From a virus, in the IMG/VR virus record IMGVR_UViG_3300036715_004341, positions 1-60,257 of that record: a stretch of 60,257 nt of DNA; one strand, given 5' to 3'. A program made the position numbers and the translations under genes. Below, piece after piece: positions 1 through 60,257 of this stretch. A model generated the notes under the pieces. That model saw only the letters and a program-made list of their open reading frames with translations. It was not told the DNA's origin and did not search any database. The stretch's first letter is position 1, and every line of letters starts with the position of its first letter.

Positions 1-25
1 CCTCCCCCTCCGAGGCGACGCCCCC

Positions 26-472
26 ATGCCCGACCACGATGTCCCCCTCCCCGTGGTCCTGCCCGACTCCTCCTGGGTCACCCGATCCTCCCCCGGCTCC
101 GTCGTCACCGTCGTCTCGACCAGCGACGACATGGTCACCTTCACGACCGAGCTGGGCGCCCCGAGGAACACGATGCCTCGGCAGGACTTCCAGCAACTCC
201 ATCTCCCCCGCCTGCCCCCCGACGGCCCCCCGGTGCGCGGTCGCCCCTTCCCCGCCCCCGGCGAGGAATGGACCCACCAGGGCTCCCTCTACCGCATCCT
301 GGAGGTCGTCGGGGTCACCCGCCGCGAGGTCCGCTTCCGCCTCATCTACCAGGACCGCTCCCTCCCGAACCCCCTGCCCGTCGAGATCCTCCCCCTCACC
401 CAGTTCCTGGCCGACGAACGCTGGGCCCTCCGCATCACCCGGAGCGTTTACGACCACCTGCTCGACGACTGA
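26..472 (+). CDS. tagged orphan protein, SVYDHLLDD tail
   Basis: 148 residues, not recognised. The middle is rich in Pro and Arg; residues 80-120 look like a small beta-rich domain. The last nine residues, SVYDHLLDD, match the C-terminal tag shared by over 20 proteins of this window. It starts at ATG 26 close to the window edge, so an upstream extension cannot be judged. The next small gene begins 21 bases after its TGA. Orphan status is inferred from non-recognition only. Confidence 0.8.
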   Translation: MPDHDVPLPVVLPDSSWVTRSSPGSVVTVVSTSDDMVTFTTELGAPRNTMPRQDFQQLHLPRLPPDGPPVRGRPFPAPGEEWTHQGSLYRILEVVGVTRREVRFRLIYQDRSLPNPLPVEILPLTQFLADERWALRITRSVYDHLLDD

Positions 473-492
473 GCTAGAAGGACCCACCCCCC

Positions 493-666
493 ATGGACCT
501 CTTCCATCGCATCTTCTGGCCCCTGGTCGCCCTCGGCCAGTTCCTCGCCGCCGCCTACCTCTACCGCTACGGCGTCATGGCCACCGTCCTCTTCGGCCTC
601 CTCGGTATCGGCTGCCTGGTCTTCACCTGGCACGACGGGAAACCCCGGCCCGTCACCCCCCCGTGA
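493..666 (+). CDS. small two-helix membrane protein
   Basis: 57 residues from ATG 493 to TGA. Two hydrophobic stretches, about residues 5-22 (with FWPLVALGQFLAAAYLY) and 27-44, are separated by a short RYG turn, followed by a basic, Pro-rich cytosolic-type tail. It follows the tagged gene at 26-472 in the same direction and probably shares its transcript. No family recognised. Its 3' end overlaps the end of the opposing gene at 653-784 by 14 bases. Confidence 0.65.
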   Translation: MDLFHRIFWPLVALGQFLAAAYLYRYGVMATVLFGLLGIGCLVFTWHDGKPRPVTPP

Positions 667-784
667 GCGCCACGTAGCAGGCCCGGGGCCCGTCGTGGAT
701 CTGCTGCGTCACCAGGTTCACTCGGGCCCCGAGCCGACCCCGCTCCCCGCTCCCCGAAGTCCCGGAGGATGCCCGACAGCTCAC
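653..784 (-). CDS. small orphan, probably frameshifted at its 5' end
   Basis: From GTG 784 this reads 43 residues ending in VNLVTQQIHDGPRACYVALTGG. The second half looks coding. The first half is low-complexity Gly/Ser/Arg, whereas the neighbouring frame upstream reads ELSGILRDFGERG, which looks more natural. The gene probably starts near 836 and changes frame in the G-rich run around 735-750. Function unknown. Confidence 0.4.
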   Translation of the reverse strand: MSCRASSGTSGSGERGRLGARVNLVTQQIHDGPRACYVALTGG

Positions 785-836
785 CCCCCTTCCCGAGGAC
801 CCTCCCCCTCCCCCTCCCCCGCGCCCGGTCCAGCTC

Positions 837-1131
837 CTACGGCGTCCGAGCCGCCTTCATCTCCGACTCGGCCCGCTTCATCATCGCCTCGATCCGCCCG
901 TCCATCTCCGTCGGTGCTTCCCTCGCCCTCCCCTACCCCTCCGCCCTCGCCCCGTCCACCCGTGAAGGACGACACCAGGTCGAAGCGAGGACGGAACCGC
1001 GAGGGTGGAGAGAGACAGCGCTCCTCCCGGAGCTGCTCCCGGGTCTTTCGCCCCGAGGCCAGGTCGTCCTCGTCCCTCGCTCTCGACTCCCGCTTCTCCC
1101 GCGCCCGCTGCTCCGACAGGGTCTCGCTCAT
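837..1131 (-). CDS. orphan with charged N-terminus, one frame change
   Basis: Starts at ATG 1131, which overlaps the TGA of the gene upstream (ATGA). The first 55 residues are Arg/Glu-rich (MSETLSEQRAREKRES), then a Gly/Glu low-complexity run. The coding look moves to another frame near 910, giving MDGRIEAMMKRAESEMK and a TAG at 837-839. After that TAG the same frame stays open (ELDRARGRGR), so read-through or an in-frame stop is possible. No function assigned. Confidence 0.45.
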
Positions 1132-1298
1132 TCCTTCTCGTCTTCCTCGGCCGCCTTGATCGCCGCGACCCTCTTGCCGAGGAGCTTGTGGATCTTCTCC
1201 CAGTCCTCCCGGTGAACCATCGCCGTCTCCATGAAGATCGGGTAGCCATTGACCGACCGCGGGAGCGCCGCGCTCATCGGAGAGGAAAAGCCCCCCAC
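1128..1298 (-). CDS. small orphan with Shine-Dalgarno
   Basis: 56 residues from GTG 1298, preceded by a clear AGGAGG (1307-1312 on the complement) that overlaps the TAG of the gene upstream. An ATG at 1277 is the alternative start. The C-terminal half is helical and charged, with EDWEKIHKLLGKRVAAIKAA. Its TGA overlaps the next ATG, so it is translationally coupled to the 837-1131 gene. The frame is also open upstream through the TAG into 1311-1559, so a fusion by read-through cannot be excluded. Confidence 0.6.
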   Translation of the reverse strand: MGGFSSPMSAALPRSVNGYPIFMETAMVHREDWEKIHKLLGKRVAAIKAAEEDEKE

Positions 1299-1310
1299 CT
1301 GTTCAACCTC

Positions 1311-1559
1311 CTACGGAAGCCACCCGTCGAAGACCCCGAAGCCGCGCGGCAAAAAGACCAGGGTCAGCATCTTCGGGTCCCGCACCTGCGTCGAAGGGTA
1401 GAGGTCCCCCGTCAAGATCCCCTGGGCCACCTCCCGGATCTTCTCCTTCGAGATCCGGCCCACCTCCCGGTTCGGCGTCCCCTGCGCCGCCCTCCAGGCC
1501 CGCGTCACCTCCCACTGGGCCTCCCGTGCCTCCCGCTCCGCCTTCGGGTCGAGAGGCAA
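1311..1559 (-). CDS. orphan, TTG start, Cys-rich upstream frame
   Basis: 82 residues from TTG 1559, with AGAGGA just upstream. The charged N-terminus (MPLDPKAEREAREAQWEV) is followed by a compact region ending FLPRGFGVFDGWLP. The same frame is open and coding-like further upstream to about 1645, with a CGACLHSPCEC cysteine cluster that could bind zinc. The true start may therefore be earlier, hidden by an indel beside the upstream gene's end. Function unknown. Confidence 0.6.
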   Translation of the reverse strand: MPLDPKAEREAREAQWEVTRAWRAAQGTPNREVGRISKEKIREVAQGILTGDLYPSTQVRDPKMLTLVFLPRGFGVFDGWLP

Positions 1560-1620
1560 GTCCTCTCTCCTCCGGTCGCACTCACACGGGCTGTGCAGGC
1601 ACGCCCCACACGAGGGCCAC

Positions 1621-2208
1621 TCATCCGTCTTCGTCTCCGCCGGGTTCGATAGGGTCCTCGCCTACACCGGCCGCCAACGGCTCAGGCTTCGGCCTCTTCC
1701 GCCCCGGCAGGAAGGTCAGGCCCAGGGCCGGGTCCAGCCCCTCGGCGCACCGGGTCCGCTGCACCAGGCTGAGGAGCAGGCCCACCTCCCACCTCATCCG
1801 CCGCGTGTCCACCGCCGGCTGGAGCGCCCGCCGCACCTTCCAGCTCGCCGTCGGCACCACGACCTTCACCTGCTGCCCCGTCCACTCCGCCAGCCCCCAC
1901 CCCTCCGGCACCTCCGAAGGCGGGACGAGCCCCCTCGGCGTCAAGTACCACCGCTCCTGCCCCATCGCGTACTCCGCCCCCTCCCCCCGGTGCGCCTTGT
2001 GACGGTCCGCCAGGAAGTCCGCCCGCGAGACCTTCACCTCGACCATCACCGACCAGCCGTCCGCCCGCCATCCGAGGGCGTCCGGGTGCTCGCTCGTCTT
2101 CCATGACCGCGGCTCGACCCCCACCACCACGCACCGGTGCCCCCTCCGCAGCCACTTCCCCCCGATCACACACAGCTCCCGGTGACTCACGCCCTGCTCG
2201 TCGCTCAT
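1621..2208 (-). CDS. PD-(D/E)XK-like nuclease or related phage protein
   Basis: 195 residues from ATG 2208. Residues 25-75 hold EHPDALGWRADGW followed by MVEVKVSRADFLADRHK, an arrangement like the D...ExK core of Holliday-resolvase or VRR-type nucleases. It continues with RWYLTPRGLVPPSEVPEGWG, a segment I associate with uncharacterised phage proteins of this type. The C-terminus is Pro/Glu-rich. The role (DNA repair, recombination or restriction-like cutting) is inferred from the motif only. It transcribes away from the 771-base gene-poor region. Confidence 0.6.
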   Translation of the reverse strand: MSDEQGVSHRELCVIGGKWLRRGHRCVVVGVEPRSWKTSEHPDALGWRADGWSVMVEVKVSRADFLADRHKAHRGEGAEYAMGQERWYLTPRGLVPPSEVPEGWGLAEWTGQQVKVVVPTASWKVRRALQPAVDTRRMRWEVGLLLSLVQRTRCAEGLDPALGLTFLPGRKRPKPEPLAAGVGEDPIEPGGDEDG

Positions 2209-2847
2209 ACCCCGCCCGAGTTATCGGCGTTTCACCGGAAAATGTCGCCGGGCGACCTTTTGTGCGCCCCCCTGACCCCCAGGGTTTCGCCCTTTTGGGC
2301 CCGGAAGTCCGCCGGGCCAGAAAATGCGAGCCCCACGCCCCTTCCCGGCCCTTCGATCAGGGGGGTGGGGGTGCCCTTTTCCCCGCATTTCGGCCCCCCT
2401 CACGATCAGTTTCCATGCGCCAACTGAATACGCCCCCTACCAGGGTCCCCCCTACCCGCAAAACATAGCCAAGCGGTTCTGGACTTTCTCGCGCAGGGCC
2501 CAGGGGGCCAGGGTCACCCCCGAGGGAGCGGTTCTCGGGTTTGCAGGCAGGGCGACAGGGAGGGGGCAAGGAGGCCCTGGGGTCCCCCCACGGAGACCAG
2601 GGCGCATCACCCCTCATCAGGCTCACCTTGACCCCGCCGAATCCTCGCACGGGCCCCCTCCTTCAGCCCGGGGGGCAGGAAAGAGGGGGCCACTTCCGCG
2701 CAACTCACACGGGCCCTACGCATGGCCAGGGTAGGGGTGAGTGTAGGGGGGCCGGGGCTCGATCCAGGCGCATGAGGGGCCCACGAGACCGGCGCGGGCT
2801 CCTGTCTGGCCTCCGTAGGGCCCAGCACCCCCGCATAGACAGATCAC

Positions 2848-2866
2848 CTGGCCCCTGCGGGGCCAG
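2848..2866. repeat. 8-bp perfect hairpin
   Basis: CTGGCCCC and GGGGCCAG pair perfectly around a 3-base TGC loop, beside the GCCA repeat and inside the gene-poor region. There is no T-run, so a simple intrinsic terminator is unlikely. Confidence 0.5.
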
Positions 2867-2908
2867 TGGATGGGTCAGGTGCGGGGTGCCTCCCCTGCTC
2901 TGGGGGCC

Positions 2909-2956
<48 letters not shown>

Positions 2957-2979
2957 GGGCGGGTGGGGTGCCAGGGGGC

Positions 2980-3141
2980 CTACTCGGGGTCAGGGGGGCC
3001 CCCTGGGGAGAGGGCGAGGAGGGCATGGCGGAGGAAGGTCCAGGCGAGGAGGACGGCGAGGGGGAGGGAGCCGTGGCCCCAGGCCCAGACGAGGGCCATG
3101 GCGAGGAGGTAGGCGGCGAGGATGCCCAGGAGGGGGGCCAT
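2980..3141 (-). CDS. small membrane protein
   Basis: 53 residues from ATG 3141, two bases after the stop of the upstream gene. It is almost wholly hydrophobic: a segment at residues 4-20 (LLGILAAYLLAMALVWAW) and another at 25-42, joined by GHGS, then a Pro-rich tail ending PPDPE. It could be a holin-like or inner-membrane accessory protein, but nothing specific supports that. It ends in TAG at the edge of the gene-poor region. Confidence 0.65.
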   Translation of the reverse strand: MAPLLGILAAYLLAMALVWAWGHGSLPLAVLLAWTFLRHALLALSPGGPPDPE

Positions 3142-3142
3142 G

Positions 3143-4255
3143 TCAGTCTCCGAGGAGGAGGGCGTAGGCGGCGGGGGGCTGGTCGGGGATGTACTTGGGG
3201 GTGGGGGGCCTGGGCGCGGGGTCGGGGCGGAGGAGGCGCTGGTGGACGGAGGGGGCGGGGAGGGGTGCCCCGTCCTTGGCCTGCGGGTTCTCGTAGGTGT
3301 CGACGACGCCTTCCTCCTTGGCCATGAGGGTGAGGGGGGCGGTCTGGCAGACGGCAGCGAGGATGCCGGTGACGCGGTGTCGGAGGCGGGTTCCTCGTCG
3401 CCACTCGTGGGGGCCGTCTTGGGGGCGGGGCGTGGGGCGGAGTTCTCGGGGGTCAGGGCGACGAAGTAGGGGGAGGGTCCGACCTTGCTGTGTTCGGAGG
3501 GGGCAGGGGAGGGCGCGGGGCGGTCCAAGGCCATGAGTTCGGCGAGGCCGCCCTGGAGGGGGAGGGGTTCGGACTCACCGCGTTCGAGGTAGCGGGCCAT
3601 GTCGTAGACGGCGCCGGGGGAGAGATTCACGTCCCGGCCGACGCGCTGGCAGAGGGCCTGGCAGATGCGGAGGGCGTAGAGGCGGAGGGCGACCGTAGGG
3701 AGGTAGACCTTGTCCTCGGTTCGATTGGCCCGATGGAGCCGGTCGAGGTGGCGGAGGGCCTCGGCCATGAGGCGGCGGATGAAGAGGGGCAGGGACAGGG
3801 TGGTCTGACCGAGCCGCTGCACGAAGGAGTCGCCGAGGAGGGGCATCCGTTCGCGTATTCCCTGGGCCCGGTTGGCGTAGACCTCGGGGGGAAGGGCATA
3901 GAAGTCCAGGATGGCCGCGAGGGTGTGGGAGGCGGGCTCCCTGGCGCCGGAGAGGAGCTTGTCGGCGACGAGGACCTGGGGGCTGGGGGAGACGCCGAGC
4001 CTCCATGTCCTCGTGGGCGACGACGCGGGCGGCGAGCTGGAGGAGGGGGGAGTCGGGGACGGGCTGCCTGGGGGAAGGTCGCCAGAGGCCCTGGCGACGG
4101 AGGCACTGGGCTGCCGATCGGCAGAGGGTGTGGAGGGCTTCAGGGAAGGGCCTTGACCGGGAGCGGTAGCGGGCCCGGAAGAGGGTTTGGAGGGCGTCCC
4201 TGTCCCGATCGACGATGGGGTCGTGGAAGGTCTCGTAGGGGGCAACGTGGGGCAT
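3143..4255 (-). CDS. tagged helical protein, two frame changes
   Basis: About 370 residues spread over three frames. ATG 4255 gives MPHVAPYETFHDPIVDRD. The frame changes near 4000 into a helical middle (ILDFYALPPEVYANRAQ, LRLYALRICQALCQRVGRD). It changes again near 3380 into VTGILAAVCQTAPLTLMAKE and a Pro-rich linker ending AAYALLLGD. That end is a variant of the shared tag with Ala in place of Asp. A GGTGTAG box lies 8 bases before the start. Both frame changes are probably sequence errors or decay. No family recognised. Confidence 0.6.
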
Positions 4256-4263
4256 GGCCTGGA

Positions 4264-4270
4264 CTACACC
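4264..4270 (-). promoter_or_regulatory. GGTGTAG box
   Basis: Reads GGTGTAG on the minus strand, 8 bases before ATG 4255. Confidence 0.6.
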
Positions 4271-4287
4271 GCGCCTTGCCCTCGGGC

Positions 4288-4495
4288 TCAGCCTCCGAGG
4301 TAGCCCGTGATCTGGACGCAGCATCCGACGGAGAAGGGGCCTTCGTCTTCGGACACGGAGTGGACGACCAGCCCTCCTGTGTGGGCCTGGACGCGGCTGG
4401 CGGTGCGCTGGAGGAGGGCGACCAGCTCGGCCTTCTTGGAGCCCGAGTGGGTCTCTTCCCATGTCCGGGCGTGGGCGGAGGCTTCGTCGCTTCAC
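4288..4495 (-). CDS. orphan; in-frame TGA or frame change at start
   Basis: Coding-like reading ARTWEETHSGSKKAELVALL up to CCVQITGYLGG and a TGA. The GTG at 4495 overlaps the upstream TGA, as usual here, but leads into a different frame for the first codons. The good frame instead continues directly from the gene at 4492-4869 across its TGA. Either one base is missing just after the GTG, or the two make one protein with an in-frame TGA. Function unknown. Confidence 0.45.
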
Positions 4496-4869
4496 GGCCG
4501 GGTCAGGTGGGCGAGGCGGACGAGTTCGATGGCGCCTTCGAGTCCGGCGTCGAGGAGACGCTGGCAGAGGGCTTCCTCGTCATGGGCCAGGCGGTACGGG
4601 TCCGTGAGCCGGGTCCAGACCTCGATGAGCCTGGGGATCGGGTCGCCGGGGACGGGGGAGGGCCGTGAGGCTTCGGGGAGGAAGTGGGCGTGAAAGATGA
4701 AGTGGGCAGCCTCCGTAGGGTAGTAGAGCCGGAGGCTGTAGTCGGCGCTCTGGTAAAGACCGGAGGTGCCGTCCGAGAAGAGGGTGGGGCGGGTGTCGAC
4801 GGGGAGGCCGGCGGCCTGGCGGGCCTGGCGAGCGGCGAGGACGGCGGAGCAGGGGACGGGTTCGGTCAT
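4492..4869 (-). CDS. orphan protein
   Basis: 125 residues from ATG 4869, with a GGTGTAG box 9 bases upstream. Contains FSDGTSGLYQSADYSLRLYY and a Leu-rich C-terminal helix (ALCQRLLDAGLEGAIELVRL). No recognisable family. The downstream reading frame remains open beyond its TGA (see 4288-4495). It is divergent from the plus-strand gene at 4901. Confidence 0.7.
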   Translation of the reverse strand: MTEPVPCSAVLAARQARQAAGLPVDTRPTLFSDGTSGLYQSADYSLRLYYPTEAAHFIFHAHFLPEASRPSPVPGDPIPRLIEVWTRLTDPYRLAHDEEALCQRLLDAGLEGAIELVRLAHLTRP

Positions 4870-4878
4870 GGTCCTGGG

Positions 4879-4885
4879 CTACACC
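4879..4885 (-). promoter_or_regulatory. GGTGTAG box
   Basis: GGTGTAG on the minus strand, 9 bases before ATG 4869, in the divergent gap to the gene at 4901. Confidence 0.6.
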
Positions 4886-4900
4886 GGAGTTTGATCGGGC

Positions 4901-5590
4901 ATGAGGGAAGCTCTGATCAGCGTCCGGCTGTTCTCGTCGCGCGACGAGGTGGAACTCTCCCCGGATCTGCGGGTGGCCGTGGTGGGCGAGGAGAAGGAGA
5001 CCGAGCGGTCCACGGAGCCGCACGCGGTGCTCTCCCGGGATGCCTCGGACGTGGAGGTGTCGGTGGCCCTTGCGCTCCGTGGGGCCACGGGCATCCGTTT
5101 GACGACCCTCGGGGCCTGGCGGGAGGGGTGGGGGTGGGGACCTGGTCTGGGTCCAGAGGGAGGGCGCCGAGGAGGGCCAGGCGGTGTGGGAGCGGGTCCG
5201 GGTGCTGGGGGTGCCGGGGGAGTGGTATCGGGACGGGCGCCGTGGGGGCGCGAAGTGGATGGACAAGGAGGCGGGGGACGTGTGCGTCGAGAAGCTCCGG
5301 GCCCTGTCCTTGCGGAGGAGGGCCCTCGACGGCGACGTGCCGACCAAGGCGGTCATCCTCTCGCACTCCCGGCAGCACGAGGGGGATCCGCCCTTTCAGA
5401 ACCAGGTTTACCCCGAGCACAGGCTGCTGTGGCTCGGGTTGCGGTCGATGTCGGGCTCCTTTGCTGACCCGTGGCATCGGACGATCGACGCGGTCCTGGC
5501 GGGGGCGGTCTGCCTGCTGGCCCGTCCCCGGAGCGCGAGCCCTGGCCCGCGGGGCTCGGCTGGATCACGACCCGCATCGTGGACCCCTGA
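4901..5590 (+). CDS. orphan protein with two frame changes
   Basis: ATG 4901 gives MREALISVRLFSSRDEVELS. Near 5125 in a G-rich run the coding frame shifts to DLVWVQREGAEEGQ, then VLGVPGEWYRDGRRGGAKWM and VILSHSRQHEGDPPF. Near 5525 it shifts again to PWPAGLGWITTRIVDP and TGA. The total is about 228 residues. The dense Arg/Trp/His content suggests a soluble enzyme or nucleic-acid binder, but no family was recognised. Confidence 0.5.
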
Positions 5591-5593
5591 GCC

Positions 5594-5600
5594 GGTGTAG
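5594..5600 (+). promoter_or_regulatory. GGTGTAG box
   Basis: GGTGTAG three bases after the previous stop and 9 bases before ATG 5610. Confidence 0.6.
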
Positions 5601-5609
5601 GGGGAGGGG

Positions 5610-5846
5610 ATGAGCAAGCCCCCTCCCCCTGACCCCCAGCCCTGGGTCCGCCTCCCCGGGGCGACCCCGAACGATGACCCGGAGAGCGACCGCGAGAGGG
5701 ACATCCACCTCGCCATGGCCGTCTACGGGCGGGAAGGGAAGAAGGGGCCCCGCCTGGTCATCGCCATCGAGCCCGGGCTCAAGGACCTCCGCCTGGCCAC
5801 CTTCCACGATCCCTTCACGGTCTGCGTCCAGGGGGCCCGGTGCTGA
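5610..5846 (+). CDS. orphan protein
   Basis: 78 residues from ATG 5610, with GGGGAGGGG as a plausible ribosome site. Pro-rich N-terminus, then IHLAMAVYGREGKKGPRLVI and a C-terminal FTVCVQGARC. It overlaps the following GTG start by seven bases, so the genes to 6696 are likely coupled. No family recognised. Confidence 0.65.
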   Translation: MSKPPPPDPQPWVRLPGATPNDDPESDRERDIHLAMAVYGREGKKGPRLVIAIEPGLKDLRLATFHDPFTVCVQGARC

Positions 5847-6085
5847 TCACGGACGCCCGCCGCACCGAAATCCAGGACCTCGCCCTGCGGATCGACGAGG
5901 CCCTGGCCCGGCAGGAACAGATCCAGACCCTCCGCCGCGACGCCGAAGAAGATCAGGTCAAGGCCGCCGAGGAAATGAAGGCGACCCGCGCCCGCATCCT
6001 CGTCGGCCCCTGCGACCATCCCCCCTTTGCCCGGAGCCGGGTCCTCACCGGCTTCTGCCACCTCTGCGACCAGGAAATCGAATGA
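5840..6085 (+). CDS. small protein with coiled coil and Cys/His end
   Basis: 81 residues from GTG 5840. Residues 5-50 are a charged helix (RRTEIQDLALRIDEALARQE), probably a coiled coil. The end carries C and H residues in CDHPPF and GFCHLCDQEIE, a possible zinc site. Its TGA overlaps the next ATG (ATGA). Function unknown. Confidence 0.65.
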   Translation: MLITDARRTEIQDLALRIDEALARQEQIQTLRRDAEEDQVKAAEEMKATRARILVGPCDHPPFARSRVLTGFCHLCDQEIE

Positions 6086-6696
6086 ATAGCTGGACCCACC
6101 GTGACGTTCCGCCCTTCGGAACGAGCCTCAACCTTCACCCCAAGTCGCTCGCCGCGTACACCCTACTGATGCACCTGCTCGTCTTCGGCCGATCCTGGGG
6201 CAAGCCGCGCTACTGGGGAGCCGAGGGGGAGGTCACGCCCGGCGTCGTGTCACCCACGCCGGACCGGCGCTTCTCCGGGGAGACGGCCCCGGGCCTCCTC
6301 CGGCGCATCACGAGCTTTTCCGACGACAAGCGCAAGACCGGGCTCAAGGTGGCCATGACGGGCCACGTCCCGACCGAGACCATCCTCCCCTTCCAGAGGT
6401 GGGCCTACCCCGGCGACTTCCGCTTCCACGAGGCCAGCGTCTGGCTCCCCGGGACCGAGCAGCCCACCGACTTGCTGTGGATCACGGCCCAGATGAGGGA
6501 GGGTTCCCACGCCATCCGGCGCGACAAGGAACGCCCCCTCGCCTCAAACGCCAGGTGGGTCATGGCGCGACACGCTCCCGCTCATCCTCGAACACGGCCG
6601 TCGTGGACGTCCCCTGGCCGAGCTGGGCGGGGCCCTGCTCCAGCTCCGGCATCCCCTGGAGGTAGAGGGCCATCACCTGCCGCAAGGGTCCCATGA
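6082..6696 (+). CDS. orphan protein, 3' end uncertain
   Basis: From ATG 6082, coupled to the gene before. The first 160 residues look coding (RRFSGETAPGLLRRITSFSD, FQRWAYPGDFRFHEASVWL). After about 6550 the frame runs antisense over the 3' end of the opposing gene and becomes Pro/Ala/Arg low-complexity, so the true end is probably near 6560. No family recognised. Confidence 0.55.
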   Translation: MNSWTHRDVPPFGTSLNLHPKSLAAYTLLMHLLVFGRSWGKPRYWGAEGEVTPGVVSPTPDRRFSGETAPGLLRRITSFSDDKRKTGLKVAMTGHVPTETILPFQRWAYPGDFRFHEASVWLPGTEQPTDLLWITAQMREGSHAIRRDKERPLASNARWVMARHAPAHPRTRPSWTSPGRAGRGPAPAPASPGGRGPSPAARVP

Positions 6697-8509
6697 GGGC
6701 GTCGGTGACGACGTCGCCCACGCCGGTCATGGCCCGGACCCGCAGCTCCCGGGCCAGCCGCTCGACGCGGGGGTCGGTCAGGGGCATCGCCGACAGGCCC
6801 AGCGAGAGGATGCTGGCGAGCATTGCCCCCCCGATCTCGGTCTTCATGAAGTCGGCGACCTTGCCTCGGAGGGCGTCGTCGTCCGGCCCGAGGTGGCGGG
6901 AGACCAGGGCGGCTCCCGGTTCCTGAACCATCTTGACGAACTGGGAGGCGGCCGTGCGCCACGCGGCGTCGTGGGCGTCCCGGTTCAGGGTCGTGAGGGC
7001 CCTCTGCGTCGTCGTGGGGGCGGTCTGTCCGTCCGTGGTTCCGTTGGGTTTCTGCGTCGCGGTCTTCTGATCCTGGGCCATGTACTGCTCCTTGAATGCC
7101 TGGGTTTGACTCGTGCTGCCGGAGTCCCTCATGCTCGCGATCAGGTCAGCCGGGGGCATCTCCTGCGTGAGCGCCGTGGGCGGGGCGGGGGGGACAGGTT
7201 GCTCTACACCAACAGGTGCCGCGATCTTCTTCGGGCTCATGTCGGCCTTCTGCTGCGTCGGGCCCATCCGGTGGAAGGTCCGCAGGCTGGCGATCATGGA
7301 CCGGTGCTTGTCCTTGATGAGCCTGACCCAGTGCGGCCCCACCGCCGCCCGGAGCTTGTCCCACTCGTCCACCAAGCGCATGGCGGTGGCCTTCGCCGTC
7401 TCCTTGCCCGTCGCCTGCGTCTCGGGCAGGACCGCCACGTCCAGGAACTCCTGGGACCGTTCATAGAGGATCCGGAGGTCCTCCCTGGACTGCTGCTCGG
7501 CCGAGCGGGCCCAGGGGAGCTTCTTGGCCTCGTCCTTCGCCCGCGCGGGCTTCGGGGCCGGGGGCATGGCGGCGGGGATCACGCCCCCCTTGGCCATGAA
7601 GCGGCGGAGGGTGGTGAGGTGGGTCCGCTGGTTGTCGTTGAGGAGCGTGGGCCATTGCTGGTAGTCGACCTGGTCGACCGACACGCGCAGGTTGTCCCAC
7701 TTCTGCAAGAGCGTCAGGCCCGCGGCGGCGTCCCCTCCCGTCGTGAGGAGCCGCTCCGTGTCCGCCGTCAGCACGACGATCATCTTCCGGGCGATGTCCC
7801 AGTCGTGGGGCGGCGGCGCGGTCTCCGTGCCCTCCTCGGGCTCCGGGAAAGCCACGTCCATCTCCTTGTCGATCGCGCTCGGGACGGGGACCGCCTGGTC
7901 TTGCTTCGCCCACTCCTTCCACATGGCGTCGCTCTCTGGAGTCCCAACGGCCGTGGACGTGCCCGTGTTCCGGGTGTCCCACGCCCGGAAGGTCGCGATC
8001 AGGCGCCGCTGCTGGTCGGTGAGCTGGATCACGGGCACCTGGCCCATGAGCGCGCGGTGGTCCCGCGTCATGCTCTCCAGGATGTCCCGGATCTCGCGGA
8101 GGGCGTTTCGGGCCTCGGGGACCCGGGCGCTCAGGAGCACCGGGTTGCTCCGATCCGTCCATTCGGTCAGCTCCGCCTGGAAGAGCGCCTCCAGATAGGT
8201 GCGCAGGAAGGGCCGCAAGCTCTCCATGTCGCGGGGGGCGGGTTCCAGGTTCATCTCCCATTCCCGCCAGCGAGTGCGCAGGGTCCCGGTTCCGGCTCCG
8301 GCTTCCATCGCCTGCTTCATGCGGGCGAGGATGTCGTCGGCGCGCGTGGGGGAGGGTGGGGCCGGGGGGGCGGCATCCGGGGGGCCGTTCAGGGCGGCGT
8401 CGAGGGCCCGGGCGCGATCGACGTCGGTTGCCATGGCGACGTCCCTCGATGCGTTCGAGGCCATCGTCATGGTGGGGCGGGAGAGATTCATGGTTGCCGG
8501 GGCTTTCAT
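6560..8509 (-). CDS. large helical protein, possible virion component
   Basis: 649 residues from ATG 8509; longer readings upstream are not coding-like. Residues 1-70 are Ala/Pro/Met-rich and disordered, then long charged helices follow (about 90-480). Next comes a Gln/Thr-rich linker (QTAPTTTQRALTT) and a final helical region with MLASILSLGLSAMPLTDPRV. Size, helical content and linkers resemble structural or internal virion proteins, but this is inference; no domain was recognised. Confidence 0.55.
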   Translation of the reverse strand: MKAPATMNLSRPTMTMASNASRDVAMATDVDRARALDAALNGPPDAAPPAPPSPTRADDILARMKQAMEAGAGTGTLRTRWREWEMNLEPAPRDMESLRPFLRTYLEALFQAELTEWTDRSNPVLLSARVPEARNALREIRDILESMTRDHRALMGQVPVIQLTDQQRRLIATFRAWDTRNTGTSTAVGTPESDAMWKEWAKQDQAVPVPSAIDKEMDVAFPEPEEGTETAPPPHDWDIARKMIVVLTADTERLLTTGGDAAAGLTLLQKWDNLRVSVDQVDYQQWPTLLNDNQRTHLTTLRRFMAKGGVIPAAMPPAPKPARAKDEAKKLPWARSAEQQSREDLRILYERSQEFLDVAVLPETQATGKETAKATAMRLVDEWDKLRAAVGPHWVRLIKDKHRSMIASLRTFHRMGPTQQKADMSPKKIAAPVGVEQPVPPAPPTALTQEMPPADLIASMRDSGSTSQTQAFKEQYMAQDQKTATQKPNGTTDGQTAPTTTQRALTTLNRDAHDAAWRTAASQFVKMVQEPGAALVSRHLGPDDDALRGKVADFMKTEIGGAMLASILSLGLSAMPLTDPRVERLARELRVRAMTGVGDVVTDALMGPLRQVMALYLQGMPELEQGPAQLGQGTSTTAVFEDERERVAP

Positions 8510-8577
8510 CTCGTTCGGGAGGTAGGGCAGGGGGCTTGGGCTGTTCAACAGTCCTCGGGGGCGTGGGTACAGGTGAT

Positions 8578-9144
8578 TCACGGGTCGTCTCTCGTCAACA
8601 GCTCGTAGGCGGTGGTCGCGGGGGACAGGGCCTGGCGTGATCGTGCCCTCATGGCCGTCCAGAAAGCCCGGACTTCGGCCGCTTCCTCCGTACTCAGCTC
8701 CCCTCGCAGGGTGAACTTGACCAGGCACTTGCCCGTGATCTCCCCGGGGTTGAGGTGCATCGTGACGCCGGGCACCGCCGGTTTCGGGAAGCGGGCGGCC
8801 ACGGCAAGGAACGGGGCCTTTGCTTCCAGACGCTTGGCCTCTTCCGTCGCCAGGCGTGGGGTCGTTTCCCACGCCTTGTGGACCGCGGTCTTCAGGAGCT
8901 TCGCGGACTGCCGGCGCCCCTCCCCCCATTTCGGGAGGGGGATCTCGTCAAGGTGCGCGGCCCTGGGGGCACTGCTCTGAAAGAAGCGCACTTTCCCGTT
9001 GTCGACCTTGACGTTGACCTCCCGGCCGCAGACCTCGACCGTGACGGTCCGGTACGGGGCGCCCTCGGGCATGGGTCCGGGGTCGGGGTAGCCGCCGGCC
9101 ACGGCGGCCTTGCGGAGTCGCCCCCACGTTGCTTCGTAGCTCAC
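8578..9144 (-). CDS. tagged orphan, TTAYELLTRDDP tail
   Basis: 188 residues from GTG 9144, which overlaps the TGA of the gene upstream (GTGA). Beta-rich N-terminus (TVTVEVCGREVNVKVDNGKV) and a later region with HLNPGEITGKCLVKFTLRGE. The last 12 residues, TTAYELLTRDDP, are the shared tag with Glu for Asp. The Thr/Pro run before it (ALSPATTAYE) may act as a short linker. Function unknown. Confidence 0.75.
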   Translation of the reverse strand: MSYEATWGRLRKAAVAGGYPDPGPMPEGAPYRTVTVEVCGREVNVKVDNGKVRFFQSSAPRAAHLDEIPLPKWGEGRRQSAKLLKTAVHKAWETTPRLATEEAKRLEAKAPFLAVAARFPKPAVPGVTMHLNPGEITGKCLVKFTLRGELSTEEAAEVRAFWTAMRARSRQALSPATTAYELLTRDDP

Positions 9145-9590
9145 AGCTCGACCCCCAGGATGGCGGCTGCCTTCCGCACGTCCTCGTCGGTCAGGCCCAC
9201 CTGGGGATCGGGCTGAATGTGGGGGACGCGCTTCCGGTCCGGGTAGTTGACGCGGTCCCCGTCGATCGCCACGAACCCGAGGGCGGCCTGCTCGAGGTGC
9301 GCCTGGAGAAGCCAGCCGACCTCGTTGCACTTGTACGAGGACATCTTGCGCGGCGTCATGGCCAGGAAGGCCCCTGTCCACCCCTTCCTCTGGAGGAGGG
9401 CGGTCAGGGCTTCGAGGGGGAGCATGTGCCCGATCGCGTGGGATGAAGTCGACCTTGCCTGGGATGGGGTTGAGCTTCTGCACCAGCTCCGGCAGCACCA
9501 GCTCCTCGTGGGGGACCTCTGCATGACCTCCTCGCGGGAGGCTTCGGTGGTGAGGACGTTGTCCATGCTGAGAAACCCGATGGGGCGCAT
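9141..9590 (-). CDS. orphan protein with two frame changes
   Basis: ATG 9590 gives MRPIGFLSMDNVLTTEASRE. The frame changes near 9520 to ELVLPELVQKLNPIPGKVDF and again near 9440 to LEALTALLQRKGWTGAFLAM, ending VGLTDEDVRKAAAILGVEL. About 150 residues in all. It diverges from the gene at 9609, their starts only 18 bases apart. No family recognised. Confidence 0.5.
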   Translation of the reverse strand: MRPIGFLSMDNVLTTEASREEVMQRSPTRSWCCRSWCRSSTPSQARSTSSHAIGHMLPLEALTALLQRKGWTGAFLAMTPRKMSSYKCNEVGWLLQAHLEQAALGFVAIDGDRVNYPDRKRVPHIQPDPQVGLTDEDVRKAAAILGVEL

Positions 9591-9597
9591 GGTGTAC
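9591..9597 (+). promoter_or_regulatory. GGTGTAC box in divergent gap
   Basis: GGTGTAC 11 bases before ATG 9609. It abuts the opposing ATG at 9590, so one short element sits between two divergent genes. Confidence 0.55.
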
Positions 9598-9608
9598 CAC
9601 CTACCCCG

Positions 9609-10385
9609 ATGACCTTCGACGAGCACAGTCAGTGGTTCGCGGCCGGCCACGAGGGGTTCAAGCACGACCTCTCCGGGTACTCGACCTCCAGCCCCATCCG
9701 GCAGCACCCCTTCTACCGGGAGGTCGTGGCCCGGGGCGCGTGCATGACCCCCACGCTCGGCCTGATGGTGGCGGGGGGCGCGCACCCGTGGATGTCGGCC
9801 CTGCGCACCATCCTCGGCGCCGGACCCCTGTTTGTCCCGGAGGAGCGCGGCGTGATGCCCCTGGTCACGGCCGGGTGGTGGCGCTGGCTCCGGGCCGAGG
9901 GGCACCTGCGGGGCCTGAGGCTCGGGGCCTTCGACCTTGACGCCCCCTACACCGGCGCACCCGTCACGGACCTGCCCTCCCTCATCTACAACGGCCGGTG
10001 GTTCGTCGAGGATGACCACCAGGACATCCCCCCGGAGCACCCGGCCCTCTCCCTCCTCACCGCGGAGGCGCACCTGCGGGCCTACGTCCGGCGACAGGCG
10101 TGGGCTTACACGGGTTACGGCGGGGGGACGTGGTCCCTCGCGCTGCCCTTCGAGTACCGGCTCTCCTGCGTCACCGAAGCCATGGCCCGGGGTGGCTTCC
10201 GCCACACGCCTCCGGTGCTCTGGGAGGGCGTGGAATACGGACTCCCCGAGGGGGTAGGGATCATCGAGCGCACGGCCCCGTGGGGGAGTCTGTACCGGAG
10301 GCACCTGCTCTACCCCGAGCGGATCTGCATCTTCGTCCCGCCCGCCCGGACCGCCTACGATCACCTGAACGGGGGGGCCCCGTGA
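9609..10385 (+). CDS. tagged protein, paralogue of 10382-11101
   Basis: 258 residues from ATG 9609. Shares a pattern with the next gene: F..G......D, an HPFY/HPFI segment, then WWRWLRAEG...GLRLGAFDL and a C-terminal GLPEGVGIIER region. It ends TAYDHLNGGAP, the shared tag. The conserved WW.W...EG...L..LGAFDL block suggests a common fold of unknown function. Its TGA overlaps the GTG of the following gene. Confidence 0.8.
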   Translation: MTFDEHSQWFAAGHEGFKHDLSGYSTSSPIRQHPFYREVVARGACMTPTLGLMVAGGAHPWMSALRTILGAGPLFVPEERGVMPLVTAGWWRWLRAEGHLRGLRLGAFDLDAPYTGAPVTDLPSLIYNGRWFVEDDHQDIPPEHPALSLLTAEAHLRAYVRRQAWAYTGYGGGTWSLALPFEYRLSCVTEAMARGGFRHTPPVLWEGVEYGLPEGVGIIERTAPWGSLYRRHLLYPERICIFVPPARTAYDHLNGGAP

Positions 10386-11101
10386 ACGACCCCCTCACCC
10401 TCTGGTCCTGGTTCAGCCACGGGCTCCGTATCTACACGGCGGCCACGGCGGGTCAGCAGTACGCCGCCGACCGGATCTACCACCCCTTCATCCAGGCGTG
10501 CCGGGACCGCCTCCCCGCCACCCTGCCCCTCATGACCCTCGCGCTCCTCGACGGGGACCCCGCCTGGGCCCTCGTGCTGGGCGACGTGACGGACCCCCCG
10601 CCGGACGTCCAGGCCCGGGGCGGGTACGCCCACCGCCAGGCGTGGTGGGACTGGGCCCGCCGGCTCGAGGGATGGATGGGGGGCCTCGCGCTGTCCGCCT
10701 TCGACCTCGTGGAGATCTTCCCCCCCAAGACCCTTCCGTACGCCGGCTTCCACGGCAATGGGTGGCGGACCGCCCCCGAGCGGGGGTCCACCGTCTCGAC
10801 CCCCTTTGCGCTCGTCGAGCAAGCCCTCCGCTCCTTCCTGCTCCGGGTCGCCGCCGAGAAGGGCACCCTCCGGCGCTCCTTCGAGAACGGTGAGGAGGCG
10901 GCGGAGGCAGCCCTGGGCCCCGTGGAACCCGGGCAGCGGGTCGTGCGGACCCTGGAGGGGTACTTCGTGCTCCCCGAGAGCTTCGGGGTGATCTGCGAGC
11001 GGGGCGTCGGGCACAGCTTCGACGTGCTGCTCCTCAACGACTTCCGGGCCATCGAGTACCGCTGGCTCACGGCCTACGATCTCATCTCCGAGGACCCGTG
11101 A
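10382..11101 (+). CDS. tagged protein, tandem paralogue
   Basis: 239 residues from GTG 10382 (GTGA overlap). It aligns by eye with the preceding gene: IYHPFIQACRD against RQHPFYREVV, WWDWARRLEGWMGGLALSAF against the WWRWLRAEG block, and EGYFVLPESFGVICERG against its C-terminal region. Ends LTAYDLISEDP. Similarity is moderate, so the duplication is old. Coupled to the third tagged gene by another GTGA overlap. Confidence 0.8.
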   Translation: MNDPLTLWSWFSHGLRIYTAATAGQQYAADRIYHPFIQACRDRLPATLPLMTLALLDGDPAWALVLGDVTDPPPDVQARGGYAHRQAWWDWARRLEGWMGGLALSAFDLVEIFPPKTLPYAGFHGNGWRTAPERGSTVSTPFALVEQALRSFLLRVAAEKGTLRRSFENGEEAAEAALGPVEPGQRVVRTLEGYFVLPESFGVICERGVGHSFDVLLLNDFRAIEYRWLTAYDLISEDP

Positions 11102-11532
11102 TCATCTACCGCTACCAGGAAGTGCTCATGTACCCTCCCGGGGCGACGGTCCCCTACGACTTCTCCCCGGCCACGGAGAGCTGGTCGCTCGTCTTCCTGG
11201 AGGTGCAACCCGCGGACAGCTTCACGGAGTGCTGGCGACGGCACGAGAACCCGTCGGAGGAGATCGTCTTCATGGAAGCCCAGGGGAACCTTGCCACGGC
11301 CCACAAGCGCTGGCACGAACTCCACCAACAGGTCCAGTACCTCTTCGGGCAACGGAGCGAGGTCCTGGTCTTCTTCACGCTCCTCGCCCTCAACGGGACC
11401 GAGATCTACCTCGGGGGCCTGGTCGCCTGGGGCCCCGTGACGCACTTCGGGGAGGAGACAGGGCCCGCGTGGTGGGGCACCCCCTTCACCCCTCCCGTCT
11501 ACCCCACCGCCTACGATTTCCTGCTCCGCTGA
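11098..11532 (+). CDS. tagged orphan, TAYDFLLR tail
   Basis: 144 residues from GTG 11098. Contains WSLVFLEVQPADSFTECWRR and a central helix (ATAHKRWHELHQQVQYLFGQ), then a beta-rich region, and ends PTAYDFLLR. It is the third consecutive tagged gene in this operon and is followed by a hairpin region before the convergent phosphatase gene. Function unknown. Confidence 0.8.
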   Translation: MIIYRYQEVLMYPPGATVPYDFSPATESWSLVFLEVQPADSFTECWRRHENPSEEIVFMEAQGNLATAHKRWHELHQQVQYLFGQRSEVLVFFTLLALNGTEIYLGGLVAWGPVTHFGEETGPAWWGTPFTPPVYPTAYDFLLR

Positions 11533-11538
11533 GCCCGG

Positions 11539-11573
11539 GCGCAACAAGGTTGTTGCGCAACAGGTTTGTTGTG
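11539..11573. terminator. nested hairpins between convergent genes
   Basis: GCGCAACAA and TTGTTGCGC pair perfectly around GG (11539-11558). The right arm can instead pair with TGTTGTGC further on (11555-11573), so two alternative hairpins are possible. There is no long T-run. The position between converging genes fits a two-way terminator. Confidence 0.55.
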
Positions 11574-11574
11574 C

Positions 11575-12336
11575 TCAGGCCCAGGGGATGGGCTCGTGGG
11601 GGACCCGGTAGGCGCGCTCGGCCCGTACCTGCTCGAACCGGTACGTCAGATCCGGTTCCACGATCAGGGCCGTCAGGTGCCCCCCGTGAACGCAGCCCGT
11701 GTCGACTCCGAAGCACAGGGCTCCCTGGGGGGTCTTGTGGACGTGGGGCACGCTCAGGGTGTGCGCCTCGTGCCCGTAAACGACGTGGTCCTGGCCGTTG
11801 TACCGCGTGACCCAGTGCGAGACCTTCTTGTGGGTCCCTCCGGCCACGTCGTAGTCGACAGGGACGTGCTTTCCGGCCTCGTCGACCCACCGCAGGCGCA
11901 TCAGCTCCCCGGGGTCGTGGGTCTCGGGCGTGTAGCCGGGCCGCAAGCCCCCGTGGACCGCGACGATGCCAGGCCAGCGCCGGTAGAGGGGCAGGGCCTC
12001 GATCCAGGCCCAGTCGTCCTCGGACATGCGCGTGAGAAGGTCCTCGCCCTCGAAAGGCATGGCCTTCATGGGGTTTGCGTACTTGGGGTCTGTGGCCCGC
12101 TTCTTCTCGTGCTTCCGGTAGCGCAGATACCAGTCCTCGTGGTTGCCGCGGATGGCCCTGGCCCCGATCTGCCGGGCGAACTTCACCGCCCCGGCCGCGT
12201 CCGGCCCCTTGTCGAAGAAGTCCCCCAGGCAGACGACCTCGTCCTCCGTGGCCGGCTTGACCTTGTCGATCAGGGCCTCGAACTCGGCCCGGCACCCGTG
12301 ACTATCCCCGATGAAGACCAAACGTCCGTTTCGCAT
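11575..12336 (-). CDS. PPP-family serine/threonine phosphatase or Ap4A hydrolase
   Basis: 253 residues from ATG 12336. Metallophosphatase motifs in order: GDSHG (10-14), GDFFDKGPD (about 38-46), GNHED (65-69), VAVHGG and YGHEAH. They match lambda-type phosphatases and PrpE/ApaH-like enzymes, which use a dinuclear metal centre to dephosphorylate proteins or cleave diadenosine tetraphosphate. Phage-borne members are known; the substrate here is open. Cytosolic. It lacks the C-terminal tag. Confidence 0.85.
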   Translation of the reverse strand: MRNGRLVFIGDSHGCRAEFEALIDKVKPATEDEVVCLGDFFDKGPDAAGAVKFARQIGARAIRGNHEDWYLRYRKHEKKRATDPKYANPMKAMPFEGEDLLTRMSEDDWAWIEALPLYRRWPGIVAVHGGLRPGYTPETHDPGELMRLRWVDEAGKHVPVDYDVAGGTHKKVSHWVTRYNGQDHVVYGHEAHTLSVPHVHKTPQGALCFGVDTGCVHGGHLTALIVEPDLTYRFEQVRAERAYRVPHEPIPWA

Positions 12337-12384
12337 ACCCCCAGGACGGCAGGGGCGCGGGGCTCTGACAAGGCCCCGGCAGAA

Positions 12385-12570
12385 TCAGAGGGTGATGCGG
12401 GCGAGGAGGGCCCCGAGCATGAGCCAGAGCGCGGCCCACTTCAGGCCCTCGGGGTAGGTCTCCCGGGCCTCGCTGGCGATGGCGCCCCCGACGATGCACC
12501 AGAGGAGGGGGAGGAGGAAGTAGGTCCAGGCCATGACCGCAGCGTGCGCCGTGACCCCGCCGAAGGTCAA
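12385..12570 (-). CDS. small membrane protein
   Basis: 61 residues from TTG 12570, whose TTGA overlaps the stop of the larger gene upstream. Hydrophobic segments at about residues 2-32 (AAVMAWTYFLLPLLWCIVGG) and 45-58 (WAALWLMLGALLA). Likely an integral membrane protein with two or three helices, coupled to the upstream gene, which also has a hydrophobic C-terminus. Function unknown. Confidence 0.6.
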   Translation of the reverse strand: MTFGGVTAHAAVMAWTYFLLPLLWCIVGGAIASEARETYPEGLKWAALWLMLGALLARITL

Positions 12571-13109
12571 GAAAAGGGCCAGAAGCCCTTGGGCACCTGG
12601 AACGCAAGGCCCTTGCGAACGAGCCTCCAGACCAGGGGGCCCAGGATCATGCCGAGGAAGCCGCGCAGAAAGAGGCCCTGGAACGAGAACCCCCCGGGGA
12701 GCGGGTTGAGGAAGATGCTGAGGCATTCCCCAACCCACCCCGTGGCCATGTGGTTCCACTCGTTGGGGGTTTCTCGGCGAACCCTCTCTGCAACGTGGTC
12801 AAGGGCACGGCGGGTGTCCTCCTGTGCCGGGGGGCTGCGGAAGTCCGTGTCATCTCTGGGGGGCGCTACCCTGGCCAGTCGCTGGTCGGGGACATGAAGC
12901 TCATGCCCCAGCTTCGCGAGCTTCTCGGCCACGGCGACCAGGTCCTCGTCCGCGGCGTCGTTGTAGAAGCTCGGGTCGAACCACACTTTCGGGCAAAAGG
13001 GCGCCCGGCAGGCGTGGCCCCAGTACCGGATCTTCTCGTCTCCGTGGGCGGGCCTGTCGGCAAAGACTTTGTGGGAGGTGCCCCAGAAGCCGGGGTGCTT
13101 GTGCATCAT
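12567..13109 (-). CDS. orphan with hydrophobic C-terminus
   Basis: 180 residues; two ATGs at 13109 and 13106, with a GGTGTAG box 8 bases upstream of the first. The N-terminal half has WGHACRAPFCPKVWFDPSFY, with Cys/His residues and an acidic helix (DEDLVAVAEKLAKLGHEL). The C-terminal 50 residues are hydrophobic (FLRGFLGMILGPLVWRLV), suggesting membrane attachment. Coupled to the next small membrane protein. No family recognised. Confidence 0.7.
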   Translation of the reverse strand: MMHKHPGFWGTSHKVFADRPAHGDEKIRYWGHACRAPFCPKVWFDPSFYNDAADEDLVAVAEKLAKLGHELHVPDQRLARVAPPRDDTDFRSPPAQEDTRRALDHVAERVRRETPNEWNHMATGWVGECLSIFLNPLPGGFSFQGLFLRGFLGMILGPLVWRLVRKGLAFQVPKGFWPFS

Positions 13110-13117
13110 GCCCCCGT

Positions 13118-13124
13118 CTACACC
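13118..13124 (-). promoter_or_regulatory. GGTGTAG box
   Basis: GGTGTAG on the minus strand, 8 bases before ATG 13109. Confidence 0.6.
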
Positions 13125-13126
13125 GC

Positions 13127-13471
13127 CTACTCCCCGGGGAAGTACCGCTCGATGGCGAGGGTCATGGCAATGCGCCCCACGGGGTTCATGGAGTGGACCT
13201 GGGGCTTCTCGGTCGGCCACTTCCCGTGCTCGGCCATCCACAGAACGAAGTCGTAGCCGTTCTTGACGTGCCGGCAGCCCCGGGCCTGGTCGTCGTTCTC
13301 GGCCCGCTTCACGCACGGCTCGCAGGCCCCGAGGTCGTGATCGAGGCTTGCCTCTTCCCACAAGGCACTTCGCTCGACGAGGGCGATGGCCTCCTCGACC
13401 GTCTTCACCCACGTCCACCCCTCCAGGCCCCGGTGCAGGGGGTTTCGCTCGTCGTCCAGCCACAGCTTCAT
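13127..13471 (-). CDS. cyclic-phosphate-processing receiver (cREC) protein
   Basis: 114 residues from ATG 13471 (ATGA overlap). LWLDDERNP near the start, then a T-EEAI helix (24-31), SLDHDLG (42-48), GYDFVLWM and a final VHSMNPVGRIAM. These are the hallmarks of the receiver-like family that comparative-genomics work on RNA repair links to 2',3'-cyclic phosphate processing. Family assignment is by recalled motif pattern. In this window it is one of several candidate RNA-repair parts. No C-terminal tag. Confidence 0.75.
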   Translation of the reverse strand: MKLWLDDERNPLHRGLEGWTWVKTVEEAIALVERSALWEEASLDHDLGACEPCVKRAENDDQARGCRHVKNGYDFVLWMAEHGKWPTEKPQVHSMNPVGRIAMTLAIERYFPGE

Positions 13472-14001
13472 GTTTCCAGTATCCTGTCGTAGAGGGTTGC
13501 AGACCAGGGTTCTTCGCGGAGGGCGTAGGTGCCTTCGGGGAGAGTGAAGACGAACCCGAAGTGGCCGAGGGACCCGAGGATGCGGTCCATCACCTCCCCG
13601 GGGATGGGCTTCGGCTCGTTCGTGCGCTCCTCCCACCCGTCGGCCAGGGCCTCCAGGGCGGCGGGGTACGGGGGGCCGTTCAGCCAGAGCAGCATGTGGA
13701 CGAGCGTGGTCGCATGGATGTCGTCCCAGAACTCCCGGCTGTCCTCGGCCGTCTTCTCGTAGTCCACGCACAGGATTTCCAGGCACAGTGTCCGCACGAA
13801 GTCCCCCTTCGTGGGCCCGTCGTCGGCCCCGGCCCGCCAGACCAGGTCGAGGAGGGGGCTGAGATCCGCCGCGTAGTCCCGGGCGATCCCGAGGACCCGC
13901 TTCTCGAACTCGCTCGCCCGGGTCGGCTCCTCGGGGGCCTAGGACAGGTAGACCGCCCAGAGGGCTTTGGCCTCCAGGTAGGTCAGGAGGGGGATGCTCA
14001 C
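13468..14001 (-). CDS. tagged protein with in-frame TAG
   Basis: Read from GTG 14001, which overlaps the upstream TGA, the frame is open for 20 codons (IPLLTYLEAKALWAVYLS). It meets TAG at 13939-13941, then continues coding-like in the same frame (PEEPTRASEFEKRVLGIARD) to ATLYDRILET and TGA, the shared tag. No start codon follows the TAG until GTG 13797, well inside the coding-like part. Nonsense mutation, sequencing error or amber read-through are all possible. 177 codons in total. Confidence 0.6.
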
Positions 14002-14273
14002 GTCCGGGCCTCGTACCGGCGCAGGACCCACGCCACGGCGGCGTCGAGCTGGTCGAAGTTCGCTTCGTCGGGGGCAGGGTGCTGCTTCGTCTGGGCCAGG
14101 CCCGCCCAGAACTGCCCGTCCACCTCGACGATGCCGAAGCCGTCCTGGTACACGTCAATGCCCGCAGCGTGCTCGACGGTCTTGCCGCCGACGATGTGGA
14201 GGTGCGGGGTGGCCGGCCCCATGCAGGGGAGGCCGGCCATGGTGATGCGCTGAAGGGCGGCGGCGAGGTCCAT
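13998..14273 (-). CDS. orphan protein
   Basis: 91 residues from ATG 14273, with a GGTGTAG box 9 bases upstream. Compact alpha/beta look: GGKTVEHAAGIDVYQDGFGI, then a helix ending VAWVLRRYEART. The reading frame is also in phase with the upstream gene across its TAG, probably by chance. No family recognised; no tag of its own. Confidence 0.7.
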   Translation of the reverse strand: MDLAAALQRITMAGLPCMGPATPHLHIVGGKTVEHAAGIDVYQDGFGIVEVDGQFWAGLAQTKQHPAPDEANFDQLDAAVAWVLRRYEART

Positions 14274-14282
14274 GCCCCGGTC

Positions 14283-14289
14283 CTACACC
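14283..14289 (-). promoter_or_regulatory. GGTGTAG box overlapping a stop codon
   Basis: GGTGTAG on the minus strand, 9 bases before ATG 14273. Its TAG is the stop codon of the tagged gene upstream. Confidence 0.6.
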
Positions 14290-14672
14290 GTGAGCAGATC
14301 GTAGATCGTGCGCCGATGGTGGGGGGCGGCCTCGCGGCTCGTGCCGTAGAGCTTCCGCCAGGGCTTCGGGACGGCCGCTTTACCCTCGAAGGGCTCCCCG
14401 ATGAGGAAGGGGAAGACCCGCAAGACATCCCGCCCGTCCTCCTCGAAGGGATACCAGCCGAGGTTGAGGACCATCGTCCCGGCCTGGGGCAAGGCCCGCA
14501 TCGCCTCGATGCGCCCTTCCCTCCACCCGGCCGTACCCATGAGGGAGTGGACCCGGTAGCCTTCCTTGAGGGGGGCGAGGACGCATTCCTTCTCGTCCGT
14601 CCACTTCACCATGTAGCCCGGCTCGGGCATGATGAACTCCCCTCGGGAGACGAGCCACCAGGCGTACCTCAT
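14283..14672 (-). CDS. tagged orphan, RTIYDLLTV tail
   Basis: 129 residues from ATG 14672. Contains CVLAPLKEGYRVHSLMGTAG and MVLNLGWYPFEEDGRDVLRV. Ends RTIYDLLTV, the shared tag; its last two codons, GTG TAG, are part of the GGTGTAG box that serves the next gene. Function unknown. Confidence 0.8.
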   Translation of the reverse strand: MRYAWWLVSRGEFIMPEPGYMVKWTDEKECVLAPLKEGYRVHSLMGTAGWREGRIEAMRALPQAGTMVLNLGWYPFEEDGRDVLRVFPFLIGEPFEGKAAVPKPWRKLYGTSREAAPHHRRTIYDLLTV

Positions 14673-14682
14673 GCGCCCCACC

Positions 14683-15147
14683 TTACCCCAGGCGGAGCAG
14701 GTCGTAGGCCGTTCGCTCGCGAGACCCCACCTGGAGGCCCCCCTTGACCCAGGGCGGCGGGAAGGTCTGCTTGAGCTTCTCGGGCAGGTCCCCGGGGCAG
14801 ACCGTGGCCCCTTCCTCCCCGAAGGCCGCCCAGAAGCGCACCTTGCGGCCCGGCTCGATCCGGCTCCACCCCAGGTGCAAGGACCCCGATCCCGGGGGCC
14901 AGGGCACCTCGTCGAAGAGCCTCTTGACCCATTCGAGGACACGCTTGCGGGAGAGGGGCGTGATCACCATGACCGCCAGCCCCTTCTTGCAGCGTCGGAT
15001 CTTGTAGGTGTCCTTCCCCGTCGGGATGACCAGCCACACCATGCCCTCGCTGCGCAGGGTAATCGGTCCCCCCTCCCGCACCGCGTGGTCCATCTCCCCG
15101 TACCAGTAGATCTCCATGTCCCTCGCGGCCGAGCAGGAGATCTTCAC
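14683..15147 (-). CDS. tagged orphan, RTAYDLLRLG tail
   Basis: 154 residues from GTG 15147 (GTGA overlap with the gene upstream). Beta-rich: MEIYWYGEMDHAVREGGPIT, then MVWLVIPTGKDTYKIRRCKK and a C-terminal domain with GRKVRFWAAFGEEGATVCPG. Ends RERTAYDLLRLG, the shared tag. No family recognised. Confidence 0.8.
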   Translation of the reverse strand: MKISCSAARDMEIYWYGEMDHAVREGGPITLRSEGMVWLVIPTGKDTYKIRRCKKGLAVMVITPLSRKRVLEWVKRLFDEVPWPPGSGSLHLGWSRIEPGRKVRFWAAFGEEGATVCPGDLPEKLKQTFPPPWVKGGLQVGSRERTAYDLLRLG

Positions 15148-15401
15148 CCGATCTGGTCGTAGACCGTGGGCCCCATGCCGTCGCGCGGGCCGCTCGGCTG
15201 CCCGAGGAACTCGGCCCACTCCGGTCTCGCCCCCAGCCCTCGCTCGACCTCCCAGACGAGCTTCGCGTCTCCGTACACGGTCTGCCATCCGATGTTCCGG
15301 GTCGCTCGGAACTGCGTCCAGACGATGAGGGTCCGGTCCCGCTCCCGCCGTTCAAGGGCGGCCCGGATGCCCCGGAGGGCTTCCCTTGTCCCGAGGGCCA
15401 C
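15144..15401 (-). CDS. tagged small protein, PTVYDQIG tail
   Basis: 85 residues from GTG 15401. N-terminal basic helix (REALRGIRAALERRERDR), a strand-rich centre (LIVWTQFRATRNIGWQTVY), then PRDGMGPTVYDQIG, a tag variant with Val before Tyr and only Ile-Gly after Gln. The start is uncertain because the frame is open further upstream without a clear start. Coupled to the next gene. Confidence 0.7.
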   Translation of the reverse strand: MALGTREALRGIRAALERRERDRTLIVWTQFRATRNIGWQTVYGDAKLVWEVERGLGARPEWAEFLGQPSGPRDGMGPTVYDQIG

Positions 15402-15467
15402 GTTGCTGAGGGCCAGCGGCGCCCTTCCAGGGGGCCTGGGAGGCCCGTTCCCGACGCGGACCCGTCC

Positions 15468-15938
<471 letters not shown>

Positions 15939-15946
15939 GTCCCCCG

Positions 15947-15953
15947 CGACACC
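15947..15953 (-). promoter_or_regulatory. GGTGTCG box variant
   Basis: GGTGTCG on the minus strand, 8 bases before ATG 15938; differs from the common form in one base. Confidence 0.45.
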
Positions 15954-15955
15954 GC

Positions 15956-16465
15956 TCAGCCAAGCAGGTCGTAGGCGGTCATCACCGGCAGAAGGGGGAA
16001 GGGCTCCCCGCCCTCCCAGGTCGCGTCGAGGAGGGTGCAGGCGACCCCCGCCCCGGGGTTACGGATCCGGCTCCCGATCCGCAGGTCCCCCGGCCAGACC
16101 AGCGCCCCGTCCTCGTCCCTGGTGGGCGTCCACGGGTAGGTTCCCAGGGCAAAGGCGGCCACCTTGGGGTCCCGGGTGTTGGTCGGGCCCTCGCAGTGCA
16201 GGGTGATGGCGAAGAAGGTGCTGGGAGTCCAGGGGAGGACCTCTCGTAGCTCGGGCAGCCGCAGGTTGGCGAGCCGTGACCACCGGTCGTCGTCCCGCAG
16301 GTAGCGGAGGTCGACCCCGGGCCCCTTCTCCTCGCAGACCGCGCAGGTGAAGAAGAGCCCGTCGATCGGGTCGGCGTGCAAGGTGATCGGGCTCTTGTGC
16401 AGCGGGACCCGGGCGTGCCGGAGGCAGTGAGCCCGCGCTTCGGCCAGCCACCGGGCGAACCTCAC
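15956..16465 (-). CDS. tagged protein with possible zinc site
   Basis: 169 residues from GTG 16465, overlapping the TGA of the methylase-helicase gene. N-terminal helix (RFARWLAEARAHCLRHARV), then ADPIDGLFFTCAVCEEKGPG with a CxxC pair, and FFAITLHCEGPTNTRD. Ends MTAYDLLG, the shared tag. The coupling suggests co-expression with the large gene; function unknown. Confidence 0.8.
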   Translation of the reverse strand: MRFARWLAEARAHCLRHARVPLHKSPITLHADPIDGLFFTCAVCEEKGPGVDLRYLRDDDRWSRLANLRLPELREVLPWTPSTFFAITLHCEGPTNTRDPKVAAFALGTYPWTPTRDEDGALVWPGDLRIGSRIRNPGAGVACTLLDATWEGGEPFPLLPVMTAYDLLG

Positions 16466-19400
16466 GCCGCCAGCTCCGGCCGCTGCTTGATCCACTCGGC
16501 GAGGGCCCGGCCGACCGAGAGGCTGGCCATGGCATCGCCCTCCCCGACTCCCGCGGCGACCAGGGCCCCCTCGGCGTCGAGGCCGTCGGTCGCCCGGCTC
16601 ACCGCCACCTTGAGCAAGAGGAGCTTGTAGAGCGCCCCCTGCAAGGTGCTCCGGTAGACCGGGAGGTAGACCCTGGTGGGCCGCGTCTGCCCGATCCGAT
16701 CGATCCGGCCGATGACTTGCCGGTAGGTGATCGGGTTGCAGGCCGGGTTCTCCATCACGTAAATGCGGGAGAAATGGACAAGATTATTGAGCCCGGTCTG
16801 GATCGTGGTCGGGTTGCAGAGCAGGACCCGCCGGTTCTTCTTGACGATCTCCTTCTCGATCCACCCCTGGCGCTTGGCCGTGGGCACCTTGGCCGGATCC
16901 AAAATCGGGGCGTCCACCCCTGACTCGCGCTCGATCATCCACTTGTAGCGGGCGAGCAGGTTCGTGTGCCAGACGAGAAGGATCACGTTCTCCCCCGCGG
17001 CCAGGTCCCGCCGGAGCTGATCGAGCATCCACTGCTCCTTCGGGAGCAGATCGAGCGGGTCGGTCGCGTCCCCCGTGGACACGACGCCGCCCCCGATCTC
17101 GGCGGGGTAGCGGATCTCGTAGGTTCCTTCCTCCTGGTTGCCCACGCCGCCCGGGCAGCGGTCGAGGTAGGAGGGCAGCTCGGACAGGGCTCCGAAGAGC
17201 TTGCCCGACCGCTCGCTGAACTGGTCCTTCTGCATCTGCCCCACCAGATCCCGGAGGAGGCGGCTGTAGGCGGAGTGCTGGGCCGCTGTCGGCGTGATGT
17301 CCACGCGCTCCTCGACCATCGGGGGGATGTCCGCCCGGGCGTCCGTCTTGTGGATGACGCACGCCCTCTTGAGCAGGTAGCGGTAGATGAAGAGCGGCAG
17401 GACCCCGGGCGCGTAGCCGGTCATCCGGGTGGAGCGCTCCACCCGATCGGTGTGGGTCCCGAAGGCCACGACCTCGCCCTTCTCGTCCTTGTCCTGGACC
17501 AGCCTTTTGCGGTAGCCGTAGCGGTCCATGAAGGCCGTGACCTCATCACGATCGAACTCCTGCCGGAAGGCCCGATCGGTGGCCCAGGTGTTCGTGAAGA
17601 GCGACGAGGCGTAGCCGTTGCTGACCGTGCCGGTGAGCATGAGCATGGGCCAGCCGACCTCGGTCAAGAGGTGCGCCGCCCGCTCCTGGGCCGACCCCTC
17701 GCTCGCGTATTCCTGGATCTCGTCAAGGACCAGGGAATCGAAAGCCGTCCGGTAGCGCTTGGCGATGAAATCGGCGAGGGGCACCCGGCGGAAGGAATCA
17801 GGGCTCGACTGGTAGAGCGTCTCCCCGCACTCCTCGCCCCGCTCCCACTGGCCGAGCCCGCGGAAGAGCAGGAAGCCCTCGACCAGCATCTCCGCCGAGA
17901 GCGGGTCCTTGCCCCCCCACTGCCAGGCCCCGTCCTTCAGCGTCCACTTCGCGAGGAAGCCCGTGTCGTGCCCCCCACGGGCCTGGAGAGGCCGGCCGTT
18001 CGCCTTGTCGTCGAAGGCCCGCTCGACCATGAGCCAGGACGACGTCGCGTAGTATCCCGCGTCGGGCACGCTCCGCAGAAAGGCGACCAGGTCAGGGGCC
18101 CGGCTCGGGTCCAGGGACAGCATGAGGCTCACCGCGGCCTGCTTGAGCCAGTAGGCCCCCGCCACCCCCGCGCCCCAGAGCATTCGGGCCGCCCGCTCCC
18201 GGGTTTCCTCGTCCCGGAGCGAAAGCCCTAGGGCGACCGCGGCCTGTCCCATCTTCTCGAGCACGTCGTAGGCGCCCGGCACCATCTGGGCGATCTTGAT
18301 CAGGGCCTCGATGAGCAGGCCGCTCCGTTCCAGGCCCGCCCACTGAGCCGCCTGTGCCTCCTTGGTGGGCGCCTTCGTGTTCACCCGGCGACGGGCCGCG
18401 CCCCCCGCGTAGGAGAGCAGGGTGGGGGCGAGGAGGTAGGTCTGCCGGGCGATCTGCTGGGAGAGCTTCGCCACGTCGTCGAGGGCCAGGAGGGGCCGGT
18501 GCCCGCAGACCATGCGCTTTTTCGCCAGCTCCTCCGGCTCCTCCCCGAGCGCGGAATGGCAGGCAGGGCAGCGGCGGCTCACCCCCTCCATGGCGTGGCC
18601 GAGCTTGGCCGTCTCCCGTGACAGGATCGCGATCCGCCGCCCCGGCGTCCGGTCCGCGGCGTAGGCGATCACGTCCTCGACCGTGGTCAGGACCGAGCAC
18701 CGGGCATCCTTGACCGTCAGCGAGACCTGCTCCTTCCAGGAGTCGAGCAGGTGAGGGGGGCACAGGATGAGCGAGGACTTCGCCCCGATGGCTTCCAGGG
18801 TCCCGAGGGCAATGATCGATTTGCCCGATCCAATCTCCCCCAGGATGAAGGCCGATCGGTGGTGCCGGCGAGCGAGAGGGAGCGAGGGACCCCCGAGCAG
18901 GGTCACCGCGGCCCGTACAACGTGCTCCTGGGCCTTGAAGAGCGGCCGGCCGAGCGTGGGCAGAGGGAAGTGCTGGGTCACGTCCGCCGGGTCGTAGGAG
19001 ACGGGGCACTGCTTGAGGAGGACCCGCATCAGGGCCTCGCCGTAGTGCGCGATCAGGTCCCCGGTCGACATCTGGGCCACGGTGCGGGTCATCGTGGGCG
19101 AGGGGCTACTCGACAGCGTGTGGTAGGTCTTTGCCTGGAGGTCGAGCACCGTCACGACCAGCTTGGGGGCCTGGATCTGGACCTCGGCGGTCACCTCCCC
19201 CTTCTTGTTCGTCTTCTCCTCGACCTTGCGCCATTCCTTGTCGAAACAGCCCTTGATCAGCAGCTTCGGCAGGTGCGACTCCGGATCGTCCGGGCCGATG
19301 ACCGCCCCGTTGAAGATGCCCGCCGCGATCCCCGTCGCGATGTGCTGAGCCTTCGGGGGCATGGCCAGGGGATACCGCCGGTCGAGCAGATCCCGCACCT

Positions 19401-20214
19401 GTTCGGTGGGCACCACGCCCTCGATGAGCGTCGTCCGGCCCGCCTTGTCACTCACCCCCCACGGCCGGAAGGCCGCGGTCAAGGTCGAGAGGTCAACGCG
19501 GTCCATGATCACCGTCTCGAAGCCCGCCCCGCTCCGGGGCAGGACCGTGATCACCGGGGCCTCGGTTGTCCCCAGCTCGGGCATGTCCCCGCCCGCGGCC
19601 CACGCTTCCACCTGGGCCCGAACGTCCGGGTTCAGGTGCCCGGTCATGGTTCGCTCGGCGACCAGGACCACCTGCTTGAACGTCGCGAAGTGCTCCCCGG
19701 GGAACCGGAAGCACTGGAGGCCCGTGTACTTCGTCGCCAGGGTCTCCGCGGATGCCTTGAGGGCGTAGAAGGGCACCACGAACACGAGCACGCCCCCCGG
19801 GGCCAACGCCTCCGTGAACCGGCGGAGGAAGCGCTCTTCCAGCCGCCCGCAGACCGGGTCGAGGTCATAGGGGGGGTTCAGGTAGAGCAGCGTTGCCCCT
19901 GCGTTCCGAACGCTCCTCGTGAGCCTCGCCCGGAAGGCATCCCCGTGAAGGGCCATCCGGCAGGAGACGTAGCCCCCCTTGGCCTGCGCCGTCGTCTGGA
20001 GGTCCTTGAATCGCGTGGCCTCCATCTCGATCGACACGACCGTCCGCCGGTTGAGCGCTTCGGCGAGCGTGAAGATGGCCTCGCCCTTGCCAGCGCAGGG
20101 GTCGAGGAAGCAATGGCCCCCGTCCGGGCAGGCCAGGAGGCCCGCGATGAGGGGGAGGAGCGCTTCCGGAGTTTTGTAGTACCCCCCGACGCTGATGCTG
20201 GCGAGCCTAGCCAT
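16462..20214 (-). CDS. N6-adenine methylase-SF2 helicase fusion
   Basis: 1250 residues from ATG 20214. The N-terminal Rossmann methylase carries YYKTPEALLPLIAGLL, FLDPCAGKGEA (36-46) and NPPY (113-116), resembling the DUF6094 type. The helicase part has Walker A GEIGSGKS (about 456-463), a Cys motif CPACHSAL (about 551), a Walker B-like VLDEIQEY (about 826) and motif VI RQVIGRIDRIGQ (about 1165-1176), as in SNF2-like enzymes. The architecture recalls phage and plasmid anti-restriction proteins of the DarB kind, which methylate and move along DNA. The exact role is inferred. Coupled to the tagged gene downstream. Confidence 0.85.
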   Translation of the reverse strand: MARLASISVGGYYKTPEALLPLIAGLLACPDGGHCFLDPCAGKGEAIFTLAEALNRRTVVSIEMEATRFKDLQTTAQAKGGYVSCRMALHGDAFRARLTRSVRNAGATLLYLNPPYDLDPVCGRLEERFLRRFTEALAPGGVLVFVVPFYALKASAETLATKYTGLQCFRFPGEHFATFKQVVLVAERTMTGHLNPDVRAQVEAWAAGGDMPELGTTEAPVITVLPRSGAGFETVIMDRVDLSTLTAAFRPWGVSDKAGRTTLIEGVVPTEQVRDLLDRRYPLAMPPKAQHIATGIAAGIFNGAVIGPDDPESHLPKLLIKGCFDKEWRKVEEKTNKKGEVTAEVQIQAPKLVVTVLDLQAKTYHTLSSSPSPTMTRTVAQMSTGDLIAHYGEALMRVLLKQCPVSYDPADVTQHFPLPTLGRPLFKAQEHVVRAAVTLLGGPSLPLARRHHRSAFILGEIGSGKSIIALGTLEAIGAKSSLILCPPHLLDSWKEQVSLTVKDARCSVLTTVEDVIAYAADRTPGRRIAILSRETAKLGHAMEGVSRRCPACHSALGEEPEELAKKRMVCGHRPLLALDDVAKLSQQIARQTYLLAPTLLSYAGGAARRRVNTKAPTKEAQAAQWAGLERSGLLIEALIKIAQMVPGAYDVLEKMGQAAVALGLSLRDEETRERAARMLWGAGVAGAYWLKQAAVSLMLSLDPSRAPDLVAFLRSVPDAGYYATSSWLMVERAFDDKANGRPLQARGGHDTGFLAKWTLKDGAWQWGGKDPLSAEMLVEGFLLFRGLGQWERGEECGETLYQSSPDSFRRVPLADFIAKRYRTAFDSLVLDEIQEYASEGSAQERAAHLLTEVGWPMLMLTGTVSNGYASSLFTNTWATDRAFRQEFDRDEVTAFMDRYGYRKRLVQDKDEKGEVVAFGTHTDRVERSTRMTGYAPGVLPLFIYRYLLKRACVIHKTDARADIPPMVEERVDITPTAAQHSAYSRLLRDLVGQMQKDQFSERSGKLFGALSELPSYLDRCPGGVGNQEEGTYEIRYPAEIGGGVVSTGDATDPLDLLPKEQWMLDQLRRDLAAGENVILLVWHTNLLARYKWMIERESGVDAPILDPAKVPTAKRQGWIEKEIVKKNRRVLLCNPTTIQTGLNNLVHFSRIYVMENPACNPITYRQVIGRIDRIGQTRPTRVYLPVYRSTLQGALYKLLLLKVAVSRATDGLDAEGALVAAGVGEGDAMASLSVGRALAEWIKQRPELAA

Positions 20215-20952
20215 AAAACAGCCTTCTTTCCGCGGGCTTTCGCCGCTCGTTCTTCCGGGGTGAGGTTGGCCCAGAACGCCTTGACCGCCTCCGCTTTCTT
20301 CCGCTTCGTCTCGTCCGACTGTACCTTGCCCATGTTGGCTTCCCGTAGCTTCTGCTTCGTCTCTTCTGTCCTCGGGCGGCCCATGGCCGCTTCGGACATC
20401 TTCTTGCGCGTCTCGTCCGACTTCGACTTGCCCTTCTGGTTCGAGGCGAACGCCTGTCGTACCTCGGCGGGCCTATTCAACACCGCCTGCCGCCACTTCT
20501 CTCGCAACTCCTCGCTCGGGTTCTGGTGGGCCTCGGAGAGCTTCCGCCGGTGTTCGGGTGTGAGCTTCCGGCCGGTCAGTGCGCGGGAGATGTTGACAGA
20601 GGTCTCGGGGCTGCGTTTCTTGCCCTTCCGGCTGATGCCGTTTGCTTGTTCCCACTCGAACCTCTGCCGCTGACTCTTAGCCATCTTCGCCCTTGTCTCG
20701 GGGGTTGGAGGGGGTTGGGCGGGCCGGTTCCTCATGCGAACCCGCATCTTCTCCCGAGCTTCTTCAGGCGGCACGTAGCCCAACGTTCCTTCGCCGCCGT
20801 CCGTGGCGTTGACCAGTCGGGCGTCAGCCTCTCGGTAGTGCCTGATCCATCGCTGCTTACCGGATATCCCCTGTCTTCGGGTCAGACAGTGTGTAGATGA
20901 CCCAGGGACGGGTCGCGGGGTCAGGCTGTACGCGAGTACGTGAGGGGGCCAT
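20215..20952 (-). pseudogene. decayed GIY-YIG homing endonuclease with NUMOD3-like repeats
   Basis: ATG 20952 leads to RPWVIYTLSDPKTGDIR, the GIY-YIG opening, then a TAA at 20857. In another frame the text resumes with KQRWIRHYREADARLVNATD, normally some 50 residues further on in this family. The VGKT segment and the catalytic Arg and Glu region in between are missing. The rest (frame to about 20219) has repeated Lys-rich DNA-binding motifs such as SPETSVNISRALTGRKLTPE and KSDETRKKMSEAAMGRPRTE. This fits an inactivated selfish endonuclease sitting just upstream of the methylase-helicase gene. Confidence 0.75.
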
Positions 20953-21440
20953 GGGAAGCTCTCTGTGGGGGGTAAGCGGAGGGGGGAGGGGAGGTCTTTG
21001 CCGTGGACCAGGCGGTACAGGGCCGGAGTGGTCACGCTGGCGTTGGCGCCCGGCCACCATACACCGCTGAACACCCGGGCAAAGTGGGCGAAGTCGGGGC
21101 CGTCGAGGCGGATCAGGCTCCCCAGGTCCGCCTCGCCCGAGGTGCCATCGGAGAAGGTGATACGGAGCGTGCGGCCGGGGAGGGCTTCGACCGTGCGGAG
21201 GCTGATCCGCACGAGCCCCTTGCTGTACAGGGTCTCCCCGGGTTCCAGCTCGTAGTTGATCGCCGGGAGCCAGAAGCTCGGGTGGTAGACCCCCTTGCCT
21301 GCCCCGCAGTCGAGGCAGGTCTGGTGCCGCGCTTCCCCGCCCTCCCCGTCGGAGGAGCCGATGTCCCCCTTCCCATTGACCAGGAGCGTCTGGGGGGTCG
21401 TCCACTTGTGGGCGCAGGGCCCGGGTTCGGTGCTCGTCAT
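20953..21440 (-). CDS. DUF2442-like protein with Cys motif
   Basis: From ATG 21440 about 160 residues. The N-terminus has Cys/His residues (PCAHKW, TCLDCGAGKGVYHP). Residues about 70-135 have the DUF2442 pattern: LRITFSDGTSGEADLGSLIR, then FARVFSGVWWPGANASVTTP and ALYRLVHG. DUF2442 proteins are small, often near toxin-antitoxin or phage genes, and uncharacterised. The end is unclear: the frame runs on into the homing-endonuclease remnant, so an indel near 20980 is likely. Preceded by a TTTTGATTCC promoter element. Confidence 0.65.
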
Positions 21441-21476
21441 GGGGGTACTACGCGCCGGCCTGGTCGGAATCAAAAC
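21441..21476 (-). promoter_or_regulatory. TTTTGATTCC ... GTAGTA promoter element
   Basis: On the minus strand TTTTGATTCC (complement of 21466-21475) is followed after about 12 bases by GTAGTA, just before ATG 21440. Counting the inner TTGATT as a -35 gives 16 bases to GTAGTA. The same layout occurs before 29908 and 34015. It overlaps the end of the upstream gene. Confidence 0.6.
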
Positions 21477-22281
21477 CGACGAGCGCGAAATACGACGTGA
21501 TGATCTCGGCCAGGAGGGCCGCGAAGTCCTCATGGCTGGCCGAGAAGGCCACGGCGGGCATGAAGCCCAGGGTGTCGAGGCCCTCGGTCGTGAGCCGGAA
21601 GCGCGCGTGAACGCCCCACGGGGTGTTGTGATAGCCCGAGGTGTCCCCGTCGAGGCTCGCCAGGCCCCGGGCGAGGCAGGTGTAGAGGAGCATCGCATAG
21701 AAGCGGGTATCGGCCGGCCAGGGGGCACGGCTCCGCCGGTCGAGGTAGGCCGCGAAGTACGGGGCGAGGTCCAGGACCGCCTCCGCGTGCTTGGGCAGGG
21801 GGGCTTTCAGCCAGGCCGCCATGTGAGCCAGGGCGCCCTCCCTGTCCCATACCTGGCGGGTCACCTCGTCCCGCCCGAGGGCCAGGATGAACTTGATCCC
21901 GTCCGGTTCGACCATCCCCGGGTCGAGGGTGAAGAGGTCGTGAAGGTAGAGCGTGGTGGCCACGCCGTCCGGAAACCGCTGCGTCAGCCCCGAGAACTTC
22001 GACGACTTCAGGAACTCCATGCGGTCTTTGCGCGACCGGGAGTAGGTGTTCTGAGGGACGAAGACCGCCTTCTTCCCCATGCGCAGATTGGCCACGAGGG
22101 GGCGGCTTTCTGCCTCGGATGCGACGACGACCGCCCAGACAGGCCGCTGGTTGTCCGTCGTGGCCTCCCCGCCGTACCACATGCCGTCGGCGGTGATGTG
22201 CGCGGCCAGGTAGCCGCTGAAGCTCCGACCCTTGCCGTTGCCCTTGCCCTCCACTTCGGGGGCGATGATGAACTCACGCAT
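21448..22281 (-). CDS. orphan protein, 277 residues
   Basis: From ATG 22281, with a GGTGTAC box 10 bases upstream. N-terminal region with SGYLAAHITADGMWYGGEAT, then VWAVVVASEAESRPLVANLR and a helical C-terminal half (MLLYTCLARGLASLDGDTSG, FAALLAEIITSYFALVGFDS). It has the look of a globular enzyme but no motif was recognised. Ends in a TAG that is itself part of the downstream GTAGTA element. Confidence 0.75.
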   Translation of the reverse strand: MREFIIAPEVEGKGNGKGRSFSGYLAAHITADGMWYGGEATTDNQRPVWAVVVASEAESRPLVANLRMGKKAVFVPQNTYSRSRKDRMEFLKSSKFSGLTQRFPDGVATTLYLHDLFTLDPGMVEPDGIKFILALGRDEVTRQVWDREGALAHMAAWLKAPLPKHAEAVLDLAPYFAAYLDRRSRAPWPADTRFYAMLLYTCLARGLASLDGDTSGYHNTPWGVHARFRLTTEGLDTLGFMPAVAFSASHEDFAALLAEIITSYFALVGFDSDQAGA

Positions 22282-22291
22282 GGCTCCTCTG

Positions 22292-22298
22292 GTACACC
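22292..22298 (-). promoter_or_regulatory. GGTGTAC box
   Basis: GGTGTAC on the minus strand, 10 bases before ATG 22281. Confidence 0.5.
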
Positions 22299-22750
22299 CC
22301 GCAGGGGGCGGGGGAGCCCGTTGTACGTCGTGTCGTCGTTCCCGTACAGCTTGAGGGAGAAGGGAAGGGCCTCCGTCACGTAGGTCTGCGGACCCCCGGT
22401 CTCCGCCAGGTACCTCGTCCCCCACGCGGTGAGCAACTCGTACTTCGTGCCCTGCCCTGCCCTGCCCTCCGACGCACCCCCTGACGGGGCATCACCCGGC
22501 GCAGGGTCTTCCTCCAGTCGAGGAGCTTGAAGGCCGCCGCGCCGCCCGGGAAGGGCCCGGCCCAGAGGTCTGCGGTCTCGGGGGTGAAGAGGAGCACTCC
22601 TCCCCGGAGAAAGCGCCCCTGGTACACGCTCTGACCCCCTTCCTCGGGGCTGGCCATGTCGATGAGGTAGGCCCGGGTCGTGTCGCGGGTGAACTCCGCG
22701 TCAAAGCGGGCGAGGTACGCCGAGAGGGTGGTCCTGAGGGGCAAGGACAC
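22293..22750 (-). CDS. orphan protein, one frame change at a repeat
   Basis: GTG 22750 gives MSLPLRTTLSAYLARFDAEF and VYQGRFLRGGVLLFTPETAD. Near 22455, in a GCCCT repeat, the coding frame changes to KYELLTAWGTRYLAETGGPQ and FSLKLYGNDDTTYNGLPRPL. No clean stop is seen before the next ATG; the GGTGTAC box lies where GGTGTAG would have supplied one. KYELLT resembles the tag but is internal. Function unknown. Confidence 0.5.
22449..22468 (+). repeat. GCCCT pentanucleotide repeat
   Basis: Four GCCCT units inside the gene at 22293-22750, exactly where its coding frame changes. A unit change (5 bases) would shift the frame, so this could be a slippage site or phase switch. Confidence 0.6.
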
Positions 22751-22768
22751 CGCGGGCCCCTCCCCGGG

Positions 22769-22915
22769 TCAGCTCTCCGGGTCAGCCGGTCCTTCCTCGT
22801 CCTTCGTCTCCTCGGCTGGCGGGGGTGGGGCCTTCGCAGGCGCCGGGGGCCAGACAACGGGGACGGGGAACGTCAGGGGCTCGGCGACGATGAGCTGCTC
22901 CAGGGTCTCGTTCAT
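22769..22915 (-). CDS. small acidic Pro-rich protein
   Basis: 48 residues from ATG 22915, which overlaps the stop of the ADP-ribosylglycohydrolase gene (ATGA). It begins MNETLEQLIVAEPLTFPVPV and ends in a Pro/Ala/Glu-rich, probably unstructured tail. Its composition suggests a linker or binding peptide. No function assigned. Confidence 0.55.
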   Translation of the reverse strand: MNETLEQLIVAEPLTFPVPVVWPPAPAKAPPPPAEETKDEEGPADPES

Positions 22916-23856
22916 ACCTTTGCGGGCGGCAAAAGGGCCCTATCGAGCGTGACCAGCTCGTCCAGCTCCTGGATGTACCGCTTCATGTCCGCGGGTACGG
23001 GGGACCAGAGGCTCGTCACGCCCCCCGCCATCGCCGCCCTCGTGTCCGTGTCCCCGCCTGTCCGGATGCTCAGCTCGACCACCTGGCGGTAGTCCTCCCC
23101 GAGAAGGATCGCCGCCACGGCTGTCCCCACGGCCTCGACCACGCCGTCTTCCAGGCCGGCCGAGAGGGCGATGAGGGCGTTGAGCTTGCCCGGCTTGCCC
23201 CCCGTCAGAAGCTCCTCGCTCTCCCCGAGGGCCGCGGCCATGTTCAGGGCCGCTCCGAGGGTCGACTCCCGGGGAAGCTGCTTGCCGAGGATGCGGACGA
23301 GACCCGGGCTCACCCGGGGGACGGCGGTCTTCCGCGCCTGGGAGGAGGCGAGGACGTAGGCGGCCATCGCCGCGATCACGTAGGACCCGTCGACCGCTTC
23401 GGCCCGGACGTGGGTGAGCAGGGCGTCCGCCTCGCAGACCTCCTTGAGCTTCATCGTGTCCCGCCAGTACCAGAGGCCCAGGGGGAGGGCCCGCATGGCG
23501 GTCCCGCTGCCCTTGGCCCCGTGGATGCCGCACTCCTCGAAGGAAGCCCCGGCGTCCAGGTTCTCCATCGCCGCCCGGACGGCGTTGCCCATCCCTCGCG
23601 CCTCGCCGCTCTGGTACCAGGTGAGGTACTGGGCCGCCGCCAGCTCCTGCCGGTAGCCGCCCCCCGCAACCAGGGCCCGGGCCAGGCAGAGGGCCATCTG
23701 CGTGTCGTCGCTGTACTGACCCGGCCCGCAGCCGTGGAAGGGGCTCCCGGTCGTCGGGGGACCGCCGTCCCACCGCTGGAGCTTGTCCGCGTCGGGCGGC
23801 ATCAGCTCGAAGGGCACGCCCCAGGCGTCCGCCACTGCCTTGCCGACGAGGGTCAC
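22912..23856 (-). CDS. ADP-ribosylglycohydrolase (DraG-like)
   Basis: 314 residues from GTG 23856 (GTGA overlap). Family signs: GKAVADAWGVPFEL near the start (usually GDALGxPxE, here AD for GD), QYSDDTQM (48-54) supplying the metal ligands, a helical body, and SIRTGGDTDTRAAMAGG near residue 270, the second metal-binding motif. DraG-type enzymes remove ADP-ribose from proteins or nucleic acids. In a phage this could reverse host ADP-ribosylating defences; that role is inference. Untagged. Confidence 0.85.
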   Translation of the reverse strand: MTLVGKAVADAWGVPFELMPPDADKLQRWDGGPPTTGSPFHGCGPGQYSDDTQMALCLARALVAGGGYRQELAAAQYLTWYQSGEARGMGNAVRAAMENLDAGASFEECGIHGAKGSGTAMRALPLGLWYWRDTMKLKEVCEADALLTHVRAEAVDGSYVIAAMAAYVLASSQARKTAVPRVSPGLVRILGKQLPRESTLGAALNMAAALGESEELLTGGKPGKLNALIALSAGLEDGVVEAVGTAVAAILLGEDYRQVVELSIRTGGDTDTRAAMAGGVTSLWSPVPADMKRYIQELDELVTLDRALLPPAKV

Positions 23857-24197
23857 AGGGCCCTCATTTCGGTGAGGTGCTCCGTCCAGAGGGGGTCGAT
23901 GTCCCCCTCCAGGGGCACGAAGGCCGCGTGGGCACGGCGGGCGGCATCCACGTAGGTGGCCCGTGCCGCCTCGACGACCTGGGAGACCGACTGGGTATCC
24001 AGGATCTGGACCTTGGACTCCGACCCCCCGAGGGTCTTGTCCAGCTTCGTGATGGTCACGAGCCACTTGGTCTCCTCGACCCACATGGCGAGGAAGGTGA
24101 TCTCGTAGGGGACGATCCGGTCCTTGTGCTTCATGCGCCCGATGAGGCGCTTCTGCTCATAGATCGCGACGATGGTAGCGGGAATCTTGTCGAACAT
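23853..24197 (-). CDS. orphan protein
   Basis: 114 residues from ATG 24197, with a GGTGTAG box 9 bases upstream and GGAGGA between them. N-terminus MFDKIPATIVAIYEQKRLIG, a beta-rich centre (PYEITFLAMWVEETKWLVTI) and a C-terminal helix. It could be a small barrel domain. Coupled to the ADP-ribosylglycohydrolase gene. No family recognised. Confidence 0.7.
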   Translation of the reverse strand: MFDKIPATIVAIYEQKRLIGRMKHKDRIVPYEITFLAMWVEETKWLVTITKLDKTLGGSESKVQILDTQSVSQVVEAARATYVDAARRAHAAFVPLEGDIDPLWTEHLTEMRAL

Positions 24198-24206
24198 GCC
24201 CTCCTC

Positions 24207-24213
24207 CTACACC
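24207..24213 (-). promoter_or_regulatory. GGTGTAG box overlapping a stop codon
   Basis: GGTGTAG on the minus strand, 9 bases before ATG 24197; its TAG ends the upstream gene. Confidence 0.6.
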
Positions 24214-24662
24214 GCGATCCAGTAGAGCCCCGCGATGGTCCCCGAGGTCGGGGAAAAGGTGATGCTGGCGGGTCCCTGGCGGAAGGCCGTGGTGATCGGG
24301 CATCCCGTGCCCTCCGGGTAGCGGTAGGTGATGCCCTGGGGGTTCGCGCTCGACGTCACCCCCGCGTCGTGGCGGCAGCGGGCACAGCGAATGACGGTCC
24401 GGGCGACCCCATGGCGGATGCTGTAGCGCCCCCTCTTGAAGCAGTCCTGCTTCTCGCACGCCCAGACCTCTGTGCAGTCCATCTGGTCGCAGACGTGCTC
24501 GTGCCCCGCCTGGCCCCCTTCCTCGAGGAGGCGCTCGTAGACGGTGGGGATGCTCGGGGAGAGCCACGACCCGAAGTCGAGCTTCTCGGCCGGCCTGGGG
24601 TCGTAGCCCCGCGTCTCCCGTTGCAGCAGGGCCCAGTCCTCCTCCAGCTCCCCGGGCGTCAT
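24207..24662 (-). CDS. Cys-rich protein with internal tag-like motif
   Basis: 151 residues from ATG 24662 (ATGA overlap). Residues 1-40 are a charged helix. IPTVYERLLEEGG at about 39-51 is very like the shared C-terminal tag but is internal. It is followed by four or more Cys residues (CDQMDCTEVWACEKQDCFKR, VIRCARCRHD) that could hold zinc, then a beta-rich end. It could be a fusion of a tagged protein with a zinc protein. No family recognised. Confidence 0.65.
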   Translation of the reverse strand: MTPGELEEDWALLQRETRGYDPRPAEKLDFGSWLSPSIPTVYERLLEEGGQAGHEHVCDQMDCTEVWACEKQDCFKRGRYSIRHGVARTVIRCARCRHDAGVTSSANPQGITYRYPEGTGCPITTAFRQGPASITFSPTSGTIAGLYWIAV

Positions 24663-24886
24663 GGCGCGCACTCCTCGAACCGGAGGGGGAGCTGCTCTTC
24701 GGACACGGTGAACACGAGGGGCTCGGGCATGGGCTTTTCACAATCGGGGCAGGGGGCATGGGCGCCCGTGTCGGCCTGGTCGCTGAGGTCTGGCTCGATC
24801 GTGCAGTGCCACGCGCAGTCCCACATCCCGTAGCAGAGGGGGCAGGCATGGAGAGGCAGGCCGAGGAGGACCTCGTAAGCGCTCAT
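24659..24886 (-). CDS. small zinc-ribbon-like protein
   Basis: 75 residues from ATG 24886. It opens with SAYEVLLG, the tag pattern at the N-terminus, then LPLHACPLCYGMWDCAWHCT and HAPCPDCEKP. The CxxC pairs suggest one or two zinc knuckles. The SAYEVLLG start may really be the end of the upstream protein after an indel. Function unknown. Confidence 0.55.
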   Translation of the reverse strand: MSAYEVLLGLPLHACPLCYGMWDCAWHCTIEPDLSDQADTGAHAPCPDCEKPMPEPLVFTVSEEQLPLRFEECAP

Positions 24887-25046
24887 CGCTCAGGGTCTCG
24901 CGGAGCTTCTTCCGGGCGATGATCCAGGCACGTGGGACGACCCACGAGACCGAGCGGTTCAGCCGCTTGGCCTCCTCGTAGATCTCGACCCCCATCGTGG
25001 CGGGAAAGTAGACGCTCGGGCGCTCCTTGGGGGTACGGTCTCGCAT
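24738..25046 (-). CDS. ribbon-helix-helix-like DNA-binding protein
   Basis: From ATG 25046; the credible part is the first 55 or so residues (to about 24880). Strand PSVYFPATM, helix VEIYEEAKRLNRS and helix VSWVVPRAWIIARKKLRE match the ribbon-helix-helix fold of Arc/MetJ-type repressors, which bind operators as dimers. Beyond that the frame runs through the next gene and is probably shifted. A GGTGTAA box lies 8 bases upstream. It is a candidate local regulator. Confidence 0.6.
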   Translation of the reverse strand: MRDRTPKERPSVYFPATMGVEIYEEAKRLNRSVSWVVPRAWIIARKKLRETLSDERLRGPPRPASPCLPPLLRDVGLRVALHDRARPQRPGRHGRPCPLPRL

Positions 25047-25054
25047 GGGGCTTT

Positions 25055-25061
25055 TTACACC
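25055..25061 (-). promoter_or_regulatory. GGTGTAA box
   Basis: GGTGTAA on the minus strand followed by an A/G-rich spacer, 8 bases before ATG 25046. Confidence 0.55.
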
Positions 25062-25084
25062 ACGATTTGCGCTAGGAAGGGTCC

Positions 25085-25910
25085 ATGAAGCTCGCCTGGG
25101 TCACCGATCCCCACATCGACCCTACGACCGAAGCCAACCTGCGCCGGGCCATGAGGGCCGGGGGCCAGGTGGACGCCGCCGTCTGCACCGGGGACCTGTC
25201 CTCGGCCCCCCGCCTCCGGGAGCACCTCCACCAGCTCCGGGAAGCCCTCCGCTGCCCTGTGTACTTCGTCCTCGGGAACCACGACTACTACGGGGGGGGG
25301 CTTTGCCTCCGTCCGGGAGAGCCTCCGGCGCCCCCAGGCTCGCCTCACCTGGCTGCGGACGTCCCCCCCTGTCGAGCTGGCCCCGGGCGTCGTCCTCACG
25401 GGGCACGACGGCTGGTATGACGGCCGCGCCGGCCAGCCCGACCAGACCCCCGTCATCCTCAATGACTTTCTTCATGTCTCGGACGTCCGCACGCCGATCT
25501 ACCAGACCGGCTTCGGGCACTCCTTCGCCGACCGGCCCGGGCTCCTCGCCATCCTGCGCCGGATCAGCGATGTCTGGGCCGCGGAAGCCGAAGCCCAGCT
25601 CCGGGCGGCCATGGCGTCTCGGCCGAAGAAGATCATCTTTGCGACCCATGTCCCGCCCTTCCCCGGGTCCTGCTGGCACGAGGGTCAGGTGTCGAACGGG
25701 GACTGGCAGCCCTGGTTCGTCAACACCGCCCTCGGCGACGTCCTCGACCGCGTGTCAGCGGAAGAAGGGGGCCTCGGTATCGAGTTCGAGGTCCTCTGCG
25801 GCCACACCCACTCCCCTGGCGTATTTCAGCGCTCCCCGAACCTCGTCGTCCGCACCGGGGGGAGCCGCTACGGGAGCCCCAGCCTGGCGGGCATCTTCGA
25901 CCTCGGATGA
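25085..25910 (+). CDS. metallophosphoesterase split at a 9-G run
   Basis: About 274 residues in two frames. ATG 25085 gives WVTDPHIDP (metal ligands D8, H10), CTGDLS and LGNHDYYGGG. At 25292-25300 a run of nine G shifts the frame; with eight G it continues as FASVRESLRRPQ, then KIIFATHVPPFPGSCW and VLCGHTHSPGVF to TGA 25910. All five calcineurin-type motifs are then present in order. Such enzymes cut phosphodiesters or phosphomonoesters; the substrate is unknown. The break looks like a homopolymer error. Confidence 0.8.
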
Positions 25911-26446
25911 GGGGGCGGGGAGGGTCTCGATCTCCCGTGTGAGGTCGGCCAGGCTCTTGGTCAGCCCCTCCGTGGCCTTGCGCCAATCGATCAGGGCCTC
26001 TTCCGTCTTCCGTAGCTTCTCTTCCAGTCTCCTTCTCCAGGCCCCGCGCGAAGGAAGTCCACACCAGACGGAGGAGAAGGTCGCCCATGTCCCGGTCGTC
26101 GTCGAGGATGACGAAGGGCCTCCCCTCGGCCCCATGGTTGACCAGCCACCGCTTGATCTCGGCCCCCCGGTGGGGCCCGTCGTCGCCCGTGGCCGAGATG
26201 ACCGTGCCCGTGAAGCCGTGACCCCGGAGGAGGGCGGTCATCTGCTCCGGCGAGCGGTCGAACCGCCAGACCGAGGAGAGAACCCAGTCGGGCTCGTGCT
26301 CCTGGGGGATGACATCCAGGACCTTCACGGCCTCGGGGTCGAGCGCCCCTGGCCCGGTCATGTCCGTGACCCCCATGTTGAGCGCCGCCAGCAGGAAGGC
26401 GCGGCTGTTCAGCACGCCGTCCACGTCGAGGAAGATGAGCTTCCAT
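25755..26446 (-). CDS. HAD-fold protein of the RNA-repair (SAK) type, broken start
   Basis: KLIFLDVDGVLNS opens the protein, the HAD motif 1. It is followed by DWVLSSVWRFDRSPEQMTAL, TGTVISATGDDGPHRGAEIK and FVILDDDRDMGDL (acidic motif 4). This pattern fits the HAD domain described in multi-domain RNA-repair proteins. ATG 26446 is one base out of frame with KLIFLDVDG, and another frame change occurs near 26030 before a coiled coil (RRLEEKLRKTEEALIDWRKA). The open frame runs to 25755 but the true end is probably near 25910. It is a probable phosphatase. Confidence 0.7.
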
Positions 26447-26795
26447 GGAGGTCATGGCCTGGTGCAAGCGGTCCGACTGCAAGCAGCTCACGGAGACCCC
26501 GGAGGGGGGCAACATCTGGCAGGACGCAAAGAAGGGGGACCTTGTCGTCATCTGGGAGGGCCCTCGGGACGATGTCCGGGCCTTCGTGCGCGACATCGTG
26601 CGGTACAAGATCACCGTTGGCCCTCCGTACGCTGCGATGGTCACAATGCTCACGGCCTTGCGCGGGGAGTTCAAGGTCGGGGGCTTCCTCACGACGGACC
26701 CGAAGTACGGCCGGGAGCTGCCGGCCGCGCCTCCCGCATGGTTCCCCTCGGGCCACGGCTTTCCGATTACCGTGTACGACCACCTCTTGGTGTAG
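26445..26795 (+). CDS. tagged orphan, ITVYDHLLV tail
   Basis: 116 residues from ATG 26445, whose CATG is shared with the divergent HAD gene's start. Contains CKRSDCKQLTETPEGGNIWQ and GDLVVIWEGPRDDVRAFVRD, then AMVTMLTALRGEFKVGGF. Ends GFPITVYDHLLV, the shared tag. The final GTG TAG belongs to the next GGTGTAG box. Function unknown. Confidence 0.8.
   Translation: MEVMAWCKRSDCKQLTETPEGGNIWQDAKKGDLVVIWEGPRDDVRAFVRDIVRYKITVGPPYAAMVTMLTALRGEFKVGGFLTTDPKYGRELPAAPPAWFPSGHGFPITVYDHLLV
26789..26795 (+). promoter_or_regulatory. GGTGTAG box overlapping a stop codon
   Basis: GGTGTAG 13 bases before ATG 26809; its TAG is the stop of the tagged gene before. Confidence 0.6.
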
Positions 26796-26808
26796 GGTGA
26801 GGGCAGCC

Positions 26809-27879
26809 ATGAAGATCGAACACAACCATCTCGTCGTCGACCTCTCCGCTGTCCACCCGAAGGCAAAGGCGAAGCTCGCCTTCCAGCGAACCCTCCGCCT
26901 GCCGGACGACGGCAAGACCTATCCCCTGCCCCCTGGTCTCGGGAACTTCCCCCTCGCCACCGTGGACGAGTTCAAGGCCCGCGTGCCGCCCGAGTGGCTG
27001 GCGCGCGGGGGCATCTTCTTCCCCATGTACCAGGCCGAGGCCATGTGGGTCATGTTCAACGGGGAGTACGATGACGAGCGCAACGCCACGTACCCGATGG
27101 CGATCCGGATCGCCACCGGGATGCGCTCCGCCGTCACCGGCGAGGCGTGGACGACGGGCCTCCAGGCCAAGGACTACGTCACCATCCCCGAGCAGCCCTG
27201 GCTCGATGGCTTCTGCGTGAAGAAGGGCGAGATCCGCCAGTTCGTCGCCGCCCCGCTCGGCCAGGGCTTCACCGTCGAGGCCCAGCTCACGGGCAAGGAG
27301 GAGTTCGGGGGCCTCCAGATTGATGTCTACGCGATGAAGCGCGAGGTCTACGAGAAGAAGTTTCCGATCATCCCCGAGGACCGGCGCTATCACCGCGGGG
27401 GCGGGTATCTCGAAGGCTACTCGATGTCGGTCGCGGCCGCCTCCTCCCCCATGCGGTCTGCCGAGGCCGCGAGCATGGGCCTCGGGGCCGGCGGCAAGAT
27501 GAAGCAGGAGATCCACGTGGACCCCCACGGCCTCGACGCCTGGGACACGACGACGAAGGAGCGCGTCTTCGTCCACCTCTGCAACTCCCTCGCCTACCAG
27601 GTGACGACGGGCAAGGCGTCGCCGAACCCGCCCCCCACGGCGGCCGAGTACACGCGCCGTGGCCTGCCCTGGTTCGACCACTACCGCGACGACCTCGCCC
27701 ACCTCGACGGCACCCCCCTGCTCGCGAACCTGAAGACCCTGACCGAGCTGGGCTTCCAGAAGGGGATGCAGCTCCTGCCGGCCGAGGAGGCCCCGGCCAT
27801 CGCCCCCGGCCAGGTGACCCACCTGTCCCCGAAGCCGAAGGCCCCCGAGCCCGGCACCGTCCGCGACGGCAAGTGGTGA
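26809..27879 (+). CDS. conserved protein of unknown function, 356 residues
   Basis: From ATG 26809. Recognisable stretches: LRLPDDGKTYPLPPGLGNFP, HxGGIFFPMYQAEAMW-like GGIFFPMYQAEAMWVMF, YVTIPEQPWLDG and IRQFVAAPLGQGFTVEAQLT. I have met this block in uncharacterised bacterial and phage proteins, sometimes with repeats at the C-terminus. Here the last 120 residues include KMKQEIHVDPHGLDAWDTTT and a Pro/Lys-rich tail. It is a soluble beta-rich protein; the role is unknown. Not tagged. Confidence 0.8.
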   Translation: MKIEHNHLVVDLSAVHPKAKAKLAFQRTLRLPDDGKTYPLPPGLGNFPLATVDEFKARVPPEWLARGGIFFPMYQAEAMWVMFNGEYDDERNATYPMAIRIATGMRSAVTGEAWTTGLQAKDYVTIPEQPWLDGFCVKKGEIRQFVAAPLGQGFTVEAQLTGKEEFGGLQIDVYAMKREVYEKKFPIIPEDRRYHRGGGYLEGYSMSVAAASSPMRSAEAASMGLGAGGKMKQEIHVDPHGLDAWDTTTKERVFVHLCNSLAYQVTTGKASPNPPPTAAEYTRRGLPWFDHYRDDLAHLDGTPLLANLKTLTELGFQKGMQLLPAEEAPAIAPGQVTHLSPKPKAPEPGTVRDGKW

Positions 27880-27900
27880 CCTGAAGCTCGCAGGAGGGGC

Positions 27901-27907
27901 GGTGTAG
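27901..27907 (+). promoter_or_regulatory. GGTGTAG box
   Basis: GGTGTAG followed by AAAGGGGG, 12 bases before ATG 27920. Confidence 0.6.
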
Positions 27908-27919
27908 AAAGGGGGCACC

Positions 27920-28366
27920 ATGCCCCTTTTCGTGCGTTCTACGACCCTCCCTGACCTCGCGCGCCCCGTCTTCGACATCTCGAACCTCGGGCCGGGCCTG
28001 TGCGTCTGGAGGGACCGCCAGTGGCCCAGGTTCGAGTACCGGTCGGCCCTGGAGGTCCCCATGATGACCCACGACCCCTCGGACGTGGATGACGTCGTCA
28101 CCATGATGTGGGAAGCGACGGCGGGCCTGGCGGACGTCCAGTCGCCCGACCTGAACCTGATGGTCGTCGTCTTCCAGGTGCTCAGCACGAACGACATCGC
28201 CCTCGGGGGCTTTCTGACGTGGGCCCAGGAGCCGGAGACTGTGGGGGACCCCTTGCCCGAGTGGCTGCGGACGGGTTTGCGTTCCCGGCCCCGGGCGCGG
28301 TCGGCCCCTCTGGTGCCCATCACCGCGGGTAACACGACGGCCTACGACCTGCTCCTCGGGGGTTGA
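27920..28366 (+). CDS. tagged orphan, TTAYDLLLGG tail
   Basis: 148 residues from ATG 27920. Includes FEYRSALEVPMMTHDPSDVD and a hydrophobic strand-helix region LMVVVFQVLSTNDIALGGFL, then a basic stretch. Ends ITAGNTTAYDLLLGG, the shared tag, followed at once by a sigma70-like promoter for the next gene. No family recognised. Confidence 0.8.
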   Translation: MPLFVRSTTLPDLARPVFDISNLGPGLCVWRDRQWPRFEYRSALEVPMMTHDPSDVDDVVTMMWEATAGLADVQSPDLNLMVVVFQVLSTNDIALGGFLTWAQEPETVGDPLPEWLRTGLRSRPRARSAPLVPITAGNTTAYDLLLGG

Positions 28367-28391
28367 CGACGCCTTTTCCCTCGGGTAATCT
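28363..28391 (+). promoter_or_regulatory. sigma70-like promoter
   Basis: TTGACG (28363-28368), 17 bases, TAATCT (28386-28391), overlapping the stop of the tagged gene. It would start transcription near 28398, about 65 bases before GTG 28463. Confidence 0.6.
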
Positions 28392-28462
28392 GGGGTCTAA
28401 CCGTCGAGAGGGATGATCTCCGGCCCACCTATCACGGCCCCCTGCGGGCCGAGGAGCATCCC

Positions 28463-28783
28463 GTGGAAAACATCCGTGTCCGGCGCATCGGCGATCAGGT
28501 CTTTGTGGAGCCCGACAGCAAGCGCTGGCAGCTCGTCAACGACGCCAAGGGCTACCCCCACCTGTACCTGCAAGTGCTGGTGGAGGATGACGACGGCCAG
28601 ATGGTCAAGGGCTACTTCTGCCTCGACCACATGCTCGACGTGACGATCAAGGAACTCATGGAGGAGGGCAACTTCGGGGGGAAGCTCTCCCCCGAGGAGG
28701 AGCAGGAGGCCCTGGCGGAGTTCCTGGCGGACCCGAACCGTCCGCCCTGCCCCCACTACGACTCGTCCAAGATGCGGTCGTAG
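28463..28783 (+). CDS. orphan protein
   Basis: 106 residues from GTG 28463; the frame is open upstream but without a better start. Contains NIRVRRIGDQVFVEPDSKRW, YLQVLVEDDDGQMVKGYFCL and an acidic helix (PEEEQEALAEFLADPNR). Its stop overlaps the end of the opposing gene by 28 bases. No family recognised and no tag. Confidence 0.7.
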   Translation: MENIRVRRIGDQVFVEPDSKRWQLVNDAKGYPHLYLQVLVEDDDGQMVKGYFCLDHMLDVTIKELMEEGNFGGKLSPEEEQEALAEFLADPNRPPCPHYDSSKMRS

Positions 28784-28971
28784 GCCGTCGGCTCAGGCTC
28801 GGGGTTGACCGGCTCGGGAGCGGGGGGCAGGTGGGGGATGACGATCGGCTTCGGGTACGCCGCCCGGGGGTCGAGGGAGGACCGGGGAGGGGCGGGGCGC
28901 GTGGGGCCCAGGGAGGCGGCTTCGAGCCGCTTCAGTGAGGAGACCATGTCGAGAAAGGCGCTGTTGCTCAT
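28756..28971 (-). CDS. small tagged protein with Pro-rich linker
   Basis: 71 residues from ATG 28971. A short helix (AFLDMVSSLKRLEAASL) is followed by a Pro-rich stretch with PKPIVIPHLPPAPEPVNPEP and the end PTAYDRILDES. A minimal helix, linker and tag arrangement like this suggests the tag works as a docking peptide. Function otherwise unknown. Confidence 0.75.
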   Translation of the reverse strand: MSNSAFLDMVSSLKRLEAASLGPTRPAPPRSSLDPRAAYPKPIVIPHLPPAPEPVNPEPEPTAYDRILDES

Positions 28972-28981
28972 GCGCCCTACC

Positions 28982-29018
28982 CTGACAGGTTCTTGGCGGG
29001 GTTTCGATTCCCTGTCAG
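28982..29018. promoter_or_regulatory. CTGACAGG inverted repeat upstream of 29030
   Basis: CTGACAGG (28982-28989) and CCTGTCAG (29011-29018) are perfect complements 21 bases apart, ending 11 bases before ATG 29030. Between them is TTTCGATTCC, one base different from the TTTTGATTCC element. A possible operator. Confidence 0.45.
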
Positions 29019-29029
29019 AGTGGCCCCCC

Positions 29030-29191
29030 ATGGACCTCTGCTCTGCCTGTGGGGAAAACCCCGCCACTACCTCCGACGGCACGCTCCCCCTCTGCGCCCG
29101 GTGCGCCGCCCTGGCCAAGAAGAACAAGCGGGGGGTGAAGCGTCCCGACCCCCCGCCGGCCGACTCGAGCTTCTCGCCCTTGGGGCCGTAG
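29030..29191 (+). CDS. small zinc-ribbon protein
   Basis: 53 residues from ATG 29030. CSACGENPATTSDGTLPLCA gives two CxxC pairs (C4, C7; C22, C25), a zinc ribbon, followed by a Lys-rich helix and a Pro-rich tail. Small zinc ribbons of this sort often bind nucleic acid or a protein partner. It lies antisense to the 3' part of the gene at 29160-29585. Confidence 0.6.
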   Translation: MDLCSACGENPATTSDGTLPLCARCAALAKKNKRGVKRPDPPPADSSFSPLGP

Positions 29192-29585
29192 CCGAGGGGC
29201 CGCTTCTCCTCGATGGTCAGCTTCGCCAGGGCCCGCGGCGCGGGCGTCAGATCCGGGCGAACGTCCGTGATGGCGTCGAGGGGGATCACGAACCGGGGCA
29301 CGAGGCGGGACCCGATCGTGCCGTCGAGATCAGGGGTGTCGATGCAGAGGACGTTCATCTTCCGCAAGTCCGCGGGGCCCCCCATGACGCCCTTGCCATC
29401 CCGCAGGCAATCCGCTTCCCCTTTGGTGAATGCGTAGCCGAGAATGAAGGAGGAGCCTTTGCCCCCCATGCTGTCGGTGTTGCCATAGAAGGCCAGGCTT
29501 CCCTCACCGTGACGTTGTGCTGCCTGTCGGGGACGAGGGCATGGAGGAGCGCCGTGGTGGTGCGGATCATGGGGGACAGGGTCAT
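29160..29585 (-). CDS. orphan protein with frame change, 3' end unclear
   Basis: ATG 29585 gives MTLSPMIRTTTALLHALVPD; near 29500 the coding frame changes to MGGKGSSFILGYAFTKGEAD and continues through VLCIDTPDLDGTIGSRLVPR and KLTIEEKRPLGYGPKGEKLE. It then reaches Gly-rich text near 29160. The frame stays open to 28756 but overlaps other genes. The start is preceded by 11 C on this strand and AGGAGA. Function unknown. Confidence 0.5.
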
Positions 29586-29611
29586 GGGGGGGGGGGTCTC
29601 CTGACCCTGTC

Positions 29612-29618
29612 CTACACC
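29612..29618 (-). promoter_or_regulatory. GGTGTAG box overlapping a stop codon
   Basis: GGTGTAG on the minus strand, 26 bases before ATG 29585; its TAG ends the gene upstream. Confidence 0.45.
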
Positions 29619-29908
29619 GGTTTTAAGTACTCCGCGGGGAGCAGGGCGGTCGTCGCGGAGCGGTCGGCCTCGGTGAGCAGCCAGAGGGTGTGGTTCTCGT
29701 CCCACTTGTAGCTGGACAGGAGGCGGTCCCGGGTCCTCAGCCCGTCGTCGTTGGCCTTTCGGTCCTCGGCCGAGAGGTCCCCCCAGTCGCCCGAGCGGTG
29801 CCGGCGGAGGCAGTCGAGGACGAACTCGACGGGGATCTGGTTGAGCACCCCGGGGGTCATCACGAACTGGCCGATGGGGAAGAGGGAGGAGGGGGTCGAG
29901 GTGGTCAT
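29612..29908 (-). CDS. conserved plasmid/phage protein, DWGDL family
   Basis: 98 residues from ATG 29908. FPIGQFVMTPGVLNQIP, RHRSGDWGDLSAEDRKAND and WLLTEADRSATTALLPAEYL match a small, widespread family found on plasmids and phages, often annotated only as hypothetical. Function unknown. It is preceded by a TTTTGATTCC element and ends in a GTG TAG that is part of a GGTGTAG box. Confidence 0.8.
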   Translation of the reverse strand: MTTSTPSSLFPIGQFVMTPGVLNQIPVEFVLDCLRRHRSGDWGDLSAEDRKANDDGLRTRDRLLSSYKWDENHTLWLLTEADRSATTALLPAEYLKPV

Positions 29909-29943
29909 GGAGCTACTACGCAGCGGGGTGACGGGAATCAAAA
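29909..29943 (-). promoter_or_regulatory. TTTTGATTCC ... GTAGTA promoter element
   Basis: On the minus strand TTTTGATTCC (complement of 29934-29943), then GTAGTA and ATG 29908. Inner TTGATT to GTAGTA spacing is 16 bases, as at 21441-21476. Confidence 0.6.
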
Positions 29944-29946
29944 GCT

Positions 29947-29953
29947 CGTGTAC
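29947..29953 (+). promoter_or_regulatory. CGTGTAC box variant
   Basis: CGTGTAC 10 bases before the in-frame ATG 29964; helps choose that start over ATG 30078. Confidence 0.4.
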
Positions 29954-29963
29954 CTTTTTCCGT

Positions 29964-30992
29964 ATGCCCGTCACCTTGACCGCCCACCGGCCGTTCGGTC
30001 TGCACGGTTTGGCCCGCCAACTCGTCCACCTCGCCCCCGTGGTGCCCCTTATCCTGACCCCGCATGAGGTCTACCCCATGCCCGAGCCCCAGGACCAAGG
30101 CATCTGGCGGAGGCCCGCGATGGCACGGACGGCAGTGGACTGGGACCCGCCCGCCCCGAGCCCCGCCCTCCTCGGGACCGCCCGTGCCCGGCAAGCCGTC
30201 CTGGACGTGGGGGCCGCGGCCCGACGTACTCTTCCGCAAATCATGGCCGACGAGGGTGCCAGGGTCTTCGCGGCCCTGGACCGTATCGCCGCCGAGGGCT
30301 GGGATGTCCCGGAGCCGCCTCCCGTGTACCGCCGGCCCGTCCCCGGCCGGCCCTTCCTGGTCGCCCAAGCCGACCAGGCGGATACCCCCCCACTCCGTGG
30401 CCAGACGGGGGGCATGGTCTACTTCGACGACGCCGTCGACTGGGGCGCCGGTGACCCTACCATGCCCTCGTTTGGGGAGACGCCCGAAGACCCCCGTGCT
30501 CGCGTTCAGATGCCCCCGGCCATCGCCCGGGAGAGTGCCCCCGCCGTCTCCATGGGCGCCATGTACGCCGTCTCCGAGCCCGAGAACGTGGGCCGGAGGC
30601 CAGTGCGGGCGGAGCTGACGGGCCTACCGGCGGACGAGTCCGGGAGGCGACCCCTTCGCTTCACGGTCCGCGAGCGCCCCGGGATCGCCGCTTACAACCT
30701 CCGGGCCGTCTCGCGGCTCGAACAGCCCCCCAGGGAGGAAGACCAAGGCATCCGGGCCTGGCGGGTCGGGATCCCCGAGTTCGCTATCGTGGCGAACCCG
30801 CAGTTCCCCCTCAACGACCTCCGTGCGCGGCGCTTTGACCTACTCGATCGGGGCGGGATGGGGTCGGGGACGGTCGAGCTTCGCGGCCTGGACAGCGACT
30901 GGATCGCGCTCTTGTCGGCCCAGAAGGCGGCTCGCCAGGTCATTGACTCGGCGGTCACCGCCCTCCTCGCGAGGAGGCAGCAGGCGGTGTAG
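29964..30992 (+). CDS. orphan protein, 342 residues
   Basis: ATG 29964 is favoured by a box 10 bases upstream; ATG 30078 is the alternative. Rich in Pro, Arg and Ala, with GARVFAALDRIAAEGWDVPE, PLRFTVRERPGIAAYNLRAV and a C-terminal helix (KAARQVIDSAVTALLARRQQ). No motif recognised. Its last codons, GTG TAG, form the next box. Confidence 0.65.
   Translation: MPVTLTAHRPFGLHGLARQLVHLAPVVPLILTPHEVYPMPEPQDQGIWRRPAMARTAVDWDPPAPSPALLGTARARQAVLDVGAAARRTLPQIMADEGARVFAALDRIAAEGWDVPEPPPVYRRPVPGRPFLVAQADQADTPPLRGQTGGMVYFDDAVDWGAGDPTMPSFGETPEDPRARVQMPPAIARESAPAVSMGAMYAVSEPENVGRRPVRAELTGLPADESGRRPLRFTVRERPGIAAYNLRAVSRLEQPPREEDQGIRAWRVGIPEFAIVANPQFPLNDLRARRFDLLDRGGMGSGTVELRGLDSDWIALLSAQKAARQVIDSAVTALLARRQQAV
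30986..30992 (+). promoter_or_regulatory. GGTGTAG box overlapping a stop codon
   Basis: GGTGTAG 8 bases before ATG 31001; its TAG is the stop of the gene before. Confidence 0.6.
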
Positions 30993-31000
30993 CGCAGGGG

Positions 31001-31546
31001 ATGTACCTGAACCTCACCACCCAGATCCCTCTCTTCGTCCCCACCCTCTGCTCCCACAGCCTCGTCATCCGCACGGCGGCTCGGTTGACCCAGGGCGAGC
31101 CCCTCCTGGGCATGGGTCATCTGCGGGGTGGGGAAGACCTCCGGCTCCTCCCCCCCTCGGCGTCGAAGAAGACCTCGGACAGCATGGTCTACGAGACCTT
31201 CCTGCCCCTCTCGGGCATCCGCCGGGGAGGGTGCCTCGTGTGCTTCGGGTCCGGGTGTCGGCAGTGCCCCCCGGAGATCCGCATGGCCAGGCCCTGGAGG
31301 GTTCACACCCTGGTCCGCAAGGCCGCGGAGCTGCTCGTGCCGGTGCAGATGGAAGTCAGGGTGCAGCGGCCCGGCGGAGACGGCGTGTACCTCGCCACGG
31401 TGGTGGACGTGGGGCAGGAGGTCGACATCGCCGCCACCCTGTTCCGTCTCGACACCTTGAGCCCGCTGGCATCGGATGTGCTTCCCCTGCATCAGAGCAA
31501 GGAACCCTGCCGCCCCGATGTCTACGCCCACCTCCTCAACGACTGA
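31001..31546 (+). CDS. tagged protein with Cys cluster, VYAHLLND tail
   Basis: 181 residues from ATG 31001. Hydrophobic start (LFVPTLCSHSLVIRTAARL), a GGCLVCFGSGCRQCPP cluster (about 79-94) that could bind zinc, then a beta-rich half. Ends CRPDVYAHLLND, a tag variant with Ala for Asp, close to the first gene's VYDHLLDD. It overlaps the next gene by 29 bases. Function unknown. Confidence 0.75.
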   Translation: MYLNLTTQIPLFVPTLCSHSLVIRTAARLTQGEPLLGMGHLRGGEDLRLLPPSASKKTSDSMVYETFLPLSGIRRGGCLVCFGSGCRQCPPEIRMARPWRVHTLVRKAAELLVPVQMEVRVQRPGGDGVYLATVVDVGQEVDIAATLFRLDTLSPLASDVLPLHQSKEPCRPDVYAHLLND

Positions 31547-31838
31547 GCCCCGCCTCTGCTCTTCCTGCCGGGAACCCATCCACCCGGAGCTGGTTCCCTT
31601 GAACATCGCTCACGCGGAGGCGCGGCAGGTTCACCGGGGGGCGCTCGGGGCCGTGGTGGTTGGGGTGGGCGTCACGGCCGCCTGGTTCCTTCTTGTCTCA
31701 CCCGAGGCGCCCGCGGCCCTGGTGGCCTGCCTCGGGTCCCTCGTCCTTCACGGGCTCGCGCGGGGCCTGCTCTTCCGCCGGAGTCAGCAGAAGCTCAACG
31801 AGGCCCGGCGCCGGTACGGCCTGGGGGATTTCCGCTAA
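31518..31838 (+). CDS. membrane protein with N-terminal zinc knuckle
   Basis: 106 residues from ATG 31518, inside the end of the gene before. RLCSSCREPIHPELVPLNIAH holds a CxxC with a later His. Two hydrophobic helices follow at about 42-60 (GAVVVGVGVTAAWFLL) and 65-80, then a basic helix (RRSQQKLNEARRRYG). Probably an inner-membrane protein. Its end overlaps the opposing gene. Confidence 0.65.
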   Translation: MSTPTSSTTEPRLCSSCREPIHPELVPLNIAHAEARQVHRGALGAVVVGVGVTAAWFLLVSPEAPAALVACLGSLVLHGLARGLLFRRSQQKLNEARRRYGLGDFR

Positions 31839-32414
31839 GGTCACGCCCGTGAAGACGTAGTCGCGCCCGACCAGCTCGGCGAGGCGGACCCGCAGGGCGG
31901 GGTTGGCGATGGGGGGCACGCCCGCCGCGGGGTCGAGGGGGAACTCCACCCCGACCCGGCGGGTAACGTCGATCTTGAGCACGTTGTTGCCGTCGGGGCG
32001 CGGCGGGAAGACCATGGTCGCCTTGACCTTGCGGGCGGCCATGAGGTAGCGGAGACCCCGTACATCCTCCGTCTCGCTCGGCCATCCCTCCTCCGAGATG
32101 GCCTCGGGGTCGGCGTCGAAGGGATAGAGGCGCCCGTCCCACCCGAGGTGGGTGAGCAGGGAGACAATCTTCGGGGCATTGGCCTCGGTCCAGGGCAGGG
32201 TCCAGGCGAGGCTCCCCACCATCTTGTCCTCGATGGCCCGCAGAAGGAACCCGACGAGGATCACCGACCCCCTCTGGGTCCACCCGAGGGCGGGCAGGAC
32301 CCGGTAGGTGCCCTGCCCCACGTCGGCGCCGCTCGTCATCGCCAGGCACAGGTCCACGGGAGAAACCGAGGCGCGGTAGCTCTTCTCCGCCGCCAGCATC
32401 GCTTTTGTCAGCAT
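31698..32414 (-). CDS. orphan protein, 238 residues
   Basis: From ATG 32414, whose CATG is shared with the divergent gene at 32413. Contains LVGFLLRAIEDKMVGSLAWT, RGLRYLMAARKVKATMVFPP and VLKIDVTRRVGVEFPLDPAA. The last 45 residues lie antisense to the membrane-protein gene and may not be real (true end perhaps near 31830). No family recognised. Confidence 0.6.
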   Translation of the reverse strand: MLTKAMLAAEKSYRASVSPVDLCLAMTSGADVGQGTYRVLPALGWTQRGSVILVGFLLRAIEDKMVGSLAWTLPWTEANAPKIVSLLTHLGWDGRLYPFDADPEAISEEGWPSETEDVRGLRYLMAARKVKATMVFPPRPDGNNVLKIDVTRRVGVEFPLDPAAGVPPIANPALRVRLAELVGRDYVFTGVTLAEIPQAVPAPGLVELLLTPAEEQAPREPVKDEGPEAGHQGRGRLG

Positions 32415-32688
32415 GGCCCCCCAGCGCCTCCAGCGGACGGCCCTCTACCCCCCTATGTACGCCACCTGCCGCGAGTCCTACGTGATGCAGGTGGTCGTGC
32501 TCCTGGAGGCCCAGGGCCACCCGCGGGACGTGGCCATCCTCCCCCGCGACCTCTGCAAAGACGCCACCGGGGGCGCCTACGTGGGCCTCGACGAAGCCCT
32601 GACGGACGACTTCGCCGCCGACGTGGCCCGGGTCGTCCGAGGGCTGCCCCCTCTCCCTAGCTCCGTGGGCGGTTCGGCCGGGGGATGA
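32413..32688 (+). CDS. small orphan protein
   Basis: 91 residues from ATG 32413, start-to-start overlapping with the divergent gene. Contains YATCRESYVMQVVVLLEAQG and AILPRDLCKDATGGAYVGLD, then an acidic helix. No family recognised. Its end overlaps the opposing gene at 32657-32965. Confidence 0.65.
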   Translation: MAPQRLQRTALYPPMYATCRESYVMQVVVLLEAQGHPRDVAILPRDLCKDATGGAYVGLDEALTDDFAADVARVVRGLPPLPSSVGGSAGG

Positions 32689-32965
32689 TGGGCTTCGAGG
32701 CCAGGATGGCGTCGAGGGCGGAGGCGGCGCTCCCCTGGGCCTTGTCCTTTACCTCGATCTTCTTCGAGGGGGGCCGCTCCTTGTCGAGTTTGTGTTCGAA
32801 CCAGGCGCCTTCCACCCACCCCCGCTGGGCCTTGGACAGCTCGATCTGGCGGCCCGTCGCCAGGGCGTCGTACATGGCCTGGAAGGTCTTGCGGGTCCAG
32901 GCCGTGAGCTTGCCGGGTTCGAGGCTGAGGAGGGCGCGGAGCATCTGGAGACCGGTCGGTTTCAT
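32657..32965 (-). CDS. small basic protein
   Basis: 102 residues from ATG 32965 (an in-frame start at 32980 is less likely given the box). Helical: MLRALLSLEPGKLTAWTRKT, FQAMYDALATGRQIELSKAQ and a Lys-rich region (KKIEVKDKAQGSAASALDAI). It may bind nucleic acid. A GGTGTCT box lies 9 bases upstream. No tag. Confidence 0.65.
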   Translation of the reverse strand: MKPTGLQMLRALLSLEPGKLTAWTRKTFQAMYDALATGRQIELSKAQRGWVEGAWFEHKLDKERPPSKKIEVKDKAQGSAASALDAILASKPIIPRPNRPRS

Positions 32966-32974
32966 GGCCCCCTT

Positions 32975-32981
32975 AGACACC
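32975..32981 (-). promoter_or_regulatory. GGTGTCT box variant
   Basis: GGTGTCT on the minus strand, 9 bases before ATG 32965. Confidence 0.4.
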
Positions 32982-32990
32982 GATGAGGTC

Positions 32991-33074
32991 CTAAACGGTC
33001 GGGGGCAGAAGGGGCCTCCAGTCCTTCAAGAAATGCTTGCAATCCATGGGGGTGAGGCAGTCCCGTTCCGTCAT
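32991..33074 (-). CDS. 27-residue mini-protein
   Basis: ATG 33074 overlaps the TGA of the gene upstream (ATGA) and reads to a TAG: MTERDCLTPMDCKHFLKDWR then PLLPPTV. Cys and His residues are present. The coupling is the main support; it could be a real microprotein or an accidental frame. Confidence 0.4.
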   Translation of the reverse strand: MTERDCLTPMDCKHFLKDWRPLLPPTV

Positions 33075-33328
33075 GGGGGAGATTCGGGCATCACCAGGAC
33101 CACGACGCGCGCGATGCCGGCCAGCCCGATGCCCACGACCAGGGCGGCCGTCGGGCTACCCGCGACGAACGTGAACGTGAGGGCCGAGACCGCGGTTCGT
33201 TCCGCGGTCCACCTGCCCTTGCCGTACGTGAGGAAGAGGGCGTCGAGGGGGAGGGGCCCCTCGTCCCGGTCGTCGACCCAGGTCCCTCCGTCGTTCCTGG
33301 ACATGAGCTGGTAGGTCGGCGGGGTCAT
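33071..33328 (-). CDS. small membrane protein
   Basis: 85 residues from ATG 33328 (ATGA overlap with the gene upstream). The first 50 residues are soluble (DGGTWVDDRDEGPLPLDALF); the C-terminal 35 are hydrophobic (GSPTAALVVGIGLAGIARVV), one membrane helix. No family recognised. Confidence 0.6.
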   Translation of the reverse strand: MTPPTYQLMSRNDGGTWVDDRDEGPLPLDALFLTYGKGRWTAERTAVSALTFTFVAGSPTAALVVGIGLAGIARVVVLVMPESPP

Positions 33329-33549
33329 GGGGTCTCCAGGATGATCGTGTACGCGCTCGGCTCGACGTGACGGGCCTTGTGCGAGAAGGTCCACTCCTCG
33401 GCCCATTCCTGGCGCGTCAGGGTGAGGTTGTCGAGGCTCCGGCGGATCAGGTGAACCCGGGCCCCCTCGACGGCCACGACCCGCCCCCGCCGGGTGACCT
33501 CCCGGGAGACCCTGAAGATGTCCTCGGGGTCATCCCGGTGCCGGTCGAT
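33325..33549 (-). CDS. tagged small protein without standard start
   Basis: About 74 residues: RHRDDPEDIFRVSREVTRRG, VHLIRRSLDNLTLTRQEWAE, ending HVEPSAYTIILETP, a clear tag variant. No ATG, GTG or TTG starts it. The frame continues upstream across TAA 33550-33552 to GTG 33576, which overlaps the previous TGA as genes here usually do. Either an in-frame TAA nine codons in (mutation or error), or an ATC start at 33549. Function unknown. Confidence 0.6.
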   Translation of the reverse strand: MDRHRDDPEDIFRVSREVTRRGRVVAVEGARVHLIRRSLDNLTLTRQEWAEEWTFSHKARHVEPSAYTIILETP

Positions 33550-33572
33550 TTACTCGGGGGAGTAGCGGACCC

Positions 33573-33722
33573 TCACAGGGCCTCGCGGCACGCCTTCTTC
33601 CACGCCTGCCGAACCGCCGCCTTCTCGGCTGCGTTGCACCCCCGGCGGCTGCCCCGTCCGTGACGGATGACGACCCGCTTTGCCCACGGGCACTGCCCCT
33701 GCGCCTTCGTTCCGTTCTTCAT
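33573..33722 (-). CDS. small basic Cys-containing protein
   Basis: 49 residues from ATG 33722 (ATGA overlap). MKNGTKAQGQCPWAKRVVIR then a basic helix (NAAEKAAVRQAWKKACREAL). It is highly basic and may bind nucleic acid. Sits in a coupled chain from 34015 down to 32991. Confidence 0.6.
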   Translation of the reverse strand: MKNGTKAQGQCPWAKRVVIRHGRGSRRGCNAAEKAAVRQAWKKACREAL

Positions 33723-34015
33723 GATGCCTTCTCCTGTGCAAACTGGGCCTTGGCCGCATCGACCAGGGCGCGCTTCTGGAGTCCCTTGCGGGCGAAGTGC
33801 TCCGCCATCTCGACCTCCCCCGCCGCCCGGTACTCCCGGTAGACGCGCCGTAGCACGGCCAAGTGGCGCTCCCCCCGAGCGATGTCCACCTCCAGCGTCG
33901 CCTTGCCCCGGCAGAGGTAGCAGACCCCCCTGTCGGGGACCCAGGCGATGCTCCCACCCTTCCCCGCGCAGCGAGGGCAATCCATCGTCACCACCGGGCC
34001 GTTCTTGCGTTCCAT
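33719..34015 (-). CDS. DnaJ-type or zinc-ribbon helical protein
   Basis: 98 residues from ATG 34015. MDCPRCAGKGGS and GVCYLCRGKAT give two CxxC-x-G motifs resembling half of the DnaJ zinc centre. A long helix follows (HLAVLRRVYREYRAAGEVEM). Likely a zinc-binding accessory protein. It is preceded by a TTTTGATTCC element and heads a coupled set of five small genes. Confidence 0.7.
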   Translation of the reverse strand: MERKNGPVVTMDCPRCAGKGGSIAWVPDRGVCYLCRGKATLEVDIARGERHLAVLRRVYREYRAAGEVEMAEHFARKGLQKRALVDAAKAQFAQEKAS

Positions 34016-34051
34016 GGGGCTACGACGCAGGGCCCCCCTCCGGAATCAAAA
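34016..34051 (-). promoter_or_regulatory. TTTTGATTCC ... GTCGTA promoter element
   Basis: TTTTGATTCC (complement of 34042-34051) then GTCGTA just before ATG 34015; spacing from the inner TTGATT is 17 bases. Third copy of the element. Confidence 0.6.
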
Positions 34052-34065
34052 CCGGCCCGTCGATT

Positions 34066-34353
34066 TCACCCTTCCCGCCAGGGCAAGGCCGCCCACTCCC
34101 CTTCCGTCTCCGGAATCTGGTTCCGCACCTCGTTCGGAAGGCTGACCTTGGACGGCACGTCCGTGAGGACCCGGCACTGCGGGCACCGGAAGGTGCTGTA
34201 GACGTAGCGCCCCCCGCCGTGGTCGTCGTTGTGCGTCTTGAAGAGGTCGGTGGCCTCGACCCGCAGGAGAGCCCCGCAGCCCCCCATGTTGTTGCCGCTG
34301 CCTGTGCAGGTCGCCTCGAACGCCCAGCCCGTCTGTCCGTTGCCCGGTTTCAG
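34066..34353 (-). CDS. conserved zinc protein, CTG start
   Basis: 95 residues if begun at CTG 34353, which overlaps the upstream TGA (CTGA) with AAGGAAGG before it. LKPGNGQTGWAFEATCTGSG, GGCGALLRVEATDLFKT and STFRCPQCRVLTDVP match an uncharacterised family I know from phages and bacteria with two Cys pairs. A CTG start is unusual; GTG 34377 is an alternative. Function unknown. Confidence 0.7.
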   Translation of the reverse strand: MKPGNGQTGWAFEATCTGSGNNMGGCGALLRVEATDLFKTHNDDHGGGRYVYSTFRCPQCRVLTDVPSKVSLPNEVRNQIPETEGEWAALPWREG

Positions 34354-34670
34354 TACCTTCCTTGCTCGTCCGTACACCGATCGTCCGGGTTGAAGGGCCG
34401 CGCGAAGGTCGCGGACCACTGCTCTTCGTCCGCCCGGTTGGCGTCCATGGCCTTCTGGGTCGTCGGCCGCACCCACGTCCCACGCTTCACGCGCGTCACG
34501 CTCCCGCTGTAGCTGACGCCATAGACGAACACCTCGACGTCCAGCTTGAGGAACTTGGACGCGTTGTCGCTGACCCGAAGATAGGCGGTGCTGCCGGTGC
34601 GCTTCGTGAAGAAGCCCCCCTGCGGGATGGTCTCGACGGGGATCATTCCGGGGTTCTGCGGTTTGTCCAT
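34350..34670 (-). CDS. orphan beta-rich protein
   Basis: 106 residues from ATG 34670, with a GGTGTAG box 10 bases upstream. Contains GGFFTKRTGSTAYLRVSDNA, KLDVEVFVYGVSYSGSVTRV and a more polar end (EQWSATFARPFNPDDRC). It could be a small barrel. Coupled to the zinc-protein gene downstream. No family recognised. Confidence 0.7.
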   Translation of the reverse strand: MDKPQNPGMIPVETIPQGGFFTKRTGSTAYLRVSDNASKFLKLDVEVFVYGVSYSGSVTRVKRGTWVRPTTQKAMDANRADEEQWSATFARPFNPDDRCTDEQGRY

Positions 34671-34680
34671 GGCCCCGCGT

Positions 34681-34687
34681 CTACACC
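34681..34687 (-). promoter_or_regulatory. GGTGTAG box, left of an inverted pair
   Basis: GGTGTAG on the minus strand, 10 bases before ATG 34670. With 34712-34718 it forms an inverted pair 24 bases apart. Confidence 0.6.
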
Positions 34688-34711
34688 GGGAGTGGTCGCC
34701 CCTCTCCCTTT

Positions 34712-34718
34712 GGTGTAG
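34712..34718 (+). promoter_or_regulatory. GGTGTAG box, right of an inverted pair
   Basis: GGTGTAG 9 bases before GTG 34728, divergent from the box at 34681. Confidence 0.6.
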
Positions 34719-34727
34719 ACGTCCCCG

Positions 34728-35417
34728 GTGGACGATAGCCCCGAAGACTTCCTCCGTGCCCTCACCGGGGGCGAAGCCCCTGCCCCGGCCATCAATGACG
34801 GCCGACCCCTCGTCTACTCGGCTTGCGTGGGCTCGAACGCCGACCAGTTCCCCGGCATCCTGGACCTGTACGTCCCCGAAGGAGCCCGGGTAGCCGACGT
34901 CACCTACGGCCGTGGGGTCTTCTGGCGCAACGTCCCAGCAGGACGGATCACCCTCCTCGCGACGGACCTCCAGACCGGGACGGACTTCCGCAGCCTCCCC
35001 TACGAAGATGGCAGCATCGACGCCCTGGTCCTCGACCCCCCCTACATGCACACGCCTGGGGGGACGGCCCACCGGGGCCACCAGAGCTACGAGGCCGCGT
35101 ACCAGAACAATGCCACCACGGCCCCCGAGGGGACGAAGTACCACGAGGCCGTCCTCGCCCTGTATCTCCAGGGGATCGCGGAGGCTCACCGGGTCCTCCG
35201 TACGAAGGGGGTCCTCATCCTCAAGGGCCAGGACGAGGTCTGCGCCGGCAAGCAGCGCCTCACCCACGTCGAGCTGATTTCCGGGACTTCCGATCGCTTC
35301 GTCGTCGAGGACTACTTCATCACCGTGAGCGTCAACCGCCCGGGGGTGTCCCGGATGGTTCGTCAGCTACACGCGCGCAAAAACCATAGCTGGTGGCTCG
35401 TGCTCCGACGAAGGTGA
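34728..35417 (+). CDS. DPPY-type DNA methyltransferase
   Basis: 229 residues from GTG 34728. VADVTYGRGVFWRNVP is motif I (SAM binding, usually DxFxGxG), LLATDLQTGTDF the acidic loop, and ALVLDPPYMHTPGG motif IV (DPPY). KGVLILKGQDEVCAG and a C-terminal WWLVLRRR complete the Rossmann part. Typical of N4-cytosine or N6-adenine methylases; phages use them to evade restriction. No separate target-recognition domain is obvious. Its end overlaps the opposing gene. Confidence 0.8.
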   Translation: MDDSPEDFLRALTGGEAPAPAINDGRPLVYSACVGSNADQFPGILDLYVPEGARVADVTYGRGVFWRNVPAGRITLLATDLQTGTDFRSLPYEDGSIDALVLDPPYMHTPGGTAHRGHQSYEAAYQNNATTAPEGTKYHEAVLALYLQGIAEAHRVLRTKGVLILKGQDEVCAGKQRLTHVELISGTSDRFVVEDYFITVSVNRPGVSRMVRQLHARKNHSWWLVLRRR

Positions 35418-35795
35418 CCTGGGACATCAGCCGGCTCACGATCGCCGACGAGATGCGGTCCCCGATGATGCCCGCGATCGAGAGCGTGAGCGTGTCCCCG
35501 GGGGACAGGCAGGTGAGTGCCAGGACATGCAAGTAGAAGGGCTTGTAGCCGCAGCGATCGATGTAGACCATCGAACCCGATGATCGTGATGTTCTCTTTC
35601 ACGGCAAAGATCATCTCGTTTGGGCGGTCCAGGTGATGCAGGTAGCGGTAGGGGAGTAGCTCCCGAGGGGTGGGGGGGGGGGTCGAGGACGCGGAGGAAG
35701 GAGACGTAGGCGGAGCCGATGGGGGCGACGGCCGGCCGCGTCTCGGGGGTCACCGTCTGGCCCAGGGCTTCCCAGGCTTCCGTGAGGTCGTCCAT
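35332..35795 (-). CDS. orphan protein with two frame changes
   Basis: ATG 35795 gives MDDLTEAWEALGQTVTPETR and SAYVSFLRVLDPPPHPSG. At the run of 11 G (35672-35682) the frame shifts to LPYRYLHHLDRPNEMIFAVK and ENITIIGFDG, then near 35570 to MVYIDRCGYKPFYLHVLALT and LTLSIAGIIGDRISSAIVSR. About 150 residues. The last part lies antisense to the methylase gene and may be shorter in reality. Function unknown. Confidence 0.5.
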
Positions 35796-35805
35796 GGCGC
35801 TCCTG

Positions 35806-35812
35806 GTACACC
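35806..35812 (-). promoter_or_regulatory. GGTGTAC box, left of an inverted pair
   Basis: GGTGTAC on the minus strand, 10 bases before ATG 35795; mirrored by 35823-35829. Confidence 0.5.
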
Positions 35813-35822
35813 GTGGGGAGGC

Positions 35823-35829
35823 GGTGTAC
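35823..35829 (+). promoter_or_regulatory. GGTGTAC box, right of an inverted pair
   Basis: GGTGTAC on the plus strand, 10 bases from its mirror at 35806-35812. The nearest start, ATG 35900, is 70 bases on, so it would have a leader. Confidence 0.4.
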
Positions 35830-35899
35830 GGGAGGGGGCGGTCAGGACACGCCGCCCCGATTTCCGGGGACGTCCATCACCCTGACCCCCTGGTAGCCC

Positions 35900-37053
35900 A
35901 TGACCGATTCCACGCAGATGCTCCTCGCCGCGTTCCAGCACAAGGCTCAGGCCGAGGCCCGGGCCATGACCGTGACCATCGAGCACGCCTTTGATCTCGC
36001 CACGGACTTCATCCAGGGCCAGGCCGAGCACAAGGCCCTCGCTGCGGTCCTCACGGCGCTCGGCCAGCCGATTCCTGAGCCCCCTCCCGAGGTCGCAGCC
36101 AAGGTCGCGGAGCTTCGCACTTCCCTCTACCTCTTGCTCGACCTCCTGCCCCCCGAGACCACGTCGAGTCTGCCCCCGGCCCCGGTCCCTGCGCCTTGCC
36201 CCCTCCCGGCCCCCACGGTCCTCCCGCCCCCGCCCCCGGCTACGGAACCCGTGGTCGAGTCCGAGCCCGCGGCTCCGGCTCCCGTGAGCGGCCCGGTGCT
36301 CGCCCAGGCGCCCTCCGGGCCCTTCGAGGGGTTCGCCGAGCGCTTCCAGCGGGCGGTCCGGGAGATTTCCGAGCTGGACACGACGATTGCCCACATGCAC
36401 GACACCCGCCGCGCGCCCTGGGCCCAGGCCATCCTGGCCGACCTCCGGCAGATCCTCGTCGAGTTGCCCCCGGGTGACCCCCTCCGGGAGCAGTGCCACA
36501 CGATGGTCCGCAGGGTCGGGGGGATCGTGAAGACCAACGGGTGCACCTTCTCGCTCCGGGGTCTCGCCCATGCCCACGACGACAACTGGATCACCCTCGG
36601 GGCCACCTGCCGGCGCCGGGTCCAGGTCTTCGACACGGACTCGGAGGTCACGCCCGGCCAGCGGGAAGATGTCGAGGACGCGGCCCCCCGCGCCGTCCCC
36701 CTCTTGCCGAAGCTCCGGCAGTGCTCCGGAAAGATCCTGCTCGTCGGCAACGTCCCCATCGAGGACAAGGTCGCGTTGCTGGTCAAGCGGTACGGGGTCG
36801 ATGCCGAGTGGGCGGCCCTCACGTCCGCCAATGGCAAATGCGAGTCGGTGGCTCGCCGGATCGCCGGAGGCGGTATCCGGGCCGTGCTCATCTGCGAGGG
36901 CTTCCTCGATCATGGGGTCACGACGATCCTGACCCGGGAGTGCAGCGTCAACGGCGTCCCCTGGCGCTACATCGGCCGCGGGGGCATCGGGCGCATGGGT
37001 CGGGCCCTCGAAGAGATCGAGGAGCACCTGGCGGCCTTACCGGCGCGGTGTAG
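35900..37053 (+). CDS. DUF2325-like protein with Pro-rich linker
   Basis: From ATG 35900 about 383 residues. N-terminal helices (HKAQAEARAMTVTIEHAFDL), a Pro/Val linker (about 93-135), a middle domain with RVGGIVKTNGCTFSLRGLAH, then GKILLVGNVPIEDKVALLVK and VLICEGFLDHGVTTILTREC. That last part resembles DUF2325, a Rossmann-like domain of unknown function. The frame runs past 37053; the neighbouring frame ends in GTG TAG (the next box), so an indel near 37040 is likely. Confidence 0.6.
37047..37053 (+). promoter_or_regulatory. GGTGTAG box
   Basis: GGTGTAG 23 bases before ATG 37077; probably also supplies the stop of the gene before. Confidence 0.5.
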
Positions 37054-37076
37054 CGTGGGGGCAGGAGCCCACCCCC

Positions 37077-38348
37077 ATGCGCTACGCCCTCCTGTCCGCC
37101 GCCCTGCTCTTCACGTCCGCTGTCGCCCTCCCCGCCCGGGGAGAGCCCCTCTTCCACACGGACGTGGACGACCAGGCCAACCTCTTCGACCAGGGCGCGG
37201 TCGCCCGTCTCCAGCAGACCCACCCCTACCGGCTGCGGATCATGACGGAGAGGGACCCCCAGGGGGGCCCCGGGCTTCTCGAAAAGGCCAAGGACGCCGT
37301 CGACAGCCGGCAGACCGTGGTCATCGCGATCGACCCCGACCACCGCAAGACCTACGTCCGGTTCGGGTCCGACGTCGGGGCTAAGGAGAAGGACTACGAC
37401 GCCATCGCCGCCAGCGGGAACTCGGCCTTCCGGGAGAAGCGCTGGGCCGACGGCGTCAACGACATCGTGGCCCGCTCCGAGGCGAGCATGAATGCGGTCA
37501 CCGCTCGCTCGACCCAGGCCCCCATCCTGGAAGTCCACGAGACCCCGACCCTCGCCTACATCGGGATGGGCCTGACCTCCCTGACGATCGCCGTCATGGG
37601 CCTCTTCTTCTGGTGGAACCGCCGCCGGGAGCGCGCCTTCCGTGACATGCTGCGGCAGGCTGGGGAGGAGGCCGACCGGAAGCGCGAGGAGGCCAACGAC
37701 CTCATGAGGCGCAACATCGAGGAGCAGGAGTGGCACGACAAGATGGCCGCTCGGGTCAAGCAGGACGAGGCCCGGCAGGCCGCGGTCGAGAAGGCCCAGG
37801 CCCGGAGGGTCGAGGACATGGTCGTCGTTGCGGCCCCGCCTTACCCCACGGACAAGGAGCTGGAGGAGCTTGCCGCCGTCGAGGAGAGCAAGCCCGCGTG
37901 GGACCGGTGGGGCGGCAAGAGGGAGATCGAGTGGCGAGGCCGCACGCCCTCGGGGGGCCGCGTCGCCCCCTCCCGCTACGTGGAGCCGTCGCGTCCCCAG
38001 ACCAACGTGGCGGTCGCCGTCGTCCCGTCGCCCTACGCGCCGATGTACGACCCCACGCCCAGTTCGCCCGCCTACACGCCGCCCCCGCCGCCCCCCTACC
38101 AGCCCCCGCCCCCCTCGTACGGAAGGTCGCGGCGCTCGTCTTCGGGGTCGTCCTCGTCCTGGGGCGGCTCGTCGTCCTCCTCGGACTCGGGCAGCGCCTT
38201 CGGCTCGTCCTCCTCGGGGTCGTCCTCGTGGGGCGGGTCCTCGTCGTCCTCTTCGGACTCCGGGGGCAGCTCCTCCTGGCCGGACTCGGGCGGGGGGTCG
38301 AGCAGCTCGGGCTCCTCCGATTCTGGCGGGGGCGGCTCGGACTGGTGA
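37077..38348 (+). CDS. TPM-domain membrane protein with Ser/Gly tail
   Basis: 423 residues. Signal peptide (1-22, LLSAALLFTSAVALPARG), then a TPM domain (about 25-135: DQANLFDQGAVARLQQ, RQTVVIAIDPDHRKTYVRFG). A membrane helix follows at about 160-180 (GLTSLTIAVMGLFFW), a basic coiled coil (180-250), a Pro-rich stretch, and a tail almost wholly Ser, Gly and Asp. It resembles YgcG-type membrane proteins linked to envelope maintenance. In a phage it may act at the host membrane. The Ser/Gly repeat is also a likely slippage zone. Confidence 0.75.
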   Translation: MRYALLSAALLFTSAVALPARGEPLFHTDVDDQANLFDQGAVARLQQTHPYRLRIMTERDPQGGPGLLEKAKDAVDSRQTVVIAIDPDHRKTYVRFGSDVGAKEKDYDAIAASGNSAFREKRWADGVNDIVARSEASMNAVTARSTQAPILEVHETPTLAYIGMGLTSLTIAVMGLFFWWNRRRERAFRDMLRQAGEEADRKREEANDLMRRNIEEQEWHDKMAARVKQDEARQAAVEKAQARRVEDMVVVAAPPYPTDKELEELAAVEESKPAWDRWGGKREIEWRGRTPSGGRVAPSRYVEPSRPQTNVAVAVVPSPYAPMYDPTPSSPAYTPPPPPPYQPPPPSYGRSRRSSSGSSSSWGGSSSSSDSGSAFGSSSSGSSSWGGSSSSSSDSGGSSSWPDSGGGSSSSGSSDSGGGGSDW

Positions 38349-38349
38349 T

Positions 38350-38356
38350 GGTGTAG
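38350..38356 (+). promoter_or_regulatory. GGTGTAG box
   Basis: GGTGTAG one base after the TPM gene's TGA and 9 bases before ATG 38366. Confidence 0.6.
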
Positions 38357-38365
38357 GGAATCGCC

Positions 38366-38769
38366 ATGCCCACCCCCGAACCCGACCCCGCGTCCTCGCG
38401 GTCCTCTACCTGATGCTCCTCATGCTGGGCGGGCTCGTCCTCGCCTGCGGGGTGTTCCTCGTCCGGCTCGTGCTGGGCAAGGAGGAGATCAAGACCGCGA
38501 AGGGACCTCGGCCCCCTCAGCGGTCCACCTCGGCCGAGACCACGGCCTACTACACGCCCCCGGCCCCGACGAACGGGGGGTCCAGCGACTCGCCCGCGGC
38601 GACGAGGGACTCGTCCACCGGGGGCTCCTCGTCCTACGACGCTGGGTCCTCGGGCGGGTCCTCTTCCTTCGACAGCTCCAGCGGGGGCGGATCGGCGAGC
38701 TTCGGATGTCAACCGAAAGGCTTGTGTGGGGGAGCTTCCCTGCCGCCCGCCTCGACGATCGCCTCGTGA
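38366..38769 (+). CDS. membrane protein with Ser/Gly tail, early frame change
   Basis: ATG 38366 starts a short frame (MPTPEPDPASS); within about 12 codons the coding frame changes to RVLAVLYLMLLMLGGLVLAC, one strong membrane helix. This is followed by a Lys-rich patch and a Ser/Gly/Asp tail (SSSYDAGSSGGSSSFDSSSG) like that of the TPM protein upstream. The 3' end overlaps the next gene's ATG 38706. The pair may be co-transported or interact; that is inference. Confidence 0.55.
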
Positions 38770-39158
38770 CCGCTCTCGTCAACGCCGGGCACACGGTCAA
38801 GGCCGCGGCGGGGGACGTTACCATCGGAGTCGGGGGCGTCGACTTCCTCGTGGCGCTCTCGGTGACGACCGGCTGGAAGACCCCCAACCCGGAGGGCAAG
38901 GGTAACGTCCGCCGTAGGATCGGCGAGATCCAGGGGTTCCTGCGAACGAACCGGGTCAGCTACGTCTCCCTCGTTGTCGCGGAGTTTACGACGGGAGCCA
39001 GCACCTGGAACGTGGGTCAGTGCTTCTCTCCGCCGGCTCCCGCCCCCGCCCCCACGCCCGCCCCGGCCCCTGTGCCTACGCCGTTCCCCACCCCTACCCC
39101 CGCCCCTGACCCTGTGCCGGAGAGAACCGCGCACGAACTCATCTCGGAGGAACCCGAT
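38706..39158 (+). CDS. tagged protein, first of three tandem paralogues
   Basis: From ATG 38706 about 150 residues. Domain: LVWGSFPAARLDDRLVTALV, NAGHTVKAAAGDV, then a helix and strands to TWNVGQCF. A Pro/Ala linker (PAPAPAPTPAPAPVPTPFPT) leads to ERTAHELISEEP, a tag very close to TAYDLISEDP of 10382-11101. The expected stop at the junction with the next ATG is missing by one base (GAACCCGATG), so the frame runs on. Confidence 0.65.
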
Positions 39159-39590
39159 GCCCCGCTTTGGCGTCCTCGCCACGCTCCCTTCCGAGGCCGA
39201 CGGGCCTCTCGTACTCGCCGCCCTGGTCAACGCCTGCTTCACCGTGGGCACGGATGGCCGTGCCCTCTACACCCGGGGCCAGGGCGCGAGCCCCGTGGTC
39301 CTCATGGCCCTCGTGTGCTTGCGGAGCGCCCTACCCACGAAGGTCCTCAACGAGACCCTTCGCCGGATCACGCAGAGCGTCACGGTCCTCTCCCTCGCCA
39401 TCCGGGACCCGGAAGGGACCTGGGCCCTCGGGGGTCCCTCCTACGGGGTGCCCAAGGACCCCATGGGCGAGCCGCCGCGGGATACACAGCGGGAGACGGG
39501 ACGGAGTGCCCGGGCCCGTGAGAAAGAGAAGGAGGAGCCCCCCCAGGTGGGCGGCGTCTACGACCAGGTGGGGAAGCTGACGCGAGCAAC
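39157..39590 (+). CDS. tagged protein, second of three tandem paralogues
   Basis: From ATG 39157. FGVLATLPSEADGPLVLAAL then VNACFTVGTDG repeats the first paralogue's pattern; a middle helix (LNETLRRITQSVTVLSLAIR) follows. A charged linker (ARAREKEKEEPPQ) leads to VGGVYDQVGKL, a looser tag. The stop is unclear: the frame continues antisense-like past 39600, so the end near 39590 is an estimate. Confidence 0.6.
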
Positions 39591-39953
39591 AGCAACAACG
39601 TCATCGTCACGGTCACGCTCCTTTCGGACGAGGCGGTCAGCACCCTCATCCGCCTGCTGGTCGAGTCGGCCTACACGGTCAAGGCGGGCTTCGGGTACAA
39701 CACCATCCTCGCGGGCCCGGTCGGGGACTGGTGCGGCCGGGTGGTCTGCCTCCGGGTGGAGAAGGAGGGCAGCCGGGGCATGGCCGACGAGTTCAAGGCG
39801 GACTTCGTGAAGGCAACCGAGCGGATCAACTACCTCTCGGCCGTCATCATCGGCTACAACGCGAGCGTCGCCGTCCTGTGCCCTCACCTGGTCGACGGAA
39901 AGGAGAAGGCCCCGGGGTCCGTCTACGACGCCGTGAACGACGAAGAGAAGTAG
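39585..39953 (+). CDS. tagged protein, third of three tandem paralogues
   Basis: Coding-like from about 39585 (NVIVTVTLLSDEAVSTLIRL, LVESAYTVKAGFGYNT) to TAG 39953. It shares the strand-helix pattern and the AYTVKA..G motif with the two genes before. A helix (DEFKADFVKATERINYLSAV) and a strand VIIGYNASVAVL follow. Ends APGSVYDAVNDEEK, a degenerate tag. The first part has no ATG or GTG; ATG 39780 is internal. An indel at the junction is likely. Confidence 0.6.
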   Translation, partial: SNSNNVIVTVTLLSDEAVSTLIRLLVESAYTVKAGFGYNTILAGPVGDWCGRVVCLRVEKEGSRGMADEFKADFVKATERINYLSAVIIGYNASVAVLCPHLVDGKEKAPGSVYDAVNDEEK

Positions 39954-39978
39954 CCGGGGGGCGGTTACCTACTTCTCT
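39944..39978. repeat. 10-bp inverted repeat across a stop codon
   Basis: AGAGAAGTAG (39944-39953) pairs perfectly with CTACTTCTCT (39969-39978) around a 15-base loop and includes the TAG of the third paralogue. No T-run follows. It could be an attenuator, an mRNA-stability hairpin or an operator. Confidence 0.5.
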
Positions 39979-39991
39979 CCCGGACAGGGGT

Positions 39992-40264
39992 ATGCGCTGC
40001 CTGCGGTGCGGAGGTCCCACAGATGCTCAGGACTGGACCCTGCTCCTCCATGGTTGCCCGGGCTGCGCTCCCTCCTTCTTGCCGCCGGCGCCCTTCATGA
40101 CGCAGATGGGCGAGGGGAGGATGAGGCGAGCCGGCCGCTGGGCCATCTTCCCGCACGAGTGGTTTTATCGCCATGACCCCCGCTACAACCCCCAGCTCCG
40201 TCGGGGCTGGAGGAAGTTCGGTGCGGTTCCCAGCCCCCCCACCGCGCTACCCCTCTGGTGGTAG
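39992..40264 (+). CDS. small zinc-ribbon protein
   Basis: 90 residues from ATG 39992. MRCLRCGG and HGCPGCAP give two CxxC pairs about 20 residues apart, a zinc ribbon, then a basic aromatic half (FPHEWFYRHDPRYNPQLRRG) ending PLPWW-like PLWW. It may bind nucleic acid or a protein partner. No tag. Function unknown. Confidence 0.65.
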   Translation: MRCLRCGGPTDAQDWTLLLHGCPGCAPSFLPPAPFMTQMGEGRMRRAGRWAIFPHEWFYRHDPRYNPQLRRGWRKFGAVPSPPTALPLWW

Positions 40265-40283
40265 CCAGGAAAGGAGTCGTGCC

Positions 40284-40604
40284 ATGCCCGATGGAGCCCC
40301 CTACGTGTTCGAGGCCACCCGCGCAACCTGGGTCATCACCGCCGCCGATGAGGGCGTCCTGCAAGGGATGTCCCGTCGCTTCCGCGATGATCCCCACGTC
40401 GACAAGGTCGAGCGCCTCCACCGCGGCCCTGACCTCTTCCTCCGGGTGACCTTCAAGAACGGCTACGGGGCGCCCCTCCGCCCCGAGCTGGGCGTGCTCC
40501 GGCACGCGGGCGGGGAACTCGTCGTCGAGCCCAGCCAGGCAGGGCGCAAGGGCAGGAAGGGTGGTATCCCCCGGACGGCCTACGACCTCATCGGGATGGA
40601 CTGA
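40284..40604 (+). CDS. tagged orphan, RTAYDLIGMD tail
   Basis: 106 residues from ATG 40284 with AAGGAG upstream. Contains VFEATRATWVITAADEGVLQ and DLFLRVTFKNGYGAPLRPEL, an alpha/beta look. A basic linker (QAGRKGRKGGIP) precedes RTAYDLIGMD, the shared tag. Function unknown. Confidence 0.8.
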   Translation: MPDGAPYVFEATRATWVITAADEGVLQGMSRRFRDDPHVDKVERLHRGPDLFLRVTFKNGYGAPLRPELGVLRHAGGELVVEPSQAGRKGRKGGIPRTAYDLIGMD

Positions 40605-40626
40605 CAAGGACGCGCCGAGGACCCCC

Positions 40627-40911
40627 ATGCCCTCTCCCCGCCTTTTCATCCGCCACCTCCCCTTCACCACCGCCGCCGATCGCGCACGGGTCATGCACAT
40701 CTACGCCCTGGCCGAGCTGGACCCGAGCGTGGACGAGGTCCGCATGGCAGAGAGCGCCCAAACCCTCCTGGCGACGTTCGAGGTCCGGCCGCATCAGGGC
40801 GCTGTCTGGCCGGCGCACCCCGACCTGGTGGCCCTCGTCGCCCCCTTGACAAACCCGGACGCCTGGCCTGCCGAACCCGAGGGGCCCACGGTCTACGAAA
40901 TGCTCCTCTGA
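40627..40911 (+). CDS. tagged orphan, PTVYEMLL tail
   Basis: 94 residues from ATG 40627. FIRHLPFTTAADRARVMHIY, then ESAQTLLATFEVRPHQGAVW and a Pro-rich approach to GPTVYEMLL, the tag ending exactly at the stop. Last gene before a strong terminator, so the run from 37077 or later probably ends here. Function unknown. Confidence 0.8.
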   Translation: MPSPRLFIRHLPFTTAADRARVMHIYALAELDPSVDEVRMAESAQTLLATFEVRPHQGAVWPAHPDLVALVAPLTNPDAWPAEPEGPTVYEMLL

Positions 40912-40935
40912 CCCTCCCGGGCCATCCGGACTCTC

Positions 40936-40972
40936 GGCGCTGCGCAGACTCCCCCTGTGCAGCGCCTTTTTT
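40936..40972 (+). terminator. intrinsic terminator
   Basis: GGCGCTGCGCAG (40936-40947) pairs with CTGTGCAGCGCC (40955-40966) with one G-T wobble, followed by six T. A classic factor-independent terminator, the best in the window. Confidence 0.9.
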
Positions 40973-40987
40973 GTTTCCCGCGCGCCC

Positions 40988-40994
40988 GGTGTAG
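40988..40994 (+). promoter_or_regulatory. GGTGTAG box with leader
   Basis: GGTGTAGA 53 bases before ATG 41048, just after the terminator. The 5' leader would include an out-of-frame ATG at 41016. Confidence 0.5.
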
Positions 40995-41047
40995 AGAGAG
41001 GGGGTCGAGGCGACAATGGCGCCCGGCACCACGAAAGGTTGCAGAGC

Positions 41048-41959
41048 ATGGACACGCAGTCGCAGAACACGCAAGAGACCCAGGGTGAGACCGTTACGCA
41101 GGGGGAGACCCGCCAGGGAGAGCCGGCCCAGGGGCGGCTCGTGGGGGGTGAAACCCTCGTGACCCGCATCTTCCGGGAGCTGTCGATCCGACACCTCGCG
41201 GAGTCGGGCCGGCTGGAGAAGATGCGGGAGGAGTTCGTCGCGCTCGTCGAGGGTCACCCCTCCGTCCGGCGTACCGATCGGGCCTACGCCGTCCGGTACG
41301 CCGACGACATGACCACGGCGCTCCTGTCGCTCGGGATCAGCTCGACCGTCCCGGCCCCCGTGGCCCCGGTCCCCGTGCCCACCACGCCCGTGGCCCCCGT
41401 GGCCGCGGTCACCGCGGAGAGCGACGAGATCAACCTCGACGACCTCCTGTCGGGGTACATGGTGGCCGAAGGCCATGAGACGGACGACTTCCTCAGCACG
41501 ATCACCTCCGGGCCGCAGAACCCGCTCGACGGGATCGTCGCCCCGGGGGGGCCCCTTCACGCGGCGCTCGAGGAGTTCCGCACGTCGGCCAAGAAGGAGC
41601 ACCCCTTCCTCCGGGTGTTCCCCTTCGGGGGGGCGCGGTACGTCGCCCTCGGGACCATCATGGGCGTCATCCCCGACGGCGCCCACGCCGGCAAGCAGAT
41701 GTCCGCCCACATGACGGTGGTCCCCCACCGCCGCTTCCGGGACGTGCCCGAGGACATCGCCCCGACGCTCGGGGGGCGGCAGATCAGCGTCTCCCCGCCC
41801 GCGCAGGACTCCCTCCGCAAGTTCGTGTTCCTGATCCGCCACAAGCCGGGCCTCAAGATCCGCTGGTGGCTCCGTGTCGGGGACCGTGACGAGCCGAAGG
41901 GCGTCCGGTTCGTCGAGCTGACCGACGACGCGAAGGGCTGGCGGCCGAGCGGGCGCTGA
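41048..41959 (+). CDS. two-domain orphan protein, isolated transcription unit
   Basis: 303 residues from ATG 41048, with AAAGG before it; TTG 41039 is an alternative. A Gln/Thr/Glu-rich start, a helical domain (TRIFRELSIRHLAESGRLEK), a Pro/Val linker (about 103-125) and a C-terminal domain with FPFGGARYVALGTIMG and KFVFLIRHKPGLKIRWWLRV. It lies alone between two strong terminators, which suggests high or separate expression, perhaps a structural protein. No family recognised. Confidence 0.7.
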   Translation: MDTQSQNTQETQGETVTQGETRQGEPAQGRLVGGETLVTRIFRELSIRHLAESGRLEKMREEFVALVEGHPSVRRTDRAYAVRYADDMTTALLSLGISSTVPAPVAPVPVPTTPVAPVAAVTAESDEINLDDLLSGYMVAEGHETDDFLSTITSGPQNPLDGIVAPGGPLHAALEEFRTSAKKEHPFLRVFPFGGARYVALGTIMGVIPDGAHAGKQMSAHMTVVPHRRFRDVPEDIAPTLGGRQISVSPPAQDSLRKFVFLIRHKPGLKIRWWLRVGDRDEPKGVRFVELTDDAKGWRPSGR

Positions 41960-41986
41960 ACTCCCGGCCTCACCCCCCGGGTCGCA

Positions 41987-42036
41987 CAAGAGGCCCGTGT
42001 CCTTGACCCCTGACGGGCCGGGACACGGGCCTCTTG
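41987..42036. terminator. 16-bp perfect hairpin, two-way terminator
   Basis: CAAGAGGCCCGTGTCC (41987-42002) and GGACACGGGCCTCTTG (42021-42036) pair perfectly around an 18-base loop, between convergent genes. Followed by CCTTTGG on the plus side. Confidence 0.8.
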
Positions 42037-42052
42037 CCTTTGGTTCGCGCCC

Positions 42053-42349
42053 TCAGCGGGGCGTGAGCTTGGTGCAGAGAATGGCGCCCAGGTCGAAGTC
42101 GAGGAAGGGCTCCTTCGGGCTCATCGCCCGGGCCGTCGGGTCCATCGTCCGCTGGTAGGCCGTGTAGGAGGCCGCGAGGGCCTCTCGCTCCTCGGGGGAG
42201 AAGATCCGCTTGCCCTTCGCGTCCCGGCATTCCTTGAGGTCGTAGTCGTTGCAGATCTTCGACCCAAGTTCGATCTCGTAGCCGTGGAGCATGACGAGGA
42301 GGAGCTTGTGCTCGGCCGGGGACAGCGTGCGGGTGCCCTCCTCGCTCAC
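42053..42349 (-). CDS. orphan helical protein
   Basis: 98 residues from GTG 42349, overlapping the TGA before it. TLSPAEHKLLLVMLHGYEIE, CNDYDLKECRDAKGKRIFSP, then an acidic end with FLDFDLGAILCTKL. No family recognised. It is the last gene of a coupled leftward set from 43726 and ends at the two-way terminator. Confidence 0.7.
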   Translation of the reverse strand: MSEEGTRTLSPAEHKLLLVMLHGYEIELGSKICNDYDLKECRDAKGKRIFSPEEREALAASYTAYQRTMDPTARAMSPKEPFLDFDLGAILCTKLTPR

Positions 42350-42552
42350 GCCCGAGCGCTCCACTTCTTCGGACGGGCCTCGTCGAAGTCCGCGAGGGCC
42401 AGCTCGGCCTCGGCCCGGCTGGGGCGGTCCTTGATCCGCAGGTGGAGCGCCAGCCCCTCGGCCCGCCACTTGGACATCGCCGCCTCCGGAGTCAGACCCG
42501 GGAACGACTTGGACCACTCCTGGAAGCTCATCGCGAACGAAAACGGGTTCAT
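42346..42552 (-). CDS. small helical protein
   Basis: 68 residues from ATG 42552; CTGTAGAGGAG lies upstream, a ribosome site combined with a GGTGTAG-like box. MSFQEWSKSFPGLTPEAAMS and AEAELALADFDEARPKKW. Resembles small phage proteins that assist packaging or regulation only in size. Function unknown. Confidence 0.65.
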   Translation of the reverse strand: MNPFSFAMSFQEWSKSFPGLTPEAAMSKWRAEGLALHLRIKDRPSRAEAELALADFDEARPKKWSARA

Positions 42553-42573
42553 GTTCTGATCTCCTCTACAGCC

Positions 42574-42725
42574 TCACGCGGGCCGGGTACACAACGCATT
42601 GATCCAGAAGGGCACCCCCTTGTGGTCGGTCAGGGTCATCGTCCGGGGGACGAGGCCCACAAACTCACGTTTTGGTCCCGGGTCTTGCCCGCGAAGTCCC
42701 TCCCGTGCTCGTCCCAGGTGCTCAC
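42574..42725 (-). CDS. small orphan with one frame change
   Basis: GTG 42725 overlaps the upstream TGA and gives MSTWDEHGRDFAGKTRDQN. Near 42665 the coding frame shifts by one to REFVGLVPRTMTLTDHKGVP and FWINALCTRPA, then TGA. About 50 residues. The shift sits in ordinary sequence (AAAACGTGAGTTTG). Function unknown. Confidence 0.5.
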
Positions 42726-42961
42726 CCCTTCACCTTCATGGACGCCAGGATGTCCTGGGCCGTCATGGCCATGTCATCGAAGGGGATCGGTTCCCCCTTC
42801 CCGAGCGGGGGCAGGTCACACGTCAACCGCGTCTTGTTGACGAGGTCCAGGACTTCCTGCTGGACCTCGTCCACGGCGCTGATTTTCACATTCCCCGTCA
42901 CCCTGTTCAGGCGGGCCTGGCGGATCACGATCTCCAGAATCATCTTGGTCGCGGTTCTCAT
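42722..42961 (-). CDS. small orphan protein
   Basis: 79 residues from ATG 42961. Strand-rich start (MRTATKMILEIVIRQARLNR), a helix (DEVQQEVLDLVNKTRLTCDL) and an acidic middle. Ten bases after the endolysin gene's stop, so co-transcribed with it. No family recognised; an anti-holin or lysis helper is possible only by position. Confidence 0.65.
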   Translation of the reverse strand: MRTATKMILEIVIRQARLNRVTGNVKISAVDEVQQEVLDLVNKTRLTCDLPPLGKGEPIPFDDMAMTAQDILASMKVKG

Positions 42962-42970
42962 GCCCCCGGA

Positions 42971-43726
42971 TTACAACAGCTCCCGTACCTCGAAGTGCAT
43001 CCCGTCGGGCCGGCCGGGGAAGTTCCCGCCCCAGAAGAAACCATGCTCATGGGCGAGGGGCACGAGGTCCCGACAGGACCCCTTCGCCCCGCTCGCCGCC
43101 GGGATCTTGCCGAGCCCGTTCCACCCGGCATTGATGTCGAAGGCGGTGCCCCAGGCGTGGTTGCTCAGGTTGGTACGGCTCCCCCGGACGAAGCGAGGCG
43201 CCCAGCTCCCCGCCCACGAGAGCACGAGGGGGAGCAGGCCCGCCTCCTCCCACGCGGCCCACAGGGCCTGGAGCTGAGGGGCCGCCTTCCGGTGGAAGGG
43301 GACCTTGTGGCTCCCCGGGGCCCCAAGGACGCCCGCAAGCTGCGGCAGGTCCACCGTCACGATGTTCTGCGAAGGCCAGCCGTCGGTGATCGTGATGGCC
43401 TCCGTAACGGTGGCCGTCGGCGACGGGCGGTAGGCGAAGGTCCCGAAGAGCTGCGCCCGGTCCGCCGCGGACAGGGGCCCCGGGTGGTCGTCGGCAGGCG
43501 GCCCCGGGATCGCCATGCCTCGGGAAACCGCTTCGGCGATCGTCTTGGGACCTGCGATTCCGTCGGCCCCGAGGCCGGCGTACCGCTGGAAATCCACGGT
43601 CGCCTGGCGGGTCTCGGCGTCGAACACGCCCGTCACTTCCCCGTGGTAGAGGCCCTCCCCGAGCAGGAAGGTTTGCCACGTCCGAACCTCGGGCCCCGTG
43701 CTTCCGGTTTGCATCGTCATCGTCAT
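42971..43726 (-). CDS. M15 D-Ala-D-Ala peptidase endolysin with PG-binding domain
   Basis: 251 residues from ATG 43726, preceded by AAGGAAGG. Residues 5-65 are a peptidoglycan-binding domain (STGPEVRTWQTFLLGEG, GVFDAETRQATVDFQRYAGL, DGIAGPKT). The C-terminal half is an M15 (VanY-like) peptidase with SNHAWGTAFDIN and GMHFEV, the zinc ligands being the His and Asp of the first and the His of the last motif. It would cut peptide cross-links in the cell wall at lysis. No signal peptide, so a holin or other export is needed. Confidence 0.9.
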   Translation of the reverse strand: MTMTMQTGSTGPEVRTWQTFLLGEGLYHGEVTGVFDAETRQATVDFQRYAGLGADGIAGPKTIAEAVSRGMAIPGPPADDHPGPLSAADRAQLFGTFAYRPSPTATVTEAITITDGWPSQNIVTVDLPQLAGVLGAPGSHKVPFHRKAAPQLQALWAAWEEAGLLPLVLSWAGSWAPRFVRGSRTNLSNHAWGTAFDINAGWNGLGKIPAASGAKGSCRDLVPLAHEHGFFWGGNFPGRPDGMHFEVRELL

Positions 43727-43733
43727 TCCTTCC

Positions 43734-43757
43734 TTGACAGTACCACGGGCGGTGTAG
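43734..43757 (+). promoter_or_regulatory. GGTGTAG box with TTGACA upstream
   Basis: GGTGTAG (43751-43757) 12 bases before ATG 43770; TTGACA (43734-43739) lies only 11 bases before the box, too close for a normal sigma70 pair. Confidence 0.55.
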
Positions 43758-43769
43758 CTCTTAGGCGCA

Positions 43770-44480
43770 ATGGACACCATCGACGCCGCAAACGACGAGA
43801 CAAGCTATCTCTCCAAGGTCTACGGGCTGCTCACCCTGGGCCTGGGGATCACCATGACCACCGCGTACCTCGCGGTCACCCGGGGGGCGACCGTTCCGGT
43901 CGAAACGAAGCACGGGCCCATGCTCGTGACGCCGGCCGTGTCCCTCGCCGTCGAGCACCCGCTCCTGCTGTCCCTGATCTTTCTGGCCCTGGCCGTGGTC
44001 GCGGCCGTGGTCCGCAAGGTCAAGGGCATCGGCTTCCTCGTCTTCGCGGTCTTCACCGTGGTGTCGGGGCTGCTGATCGGGCCGGCCATCGCCTACGCCG
44101 AGTTCAAGGCGTCGCAGGGGCTGGGCCTCTCCCCGCACCCGGTCCGGGACGCGGGGCTCCTCATCACGGCCGCCTTCGTCGGCCTCTCGGCCTACACGCT
44201 GATGAGCAAGCGGGACTTCTCGTACATGGGAGGCTTCCTCTTCTCGGGGCTCATCGTCCTCATCGGGGCAGGCATCCTCAACCTCTTCCTCGGATCTTCG
44301 GTCCTCGGCGTGGCGGCGGCGGGGGTCGGGGTCATCCTCTTCCTCGGCTACATCCTCCACGACACGTCGAACATCCTCCGGGGCAACCGGGATGACGCGG
44401 TCGGCGACGCCCTGAACCTCTACCTGGACGTCCTCAACATCTTCCTCGACATCTTGCGCCTCTTCGGCAGCAAGGACTGA
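43770..44480 (+). CDS. Bax-inhibitor-1 (YccA/YbhL) family membrane protein
   Basis: 236 residues from ATG 43770. Short polar start (NDETSYLSKVYGLLTLGLGI), then seven hydrophobic helices, for example LLLSLIFLALAVVAAVV, FLVFAVFTVVSGLLIGPAIA, FSGLIVLIGAGILNLFLG and the last LYLDVLNIFLDILRLFG. The family includes proteins acting as leak channels or as FtsH-linked membrane factors. It is unusual in phages; it could modulate host membrane integrity or stress during infection. Inserted by the host machinery. Confidence 0.85.
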   Translation: MDTIDAANDETSYLSKVYGLLTLGLGITMTTAYLAVTRGATVPVETKHGPMLVTPAVSLAVEHPLLLSLIFLALAVVAAVVRKVKGIGFLVFAVFTVVSGLLIGPAIAYAEFKASQGLGLSPHPVRDAGLLITAAFVGLSAYTLMSKRDFSYMGGFLFSGLIVLIGAGILNLFLGSSVLGVAAAGVGVILFLGYILHDTSNILRGNRDDAVGDALNLYLDVLNIFLDILRLFGSKD

Positions 44481-44486
44481 GGGAGA

Positions 44487-44508
44487 CCCCCGGGTTGCCC
44501 CGAGGGGG
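44487..44508. terminator. GC-rich hairpin between convergent genes
   Basis: CCCCC (44487-44491) and GGGGG (44504-44508) enclose GGG and CCC that can also pair. No T-run. Position suggests termination for the two converging genes. Confidence 0.4.
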
Positions 44509-44512
44509 GATG

Positions 44513-44929
44513 CTACCCGAGGATGATGTCGTAGGCGCTCTTCGGGGCGCCTGGTTCCGTTTCCTCCTCGACGCGGACGCTGAGGGGGCGCCAGGGGGAC
44601 TGGGGGCGGAGGGTGCGCCAGTCGGGGAAGGTGACCCGCTCGTAGTCGAGCCCCTCGGTCGGCCAGTAGACGTAGTCGGCGCGGGCGATGTCTCCGGGGT
44701 CGAGGTCCTGGGCCGCGTGGAACAAGACCCAGGCGATCTTGCCGACCTTGACGAAGCAGGGGTTGTTGACGCCCGGCTTCGTGGTCCCGCCCTTGTCCCC
44801 CACGGCCCGGACATACCGGGCCGCCATCTTCTCGGCCCTCTTCTTGTCGGCCGCCAGGAAGATCACGCACTTCCCCTCGACCACGACGTCGCGGAGTAGC
44901 TCTTCGAGGAGTCCGGGTCCGGCTCGCAT
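44513..44929 (-). CDS. tagged orphan, KSAYDIILG tail
   Basis: 138 residues from ATG 44929. VVVEGKCVIFLAADKKRAEK then CFVKVGKIAWVLFHAAQDLD and a strand-rich section. A Glu/Pro-rich linker (RVEEETEPGAP) precedes KSAYDIILG, the shared tag. Alternating strands and helices suggest a small alpha/beta fold. Function unknown. Confidence 0.8.
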   Translation of the reverse strand: MRAGPGLLEELLRDVVVEGKCVIFLAADKKRAEKMAARYVRAVGDKGGTTKPGVNNPCFVKVGKIAWVLFHAAQDLDPGDIARADYVYWPTEGLDYERVTFPDWRTLRPQSPWRPLSVRVEEETEPGAPKSAYDIILG

Positions 44930-44934
44930 GAGAC

Positions 44935-45357
44935 TCAGGCCCGCTTGTCCCCGTGGCGGATCGGGCGTGTCGCGTTATAGAGCATCTTGGTCCGCACGGC
45001 GTGGGCGACGTCTACCCCGAACTCGTGGGCCGTGTCGAAGGCGCGGATGATGATGTCGGCGATCTCCTCCTCGGCGCAGGTGAGGGGCGCGAGACCCTTC
45101 GACGCCATCTTGTCGGCCTTGTCGCAGGGGTGGTTCAGGGTCCCCGCCCGGGCCGCCTCCCACATCTCGCTCACCTCCCCGTGCTCGTTGGCCGTGTAGA
45201 CGGCCATACGGATGTGGGCACACTCCTCCGAGGCCCATAGCTCGGGGCTGATCCCGGGGGGCGGCTCCTTGAAGCCCTTGCGCGCCGCATTCTTGGCGAT
45301 CTCGTCGCGTAGATCGTTCAGGATGCTGAGGTCGGCGGTTTTGATATCGATCTCCAT
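44935..45357 (-). CDS. MazG-like nucleotide pyrophosphohydrolase
   Basis: 140 residues from ATG 45357; a GGTGTAA box lies 10 bases upstream. Helices with HIRMAVYTANEHGEVSEMWE and EEEIADIIIRAFDTAHEFGV give the E..E....E...D metal-binding set of all-alpha NTP pyrophosphatases, and NATRPIRHGDKRA closes the family pattern. These enzymes hydrolyse nucleoside triphosphates; phage versions may clear (p)ppGpp or abnormal dNTPs. Untagged. Confidence 0.8.
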   Translation of the reverse strand: MEIDIKTADLSILNDLRDEIAKNAARKGFKEPPPGISPELWASEECAHIRMAVYTANEHGEVSEMWEAARAGTLNHPCDKADKMASKGLAPLTCAEEEIADIIIRAFDTAHEFGVDVAHAVRTKMLYNATRPIRHGDKRA

Positions 45358-45367
45358 AATCCCCCAC

Positions 45368-45374
45368 TTACACC
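45368..45374 (-). promoter_or_regulatory. GGTGTAA box
   Basis: GGTGTAA on the minus strand, 10 bases before ATG 45357, in the 25-base divergent gap to the gene at 45383. Confidence 0.55.
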
Positions 45375-45382
45375 AAGAGACC

Positions 45383-45729
45383 ATGAGTCACACCCCCTGT
45401 GCCCTCTGCGGCGGCGATCACAATTTCCCCTTCGACAAGGACGTCATTGCCTTCTTCATGGAAATCGCCGAGGAGAAGGACCGGGCCGCCCGGATGGCCA
45501 AGGTACAGAACCTCGGGGAGATCTTCGAGGCCATGATCGACGCCGATGACGCTGGCTGGCCCGAGGATGTCCACCGGATTATCGAGCAGCTTGCCGAAGC
45601 TCGCCTCGCCGTCCACCAGCTCGAGAGCCAGCTCGGGCGCACGGCCATGCGGGCCCTGGCCGATTGCATCGAGGACCACGCCGAGCAGTTCCCCACCCCG
45701 AAGGACAAGAAGCCCAAGGCCCCCGCGGT
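45383..45729 (+). CDS. small protein with Cys motif and long helices
   Basis: From ATG 45383 to a TGA ending at 45736, 117 residues (the last eight bases overlap the opposing gene). CALCGGDHNF is a possible metal-binding start, followed by helices (FFMEIAEEKDRAARMAKVQN, EQLAEARLAVHQLESQLG) and a Lys/Pro tail. Likely a coiled-coil dimer. No family recognised. Confidence 0.7.
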
Positions 45730-46418
45730 CAACTGAACGGGTCGTCGTCCGAGGACCCCTGGCTCGCGTTCAGGTGGTCGTAGGCGGTCTTGGCGGACAG
45801 GGGGGTGGGGGTCGGCCGGGGGGACGGGCAGACGCGGGCTGGGGGCCCGTCTCCGTGCGGATCGTGGTCCGGGCCAGCTCTCGGATCTCGGCCGTGGTGC
45901 GAACCACCTCGTAGTCGTTGCAGAGGGTACGGGGGGCGAAGGGCACCCGCACCGGTGGACGGCCCACCCGGAAGCGGGCGCGGTCACCGCCCACGGGCCC
46001 GCGGGGCATGTCGACGTCCCCCATGTCGAACTCCACCGCGAAGCCGCGCGGGGCCCTGGCCCCCTCGCCGTCCAGGTCGAAGTCGAAGGAGGCCCTGTCC
46101 GCCTGCTGGGGACGTCCCCGGTCGATGCCTGGGGTGGAGGTCGGGCGGAGGGCCCCGGACCGCAGGGCCCTCCGCCCGCATCTCCTGGGCGCCGGCCGGC
46201 GAGAGGAAGAGGCCCGGTTCGAGGTCCGGTGTCCCCTTGCGGGCCTGGGGGACCTGGGAGGCTGTGCGGATGCTGCCCGAGGCTACCTTGGTCGGCAGGG
46301 CAGGGCTCTCGGCCATGAGGCGGTAGTAGGGCCCGTCAGGGCACGCGCACCCCCCTTGGCCCGCTTCGCGGTAGATGACCTTGTGGCACGAGCCACAGGT
46401 GGCCAGGGGGGTCGCCAT
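45729..46418 (-). CDS. tagged protein, two frame changes
   Basis: About 228 residues across three frames. ATG 46418 gives MATPLATCGSCHKVIYREAG with a CxxCH and a later CACP, a zinc knuckle. Near 46160, inside a 13-bp hairpin, the frame changes to QADRASFDFDLDGEGARAPR and VGGDRARFRVGRPPVRVPFA. Near 45815 it changes again to PTPTPLSAKTAYDHLNASQG and SSDDDPFS. The tag here has a longer acidic tail. Function unknown. Confidence 0.6.
46143..46177. repeat. 13-bp perfect inverted repeat inside a gene
   Basis: GGGCGGAGGGCCC (46143-46155) and GGGCCCTCCGCCC (46165-46177), 9-base loop. It coincides with a frame change in the gene at 45729-46418 and could promote slippage or read errors. Confidence 0.75.
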
Positions 46419-46464
46419 ACCTCGTACTTTAGAGGGAAGATGCTCGGGGGCAACGGCACGTCCT

Positions 46465-46471
46465 GGTGTAA
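46465..46471 (+). promoter_or_regulatory. GGTGTAA box
   Basis: GGTGTAA followed by GAGG, 8 bases before ATG 46480. Confidence 0.55.
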
Positions 46472-46479
46472 GAGGCCCC

Positions 46480-46812
46480 ATGCCCTTGCCCCGTCGTCGT
46501 GGTGGTCGGTATCGCAACGTCCACGAGGAGCCCCTCCCCCCCTGTGCAAGCGACAAATGGCGGGAGTGGTCTGCCCCCCTGCTCGGCTTCCTATCCGTCC
46601 CCCGGACCTGGGCCGAGATCAATGCCTGGAAGCAGACCAGCGGGCACGATGCCTCGATGCTCCGCAACTGCCTCGCCTGGCTGGAGACCATGAAGCTCGT
46701 CCAGGACATGACCGAGGAGGGCGAGGTCCGCTGGGTCGGGCGGGAGGCCCTGGCGGATCACCTGCTCGCCCGGATGGGGGCCACCCTGGCCGCCTCCCCC
46801 CCGGCGCCCTAG
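46480..46812 (+). CDS. winged-helix-like protein
   Basis: 110 residues from ATG 46480. Basic start (PLPRRRGGRYRN), then helices with LGFLSVPRTWAEINAWKQTS, a likely recognition-type helix SMLRNCLAWLETMKLVQ and a strand-turn-strand (EEGEVRWVGREAL), the outline of a winged helix. A transcription factor is plausible; targets unknown. The end overlaps the opposing gene by four bases. Confidence 0.6.
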   Translation: MPLPRRRGGRYRNVHEEPLPPCASDKWREWSAPLLGFLSVPRTWAEINAWKQTSGHDASMLRNCLAWLETMKLVQDMTEEGEVRWVGREALADHLLARMGATLAASPPAP

Positions 46813-47840
46813 CGCTTGTACCCGGCCTCGCGCATGAGGGCCTCGTACTTGGACCCGAAGTCGAACATCTGATTCCAGAGGTCGAGCTTCCTCGCCAACC
46901 ACTTGTTCAGGGCCATGCCGAACTCGTGGTAGAGCCGTTCGAGCTTGTCGGCGATCCGCGTGAGGGAGTCGGAGTGCTGGGGGTCGTGGTCCTCGTGCTT
47001 GTCCGCGTCTTCGAGGACGTACTTCTTCGAGTCCATGAGCATCTTCGAGAAGGCCGAGGACTTGCTGAGCTTGTCGTAGACCTTGTTCCGCTGACCCAGG
47101 ACATCGTCCAGCTCGTCGCGCAGCTTGAGCATGGTCCGGGGGAGGCCGCAGTAGTCGTCGGCGATGTCCTCGGCGGCGGCGATCCACACGTCCCCGGCCT
47201 TCTCGATCCGCTTGATCGCCGGTTCCAGGAGCCCTTCGGTGCGGACGTGGCTGATCTCCGCCTCGGACTCGAAGGCCAGCGACTCCCGACGGATGGCCGA
47301 GTCCATGGCGGCGCAGGCCATGCTCCACTTGCCGATGGCCGCCTCGGACAAGCTGTTGCCCATCAGCCCGCGGAGGAAGTTCTGGCGCTCGTAGTCGACG
47401 GTCTGCGCCGCGTTGCTGAAGATCTGGTAGCTGCGGATGTCGACGTACTCCCCGGCGAGGTACTTCTTCCAGGTCGCGGCCTGCTTGCGCAGCTTCTTGA
47501 CCGCCAGCTCCCACATCATCTTCGTGGACGTCTTGCCGCAGGCCCCGCTCTTCCCGTCGTTCGTGTTCCAGAGGAGAGCGATCATCATCTCACCCGTGTC
47601 GTTGCTCGGGGGGAGGAAGGCTTGCCGCAGCATCTCCTTCCGGTCCGGGGGCAGGGCCGGGTCGTTCATGAGGGGCTTGATCTTCTTCGTGATGAACGCG
47701 ACGAGGTCGTTGTCCGGCTTGGCCAAGAGGGCCCTGTCGGTCTTGAGCGCCTTGTCGAGCGGGTCGGCCCCCTTGTCGTAGGTGAGGTCGTCCGCCCGCT
47801 TCCGCCAGCGGGCGACCAGGGCGTCGGTGATCCGGCTCAC
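46809..47840 (-). CDS. large helical protein, possibly structural
   Basis: 343 residues from GTG 47840, overlapping the TGA of the LigT-protease gene. Nearly all helix with many Lys, Asp and Glu: MWELAVKKLRKQAATWKKYL, FLRGLMGNSLSEAAIGKWSM, LRDELDDVLGQRNKVYDKLS. No motif recognised. The tight coupling suggests that it works with, or is a substrate of, the upstream metalloprotease, perhaps as a virion or scaffold protein; inference only. Confidence 0.65.
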   Translation of the reverse strand: MSRITDALVARWRKRADDLTYDKGADPLDKALKTDRALLAKPDNDLVAFITKKIKPLMNDPALPPDRKEMLRQAFLPPSNDTGEMMIALLWNTNDGKSGACGKTSTKMMWELAVKKLRKQAATWKKYLAGEYVDIRSYQIFSNAAQTVDYERQNFLRGLMGNSLSEAAIGKWSMACAAMDSAIRRESLAFESEAEISHVRTEGLLEPAIKRIEKAGDVWIAAAEDIADDYCGLPRTMLKLRDELDDVLGQRNKVYDKLSKSSAFSKMLMDSKKYVLEDADKHEDHDPQHSDSLTRIADKLERLYHEFGMALNKWLARKLDLWNQMFDFGSKYEALMREAGYKR

Positions 47841-49636
47841 TTCGACCCCCGGGGGATCGACCCGAGGACGGCCCGGATGGCGCCGAGGTCCCGCGCCGTC
47901 TTCCCGTCCCCGAACACCCGCTTCTCGAAGAGGACGCTCTGGTGGACGGGCAGCTTGTCCATGCAATAAAAGGCGAACATTTCGGCGAAGTTCTCCGCCG
48001 GGCTCGTCTTGGCGTAGTTGGTGACGAAACCCTTGTAGTTGGGGTCGGTCTCGGCCATGTTTTTGCGGGTCACGCCCTTCAAGGCGTAGAAGGTGTCGAA
48101 GCTCGTCGTGACCGATCCGGACCGGCCCCCCTCGGGCTTGAGGCGGACGACCTGATGGTACGGGTCGGCGCTCACGACCTCGAACACCTTGCCCTGGCTC
48201 TTGACGGTGTCCCCGGGGGCGGGGGTGGGCATCTTGCGCTCGGTCTTGTCCTGGTGGGCGATGGCCTGGTAGAGCGTGTCCGCCACCCCCCTCGGGAGCT
48301 GCTTGTTCTCCCACCGGTGCCCGAGTTCGTGGATCACCGTGTGGACCGTGTCCCACTCGGGCTTGCCGTTCGCCCGGATGTACAGGCCGTCGTCCTTCGT
48401 CTGGTAGAAGGCGAGGACATTCGATCGCATCAGGGTGTTGGTGATCTGGATGGGCCCGTAGCAGCAGGCCCCGAGGCCCGCGCGCTGGATGAGCTGGGTC
48501 GACTTCTGGACGATCTCCTCCATGTTGGCCATGACGTCGGGCTTGAAGCCCCCCGTGTTGACCAGCGTGAAGGGGCCGACCTTGATCTTCGTCCCGGCCC
48601 CGGTCCCCTCGTCCCCCGCCTCCCCGTGGGCCTTGCCGGCAGCCAGGGCCTTGACCGCCACGTCGAGCTGCGTCCCGATGGCCGTCGCCTGCCGGTCGTA
48701 CCAGGTGAGGTAGTCGAAGGTGGAGTTGCGCGTCGTCATCCGGGGCCGGCTGGGGCGCTTCGCCCAGACCCGCGCCGCTGCCTCGACCTTCTTGCGCAGG
48801 GCATCGGGGAGCGTCAGGGCCCCCAGTATCCCGAGAAAGAGGCGGTCCCCGGGCAACTGGAGCCCGATGTACTGGGGCCACTTCTCGTAGACGACCTTCG
48901 ACTGGCCATCCTGGGCCAGCCCGAGTTCCGCGGGCGTCGCCGATCCGGGTTCCTTGACCCTCTTCGTGGCCGCCTTGAGGGCCGCTTGCAGCATGTCCTG
49001 TTCCTTGAGGAATGCCTGCGCCCGGTCGTTGAACAGCTTGAAGTCAGCCGGCGGGTCGGCCGCCGCCTGGACCCGGCGCGCGAGCCGCTCGGACATCGTC
49101 GTCTTGAATGGGAAGGTCATGCTCACCCTGTCTTCTCCTTGGTCTCCGCCCCACACCACGATGTCCGTCACCTCCCACCGTACCCCCGGGTCGACGTTCT
49201 TGTTGGCGGCGCCGTCGTAATGGACGGCGGGGTCACCAGAGTAGGCCAGGGTGACGTGGGGCCGGTAGACGGGGAACTTCTCGTCGTAGGCCACCCCGTG
49301 CTCCTTCAAGGTGGCGCACACCCGCTCCCGGAGGCGGTGCAGGTCATCGCTCTCGACCTTCCCGATCACCGGCACCGTGCCCTTCTCCGGGTGCGGGGCG
49401 AAGGTCCCCACCTCCCGCACCGCCGCCTCGAAGGGCTCGGTCTCCCCGGCGACGTCGAGGAGGGCGCTCATGCACCCCTCCAGGGTCTCCGCCGGGACAT
49501 CGTCCCCGAGGTAGACCATCGTGACGTGATACCAGGCGGGGTCCTCGGGCTCGCCGAACTTCCCGACCTCGACCCGCTCCACCAACTGTTGTGCTGCCTG
49601 GCGAGGCACGCGAAGTCCGACGAAGGCCATTGCCAT
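47837..49636 (-). CDS. 2H phosphoesterase (LigT-like) fused to HExxH metalloprotease
   Basis: 599 residues from ATG 49636. N-terminal 185 residues: WYHVTMVYLG (H37, T39) and YRPHVTLAYS (about 127-136), the paired HxT motifs of 2H phosphoesterases, which act on 2',3'-cyclic or 2'-5' RNA ends. After a helical middle, VHTVIHELGHRWENKQ (about 428-443) is an HExxH zinc site and SPAENFAEMFAFY (about 546) can supply the third ligand, a gluzincin-like layout. The fusion is unusual. It may be a virion protein; both activities are inferred from motifs. Confidence 0.8.
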   Translation of the reverse strand: MAMAFVGLRVPRQAAQQLVERVEVGKFGEPEDPAWYHVTMVYLGDDVPAETLEGCMSALLDVAGETEPFEAAVREVGTFAPHPEKGTVPVIGKVESDDLHRLRERVCATLKEHGVAYDEKFPVYRPHVTLAYSGDPAVHYDGAANKNVDPGVRWEVTDIVVWGGDQGEDRVSMTFPFKTTMSERLARRVQAAADPPADFKLFNDRAQAFLKEQDMLQAALKAATKRVKEPGSATPAELGLAQDGQSKVVYEKWPQYIGLQLPGDRLFLGILGALTLPDALRKKVEAAARVWAKRPSRPRMTTRNSTFDYLTWYDRQATAIGTQLDVAVKALAAGKAHGEAGDEGTGAGTKIKVGPFTLVNTGGFKPDVMANMEEIVQKSTQLIQRAGLGACCYGPIQITNTLMRSNVLAFYQTKDDGLYIRANGKPEWDTVHTVIHELGHRWENKQLPRGVADTLYQAIAHQDKTERKMPTPAPGDTVKSQGKVFEVVSADPYHQVVRLKPEGGRSGSVTTSFDTFYALKGVTRKNMAETDPNYKGFVTNYAKTSPAENFAEMFAFYCMDKLPVHQSVLFEKRVFGDGKTARDLGAIRAVLGSIPRGSK

Positions 49637-49662
49637 AGCGCACTTTTAGGAAGATCCTTGGT

Positions 49663-50424
49663 ATGGCTCCCTCCCTCCCCCCGCAGGCGGGCCCCGCCCG
49701 CGAGTCCTCCATCCTGGATCTCATCGCCCAGGGCGGCGCCCAGATCACCTGGGCTGACCTGCCCTCCTCGGCCGGCGGGCACACCGCGATCTTCCGCGTG
49801 TTCGCCGACGCCCTCATGATCGACGGGCTCCGGGTCAACCTCTCGGCCGCGGGTGAGCAGAAGGCGGCCGACCTCCTCGGCTGTTCCCTCCTCACGCCCA
49901 AGCTCGCCGATCTCATCTGGCAGCACCGGGCGGTCACCCTGGCCCCCCACCCCTTCCCGATCGACACCACGACGGCTCTCATGGTCCGGCACTCCCAGGT
50001 CCTCGATGCCGACCTCGCCCGGCAGGGGAACCCCCTCGGCCTCATCAGCACCGTGGGCAAACACTGGGTCATCGCCAACGGCATCCCCCAGGGCCGCGCC
50101 ATGAACTACGGCTGGCACGTAGCCCCCGGGGGCTACGCCGGTCCGACCGAGGTCGTCGCCTCGCTCTACAAGGACAAGAACGGCCAGTACGGGCGGCTCA
50201 TCCAGGGCTGCGGCACCCGGCACGACTCGTCCCACGCCGACTACAGCCAGACCGTCGTCCTGGTCAGCCAGGACTGCGTGGTCGACGGGCAGCCGGCGAA
50301 GCTCTCGGACGTCCTCCAGAGCCCCGAACTGGCCGCCCTCGCGTCGCACCAGGGGCCCCTCACGATCCTCCGCCAGCCCGGGGTCCCGGAGACGCCCGTG
50401 GTCCCCGTCTACACCCTCCTGTGA
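49663..50424 (+). CDS. conserved protein of unknown function
   Basis: 253 residues from ATG 49663. ILDLIAQGGAQITWADLPSS, VNLSAAGEQKAADLLGCSLL, TPKLADLIWQHRAVTLAPHP, STVGKHWVIAN and GTRHDSSHADYSQTVVLVSQ form a block I recognise from uncharacterised bacterial and phage proteins. It ends VVPVYTLL, which resembles the tag but may be native to the family. Function unknown. Confidence 0.8.
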   Translation: MAPSLPPQAGPARESSILDLIAQGGAQITWADLPSSAGGHTAIFRVFADALMIDGLRVNLSAAGEQKAADLLGCSLLTPKLADLIWQHRAVTLAPHPFPIDTTTALMVRHSQVLDADLARQGNPLGLISTVGKHWVIANGIPQGRAMNYGWHVAPGGYAGPTEVVASLYKDKNGQYGRLIQGCGTRHDSSHADYSQTVVLVSQDCVVDGQPAKLSDVLQSPELAALASHQGPLTILRQPGVPETPVVPVYTLL

Positions 50425-50448
50425 GGCACTTATCGTGGCCCGGGGGGT

Positions 50449-50682
50449 ATGCAACTCGGGACCCTCCTCGACGCCGTCCGGGCGATCAGCCCCCATGCCC
50501 AGGTGCATTTTCTCCCGGTGCCGTACCGGGATGACATCTGGGTCCTGCGCGTCATCGTGGGGAGCGTAGTCATCGTCGAGACAGCCGCCGGCCCCCTCGA
50601 TGAGATTGGCCAGGCCGCCGGGCAGAAGCTCCGGTCGATGAGCCGCCGGATGCTGGCCGTGGTCAAGGAGCAGGAGGACTGA
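50449..50682 (+). CDS. small orphan protein
   Basis: 77 residues from ATG 50449. LLDAVRAISPHAQVHFLPVP, VLRVIVGSVVIVETAAGPLD and a basic helix. An alternating strand-helix pattern suggests a small alpha/beta fold. No family recognised. Confidence 0.65.
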   Translation: MQLGTLLDAVRAISPHAQVHFLPVPYRDDIWVLRVIVGSVVIVETAAGPLDEIGQAAGQKLRSMSRRMLAVVKEQED

Positions 50683-50686
50683 TCCT

Positions 50687-50693
50687 GGTGTAG
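50687..50693 (+). promoter_or_regulatory. GGTGTAG box
   Basis: GGTGTAGAAGGGG, box 10 bases before ATG 50704. Confidence 0.6.
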
Positions 50694-50703
50694 AAGGGGC
50701 CCC

Positions 50704-51348
50704 ATGGGCCGCATCCTCGCCTGGGTTGACGGGGCCGCCGGGCACATCCTCCCCTTCACCGCTCGCCTGCTTCACGGTATCGAAGGGCTCTCTCGGGGGC
50801 AGGCCCTGACGCTCACGGTCCTCCTCCCCGTCCCCCTCGCCCTTCTGCTCCTCTGGTGGCGGGACTGGGCCCTCCAGAAGCAAGTGCTCTGGGTCCTCGA
50901 CCAGAAGCTCTCGTATCAGGTGGGGCAGGAGTACCGGGAGATGGAGCGGCGCAACATGGTCGCGGTCGGGGAGGTGGAAGCCCGCCTCCTCGGCTTGCAG
51001 GAGCGCGTGCAGACCCTGTCGGAACAGACGGAGCGGGACATGCAGGCGTCGTTTCTGGCTGTCCGGGACGACATCCTTCTGGGCCGTTTCCCGGTGCAGA
51101 TCCTTGTGCGGTCGAATGACGACAGGGAGGCCCTCGCCGCGCTCCTGTCGTCGTCCGTTACCCAGGTGCTCCGCGAGACCTATGCGAGGTACAGGGTGGC
51201 CGAGCCGGAGAGGGCTGGCCGTATCCCGGTCGCCAACGCCTACGCGCTCGTCCTCGACGACGAACCCACCATCGAACCCGAACCCGAACAGGAAGAACCA
51301 TGCCCCCCGAAGACCCGCAAACGCAGCACGAAGCGCAAGACGACCTGA
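50704..51348 (+). CDS. membrane-anchored coiled-coil protein with tag-like motif
   Basis: 214 residues from ATG 50704. Membrane helix at about 38-58 (LTLTVLLPVPLALLLLWW), then a coiled coil (about 70-115) and a second helical domain. Near the end PVANAYALVLDDEP resembles AYALLLGD and VYDHLLDD of tagged proteins. It is followed by 20 more residues, acidic then very basic (KTRKRSTKRKTT). The topology resembles a spanin or an inner-membrane scaffold; not proven. Overlaps the next gene. Confidence 0.7.
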   Translation: MGRILAWVDGAAGHILPFTARLLHGIEGLSRGQALTLTVLLPVPLALLLLWWRDWALQKQVLWVLDQKLSYQVGQEYREMERRNMVAVGEVEARLLGLQERVQTLSEQTERDMQASFLAVRDDILLGRFPVQILVRSNDDREALAALLSSSVTQVLRETYARYRVAEPERAGRIPVANAYALVLDDEPTIEPEPEQEEPCPPKTRKRSTKRKTT

Positions 51349-51821
51349 CCGACTCCTGGCTGGCCCTCGGGCAGCGTGTCGAGGGAGACGTGCCCACCGC
51401 GGCCCGGACCCTCCTCGACCAGATCGGGCCGAACACCCTGGCCTTCGGGGCCAAGGGGGTCCTCTTCTTCACGATCTCCCCCGAGGGCAGGATCGCAGTC
51501 AACCCCGAGGTGCCCCTCGACCAGATGGCCGAGGACTTCCTCACCCACCTGGCGTGCAAGCGGGCCAACATGACGCAGCGGCGGGTCCACCTCGGGCAGA
51601 TCGAGCAGCAGCTCATCCTGCTCGGGCAGGCCGACTACCGGCACGAGGCCGCCCAGAGGGCCGCCGGGCGCGAGGAACCCCCGCCCGATGCCCAGCACCA
51701 GGTGGAGATGACAAGGGCGGTCCTGGAGATGCAGGTCCACCGGCTCATCGAGACCGGCCGCGAGATGGCCACCCGCCCCGAGCCCCAGCCGCTCGCCCCC
51801 GGTGTAGACCCGGGACGATGA
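51300..51821 (+). CDS. helical orphan protein
   Basis: 173 residues from ATG 51300, inside the end of the gene before, with GGAAGAA upstream. Gln/Glu-rich start, LAFGAKGVLFFTISPEGRIA, then long helices (RRVHLGQIEQQLILLGQADY, VEMTRAVLEMQVHRLIETG). It may bind the upstream coiled-coil protein. Its TGA overlaps the kinase gene's ATG. No family recognised. Confidence 0.7.
   Translation: MPPEDPQTQHEAQDDLTDSWLALGQRVEGDVPTAARTLLDQIGPNTLAFGAKGVLFFTISPEGRIAVNPEVPLDQMAEDFLTHLACKRANMTQRRVHLGQIEQQLILLGQADYRHEAAQRAAGREEPPPDAQHQVEMTRAVLEMQVHRLIETGREMATRPEPQPLAPGVDPGR
51801..51807 (+). promoter_or_regulatory. GGTGTAG box inside a coding region
   Basis: GGTGTAG 10 bases before ATG 51818, inside the last codons of the previous gene. 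Confidence 0.55.
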
Positions 51822-52450
51822 TTCACGCGACCACCCCCCGCACCGTCACCCTCCTCCGCGGCCTCCCGGGCTCGGGCAAGTCCCACGTCGCCCGCCTGAT
51901 CCAGAAGGAGGACCGGAAGAAGGGCCTCCCCGGGACCATCGTGTCGGCCGATCACTACTTCGAGCGCACGGGCACCTACCCGTTCGACCGGGCGAAGATC
52001 GGCGTGGCCCACGCGACCTGCTTCAAGTCCTTCCTCGACGCCGTGGCTGGGCGCGCGGCCGGTGGGCCCGTCATCGTCGATAACACGAACACGCACCCCC
52101 TGGAGATCTCCCCGTCCATGCTGGGCGCCGCGGCCCACGACGAGGAGGTGCGGATCCTCGAGATGGCCTGCCCGATCGAGGAGGCGGTCCGGCGCAACAT
52201 TCACGGCTGCTCGGAGGACTCGATCCGGTACATGGCCGCCACCATGGTGAAGGACTCGTGCTCGCTCACCCCGGACCTGGTCGCGTCCATGAAGCCCACA
52301 GCCCGCGTCCTCCACTCCCTGCCCCGGGTGAACGAGATCCCCGAAGCGATCGATTCAGACCCCCGGGCCGCGTACTTTCGCCAGGTGCGCAACGGGGTCC
52401 CCGTCCGCATGGCCTGCCTCGACTACGTGCTCGCCGCCGACCTCGCCTAG
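51818..52450 (+). CDS. P-loop polynucleotide 5'-kinase (N4BP2-like)
   Basis: 210 residues from ATG 51818. LLRGLPGSGKSHVARLI is the Walker A (G15-S22), VSADHYFERTGTYPFDRAKI the substrate-side acidic motif, and VIVDNTNTHPLEISPSML the conserved NTNT. The C-terminal 90 residues vary. The family phosphorylates 5' ends of RNA or DNA; phage polynucleotide kinases repair host-cleaved tRNA. With the cREC, HAD and 2H proteins it makes up a candidate repair set. No ligase was found in the window. Confidence 0.8.
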   Translation: MIHATTPRTVTLLRGLPGSGKSHVARLIQKEDRKKGLPGTIVSADHYFERTGTYPFDRAKIGVAHATCFKSFLDAVAGRAAGGPVIVDNTNTHPLEISPSMLGAAAHDEEVRILEMACPIEEAVRRNIHGCSEDSIRYMAATMVKDSCSLTPDLVASMKPTARVLHSLPRVNEIPEAIDSDPRAAYFRQVRNGVPVRMACLDYVLAADLA

Positions 52451-52974
52451 ATCGAGGTCTCGACGGTCAGGAAGGGCACGCCCCGGGGGGTGAGCACGGG
52501 GGCCTGGACGACCGTCGCGACGAAGAAGCCGTTGGGGGCCCGCGGGTCCCCGCTGAGGGTCCACTCGTCCTCCTTCGTGAACCGGCCCCGCAGGCTGAAG
52601 AGGAGGCGCTCCCCGGGGTTGTAGCTGATGGGGACCAGGGGACCGCCGCCCGTGCGGCTGGCGTAGGTGAACTGCTCGAAGGTGCGGGTGGTGATGAGCC
52701 AGCCCCCGGCTCCGATGATGCCGTAGCCGTACTCGATCTGCTGGCCCGTCATCGACGTGTACTGGTCGCTCGTCTCGTTCGAGCCCCAGATGAGGAAGCC
52801 GCCGTAGAGGCCCGTCGAGTAGGTCACGACGAAGTTGTTGGTGGGACTGGCCGCCCACATGACTCCTTGGCCCCCCTGCCAGCCCCCGGCCTTCATGGCA
52901 TCGTCGAGGAGCACGGGGTAGGCGTCCCCGATGAAGAGGATGTTCACGTCCCTGTCTCGCGCGAGGTCAGCCAT
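52447..52974 (-). CDS. beta-rich protein, possible virion component
   Basis: 175 residues from ATG 52974. ILFIGDAYPVLLDDAMKAGG, then an aromatic, Gly- and Ser-rich beta region (FVVTYSTGLYGGFLIWGSNE, YGYGIIGAGGWLITTRTFEQ) and FSLRGRFTKEDEWTLSGDPR. It resembles phage tail-associated or decoration proteins in composition, and I have seen similar sequences in prophage-like regions. Function inferred weakly. Convergent with the kinase gene. Confidence 0.65.
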   Translation of the reverse strand: MADLARDRDVNILFIGDAYPVLLDDAMKAGGWQGGQGVMWAASPTNNFVVTYSTGLYGGFLIWGSNETSDQYTSMTGQQIEYGYGIIGAGGWLITTRTFEQFTYASRTGGGPLVPISYNPGERLLFSLRGRFTKEDEWTLSGDPRAPNGFFVATVVQAPVLTPRGVPFLTVETSI

Positions 52975-52998
52975 CGTTCCCCTCAGCAGACAAGGGTT

Positions 52999-53604
52999 TT
53001 AGCCGTGCCCCAGGTCGGTGTCGTCGTAAGGCCCGTCGGCATCCTCGTGGGGTTCATCCTCGGGGGCCTCCAGAGCGGAGACCGGCTACGGCACCTTGTC
53101 CGCCGGAGGGTCAGGCAGGATGTCGAAGGTCTCGTTGAGGTCGACCTCCATGCGCTGACCGCCGAGGCGCTTCGGGAAGAGGCTCACCCGCAAGGTGCCG
53201 CTCGGCATCTTGGCGATCTCGTAGATCTCGCCCTCCTGCCGCCGCTTGAGTTCGAGGGCGAGGATGAGGTGAACCCCCGAGCCCGTCTTGCCCACCGCCG
53301 TGGTCACCATGTCCCGAAGCATCACGGCCGGCAGGGCCTTGACGAAGCCCGTGATGTCCTCGGACCGGAGGCCCGGGGCTTCGAGTACGAACTTGAGGAG
53401 CCCGATCAGAGGGGTGCCCCGGAGCGTACGGAGGAGGCTCGACACGAAGTGCGCCTCGTAGAACGCCGAAGGGGCCACGCCCCCCAGAGCTTCGGCCGCA
53501 GCACGGGAGGCAGCCTTGACGTGGTCCTCCAGGGTACGGCTCGCCGGGTCCTTCTCTGGCGCCGGGGCGAGGTCGCCCCAGATCTCGTTCATGTCGTCGC
53601 TCAT
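52999..53604 (-). CDS. orphan protein with in-frame TAG near the end
   Basis: From ATG 53604, 172 residues to TAG 53086-53088, then 28 more in-frame codons to TAA 52999-53001. Body: HVKAASRAAAEALGGVAPSA, GSGVHLILALELKRRQEGEI, KRLGGQRMEVDLNETFDILP. The extension after the TAG (PVSALEAPEDEPHEDADGPY) is acidic and coding-like with no start codon of its own. Amber read-through, recent nonsense change or error. Function unknown. Confidence 0.65.
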
Positions 53605-54032
53605 TCGGCGCTCCGAAGGCCCGCGAGGAGCCAGCGAGGGATCGGGTCGGTGGCCAGGTAGCCCACGGCCGTCCAGGGGCGCCCGTCATCCCCGCGGGGC
53701 GGCCGGTACGACATGCCTACATGGTCGAGGATCTTCTTGAGATTGGTGGCCGTGTTCGGGTCGCGCGCCTGGAGGTCCCGGAGGAAGGTCTTGATCCCCG
53801 CCTGGACCTTCTTCTCCGAGCTGCCGGGGTAGAAGATCACGACCGTGTGCGGGCCCGAGCCGCCCGCGAACACCTGCCAGATGGCGAGAAAGAGGGTGAC
53901 GGGGAGCCAGGAGTCGAGGTCGCGGCTGGCGACCCCCCGCGTTTCCGGGAAGCCGCTGATGACCTCCCGCTCGACCAGGGTGGGCTCTCGCCCGTGAACC
54001 ATACGGAATAGGGTCTCCTGGGATTCGTTCAT
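53601..54032 (-). CDS. orphan protein
   Basis: 143 residues from ATG 54032, with a GGTGTAG box 8 bases upstream. WLPVTLFLAIWQVFAGGSGP, HTVVIFYPGSSEKKVQAGIK and a C-terminal region with AVGYLATDPIPRWLLAGLRS. Mixed helix and strand, no motif recognised. Its TGA overlaps the next ATG (ATGA). Confidence 0.7.
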   Translation of the reverse strand: MNESQETLFRMVHGREPTLVEREVISGFPETRGVASRDLDSWLPVTLFLAIWQVFAGGSGPHTVVIFYPGSSEKKVQAGIKTFLRDLQARDPNTATNLKKILDHVGMSYRPPRGDDGRPWTAVGYLATDPIPRWLLAGLRSAE

Positions 54033-54040
54033 GGCCCACC

Positions 54041-54047
54041 CTACACC
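54041..54047 (-). promoter_or_regulatory. GGTGTAG box
   Basis: GGTGTAG on the minus strand, 8 bases before ATG 54032, preceded by an AT-rich AAATGG. Confidence 0.6.
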
Positions 54048-54067
54048 ATTTATCCCCTTGCGCTGGT

Positions 54068-54394
54068 ATGACCGACACCGAACGCATGGACCTCCGCAGC
54101 CGCGCCCTCTTCTGCCAGACCCGGGGGTACGACCTCGCCCGCCTCTCTGCGTACATCGACGACCTGGGCGGCGGGGAGGCCCCCCCGGGCATCACGACCG
54201 GAAGCATTCTCCACCTCATCGCTCTGATTGACGGCTACCAGCCCCCCATGGCCCCCGCGGAGGAGACGCCCAAGAAGGGCGGGAAGAAGGCGCACAAGGC
54301 CAGGGAGGAGCCCAAGGAGGAGGCCCCCCCGGCCACCCTCCCCGAGCCTCCCGTCGAGGTTCCGGCGGAGACCCCCGCCGATCAGGCTCCGTGA
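54068..54394 (+). CDS. small protein with Pro/Lys-rich tail
   Basis: 108 residues from ATG 54068. A helical first half (LRSRALFCQTRGYDLARLSA, SILHLIALIDGYQP) and a Lys/Glu/Pro-rich second half (KKGGKKAHKAREEPKEEAPP). The tail may be unstructured and bind nucleic acid or a partner. Convergent with the wall-hydrolase gene. No family recognised. Confidence 0.65.
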   Translation: MTDTERMDLRSRALFCQTRGYDLARLSAYIDDLGGGEAPPGITTGSILHLIALIDGYQPPMAPAEETPKKGGKKAHKAREEPKEEAPPATLPEPPVEVPAETPADQAP

Positions 54395-55479
54395 GCCGCG
54401 GCCCAGAACGACTGGAGCTTGGCCCGGGTTGCCGGGCCGATCTGACCGTCTGCCGTGAGGCCCACCTTGCCCTGGAAGTCCTTGAGGGCCGCCAGCGTCT
54501 TCGGGCCCATCTTCCCGTCGGCGCCCCCGGGGCCGAGGTCGTAGCCCTGGGCGAGTAGCTCGGTCTGAACGTCGGCGAGGGACAGGAAGGACGGGATGCC
54601 CGGGAGGGCCGAGGGGGGCACGACCGAGGGGAGGTCGGGGAGTGTGATCTCGTAGAGCGCCTCCAGCACGGGACGGATCTTGCGGTAGCGATCCGTATAG
54701 ATCCCGATGTTCGGCCCCAGGGTGAGCTGGTGGAGGATGCGGATCGCCCACTCCTCCGACCATGGCTCGATGTCCCCCATGGCGTCGAGGGCGAGGCGGA
54801 GCTGCTCCCCCGCCACGGCCGGCAGGTTGGCGGCGAAGCTCAGGTAGCCCGCCCGGAGAGCCCCGGCCCACCCGCTGTTGTCCGCGGGCGTCCCCGGGCC
54901 CCAGAGGGCCGCCCTGGCGTTCGGCATGGCGAAGCCCCGAAGCCGGGGCACCGTGAAGGACGCCTGGGCTTCCTGAGCCGCGGGTTGCTCGAACACGGAG
55001 GCTATCGCGGCGACCCAGGTACGGGCGTAGAGACGCCGGGGATCTTCTGGAGGACCCCAGCTCCCCCGCAGACCATCGCAGCGCAGGAACAGGGTCTGCT
55101 GTTTGGCGACAGTGTCGACCTCATCGTTGCCCGGCAAGTAAAACCGCCAGCGACCCCGACCGTTGCGCTTGAACTCCATCCCGGGTTCCATGGCAGCGGC
55201 CAGAGGGTCCAGCAGCGACGGGTCGCGCTCGGCGACCTTGCCCAGCAAGTCCGAGACGCTAAATTGGCCGCATTCCCCCCACTGCACAGCCCCCACCGAA
55301 AGGATCATGCGGTCATACGCATTGACCGCATCCCACTTCCCCCCTTCCGTCGCGGTCACGACGAGCAAGACCTTCTCGTCCTCGGTCGGGTTTGCAGGGG
55401 CAAGTACAGCACACGTACCGGGTGTCCACGGGCCCTCCCAGGACTTGTACTGGCCCCACCTCGTCTCGCTTACCTTCAT
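54382..55479 (-). CDS. peptidoglycan-binding phage lysin or virion hydrolase
   Basis: 365 residues from ATG 55479 (GTG or ATG further up are possible). The N-terminal region VTATEGGKWDAVNAYDRMIL and VGAVQWGECGQFSVSDLLGK resembles lysozyme-like phage proteins. The last 70 residues are a peptidoglycan-binding domain (LLAQGYDLGPGGADGKMGPK, QGKVGLTADGQIGPATRAKL). It would bind and perhaps cut the cell wall; a second lysin besides the M15 enzyme at 42971. The catalytic residues could not be pinned down. Confidence 0.75.
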   Translation of the reverse strand: MKVSETRWGQYKSWEGPWTPGTCAVLAPANPTEDEKVLLVVTATEGGKWDAVNAYDRMILSVGAVQWGECGQFSVSDLLGKVAERDPSLLDPLAAAMEPGMEFKRNGRGRWRFYLPGNDEVDTVAKQQTLFLRCDGLRGSWGPPEDPRRLYARTWVAAIASVFEQPAAQEAQASFTVPRLRGFAMPNARAALWGPGTPADNSGWAGALRAGYLSFAANLPAVAGEQLRLALDAMGDIEPWSEEWAIRILHQLTLGPNIGIYTDRYRKIRPVLEALYEITLPDLPSVVPPSALPGIPSFLSLADVQTELLAQGYDLGPGGADGKMGPKTLAALKDFQGKVGLTADGQIGPATRAKLQSFWAAAHGA

Positions 55480-55578
55480 AGGTGCCCCACTGTCTTGCTT
55501 CTCGTTACACACGGGCTAACATCGACCCCTGCGCCCACTCGACCTGGCCGGTCAGACCTTCGGTCACCTACAGGCACT
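55480..55578. promoter_or_regulatory. 99-base gap with promoter-like sequence
   Basis: On the minus strand it holds TATAAA (overlapping the upstream TAA near 55578), a later GTGTGTAACG box-like stretch, and ATG 55479. A promoter for the lysin gene is likely, but the exact element is uncertain. Confidence 0.45.
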
Positions 55579-55887
55579 TTATAGACAGGGTCGTACGTCA
55601 GGAGGCGCGGCCCTCTGGCGGTTTCGCTGTTCCTGCGGAACGGATGTCATCAGGCAAGCGCGCAAGGTCGGGGAGACCTCGCCCCTTACCACGCCCGTCA
55701 CCCACTCCTTGACCCAGACCCGCGCCTCACAGCCCTTCCTCGGGCACCGGAGCATCCGGCAGGGCATGGAGCCGAGCACGTCGCTCGGCGGGCAGTCCTC
55801 CGGCCCGTATTTGAGCCGGTCGTTGTACCCCGGGCAAATCACCCTACGGACCTTGACCGGACCCTTGCTGACCCCCTTGATCGTCAT
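55579..55887 (-). CDS. small Cys-rich basic protein
   Basis: 102 residues from ATG 55887 (ATGA overlap). ICPGYNDRLKYGPEDCPPSD and PCRMLRCPRKGCEARVWVKE contain six or more Cys, a likely zinc centre, with many Arg and Lys. It may bind nucleic acid. No family recognised. Confidence 0.65.
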   Translation of the reverse strand: MTIKGVSKGPVKVRRVICPGYNDRLKYGPEDCPPSDVLGSMPCRMLRCPRKGCEARVWVKEWVTGVVRGEVSPTLRACLMTSVPQEQRNRQRAAPPDVRPCL

Positions 55888-56057
55888 GGGTTTCTGCCGT
55901 CGAGGAGCCGGGCGAGGAGGGCGGAGTGCGAGGGGTCGATCCGAAAGCCCGTGGGGAACATCCTGCTCATGGAACGCCCGTGGGCCTCCCGGATCTCCAG
56001 CCACGTCTCGAGGGTCGTGAAGCTCCGCCACCGCTCCTCGAAGGTCTCGCGGCTCAT
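55884..56057 (-). CDS. 57-residue protein
   Basis: ATG 56057 overlaps the kinase gene's stop, and its own TGA overlaps the next ATG. MSRETFEERWRSFTTLETWL, EIREAHGRSMSRMF, ending ALLARLLDGRNP. Helical, Arg-rich. No family recognised; supported by coupling on both sides. Confidence 0.65.
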   Translation of the reverse strand: MSRETFEERWRSFTTLETWLEIREAHGRSMSRMFPTGFRIDPSHSALLARLLDGRNP

Positions 56058-56848
56058 CCCCGGAGCCTCTCGATGAGGGCTTCGGCTCGCTCCCGGAGCA
56101 CGTCGAGGCTCTCGTCGTTACGGAGGACGGCGTCGAACTCGTGGTCGAAGATCCCCCCCATCTCCTTCTCGCTCTGGTGCTGCCCGGCCGCCCCCCCGAG
56201 CCCCGCCTTGGGCCGGACAAGCCGGATCACCTTGCCCCCCCGGGCTTGGATCTGCTGCACCTCGTCGCGGAAGCGGACGTCGTGGATGAACACCCCCTGC
56301 GCGGGCGCGGGCCCGGTCAGGTTCCACGAGACCGTCTGCTCCAGACCGATCGTGGCCGTGTAGGTCCAGCCCGGCGACTCGGTCAGCAGGCGCGAGGCCC
56401 GGAGGCATGTCTCGACCCAGGTGGCCTCGTAGCAGCCCCGACCCCACTCCGTCCCCAGCGTCTGGAGGGCGAAGCGCGGCGTCAGGTAGCAGGGGGTGAT
56501 GTCCTCCTCGCTCTCGCGCCAGACGTCGTCCTCGTTCTGGTAGAGGCGGGCGACCTGGCCGCAGCAGGCGCACGTCGACTCGTCGCCCCGGACGAAGTCC
56601 CCGGGGCGGAGGTCGGAGGTGTGCTGCGGCCTGACCCAGGTGTGGGCCCGGGGGTAGCGTAGGTCGGGCTTGCTGCGCTCCTCGGACGGCCCCCAGAGCT
56701 GCTCGACCGTGAAGTCGTAGACGCTGCGGCAGAGGCGCTTGAGGGGGTCCCCGAGGGCGATGGGGACGAAGACGGGGAACATGCTGGCCACGGTGCTCTT
56801 GCCGCTGCCCGCAGGCCCCGAGATACCGAGAATGAGAGGCTTGCTCAT
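56054..56848 (-). CDS. deoxynucleoside monophosphate kinase-like, with zinc insert
   Basis: 264 residues from ATG 56848. GISGPAGSGKST (8-19) is the Walker A; VFIHDVRFRDEVQQIQARGG is the lid-side block seen in phage dNMP kinases such as T4 gp1, and a final helix DVLRERAEALIERLRG. The middle holds an insert with CACCGQ and further Cys/Tyr, not usual for the family. It would phosphorylate dNMPs (possibly modified ones) for phage DNA synthesis. Untagged. Confidence 0.8.
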   Translation of the reverse strand: MSKPLILGISGPAGSGKSTVASMFPVFVPIALGDPLKRLCRSVYDFTVEQLWGPSEERSKPDLRYPRAHTWVRPQHTSDLRPGDFVRGDESTCACCGQVARLYQNEDDVWRESEEDITPCYLTPRFALQTLGTEWGRGCYEATWVETCLRASRLLTESPGWTYTATIGLEQTVSWNLTGPAPAQGVFIHDVRFRDEVQQIQARGGKVIRLVRPKAGLGGAAGQHQSEKEMGGIFDHEFDAVLRNDESLDVLRERAEALIERLRG

Positions 56849-56865
56849 TCCCGCCAGATACCCCG

Positions 56866-57048
56866 TCAGCCCGCGTCGAGGTAGAGGAAGATCTCCAGCG
56901 ACCCGTACTCCGTGAGGCCCATGGCCGTCGCCAGGCACAGGACCTGGGCCCCCTTGTCAGCCAGCGCGCCCAGGGTCCCGGCGGAGACCCCGGGCTTCCG
57001 CATGGTGTAACTGCCTATGCCCGCGATGTTGACCCCGAGGACCCACTC
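56866..57048 (-). CDS. small orphan, start uncertain
   Basis: About 58 residues: GVNIAGIGSYTMRKPGVSAG, LGALADKGAQVLCLATAMGL, ending EYGSLEIFLYLDAG. GGGGGAG lies upstream with a GTG one frame off, so an indel near the start is likely. An alpha/beta fragment. No family recognised. Confidence 0.5.
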   Translation of the reverse strand, partial: EWVLGVNIAGIGSYTMRKPGVSAGTLGALADKGAQVLCLATAMGLTEYGSLEIFLYLDAG

Positions 57049-57055
57049 CCCCGGT

Positions 57056-57346
57056 TTATCTCTCGAACAAGCCCGGACGGGTATCCGAGGAGGGGCGGTA
57101 ATCCCGCAGATCTTCCCAGGCGTCATCGGGGGTCATGTCTTCCTTCCTGCTGTACGCCGCGAACGCCGGACGGACCACCAGGGACGTCCCTCCTTTCACC
57201 TTGGTTCCGCACTGCGCGCAGAAGGGTGTGCTCTGAGGTCCGTGATTCGGGCACTCGGGCGGGTGGGGCACGGTCTCCCAGAGGGCAGACTGCTGGAAGG
57301 TGATGCCGAGGACGAGGACGAGGGCGAGGGTGGCGCTGTAGCGGAT
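57056..57346 (-). CDS. membrane-anchored zinc protein, possible ATC start
   Basis: 96 residues if begun at ATC 57346, which has AGGAG before it and a GGTGTAC box 14 bases upstream; no ATG, GTG or TTG fits. A membrane helix (SATLALVLVLGITFQQSALW) is followed by CPNHG and FCAQCG, a zinc ribbon, and a polar end. An indel that removed a normal start is the alternative. Confidence 0.55.
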   Translation of the reverse strand: MRYSATLALVLVLGITFQQSALWETVPHPPECPNHGPQSTPFCAQCGTKVKGGTSLVVRPAFAAYSRKEDMTPDDAWEDLRDYRPSSDTRPGLFER

Positions 57347-57360
57347 GCTCCTGCCCTCCC

Positions 57361-57367
57361 GTACACC
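57361..57367 (-). promoter_or_regulatory. GGTGTAC box
   Basis: GGTGTAC on the minus strand, 14 bases before the proposed ATC 57346. Confidence 0.5.
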
Positions 57368-57372
57368 GGGGG

Positions 57373-57732
57373 TCAGCCGCCCCGTCCGCCCTTGAAGAAG
57401 CGGACGAGGACCGCGACCAGGCCGTCGGCCAGGGCCGCGGTGAACTCGTCCTGCTCCCGGGTGATGACGTCCACCGTGTCCGAGCCGTACCAGACATCGA
57501 CCTGGCGCTCCCGCTTCTGCTGGTGTTCCCACTCGTAGATGTGGGCCCGGTTCGCGGGCAGCCCCTCCTGTCCCCGGAGGGCGGGGCTGAGGGTCCCGGG
57601 CAGGGTGCAGACGAGGCGGTTGTCCGACCACTCCACCTGGGCCGCTTCCCCGAAGAAGCAGCGCGTGAGCTTCTCGATGGCCTCCCGGGGCGGCGCCTTG
57701 TCCTTCCAGTAGACGATGCGGTCAGAGGCCAT
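57373..57732 (-). CDS. orphan protein
   Basis: 119 residues from ATG 57732. IVYWKDKAPPREAIEKLTRC, NRLVCTLPGTLSPALRG, HIYEWEHQQKRERQVDVWYG and a C-terminal helix (FTAALADGLVAVLVRFFKGG). Alternating strands suggest a small beta fold. No family recognised. Confidence 0.7.
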   Translation of the reverse strand: MASDRIVYWKDKAPPREAIEKLTRCFFGEAAQVEWSDNRLVCTLPGTLSPALRGQEGLPANRAHIYEWEHQQKRERQVDVWYGSDTVDVITREQDEFTAALADGLVAVLVRFFKGGRGG

Positions 57733-57733
57733 G

Positions 57734-58849
57734 TTACAGGGCTTCCTTGGCCTGCACGGCCCGCCGCCCGGCCTGGAGGGTCGCCCGGACAGCCTCCCAC
57801 CGCGGGGGCTCGATCACCTGGTAGCGGCTCTCGCCCGGCACCTCCCCCGCTTCCACCAGCTCGAACACGGTCGGCTGCCGGGCCATGATCGCCGAGAGGT
57901 AGGGACCGGGGTTCTGGCCGTACCGGGCGATCGAGAACCCCCACTCCCCGAGGCGCCCCTTCAGCTCGATGGCGTTGAGGACGCTCTCCTCCATCACGGC
58001 CGCCATGACGGACAGGAGCGGGGGGGTGTGCTTCGCGGGGGCCGTGGCGGGCTTCGGCGGGGCCTTCTTCGCTTCCGTACGAGCGGGGGCAGGGTCGGGC
58101 CGGTGGGCGCTCAGCTTGACGAAGGTGGCGGGCTCCCCCTCGATCTCGATCCGCCGGAACAGCTTGGGGTTCGACCGCAGGACCCCGTTGACGTGGGTCG
58201 GCGCGTAGGAGGAGGGGAGCCAGTTCCTCTCCCGGAGCGCGTCGAAGAGGGCCCTCACCTTCATCGGGTCCGGGCCCATGACCTGGTAGATGGCCCGGGC
58301 CATGGTCGGCCTGGACTCGATGCGCCTCTCCAGGGCCGCGGTGAGGGTCGCAGGGGCCTTCTCGGGCTCCTTCGACCGGGCGATGCGGAGGTGGCACCGC
58401 GACCCCCACGCCTGGCCCTCCGTACGGACGCGATACCGCGTGCCCTCCTTGCAAAAGGTCGTCGTCTCCCGCGCCAGGGTCCCGAGGAGGTAGGTCTCCT
58501 CGTCCTCCCCGTCCCTCGGCGGAAGCAGGACCCCCGGCAGGGCCAGGATCGCCTGGGGGGTGAAGGTCCCGGTGCCCATGGCGTCCACCAGGGCCAGCTT
58601 GTACGTGTCGATCGGGCTCCCCCCGGGGAGGGTCAGGGTCTTACCCTTCTCGCGCTTGGGCGGGGCCTCCGGAGCCGCGGGCGTGGGCGTCGGGACCGGT
58701 CCGGTGCTCATGGACGTCAGGAGCACGGCCAGGTTGGCGATCCCGGCCGCGTCGAGCCCGGGGAAGTAGGTCTGGAGCGTCTGGATGTTGGCGAGGAGCT
58801 GCCGGGCTGCGGTGAGCACGGCCTGGGGGTCGACGTGGGGATTGAACAT
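57734..58849 (-). CDS. HARE-HTH-like repeat protein
   Basis: 371 residues from ATG 58849, with a GGTGTAG box 8 bases upstream. It has three or four winged-helix-like units. One is near 80-145, a second at about 180-245 (ARAIYQVMGPDPMKVRALFD, VNGVLRSNPKLFRRIEIEG) and a third at about 280-350 (LKGRLGEWGFSIARYGQNPG, QPTVFELVEAGEVPGESRYQ). Pro/Lys linkers separate them. HARE-HTH domains link chromatin or DNA-modifying systems to DNA; the role here is open. The stop TAA leaves one base before the next ATG. Confidence 0.65.
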   Translation of the reverse strand: MFNPHVDPQAVLTAARQLLANIQTLQTYFPGLDAAGIANLAVLLTSMSTGPVPTPTPAAPEAPPKREKGKTLTLPGGSPIDTYKLALVDAMGTGTFTPQAILALPGVLLPPRDGEDEETYLLGTLARETTTFCKEGTRYRVRTEGQAWGSRCHLRIARSKEPEKAPATLTAALERRIESRPTMARAIYQVMGPDPMKVRALFDALRERNWLPSSYAPTHVNGVLRSNPKLFRRIEIEGEPATFVKLSAHRPDPAPARTEAKKAPPKPATAPAKHTPPLLSVMAAVMEESVLNAIELKGRLGEWGFSIARYGQNPGPYLSAIMARQPTVFELVEAGEVPGESRYQVIEPPRWEAVRATLQAGRRAVQAKEAL

Positions 58850-58857
58850 GCCCCCCG

Positions 58858-58864
58858 CTACACC
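58858..58864 (-). promoter_or_regulatory. GGTGTAG box
   Basis: GGTGTAG on the minus strand, 8 bases before ATG 58849. Confidence 0.6.
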
Positions 58865-58865
58865 G

Positions 58866-59302
58866 TCAGCTCGCCTGCTCCTTGGCCGTCGCCTGACCCG
58901 GCAGGGTCACGTACCGCTCCGGGTGGATGACCCGGTAGCGACCGCGGCCCCCCTCCACCCGCTCGAAGACATCCTTGGTACTCGCCAGCGTGTGGTTCAC
59001 GTTATCGATCGGACTGACCCAGTGACCCACCCGAAGTACGCCTTGAGAGACGCGCGTAGCGTGGCCCGGGTCTCCTCGGATACGACTCTTGGGTGCGCGG
59101 CGTGCTGTGCCAGAGCGGCTTTCCGTAGCTTCTGGAAGGGCCACACCCGGGCCGTGAGGGTGCAACCCAGGGCCACGGCCCGCAGGTAGACGGTCTCGCC
59201 CCTACGGAGCCCCGCGAGGGCGTCCCGGACGGCCTGCCGGGCCTTGTGCCGCTTGCGCTGGGCCTTGGCCTCCCCGGGCTTCTTCTTGGGTTCCCGGGAC
59301 AT
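58866..59302 (-). CDS. HARE-HTH-like protein with frame change
   Basis: ATG 59302 sits in a TGATG overlap with the RNase HII stop. Basic start (PKKKPGEAKAQRKRHKARQA), ETVYLRAVALGCTLTARVWP, HPRVVSEETRATLRASLKAY. The frame changes near 59025 to WVSPIDNVNHTLASTKDVFE and GGRGRYRVIHPERY, the typical end of a HARE-HTH or similar winged helix. About 145 residues. It resembles a unit of the neighbour at 57734. Confidence 0.6.
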
Positions 59303-60090
59303 CAGGTGTCCCCGTTTTCGCTCGCCTGAATCTTGGCCAGCTCCGTGCGGAGCAGCTCGACGGTCGAGGAGGCACCTGTCGAGGTCCCCGCGGCCCGACC
59401 GACCTCCCGGCTGGCGTTCTCGACGGCCCCGCAGAAGATCCAGGCAAAGTCGTCGACCTCGGCGTGACCCAGCTCCTTCGCGGCGTCCTTCACCGGGCCG
59501 TAGGACCGCCGGTGGATCGGGGTCGGCCCCGAGCGGTCCAGCTCCGCCAGATGCCTCGGGCTCGGGTAGCCCGCGTGGTCCCAAAACCCGTAGAAGGGCC
59601 ACTGCTTGTCGTGCTCCTGCATCTGCATGAGCTGGAAGGACTTGGCCAGGACGCTGGCCGCGGCGACGTGGGGGATCGTCGCGTCCGCCTTGACGATGGA
59701 CGTGATCCCCGTCTCGGCCGGGAAGACCAGGTTACCGTCCGCCACGTTCCAGAGCACGTCCCCGAGGGGCGCCTGAGCCCGGAGCCGGCTGTGGACCACC
59801 TGGTGCCCTTCCTTGAGGCAGGCCCCGACCCCCTTCTGGTCGATCTGCACGGGCGTGTACTCCACCATGCTGAAGGCCACGTTGCCCCGCAGGTAGCCCG
59901 CGAGGTTGTGGAGGCGCCGGTTGCCGGTCTTCTTGTCGGTGAGCTGCTTGCTGTCGTTCAGCATGGGGGGCCCCGACCAGTGCGGCAGGGCCATGACAGC
60001 GACGATGATCAGGTTGCCGGCCAGCGCGCCGTAGCCGGCTTCGTCGGAACCGATGAGGAGGGAATAGCCCGGGGGCGGAGTGTAGTGCAT
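59302..60090 (-). CDS. rnhB: ribonuclease HII
   Basis: 262 residues from ATG 60090; an in-frame ATG at 60123 overlaps the box. LLIGSDEAGYGALAGNL (D16, E17) is the family's first catalytic pair, with LNDSKQLTDKKT (SK motif). KADATIPHVAAASVLAKS (third Asp) and GFWDHAGYPSPRHL (fourth Asp and GYP) follow. It degrades RNA in RNA-DNA hybrids, fitting primer removal in phage replication. The C-terminal 60 residues are extra and Ser/Thr-rich. Confidence 0.85.
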   Translation of the reverse strand: MHYTPPPGYSLLIGSDEAGYGALAGNLIIVAVMALPHWSGPPMLNDSKQLTDKKTGNRRLHNLAGYLRGNVAFSMVEYTPVQIDQKGVGACLKEGHQVVHSRLRAQAPLGDVLWNVADGNLVFPAETGITSIVKADATIPHVAAASVLAKSFQLMQMQEHDKQWPFYGFWDHAGYPSPRHLAELDRSGPTPIHRRSYGPVKDAAKELGHAEVDDFAWIFCGAVENASREVGRAAGTSTGASSTVELLRTELAKIQASENGDT

Positions 60091-60121
60091 GGGGAATGGC
60101 TCGTGAGGGTTGCCCCCGGGC

Positions 60122-60128
60122 ATACACC
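60122..60128 (-). promoter_or_regulatory. GGTGTAT box variant
   Basis: GGTGTAT on the minus strand, 31 bases before ATG 60090, at the point where the upstream gene would end if the last base were G. Confidence 0.35.
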
Positions 60129-60218
60129 GCTCACGACGCGCCGCAGAAACCCGAGGAGGGCCTCGTAGTCGCGGGCCAGGATACCGTCGGGGAGCGAGAG
60201 GGTCAGCGTCATTTTCAT
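60123..60218 (-). CDS. small orphan, 3' end uncertain
   Basis: From ATG 60218 (MKMTLTLSLPDGILARDYEA, LLGFLRRVVSGV). With GGTGTAG the gene would stop at GV, as others do; here the box reads GGTGTAT and the frame runs to 60009 over the RNase HII gene. About 32 credible residues. DYEALLGFL recalls the tag only loosely. Function unknown. Confidence 0.45.
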
Positions 60219-60257
60219 GGACCCCACTCTCGCCCCTCCCACCCCCCCGGGCCAACT

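Follow-up and report, generated by a model that had tools for sequence, protein, structure and literature searches.

A predicted 2H phosphoesterase and a zincin-type metalloprotease in one huge-phage protein, with an address-like tag between them

The 60,257-base stretch of DNA analysed here (the window), a complete IMG/VR record, encodes a 599-residue protein in which a predicted 2H phosphoesterase is followed by a short address-like tag, a helical domain and a zincin-type metalloprotease (Table 1). The initial annotation had placed the two enzymes in one chain, and this proved to be real; both assignments hold on the basis of Pfam, AlphaFold2 and invariant residues. The protein is best read as an effector of the 'polyvalent' type with one targeting tag common to its modules, which probably serves packaging into the virion. 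More generally, we place at roughly 0.5 the probability that uncultured huge phages mark varied accessory enzymes, encoded by separate genes or joined in chains of up to 2534 residues, with one short, position-tolerant helical tag, that this tag directs them all to a single destination, the virion being the likeliest, and that the single tag of the window protein serves both the 2H domain and the protease. The window itself very likely comes, as a fragment, from a huge phage of the G001 kind, since about two dozen of its genes have relatives, with identities of up to 62%, in this 435-kb phage record.

Table 1. Features of the 599-residue protein and its overlapping neighbour in the window.
Feature	Residues	Window positions	Strand	Basis or remark
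Fused ORF: 2H phosphoesterase, tag, helical domain, zincin metalloprotease	1-599	47837..49636	-	
2H phosphoesterase domain	3-176	49109..49630	-	Pfam, AlphaFold2, Foldseek
First HxT motif	H37-V-T39	49520..49528	-	H and T invariant in 13 sequences
Second HxT motif	H127-V-T129	49250..49258	-	H and T invariant in 13 sequences
Internal address-like tag, TMSERLARRVQAAAD	180-194	49055..49099	-	Predicted helix 181-190
Helical domain, conserved with the protease	195-333	48638..49054	-	AlphaFold2, alignments
Zincin-type metalloprotease domain (predicted)	350-576	47909..48589	-	AlphaFold2 pLDDT about 90
HELGH, predicted zinc-binding/catalytic motif	436-440	48317..48331	-	H436, E437 and H440 invariant (n=21)
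Beta-rich insertion between HELGH and third ligand	about 472-512	48101..48223	-	Strands 477-512
Predicted third zinc ligand helix		47981..47995	-	E548 invariant, E552 nearly invariant
343-residue helical protein		46809..47840	-	GTG start overlaps stop of the 599-residue gene

A single open frame with two predicted enzymes

The 599 codons form one open frame, and GC at the third codon position stays at about 0.77-1.0 along all of it, the junction between the 2H domain and the protease included. Because there is no internal stop and third-position GC is constant, a frame error joining two genes, which the initial annotation had named as one way to refute the fusion, is not visible and was rejected together with a hidden stop. 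Comparison with the G001 orthologue points to Met3, at position 49630, as the likelier start, and this residue rather than Met1 may be the true beginning of the protein. AlphaFold had been suggested as a check of the domain borders. The models of the two halves, built with separate alignments, support both folds, with the 2H domain spanning residues 3-176 and the protease 350-576, but give no relative placement of the two.

The N-terminal domain belongs to the 2H phosphoesterase superfamily, LigT/ThpR type, and is a predicted enzyme, according to sequence and model. First, the two HxT motifs previously noticed within the first 135 residues keep H37, T39, H127 and T129 in all 13 aligned domains. 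Second, the Pfam family 2_5_RNA_ligase2 (PF13563) matches above its cut-off (E=4.7e-17), and LigT_PEase matches with E=2.9e-12. Third, the AlphaFold2 model (pTM 0.75; final strand at 171-176) has the same fold as LigT/ThpR 2',3'-cyclic RNA phosphodiesterases (1iuh, 5ldm and 5h7e; Foldseek E 9e-9 to 3e-7), which have both HxT motifs in common with it. The nearest solved structures are bacterial and archaeal LigT-type proteins, namely, 1iuh, a 2',3'-cyclic phosphodiesterase (E=8.9e-9), E. coli LigT (5ldm, E=1.4e-7), 1vdx and 5h7e; unlike these enzymes, the window domain is joined to a tag and a protease. The anti-CBASS nuclease Acb1 shares the 2H superfamily, but its profile (PF23474) matches weakly, with 24.0 bits (E=3.5e-5) against a Pfam cut-off of 27 bits, and LigT-type relatives fit far better by Foldseek; identity with Acb1 was therefore rejected.

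The C-terminal part is a zincin-like metallopeptidase with an intact predicted active site, as judged from sequence and model. The HELGH motif and the downstream glutamate near residue 548, both pointed out earlier, correspond to residues 436-440 and to E548 as predicted third ligand, and all 21 aligned proteases keep H436, E437, H440, Y541, E548 and F550. The modelled helices that carry HELGH (428-446) and the third ligand (546-558) fit the zincin pattern of HExxH plus Glu. AlphaFold2 pLDDT is mostly above 80 over the helical and protease part, and mostly 72-96 in the helical domain. The insertion is SH3/KOW-like by topology, with weak structural matches of the Spt5 KOW type.

Assignment to a named peptidase family was less straightforward. 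Peptidase_Mx1 (PF15890) covers only residues 523-560, with E=9.4e-6 and 25.6 bits, exactly at its cut-off of 25.6, and it matches seven of the 21 family members at E<=0.01; for Peptidase_Mx/Mx1 and lethal-factor-type families, which were considered and not adopted, the sequence matches are borderline or insignificant. Searching the PDB with the protease model gave no match below E=0.1. The best fold matches are predicted structures of putative zincin peptidases of jumbo phages, namely, a Motura protein (E=6e-5), a putative peptidase of PaBG (E=6e-4) and an 'M34 endopeptidase' of Erwinia phage pEa_SNUABM_5, with E from 6e-5 to 6e-3 overall. These are only 11-14% identical to the window protease and, unlike it, none is described as a 2H fusion.

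Protease relatives occur in 25 viral loci, whose contigs measure 38-536 kb, as well as in an uncultured GenBank phage of 485 kb and, with a weak match, in an enrichment virus of 197 kb, while a scan of cellular genomes from 84,980 species found none. In the viral and cellular scans, then, the family was seen only in uncultured large phages.

A short tag shared by unrelated accessory enzymes

Many huge-phage proteins begin with a motif like PLALRVARLFLARS, of consensus roughly LAxRVAxRYLxAK, and in the window protein this motif lies between the last 2H strand and the helix that opens the protease part. It stands at the start of unrelated accessory enzymes, namely, metalloproteases, topoisomerase IB, UvrD helicase and an ADP-ribosyltransferase-like protein; the tagged proteins of G001 include four metalloproteases, one topoisomerase IB and one ADP-ribosyltransferase-like protein, the last named from sequence motifs and not from a database match. 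We found no description of such a shared tag in the open-licence papers searched.

To score the motif we used a matrix of 15 residues built only from 16 G001 N-termini, with 1311 distinct proteins of other phages as the test set; the test genes were called by script, and most loci had been fetched via a protease or 2H domain, which implies a mild selection. In these held-out phages, matches of at least 11 bits were found at 28 of 22220 N-terminal positions, 7 of 34441 near C-termini, 18 of 238603 in the middle and 4 of 295264 in shuffled sequence, that is, 12.6, 2.0, 0.75 and 0.14 per ten thousand positions, respectively. The tag is thus about 90-fold commoner at N-termini than in shuffled sequence. 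The same model gives the window tag 10.5 bits (p=0.0005), the best match after the 2H domain, and with a pooled model residues 180-194 score 7.4 over the whole chain, where the next best score is -3.3.

The position of the tag varies. Among relatives the protease is N-terminally tagged, and stand-alone 2H proteins of several phages are tagged at the C-terminus (p=0.0005 in G002, 0.00025 in G004 and 0.001 in G025), although the closest 2H homologue, from G001, has no significant tag (score -0.3). The tag also follows the 2H domain in fused 2H-nucleotidyltransferase chains. Topoisomerase IB is a separate, N-terminally tagged gene in G001 and L039 and an internal module with its tag kept in L047; as far as these sequences can be read, this enzyme shows directly the step from tagged separate gene to internal module.

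Tags lie at the module borders of the long chains L047, L051 and L065, and the protease is often encoded in the same genome or chain as the tags, which could mean that the metalloprotease family recognises or cleaves this motif and that the chain is a self-processing polyprotein cut at the tag; autoprocessing has indeed been proposed for zincin domains in polyvalent proteins (PMC5512222). We regard this as improbable, because tagged proteins are present in G011, a record of 618 kb in which a search with the protease profile gave no match. Moreover, the tag is mainly N-terminal, 5-15 residues from the start, where cleavage would free nothing useful.

Two further loci deserve mention at this point. 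A 1512-residue UvrD helicase (L059:3257-7795 (+)) has tag-like motifs at its N- and C-terminal ends and contains an intein-like insertion. At L058:3889-8498 (+), the protease and its neighbours begin, by eye, with another shared motif, xELLRIAKELL, as would be expected of a clade-specific address.

Separate and fused 2H domains

The closest 2H homologue of the window protein is a separate 187-residue gene of G001 (64307-64870), with neighbours similar to the genes that adjoin the fusion in the window; the G001 proteases lie elsewhere. In five relatives that have both families (G001, G002, G003, G004 and G025) the 2H domain is a separate gene. In other phages longer chains begin with it, most often in the order 2H-tag-nucleotidyltransferase (L060, L062, L065, L066, L070 and L072). 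A chain of 2534 residues (L047:6018-13622 (+)) holds the 2H domain and the window protease family together, with the modules 2H, poly(A)-polymerase-type nucleotidyltransferase, protease, KOW-like segment, second protease and topoisomerase IB, and with tag-like motifs between them. The exact order 2H-tag-protease was found only in the window protein among the phages compared.

With a separate gene as its nearest 2H homologue, the exact fusion is, by sequence comparison, specific to its lineage, while chains of the 2H-tag-enzyme type recur in other phages. The idea that homologues might always be separate thus applies to the nearest relatives and fails for L047. Likewise, the pairing is less unusual than the initial annotation had proposed, given L047 and given that both domains are catalogued modules of phage polyvalent proteins (PMC5512222).

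These comparisons also bear on whether the fusion is an accident, in which neighbouring genes were joined by recent loss of a stop codon, or by an assembly error, and share no functional coupling. The separate G001 gene far from any protease, the five relatives with separate 2H genes and the single occurrence of this order would agree with such an event, and Met181 lies exactly at the expected start of a protease gene. An internal restart at Met181 is possible, but no Shine-Dalgarno-like sequence was found upstream of it. With a continuous frame and a constant codon signature, with 2H-tag-enzyme fusions in several other phages and with 2H and protease joined in L047, we consider an accidental fusion highly improbable.

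Destination and possible function of the tagged enzymes

Polyvalent proteins of phages and conjugative elements combine disparate enzyme domains in one chain, and Iyer et al. (2017, PMC5512222) propose that they are packaged with the DNA and injected. The domain seen most often in them is the zincin metallopeptidase, and the same survey lists 2H phosphoesterases, nucleotidyltransferases and ADP-ribosyltransferases. The window protein is alike in having two catalogued disparate domains, 2H and zincin, in one ORF. It differs in that no virion-component genes were found nearby, and the group to which it belongs differs in its huge-phage setting, in its partners (topoisomerase IB, and a CCA/poly(A)-type nucleotidyltransferase beside 2H) and in the short tag shared between modules, which the passages of the survey cited here do not mention. 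The 2H-protease chain, as read from its domains, would thus be a polyvalent-type multi-enzyme phage protein, of a kind already known, and the shared tag would be the new element.

The second comparison is with capsid-targeting sequences. In P1 DarB and the T4 internal proteins, unrelated effectors carry a short terminal signal, are taken up into the head and are then injected; for DarB, the first 30 residues are enough to bring about capsid loading (PMC9024508). The huge-phage tag, with its held-out enrichment at N-termini, is similarly a short signal common to several proteins; unlike the P1 Dar proteins, which have no N-terminal consensus (PMC9024508), it is a recognisable sequence shared across families. 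Head packaging is the leading destination because the cargo resembles injected polyvalent proteins and because P1 DarB and T4 use short signals. Against it stands the fact that known capsid-targeting sequences are N-terminal, whereas the tag is also C-terminal, in stand-alone 2H proteins, and internal, in the window protein.

The virion-delivered effector put forward in the initial annotation is plausible and partly supported, given the address-like border motif and this analogy, but no structural gene or prohead protease was found that links the tag to the capsid. No structural gene was found among the genes scanned in the 60-kb window, and searches of the related phages for a portal of the T4 type, for prohead proteases of T4 and HK97 and for one terminase family gave no match, so that the link between tag and capsid is a putative one. 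The prohead protease profiles PF03420 and PF04586 had no match in 14 records, and the control for PF03420 failed as well.

Some tagged enzymes, such as topoisomerase IB and UvrD helicase, could equally fit a role in replication. The motif might then send proteins to another phage-specific site, such as a replication compartment, the membrane or the ribosome, with the 599-residue protein acting late in RNA repair and proteolysis. Its presence on CCA/poly(A)-type nucleotidyltransferase chains agrees with this, as does its tolerance at both protein ends, unlike N-terminal capsid signals. We nevertheless find this reading doubtful, as ADP-ribosyltransferase-like proteins, metalloproteases and 2H domains are the typical repertoire of injected polyvalent proteins (PMC5512222), and the present data give no sign of a compartment in these phages.

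Under the preferred reading, namely a tag for packaging, the tag would gather the accessory enzymes at a single site, in all likelihood the head during assembly, and these would enter the host along with the phage DNA. A 2H module, C-terminally tagged in several relatives, and a protease module, N-terminally tagged in relatives, would have become one chain with a single middle tag. After entry, the 2H domain may open 2',3'-cyclic or 2'-5' phosphodiester bonds, either clearing the RNA ends that toxin RNases of the host leave behind or destroying nucleotide alarm signals, and the protease may set the modules of the chain free or cleave a defence protein of the host. For this full account, from the head to both enzymes acting in the host, we see an even chance. 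If the tag does serve packaging and delivery, it would be a sequence handle with which to list the injected proteins of uncultured huge phages from metagenomes, so that the question of which proteins a huge phage brings along becomes testable, and it could be used for cargo loading. The 2H-protease chain would be a concrete member with two intact predicted active sites to assay.

The overlapping partner gene and other window genes

The stop of the 599-residue gene and the start of the 343-residue gene overlap in GTGA (47840-47837), and the direct coupling of the two, proposed earlier, is therefore plausible. The partner is probably co-translated and may be a carrier, substrate or inhibitor. 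A single-sequence scan with the partner found no relative; a homologue adjoins the protease in another huge phage (L040:9546-10625). That homologue is the last of five adjacent genes around the protease (L040:2702-10625), four of which are N-terminally tagged. The partner itself was rejected as a tagged protein, as its N-terminus scores only -0.6, although its G001 homologue is tagged.

Elsewhere in the window, a 117-residue protein (44513-44866, minus strand) has the tag-like N-terminus KRAEKMAARYVRAVG, with 20.5 bits in the pooled model. Other genes encode an ADP-ribosylglycohydrolase (22912-23856, minus strand; E=9e-56), a Bax-inhibitor-1 family membrane protein (43770-44480, plus strand; E=3e-44) and an endolysin (42971-43726). 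A methyltransferase-helicase (DUF6094 and PHROG helicase), which is a single ORF in G001 (9400-14019), is present as two ORFs (16462-20214 and 21448-22281, minus strand), and the approximately 1.2 kb between them resembles, by eye, a frame-broken GIY-YIG/NUMOD homing-endonuclease insertion.
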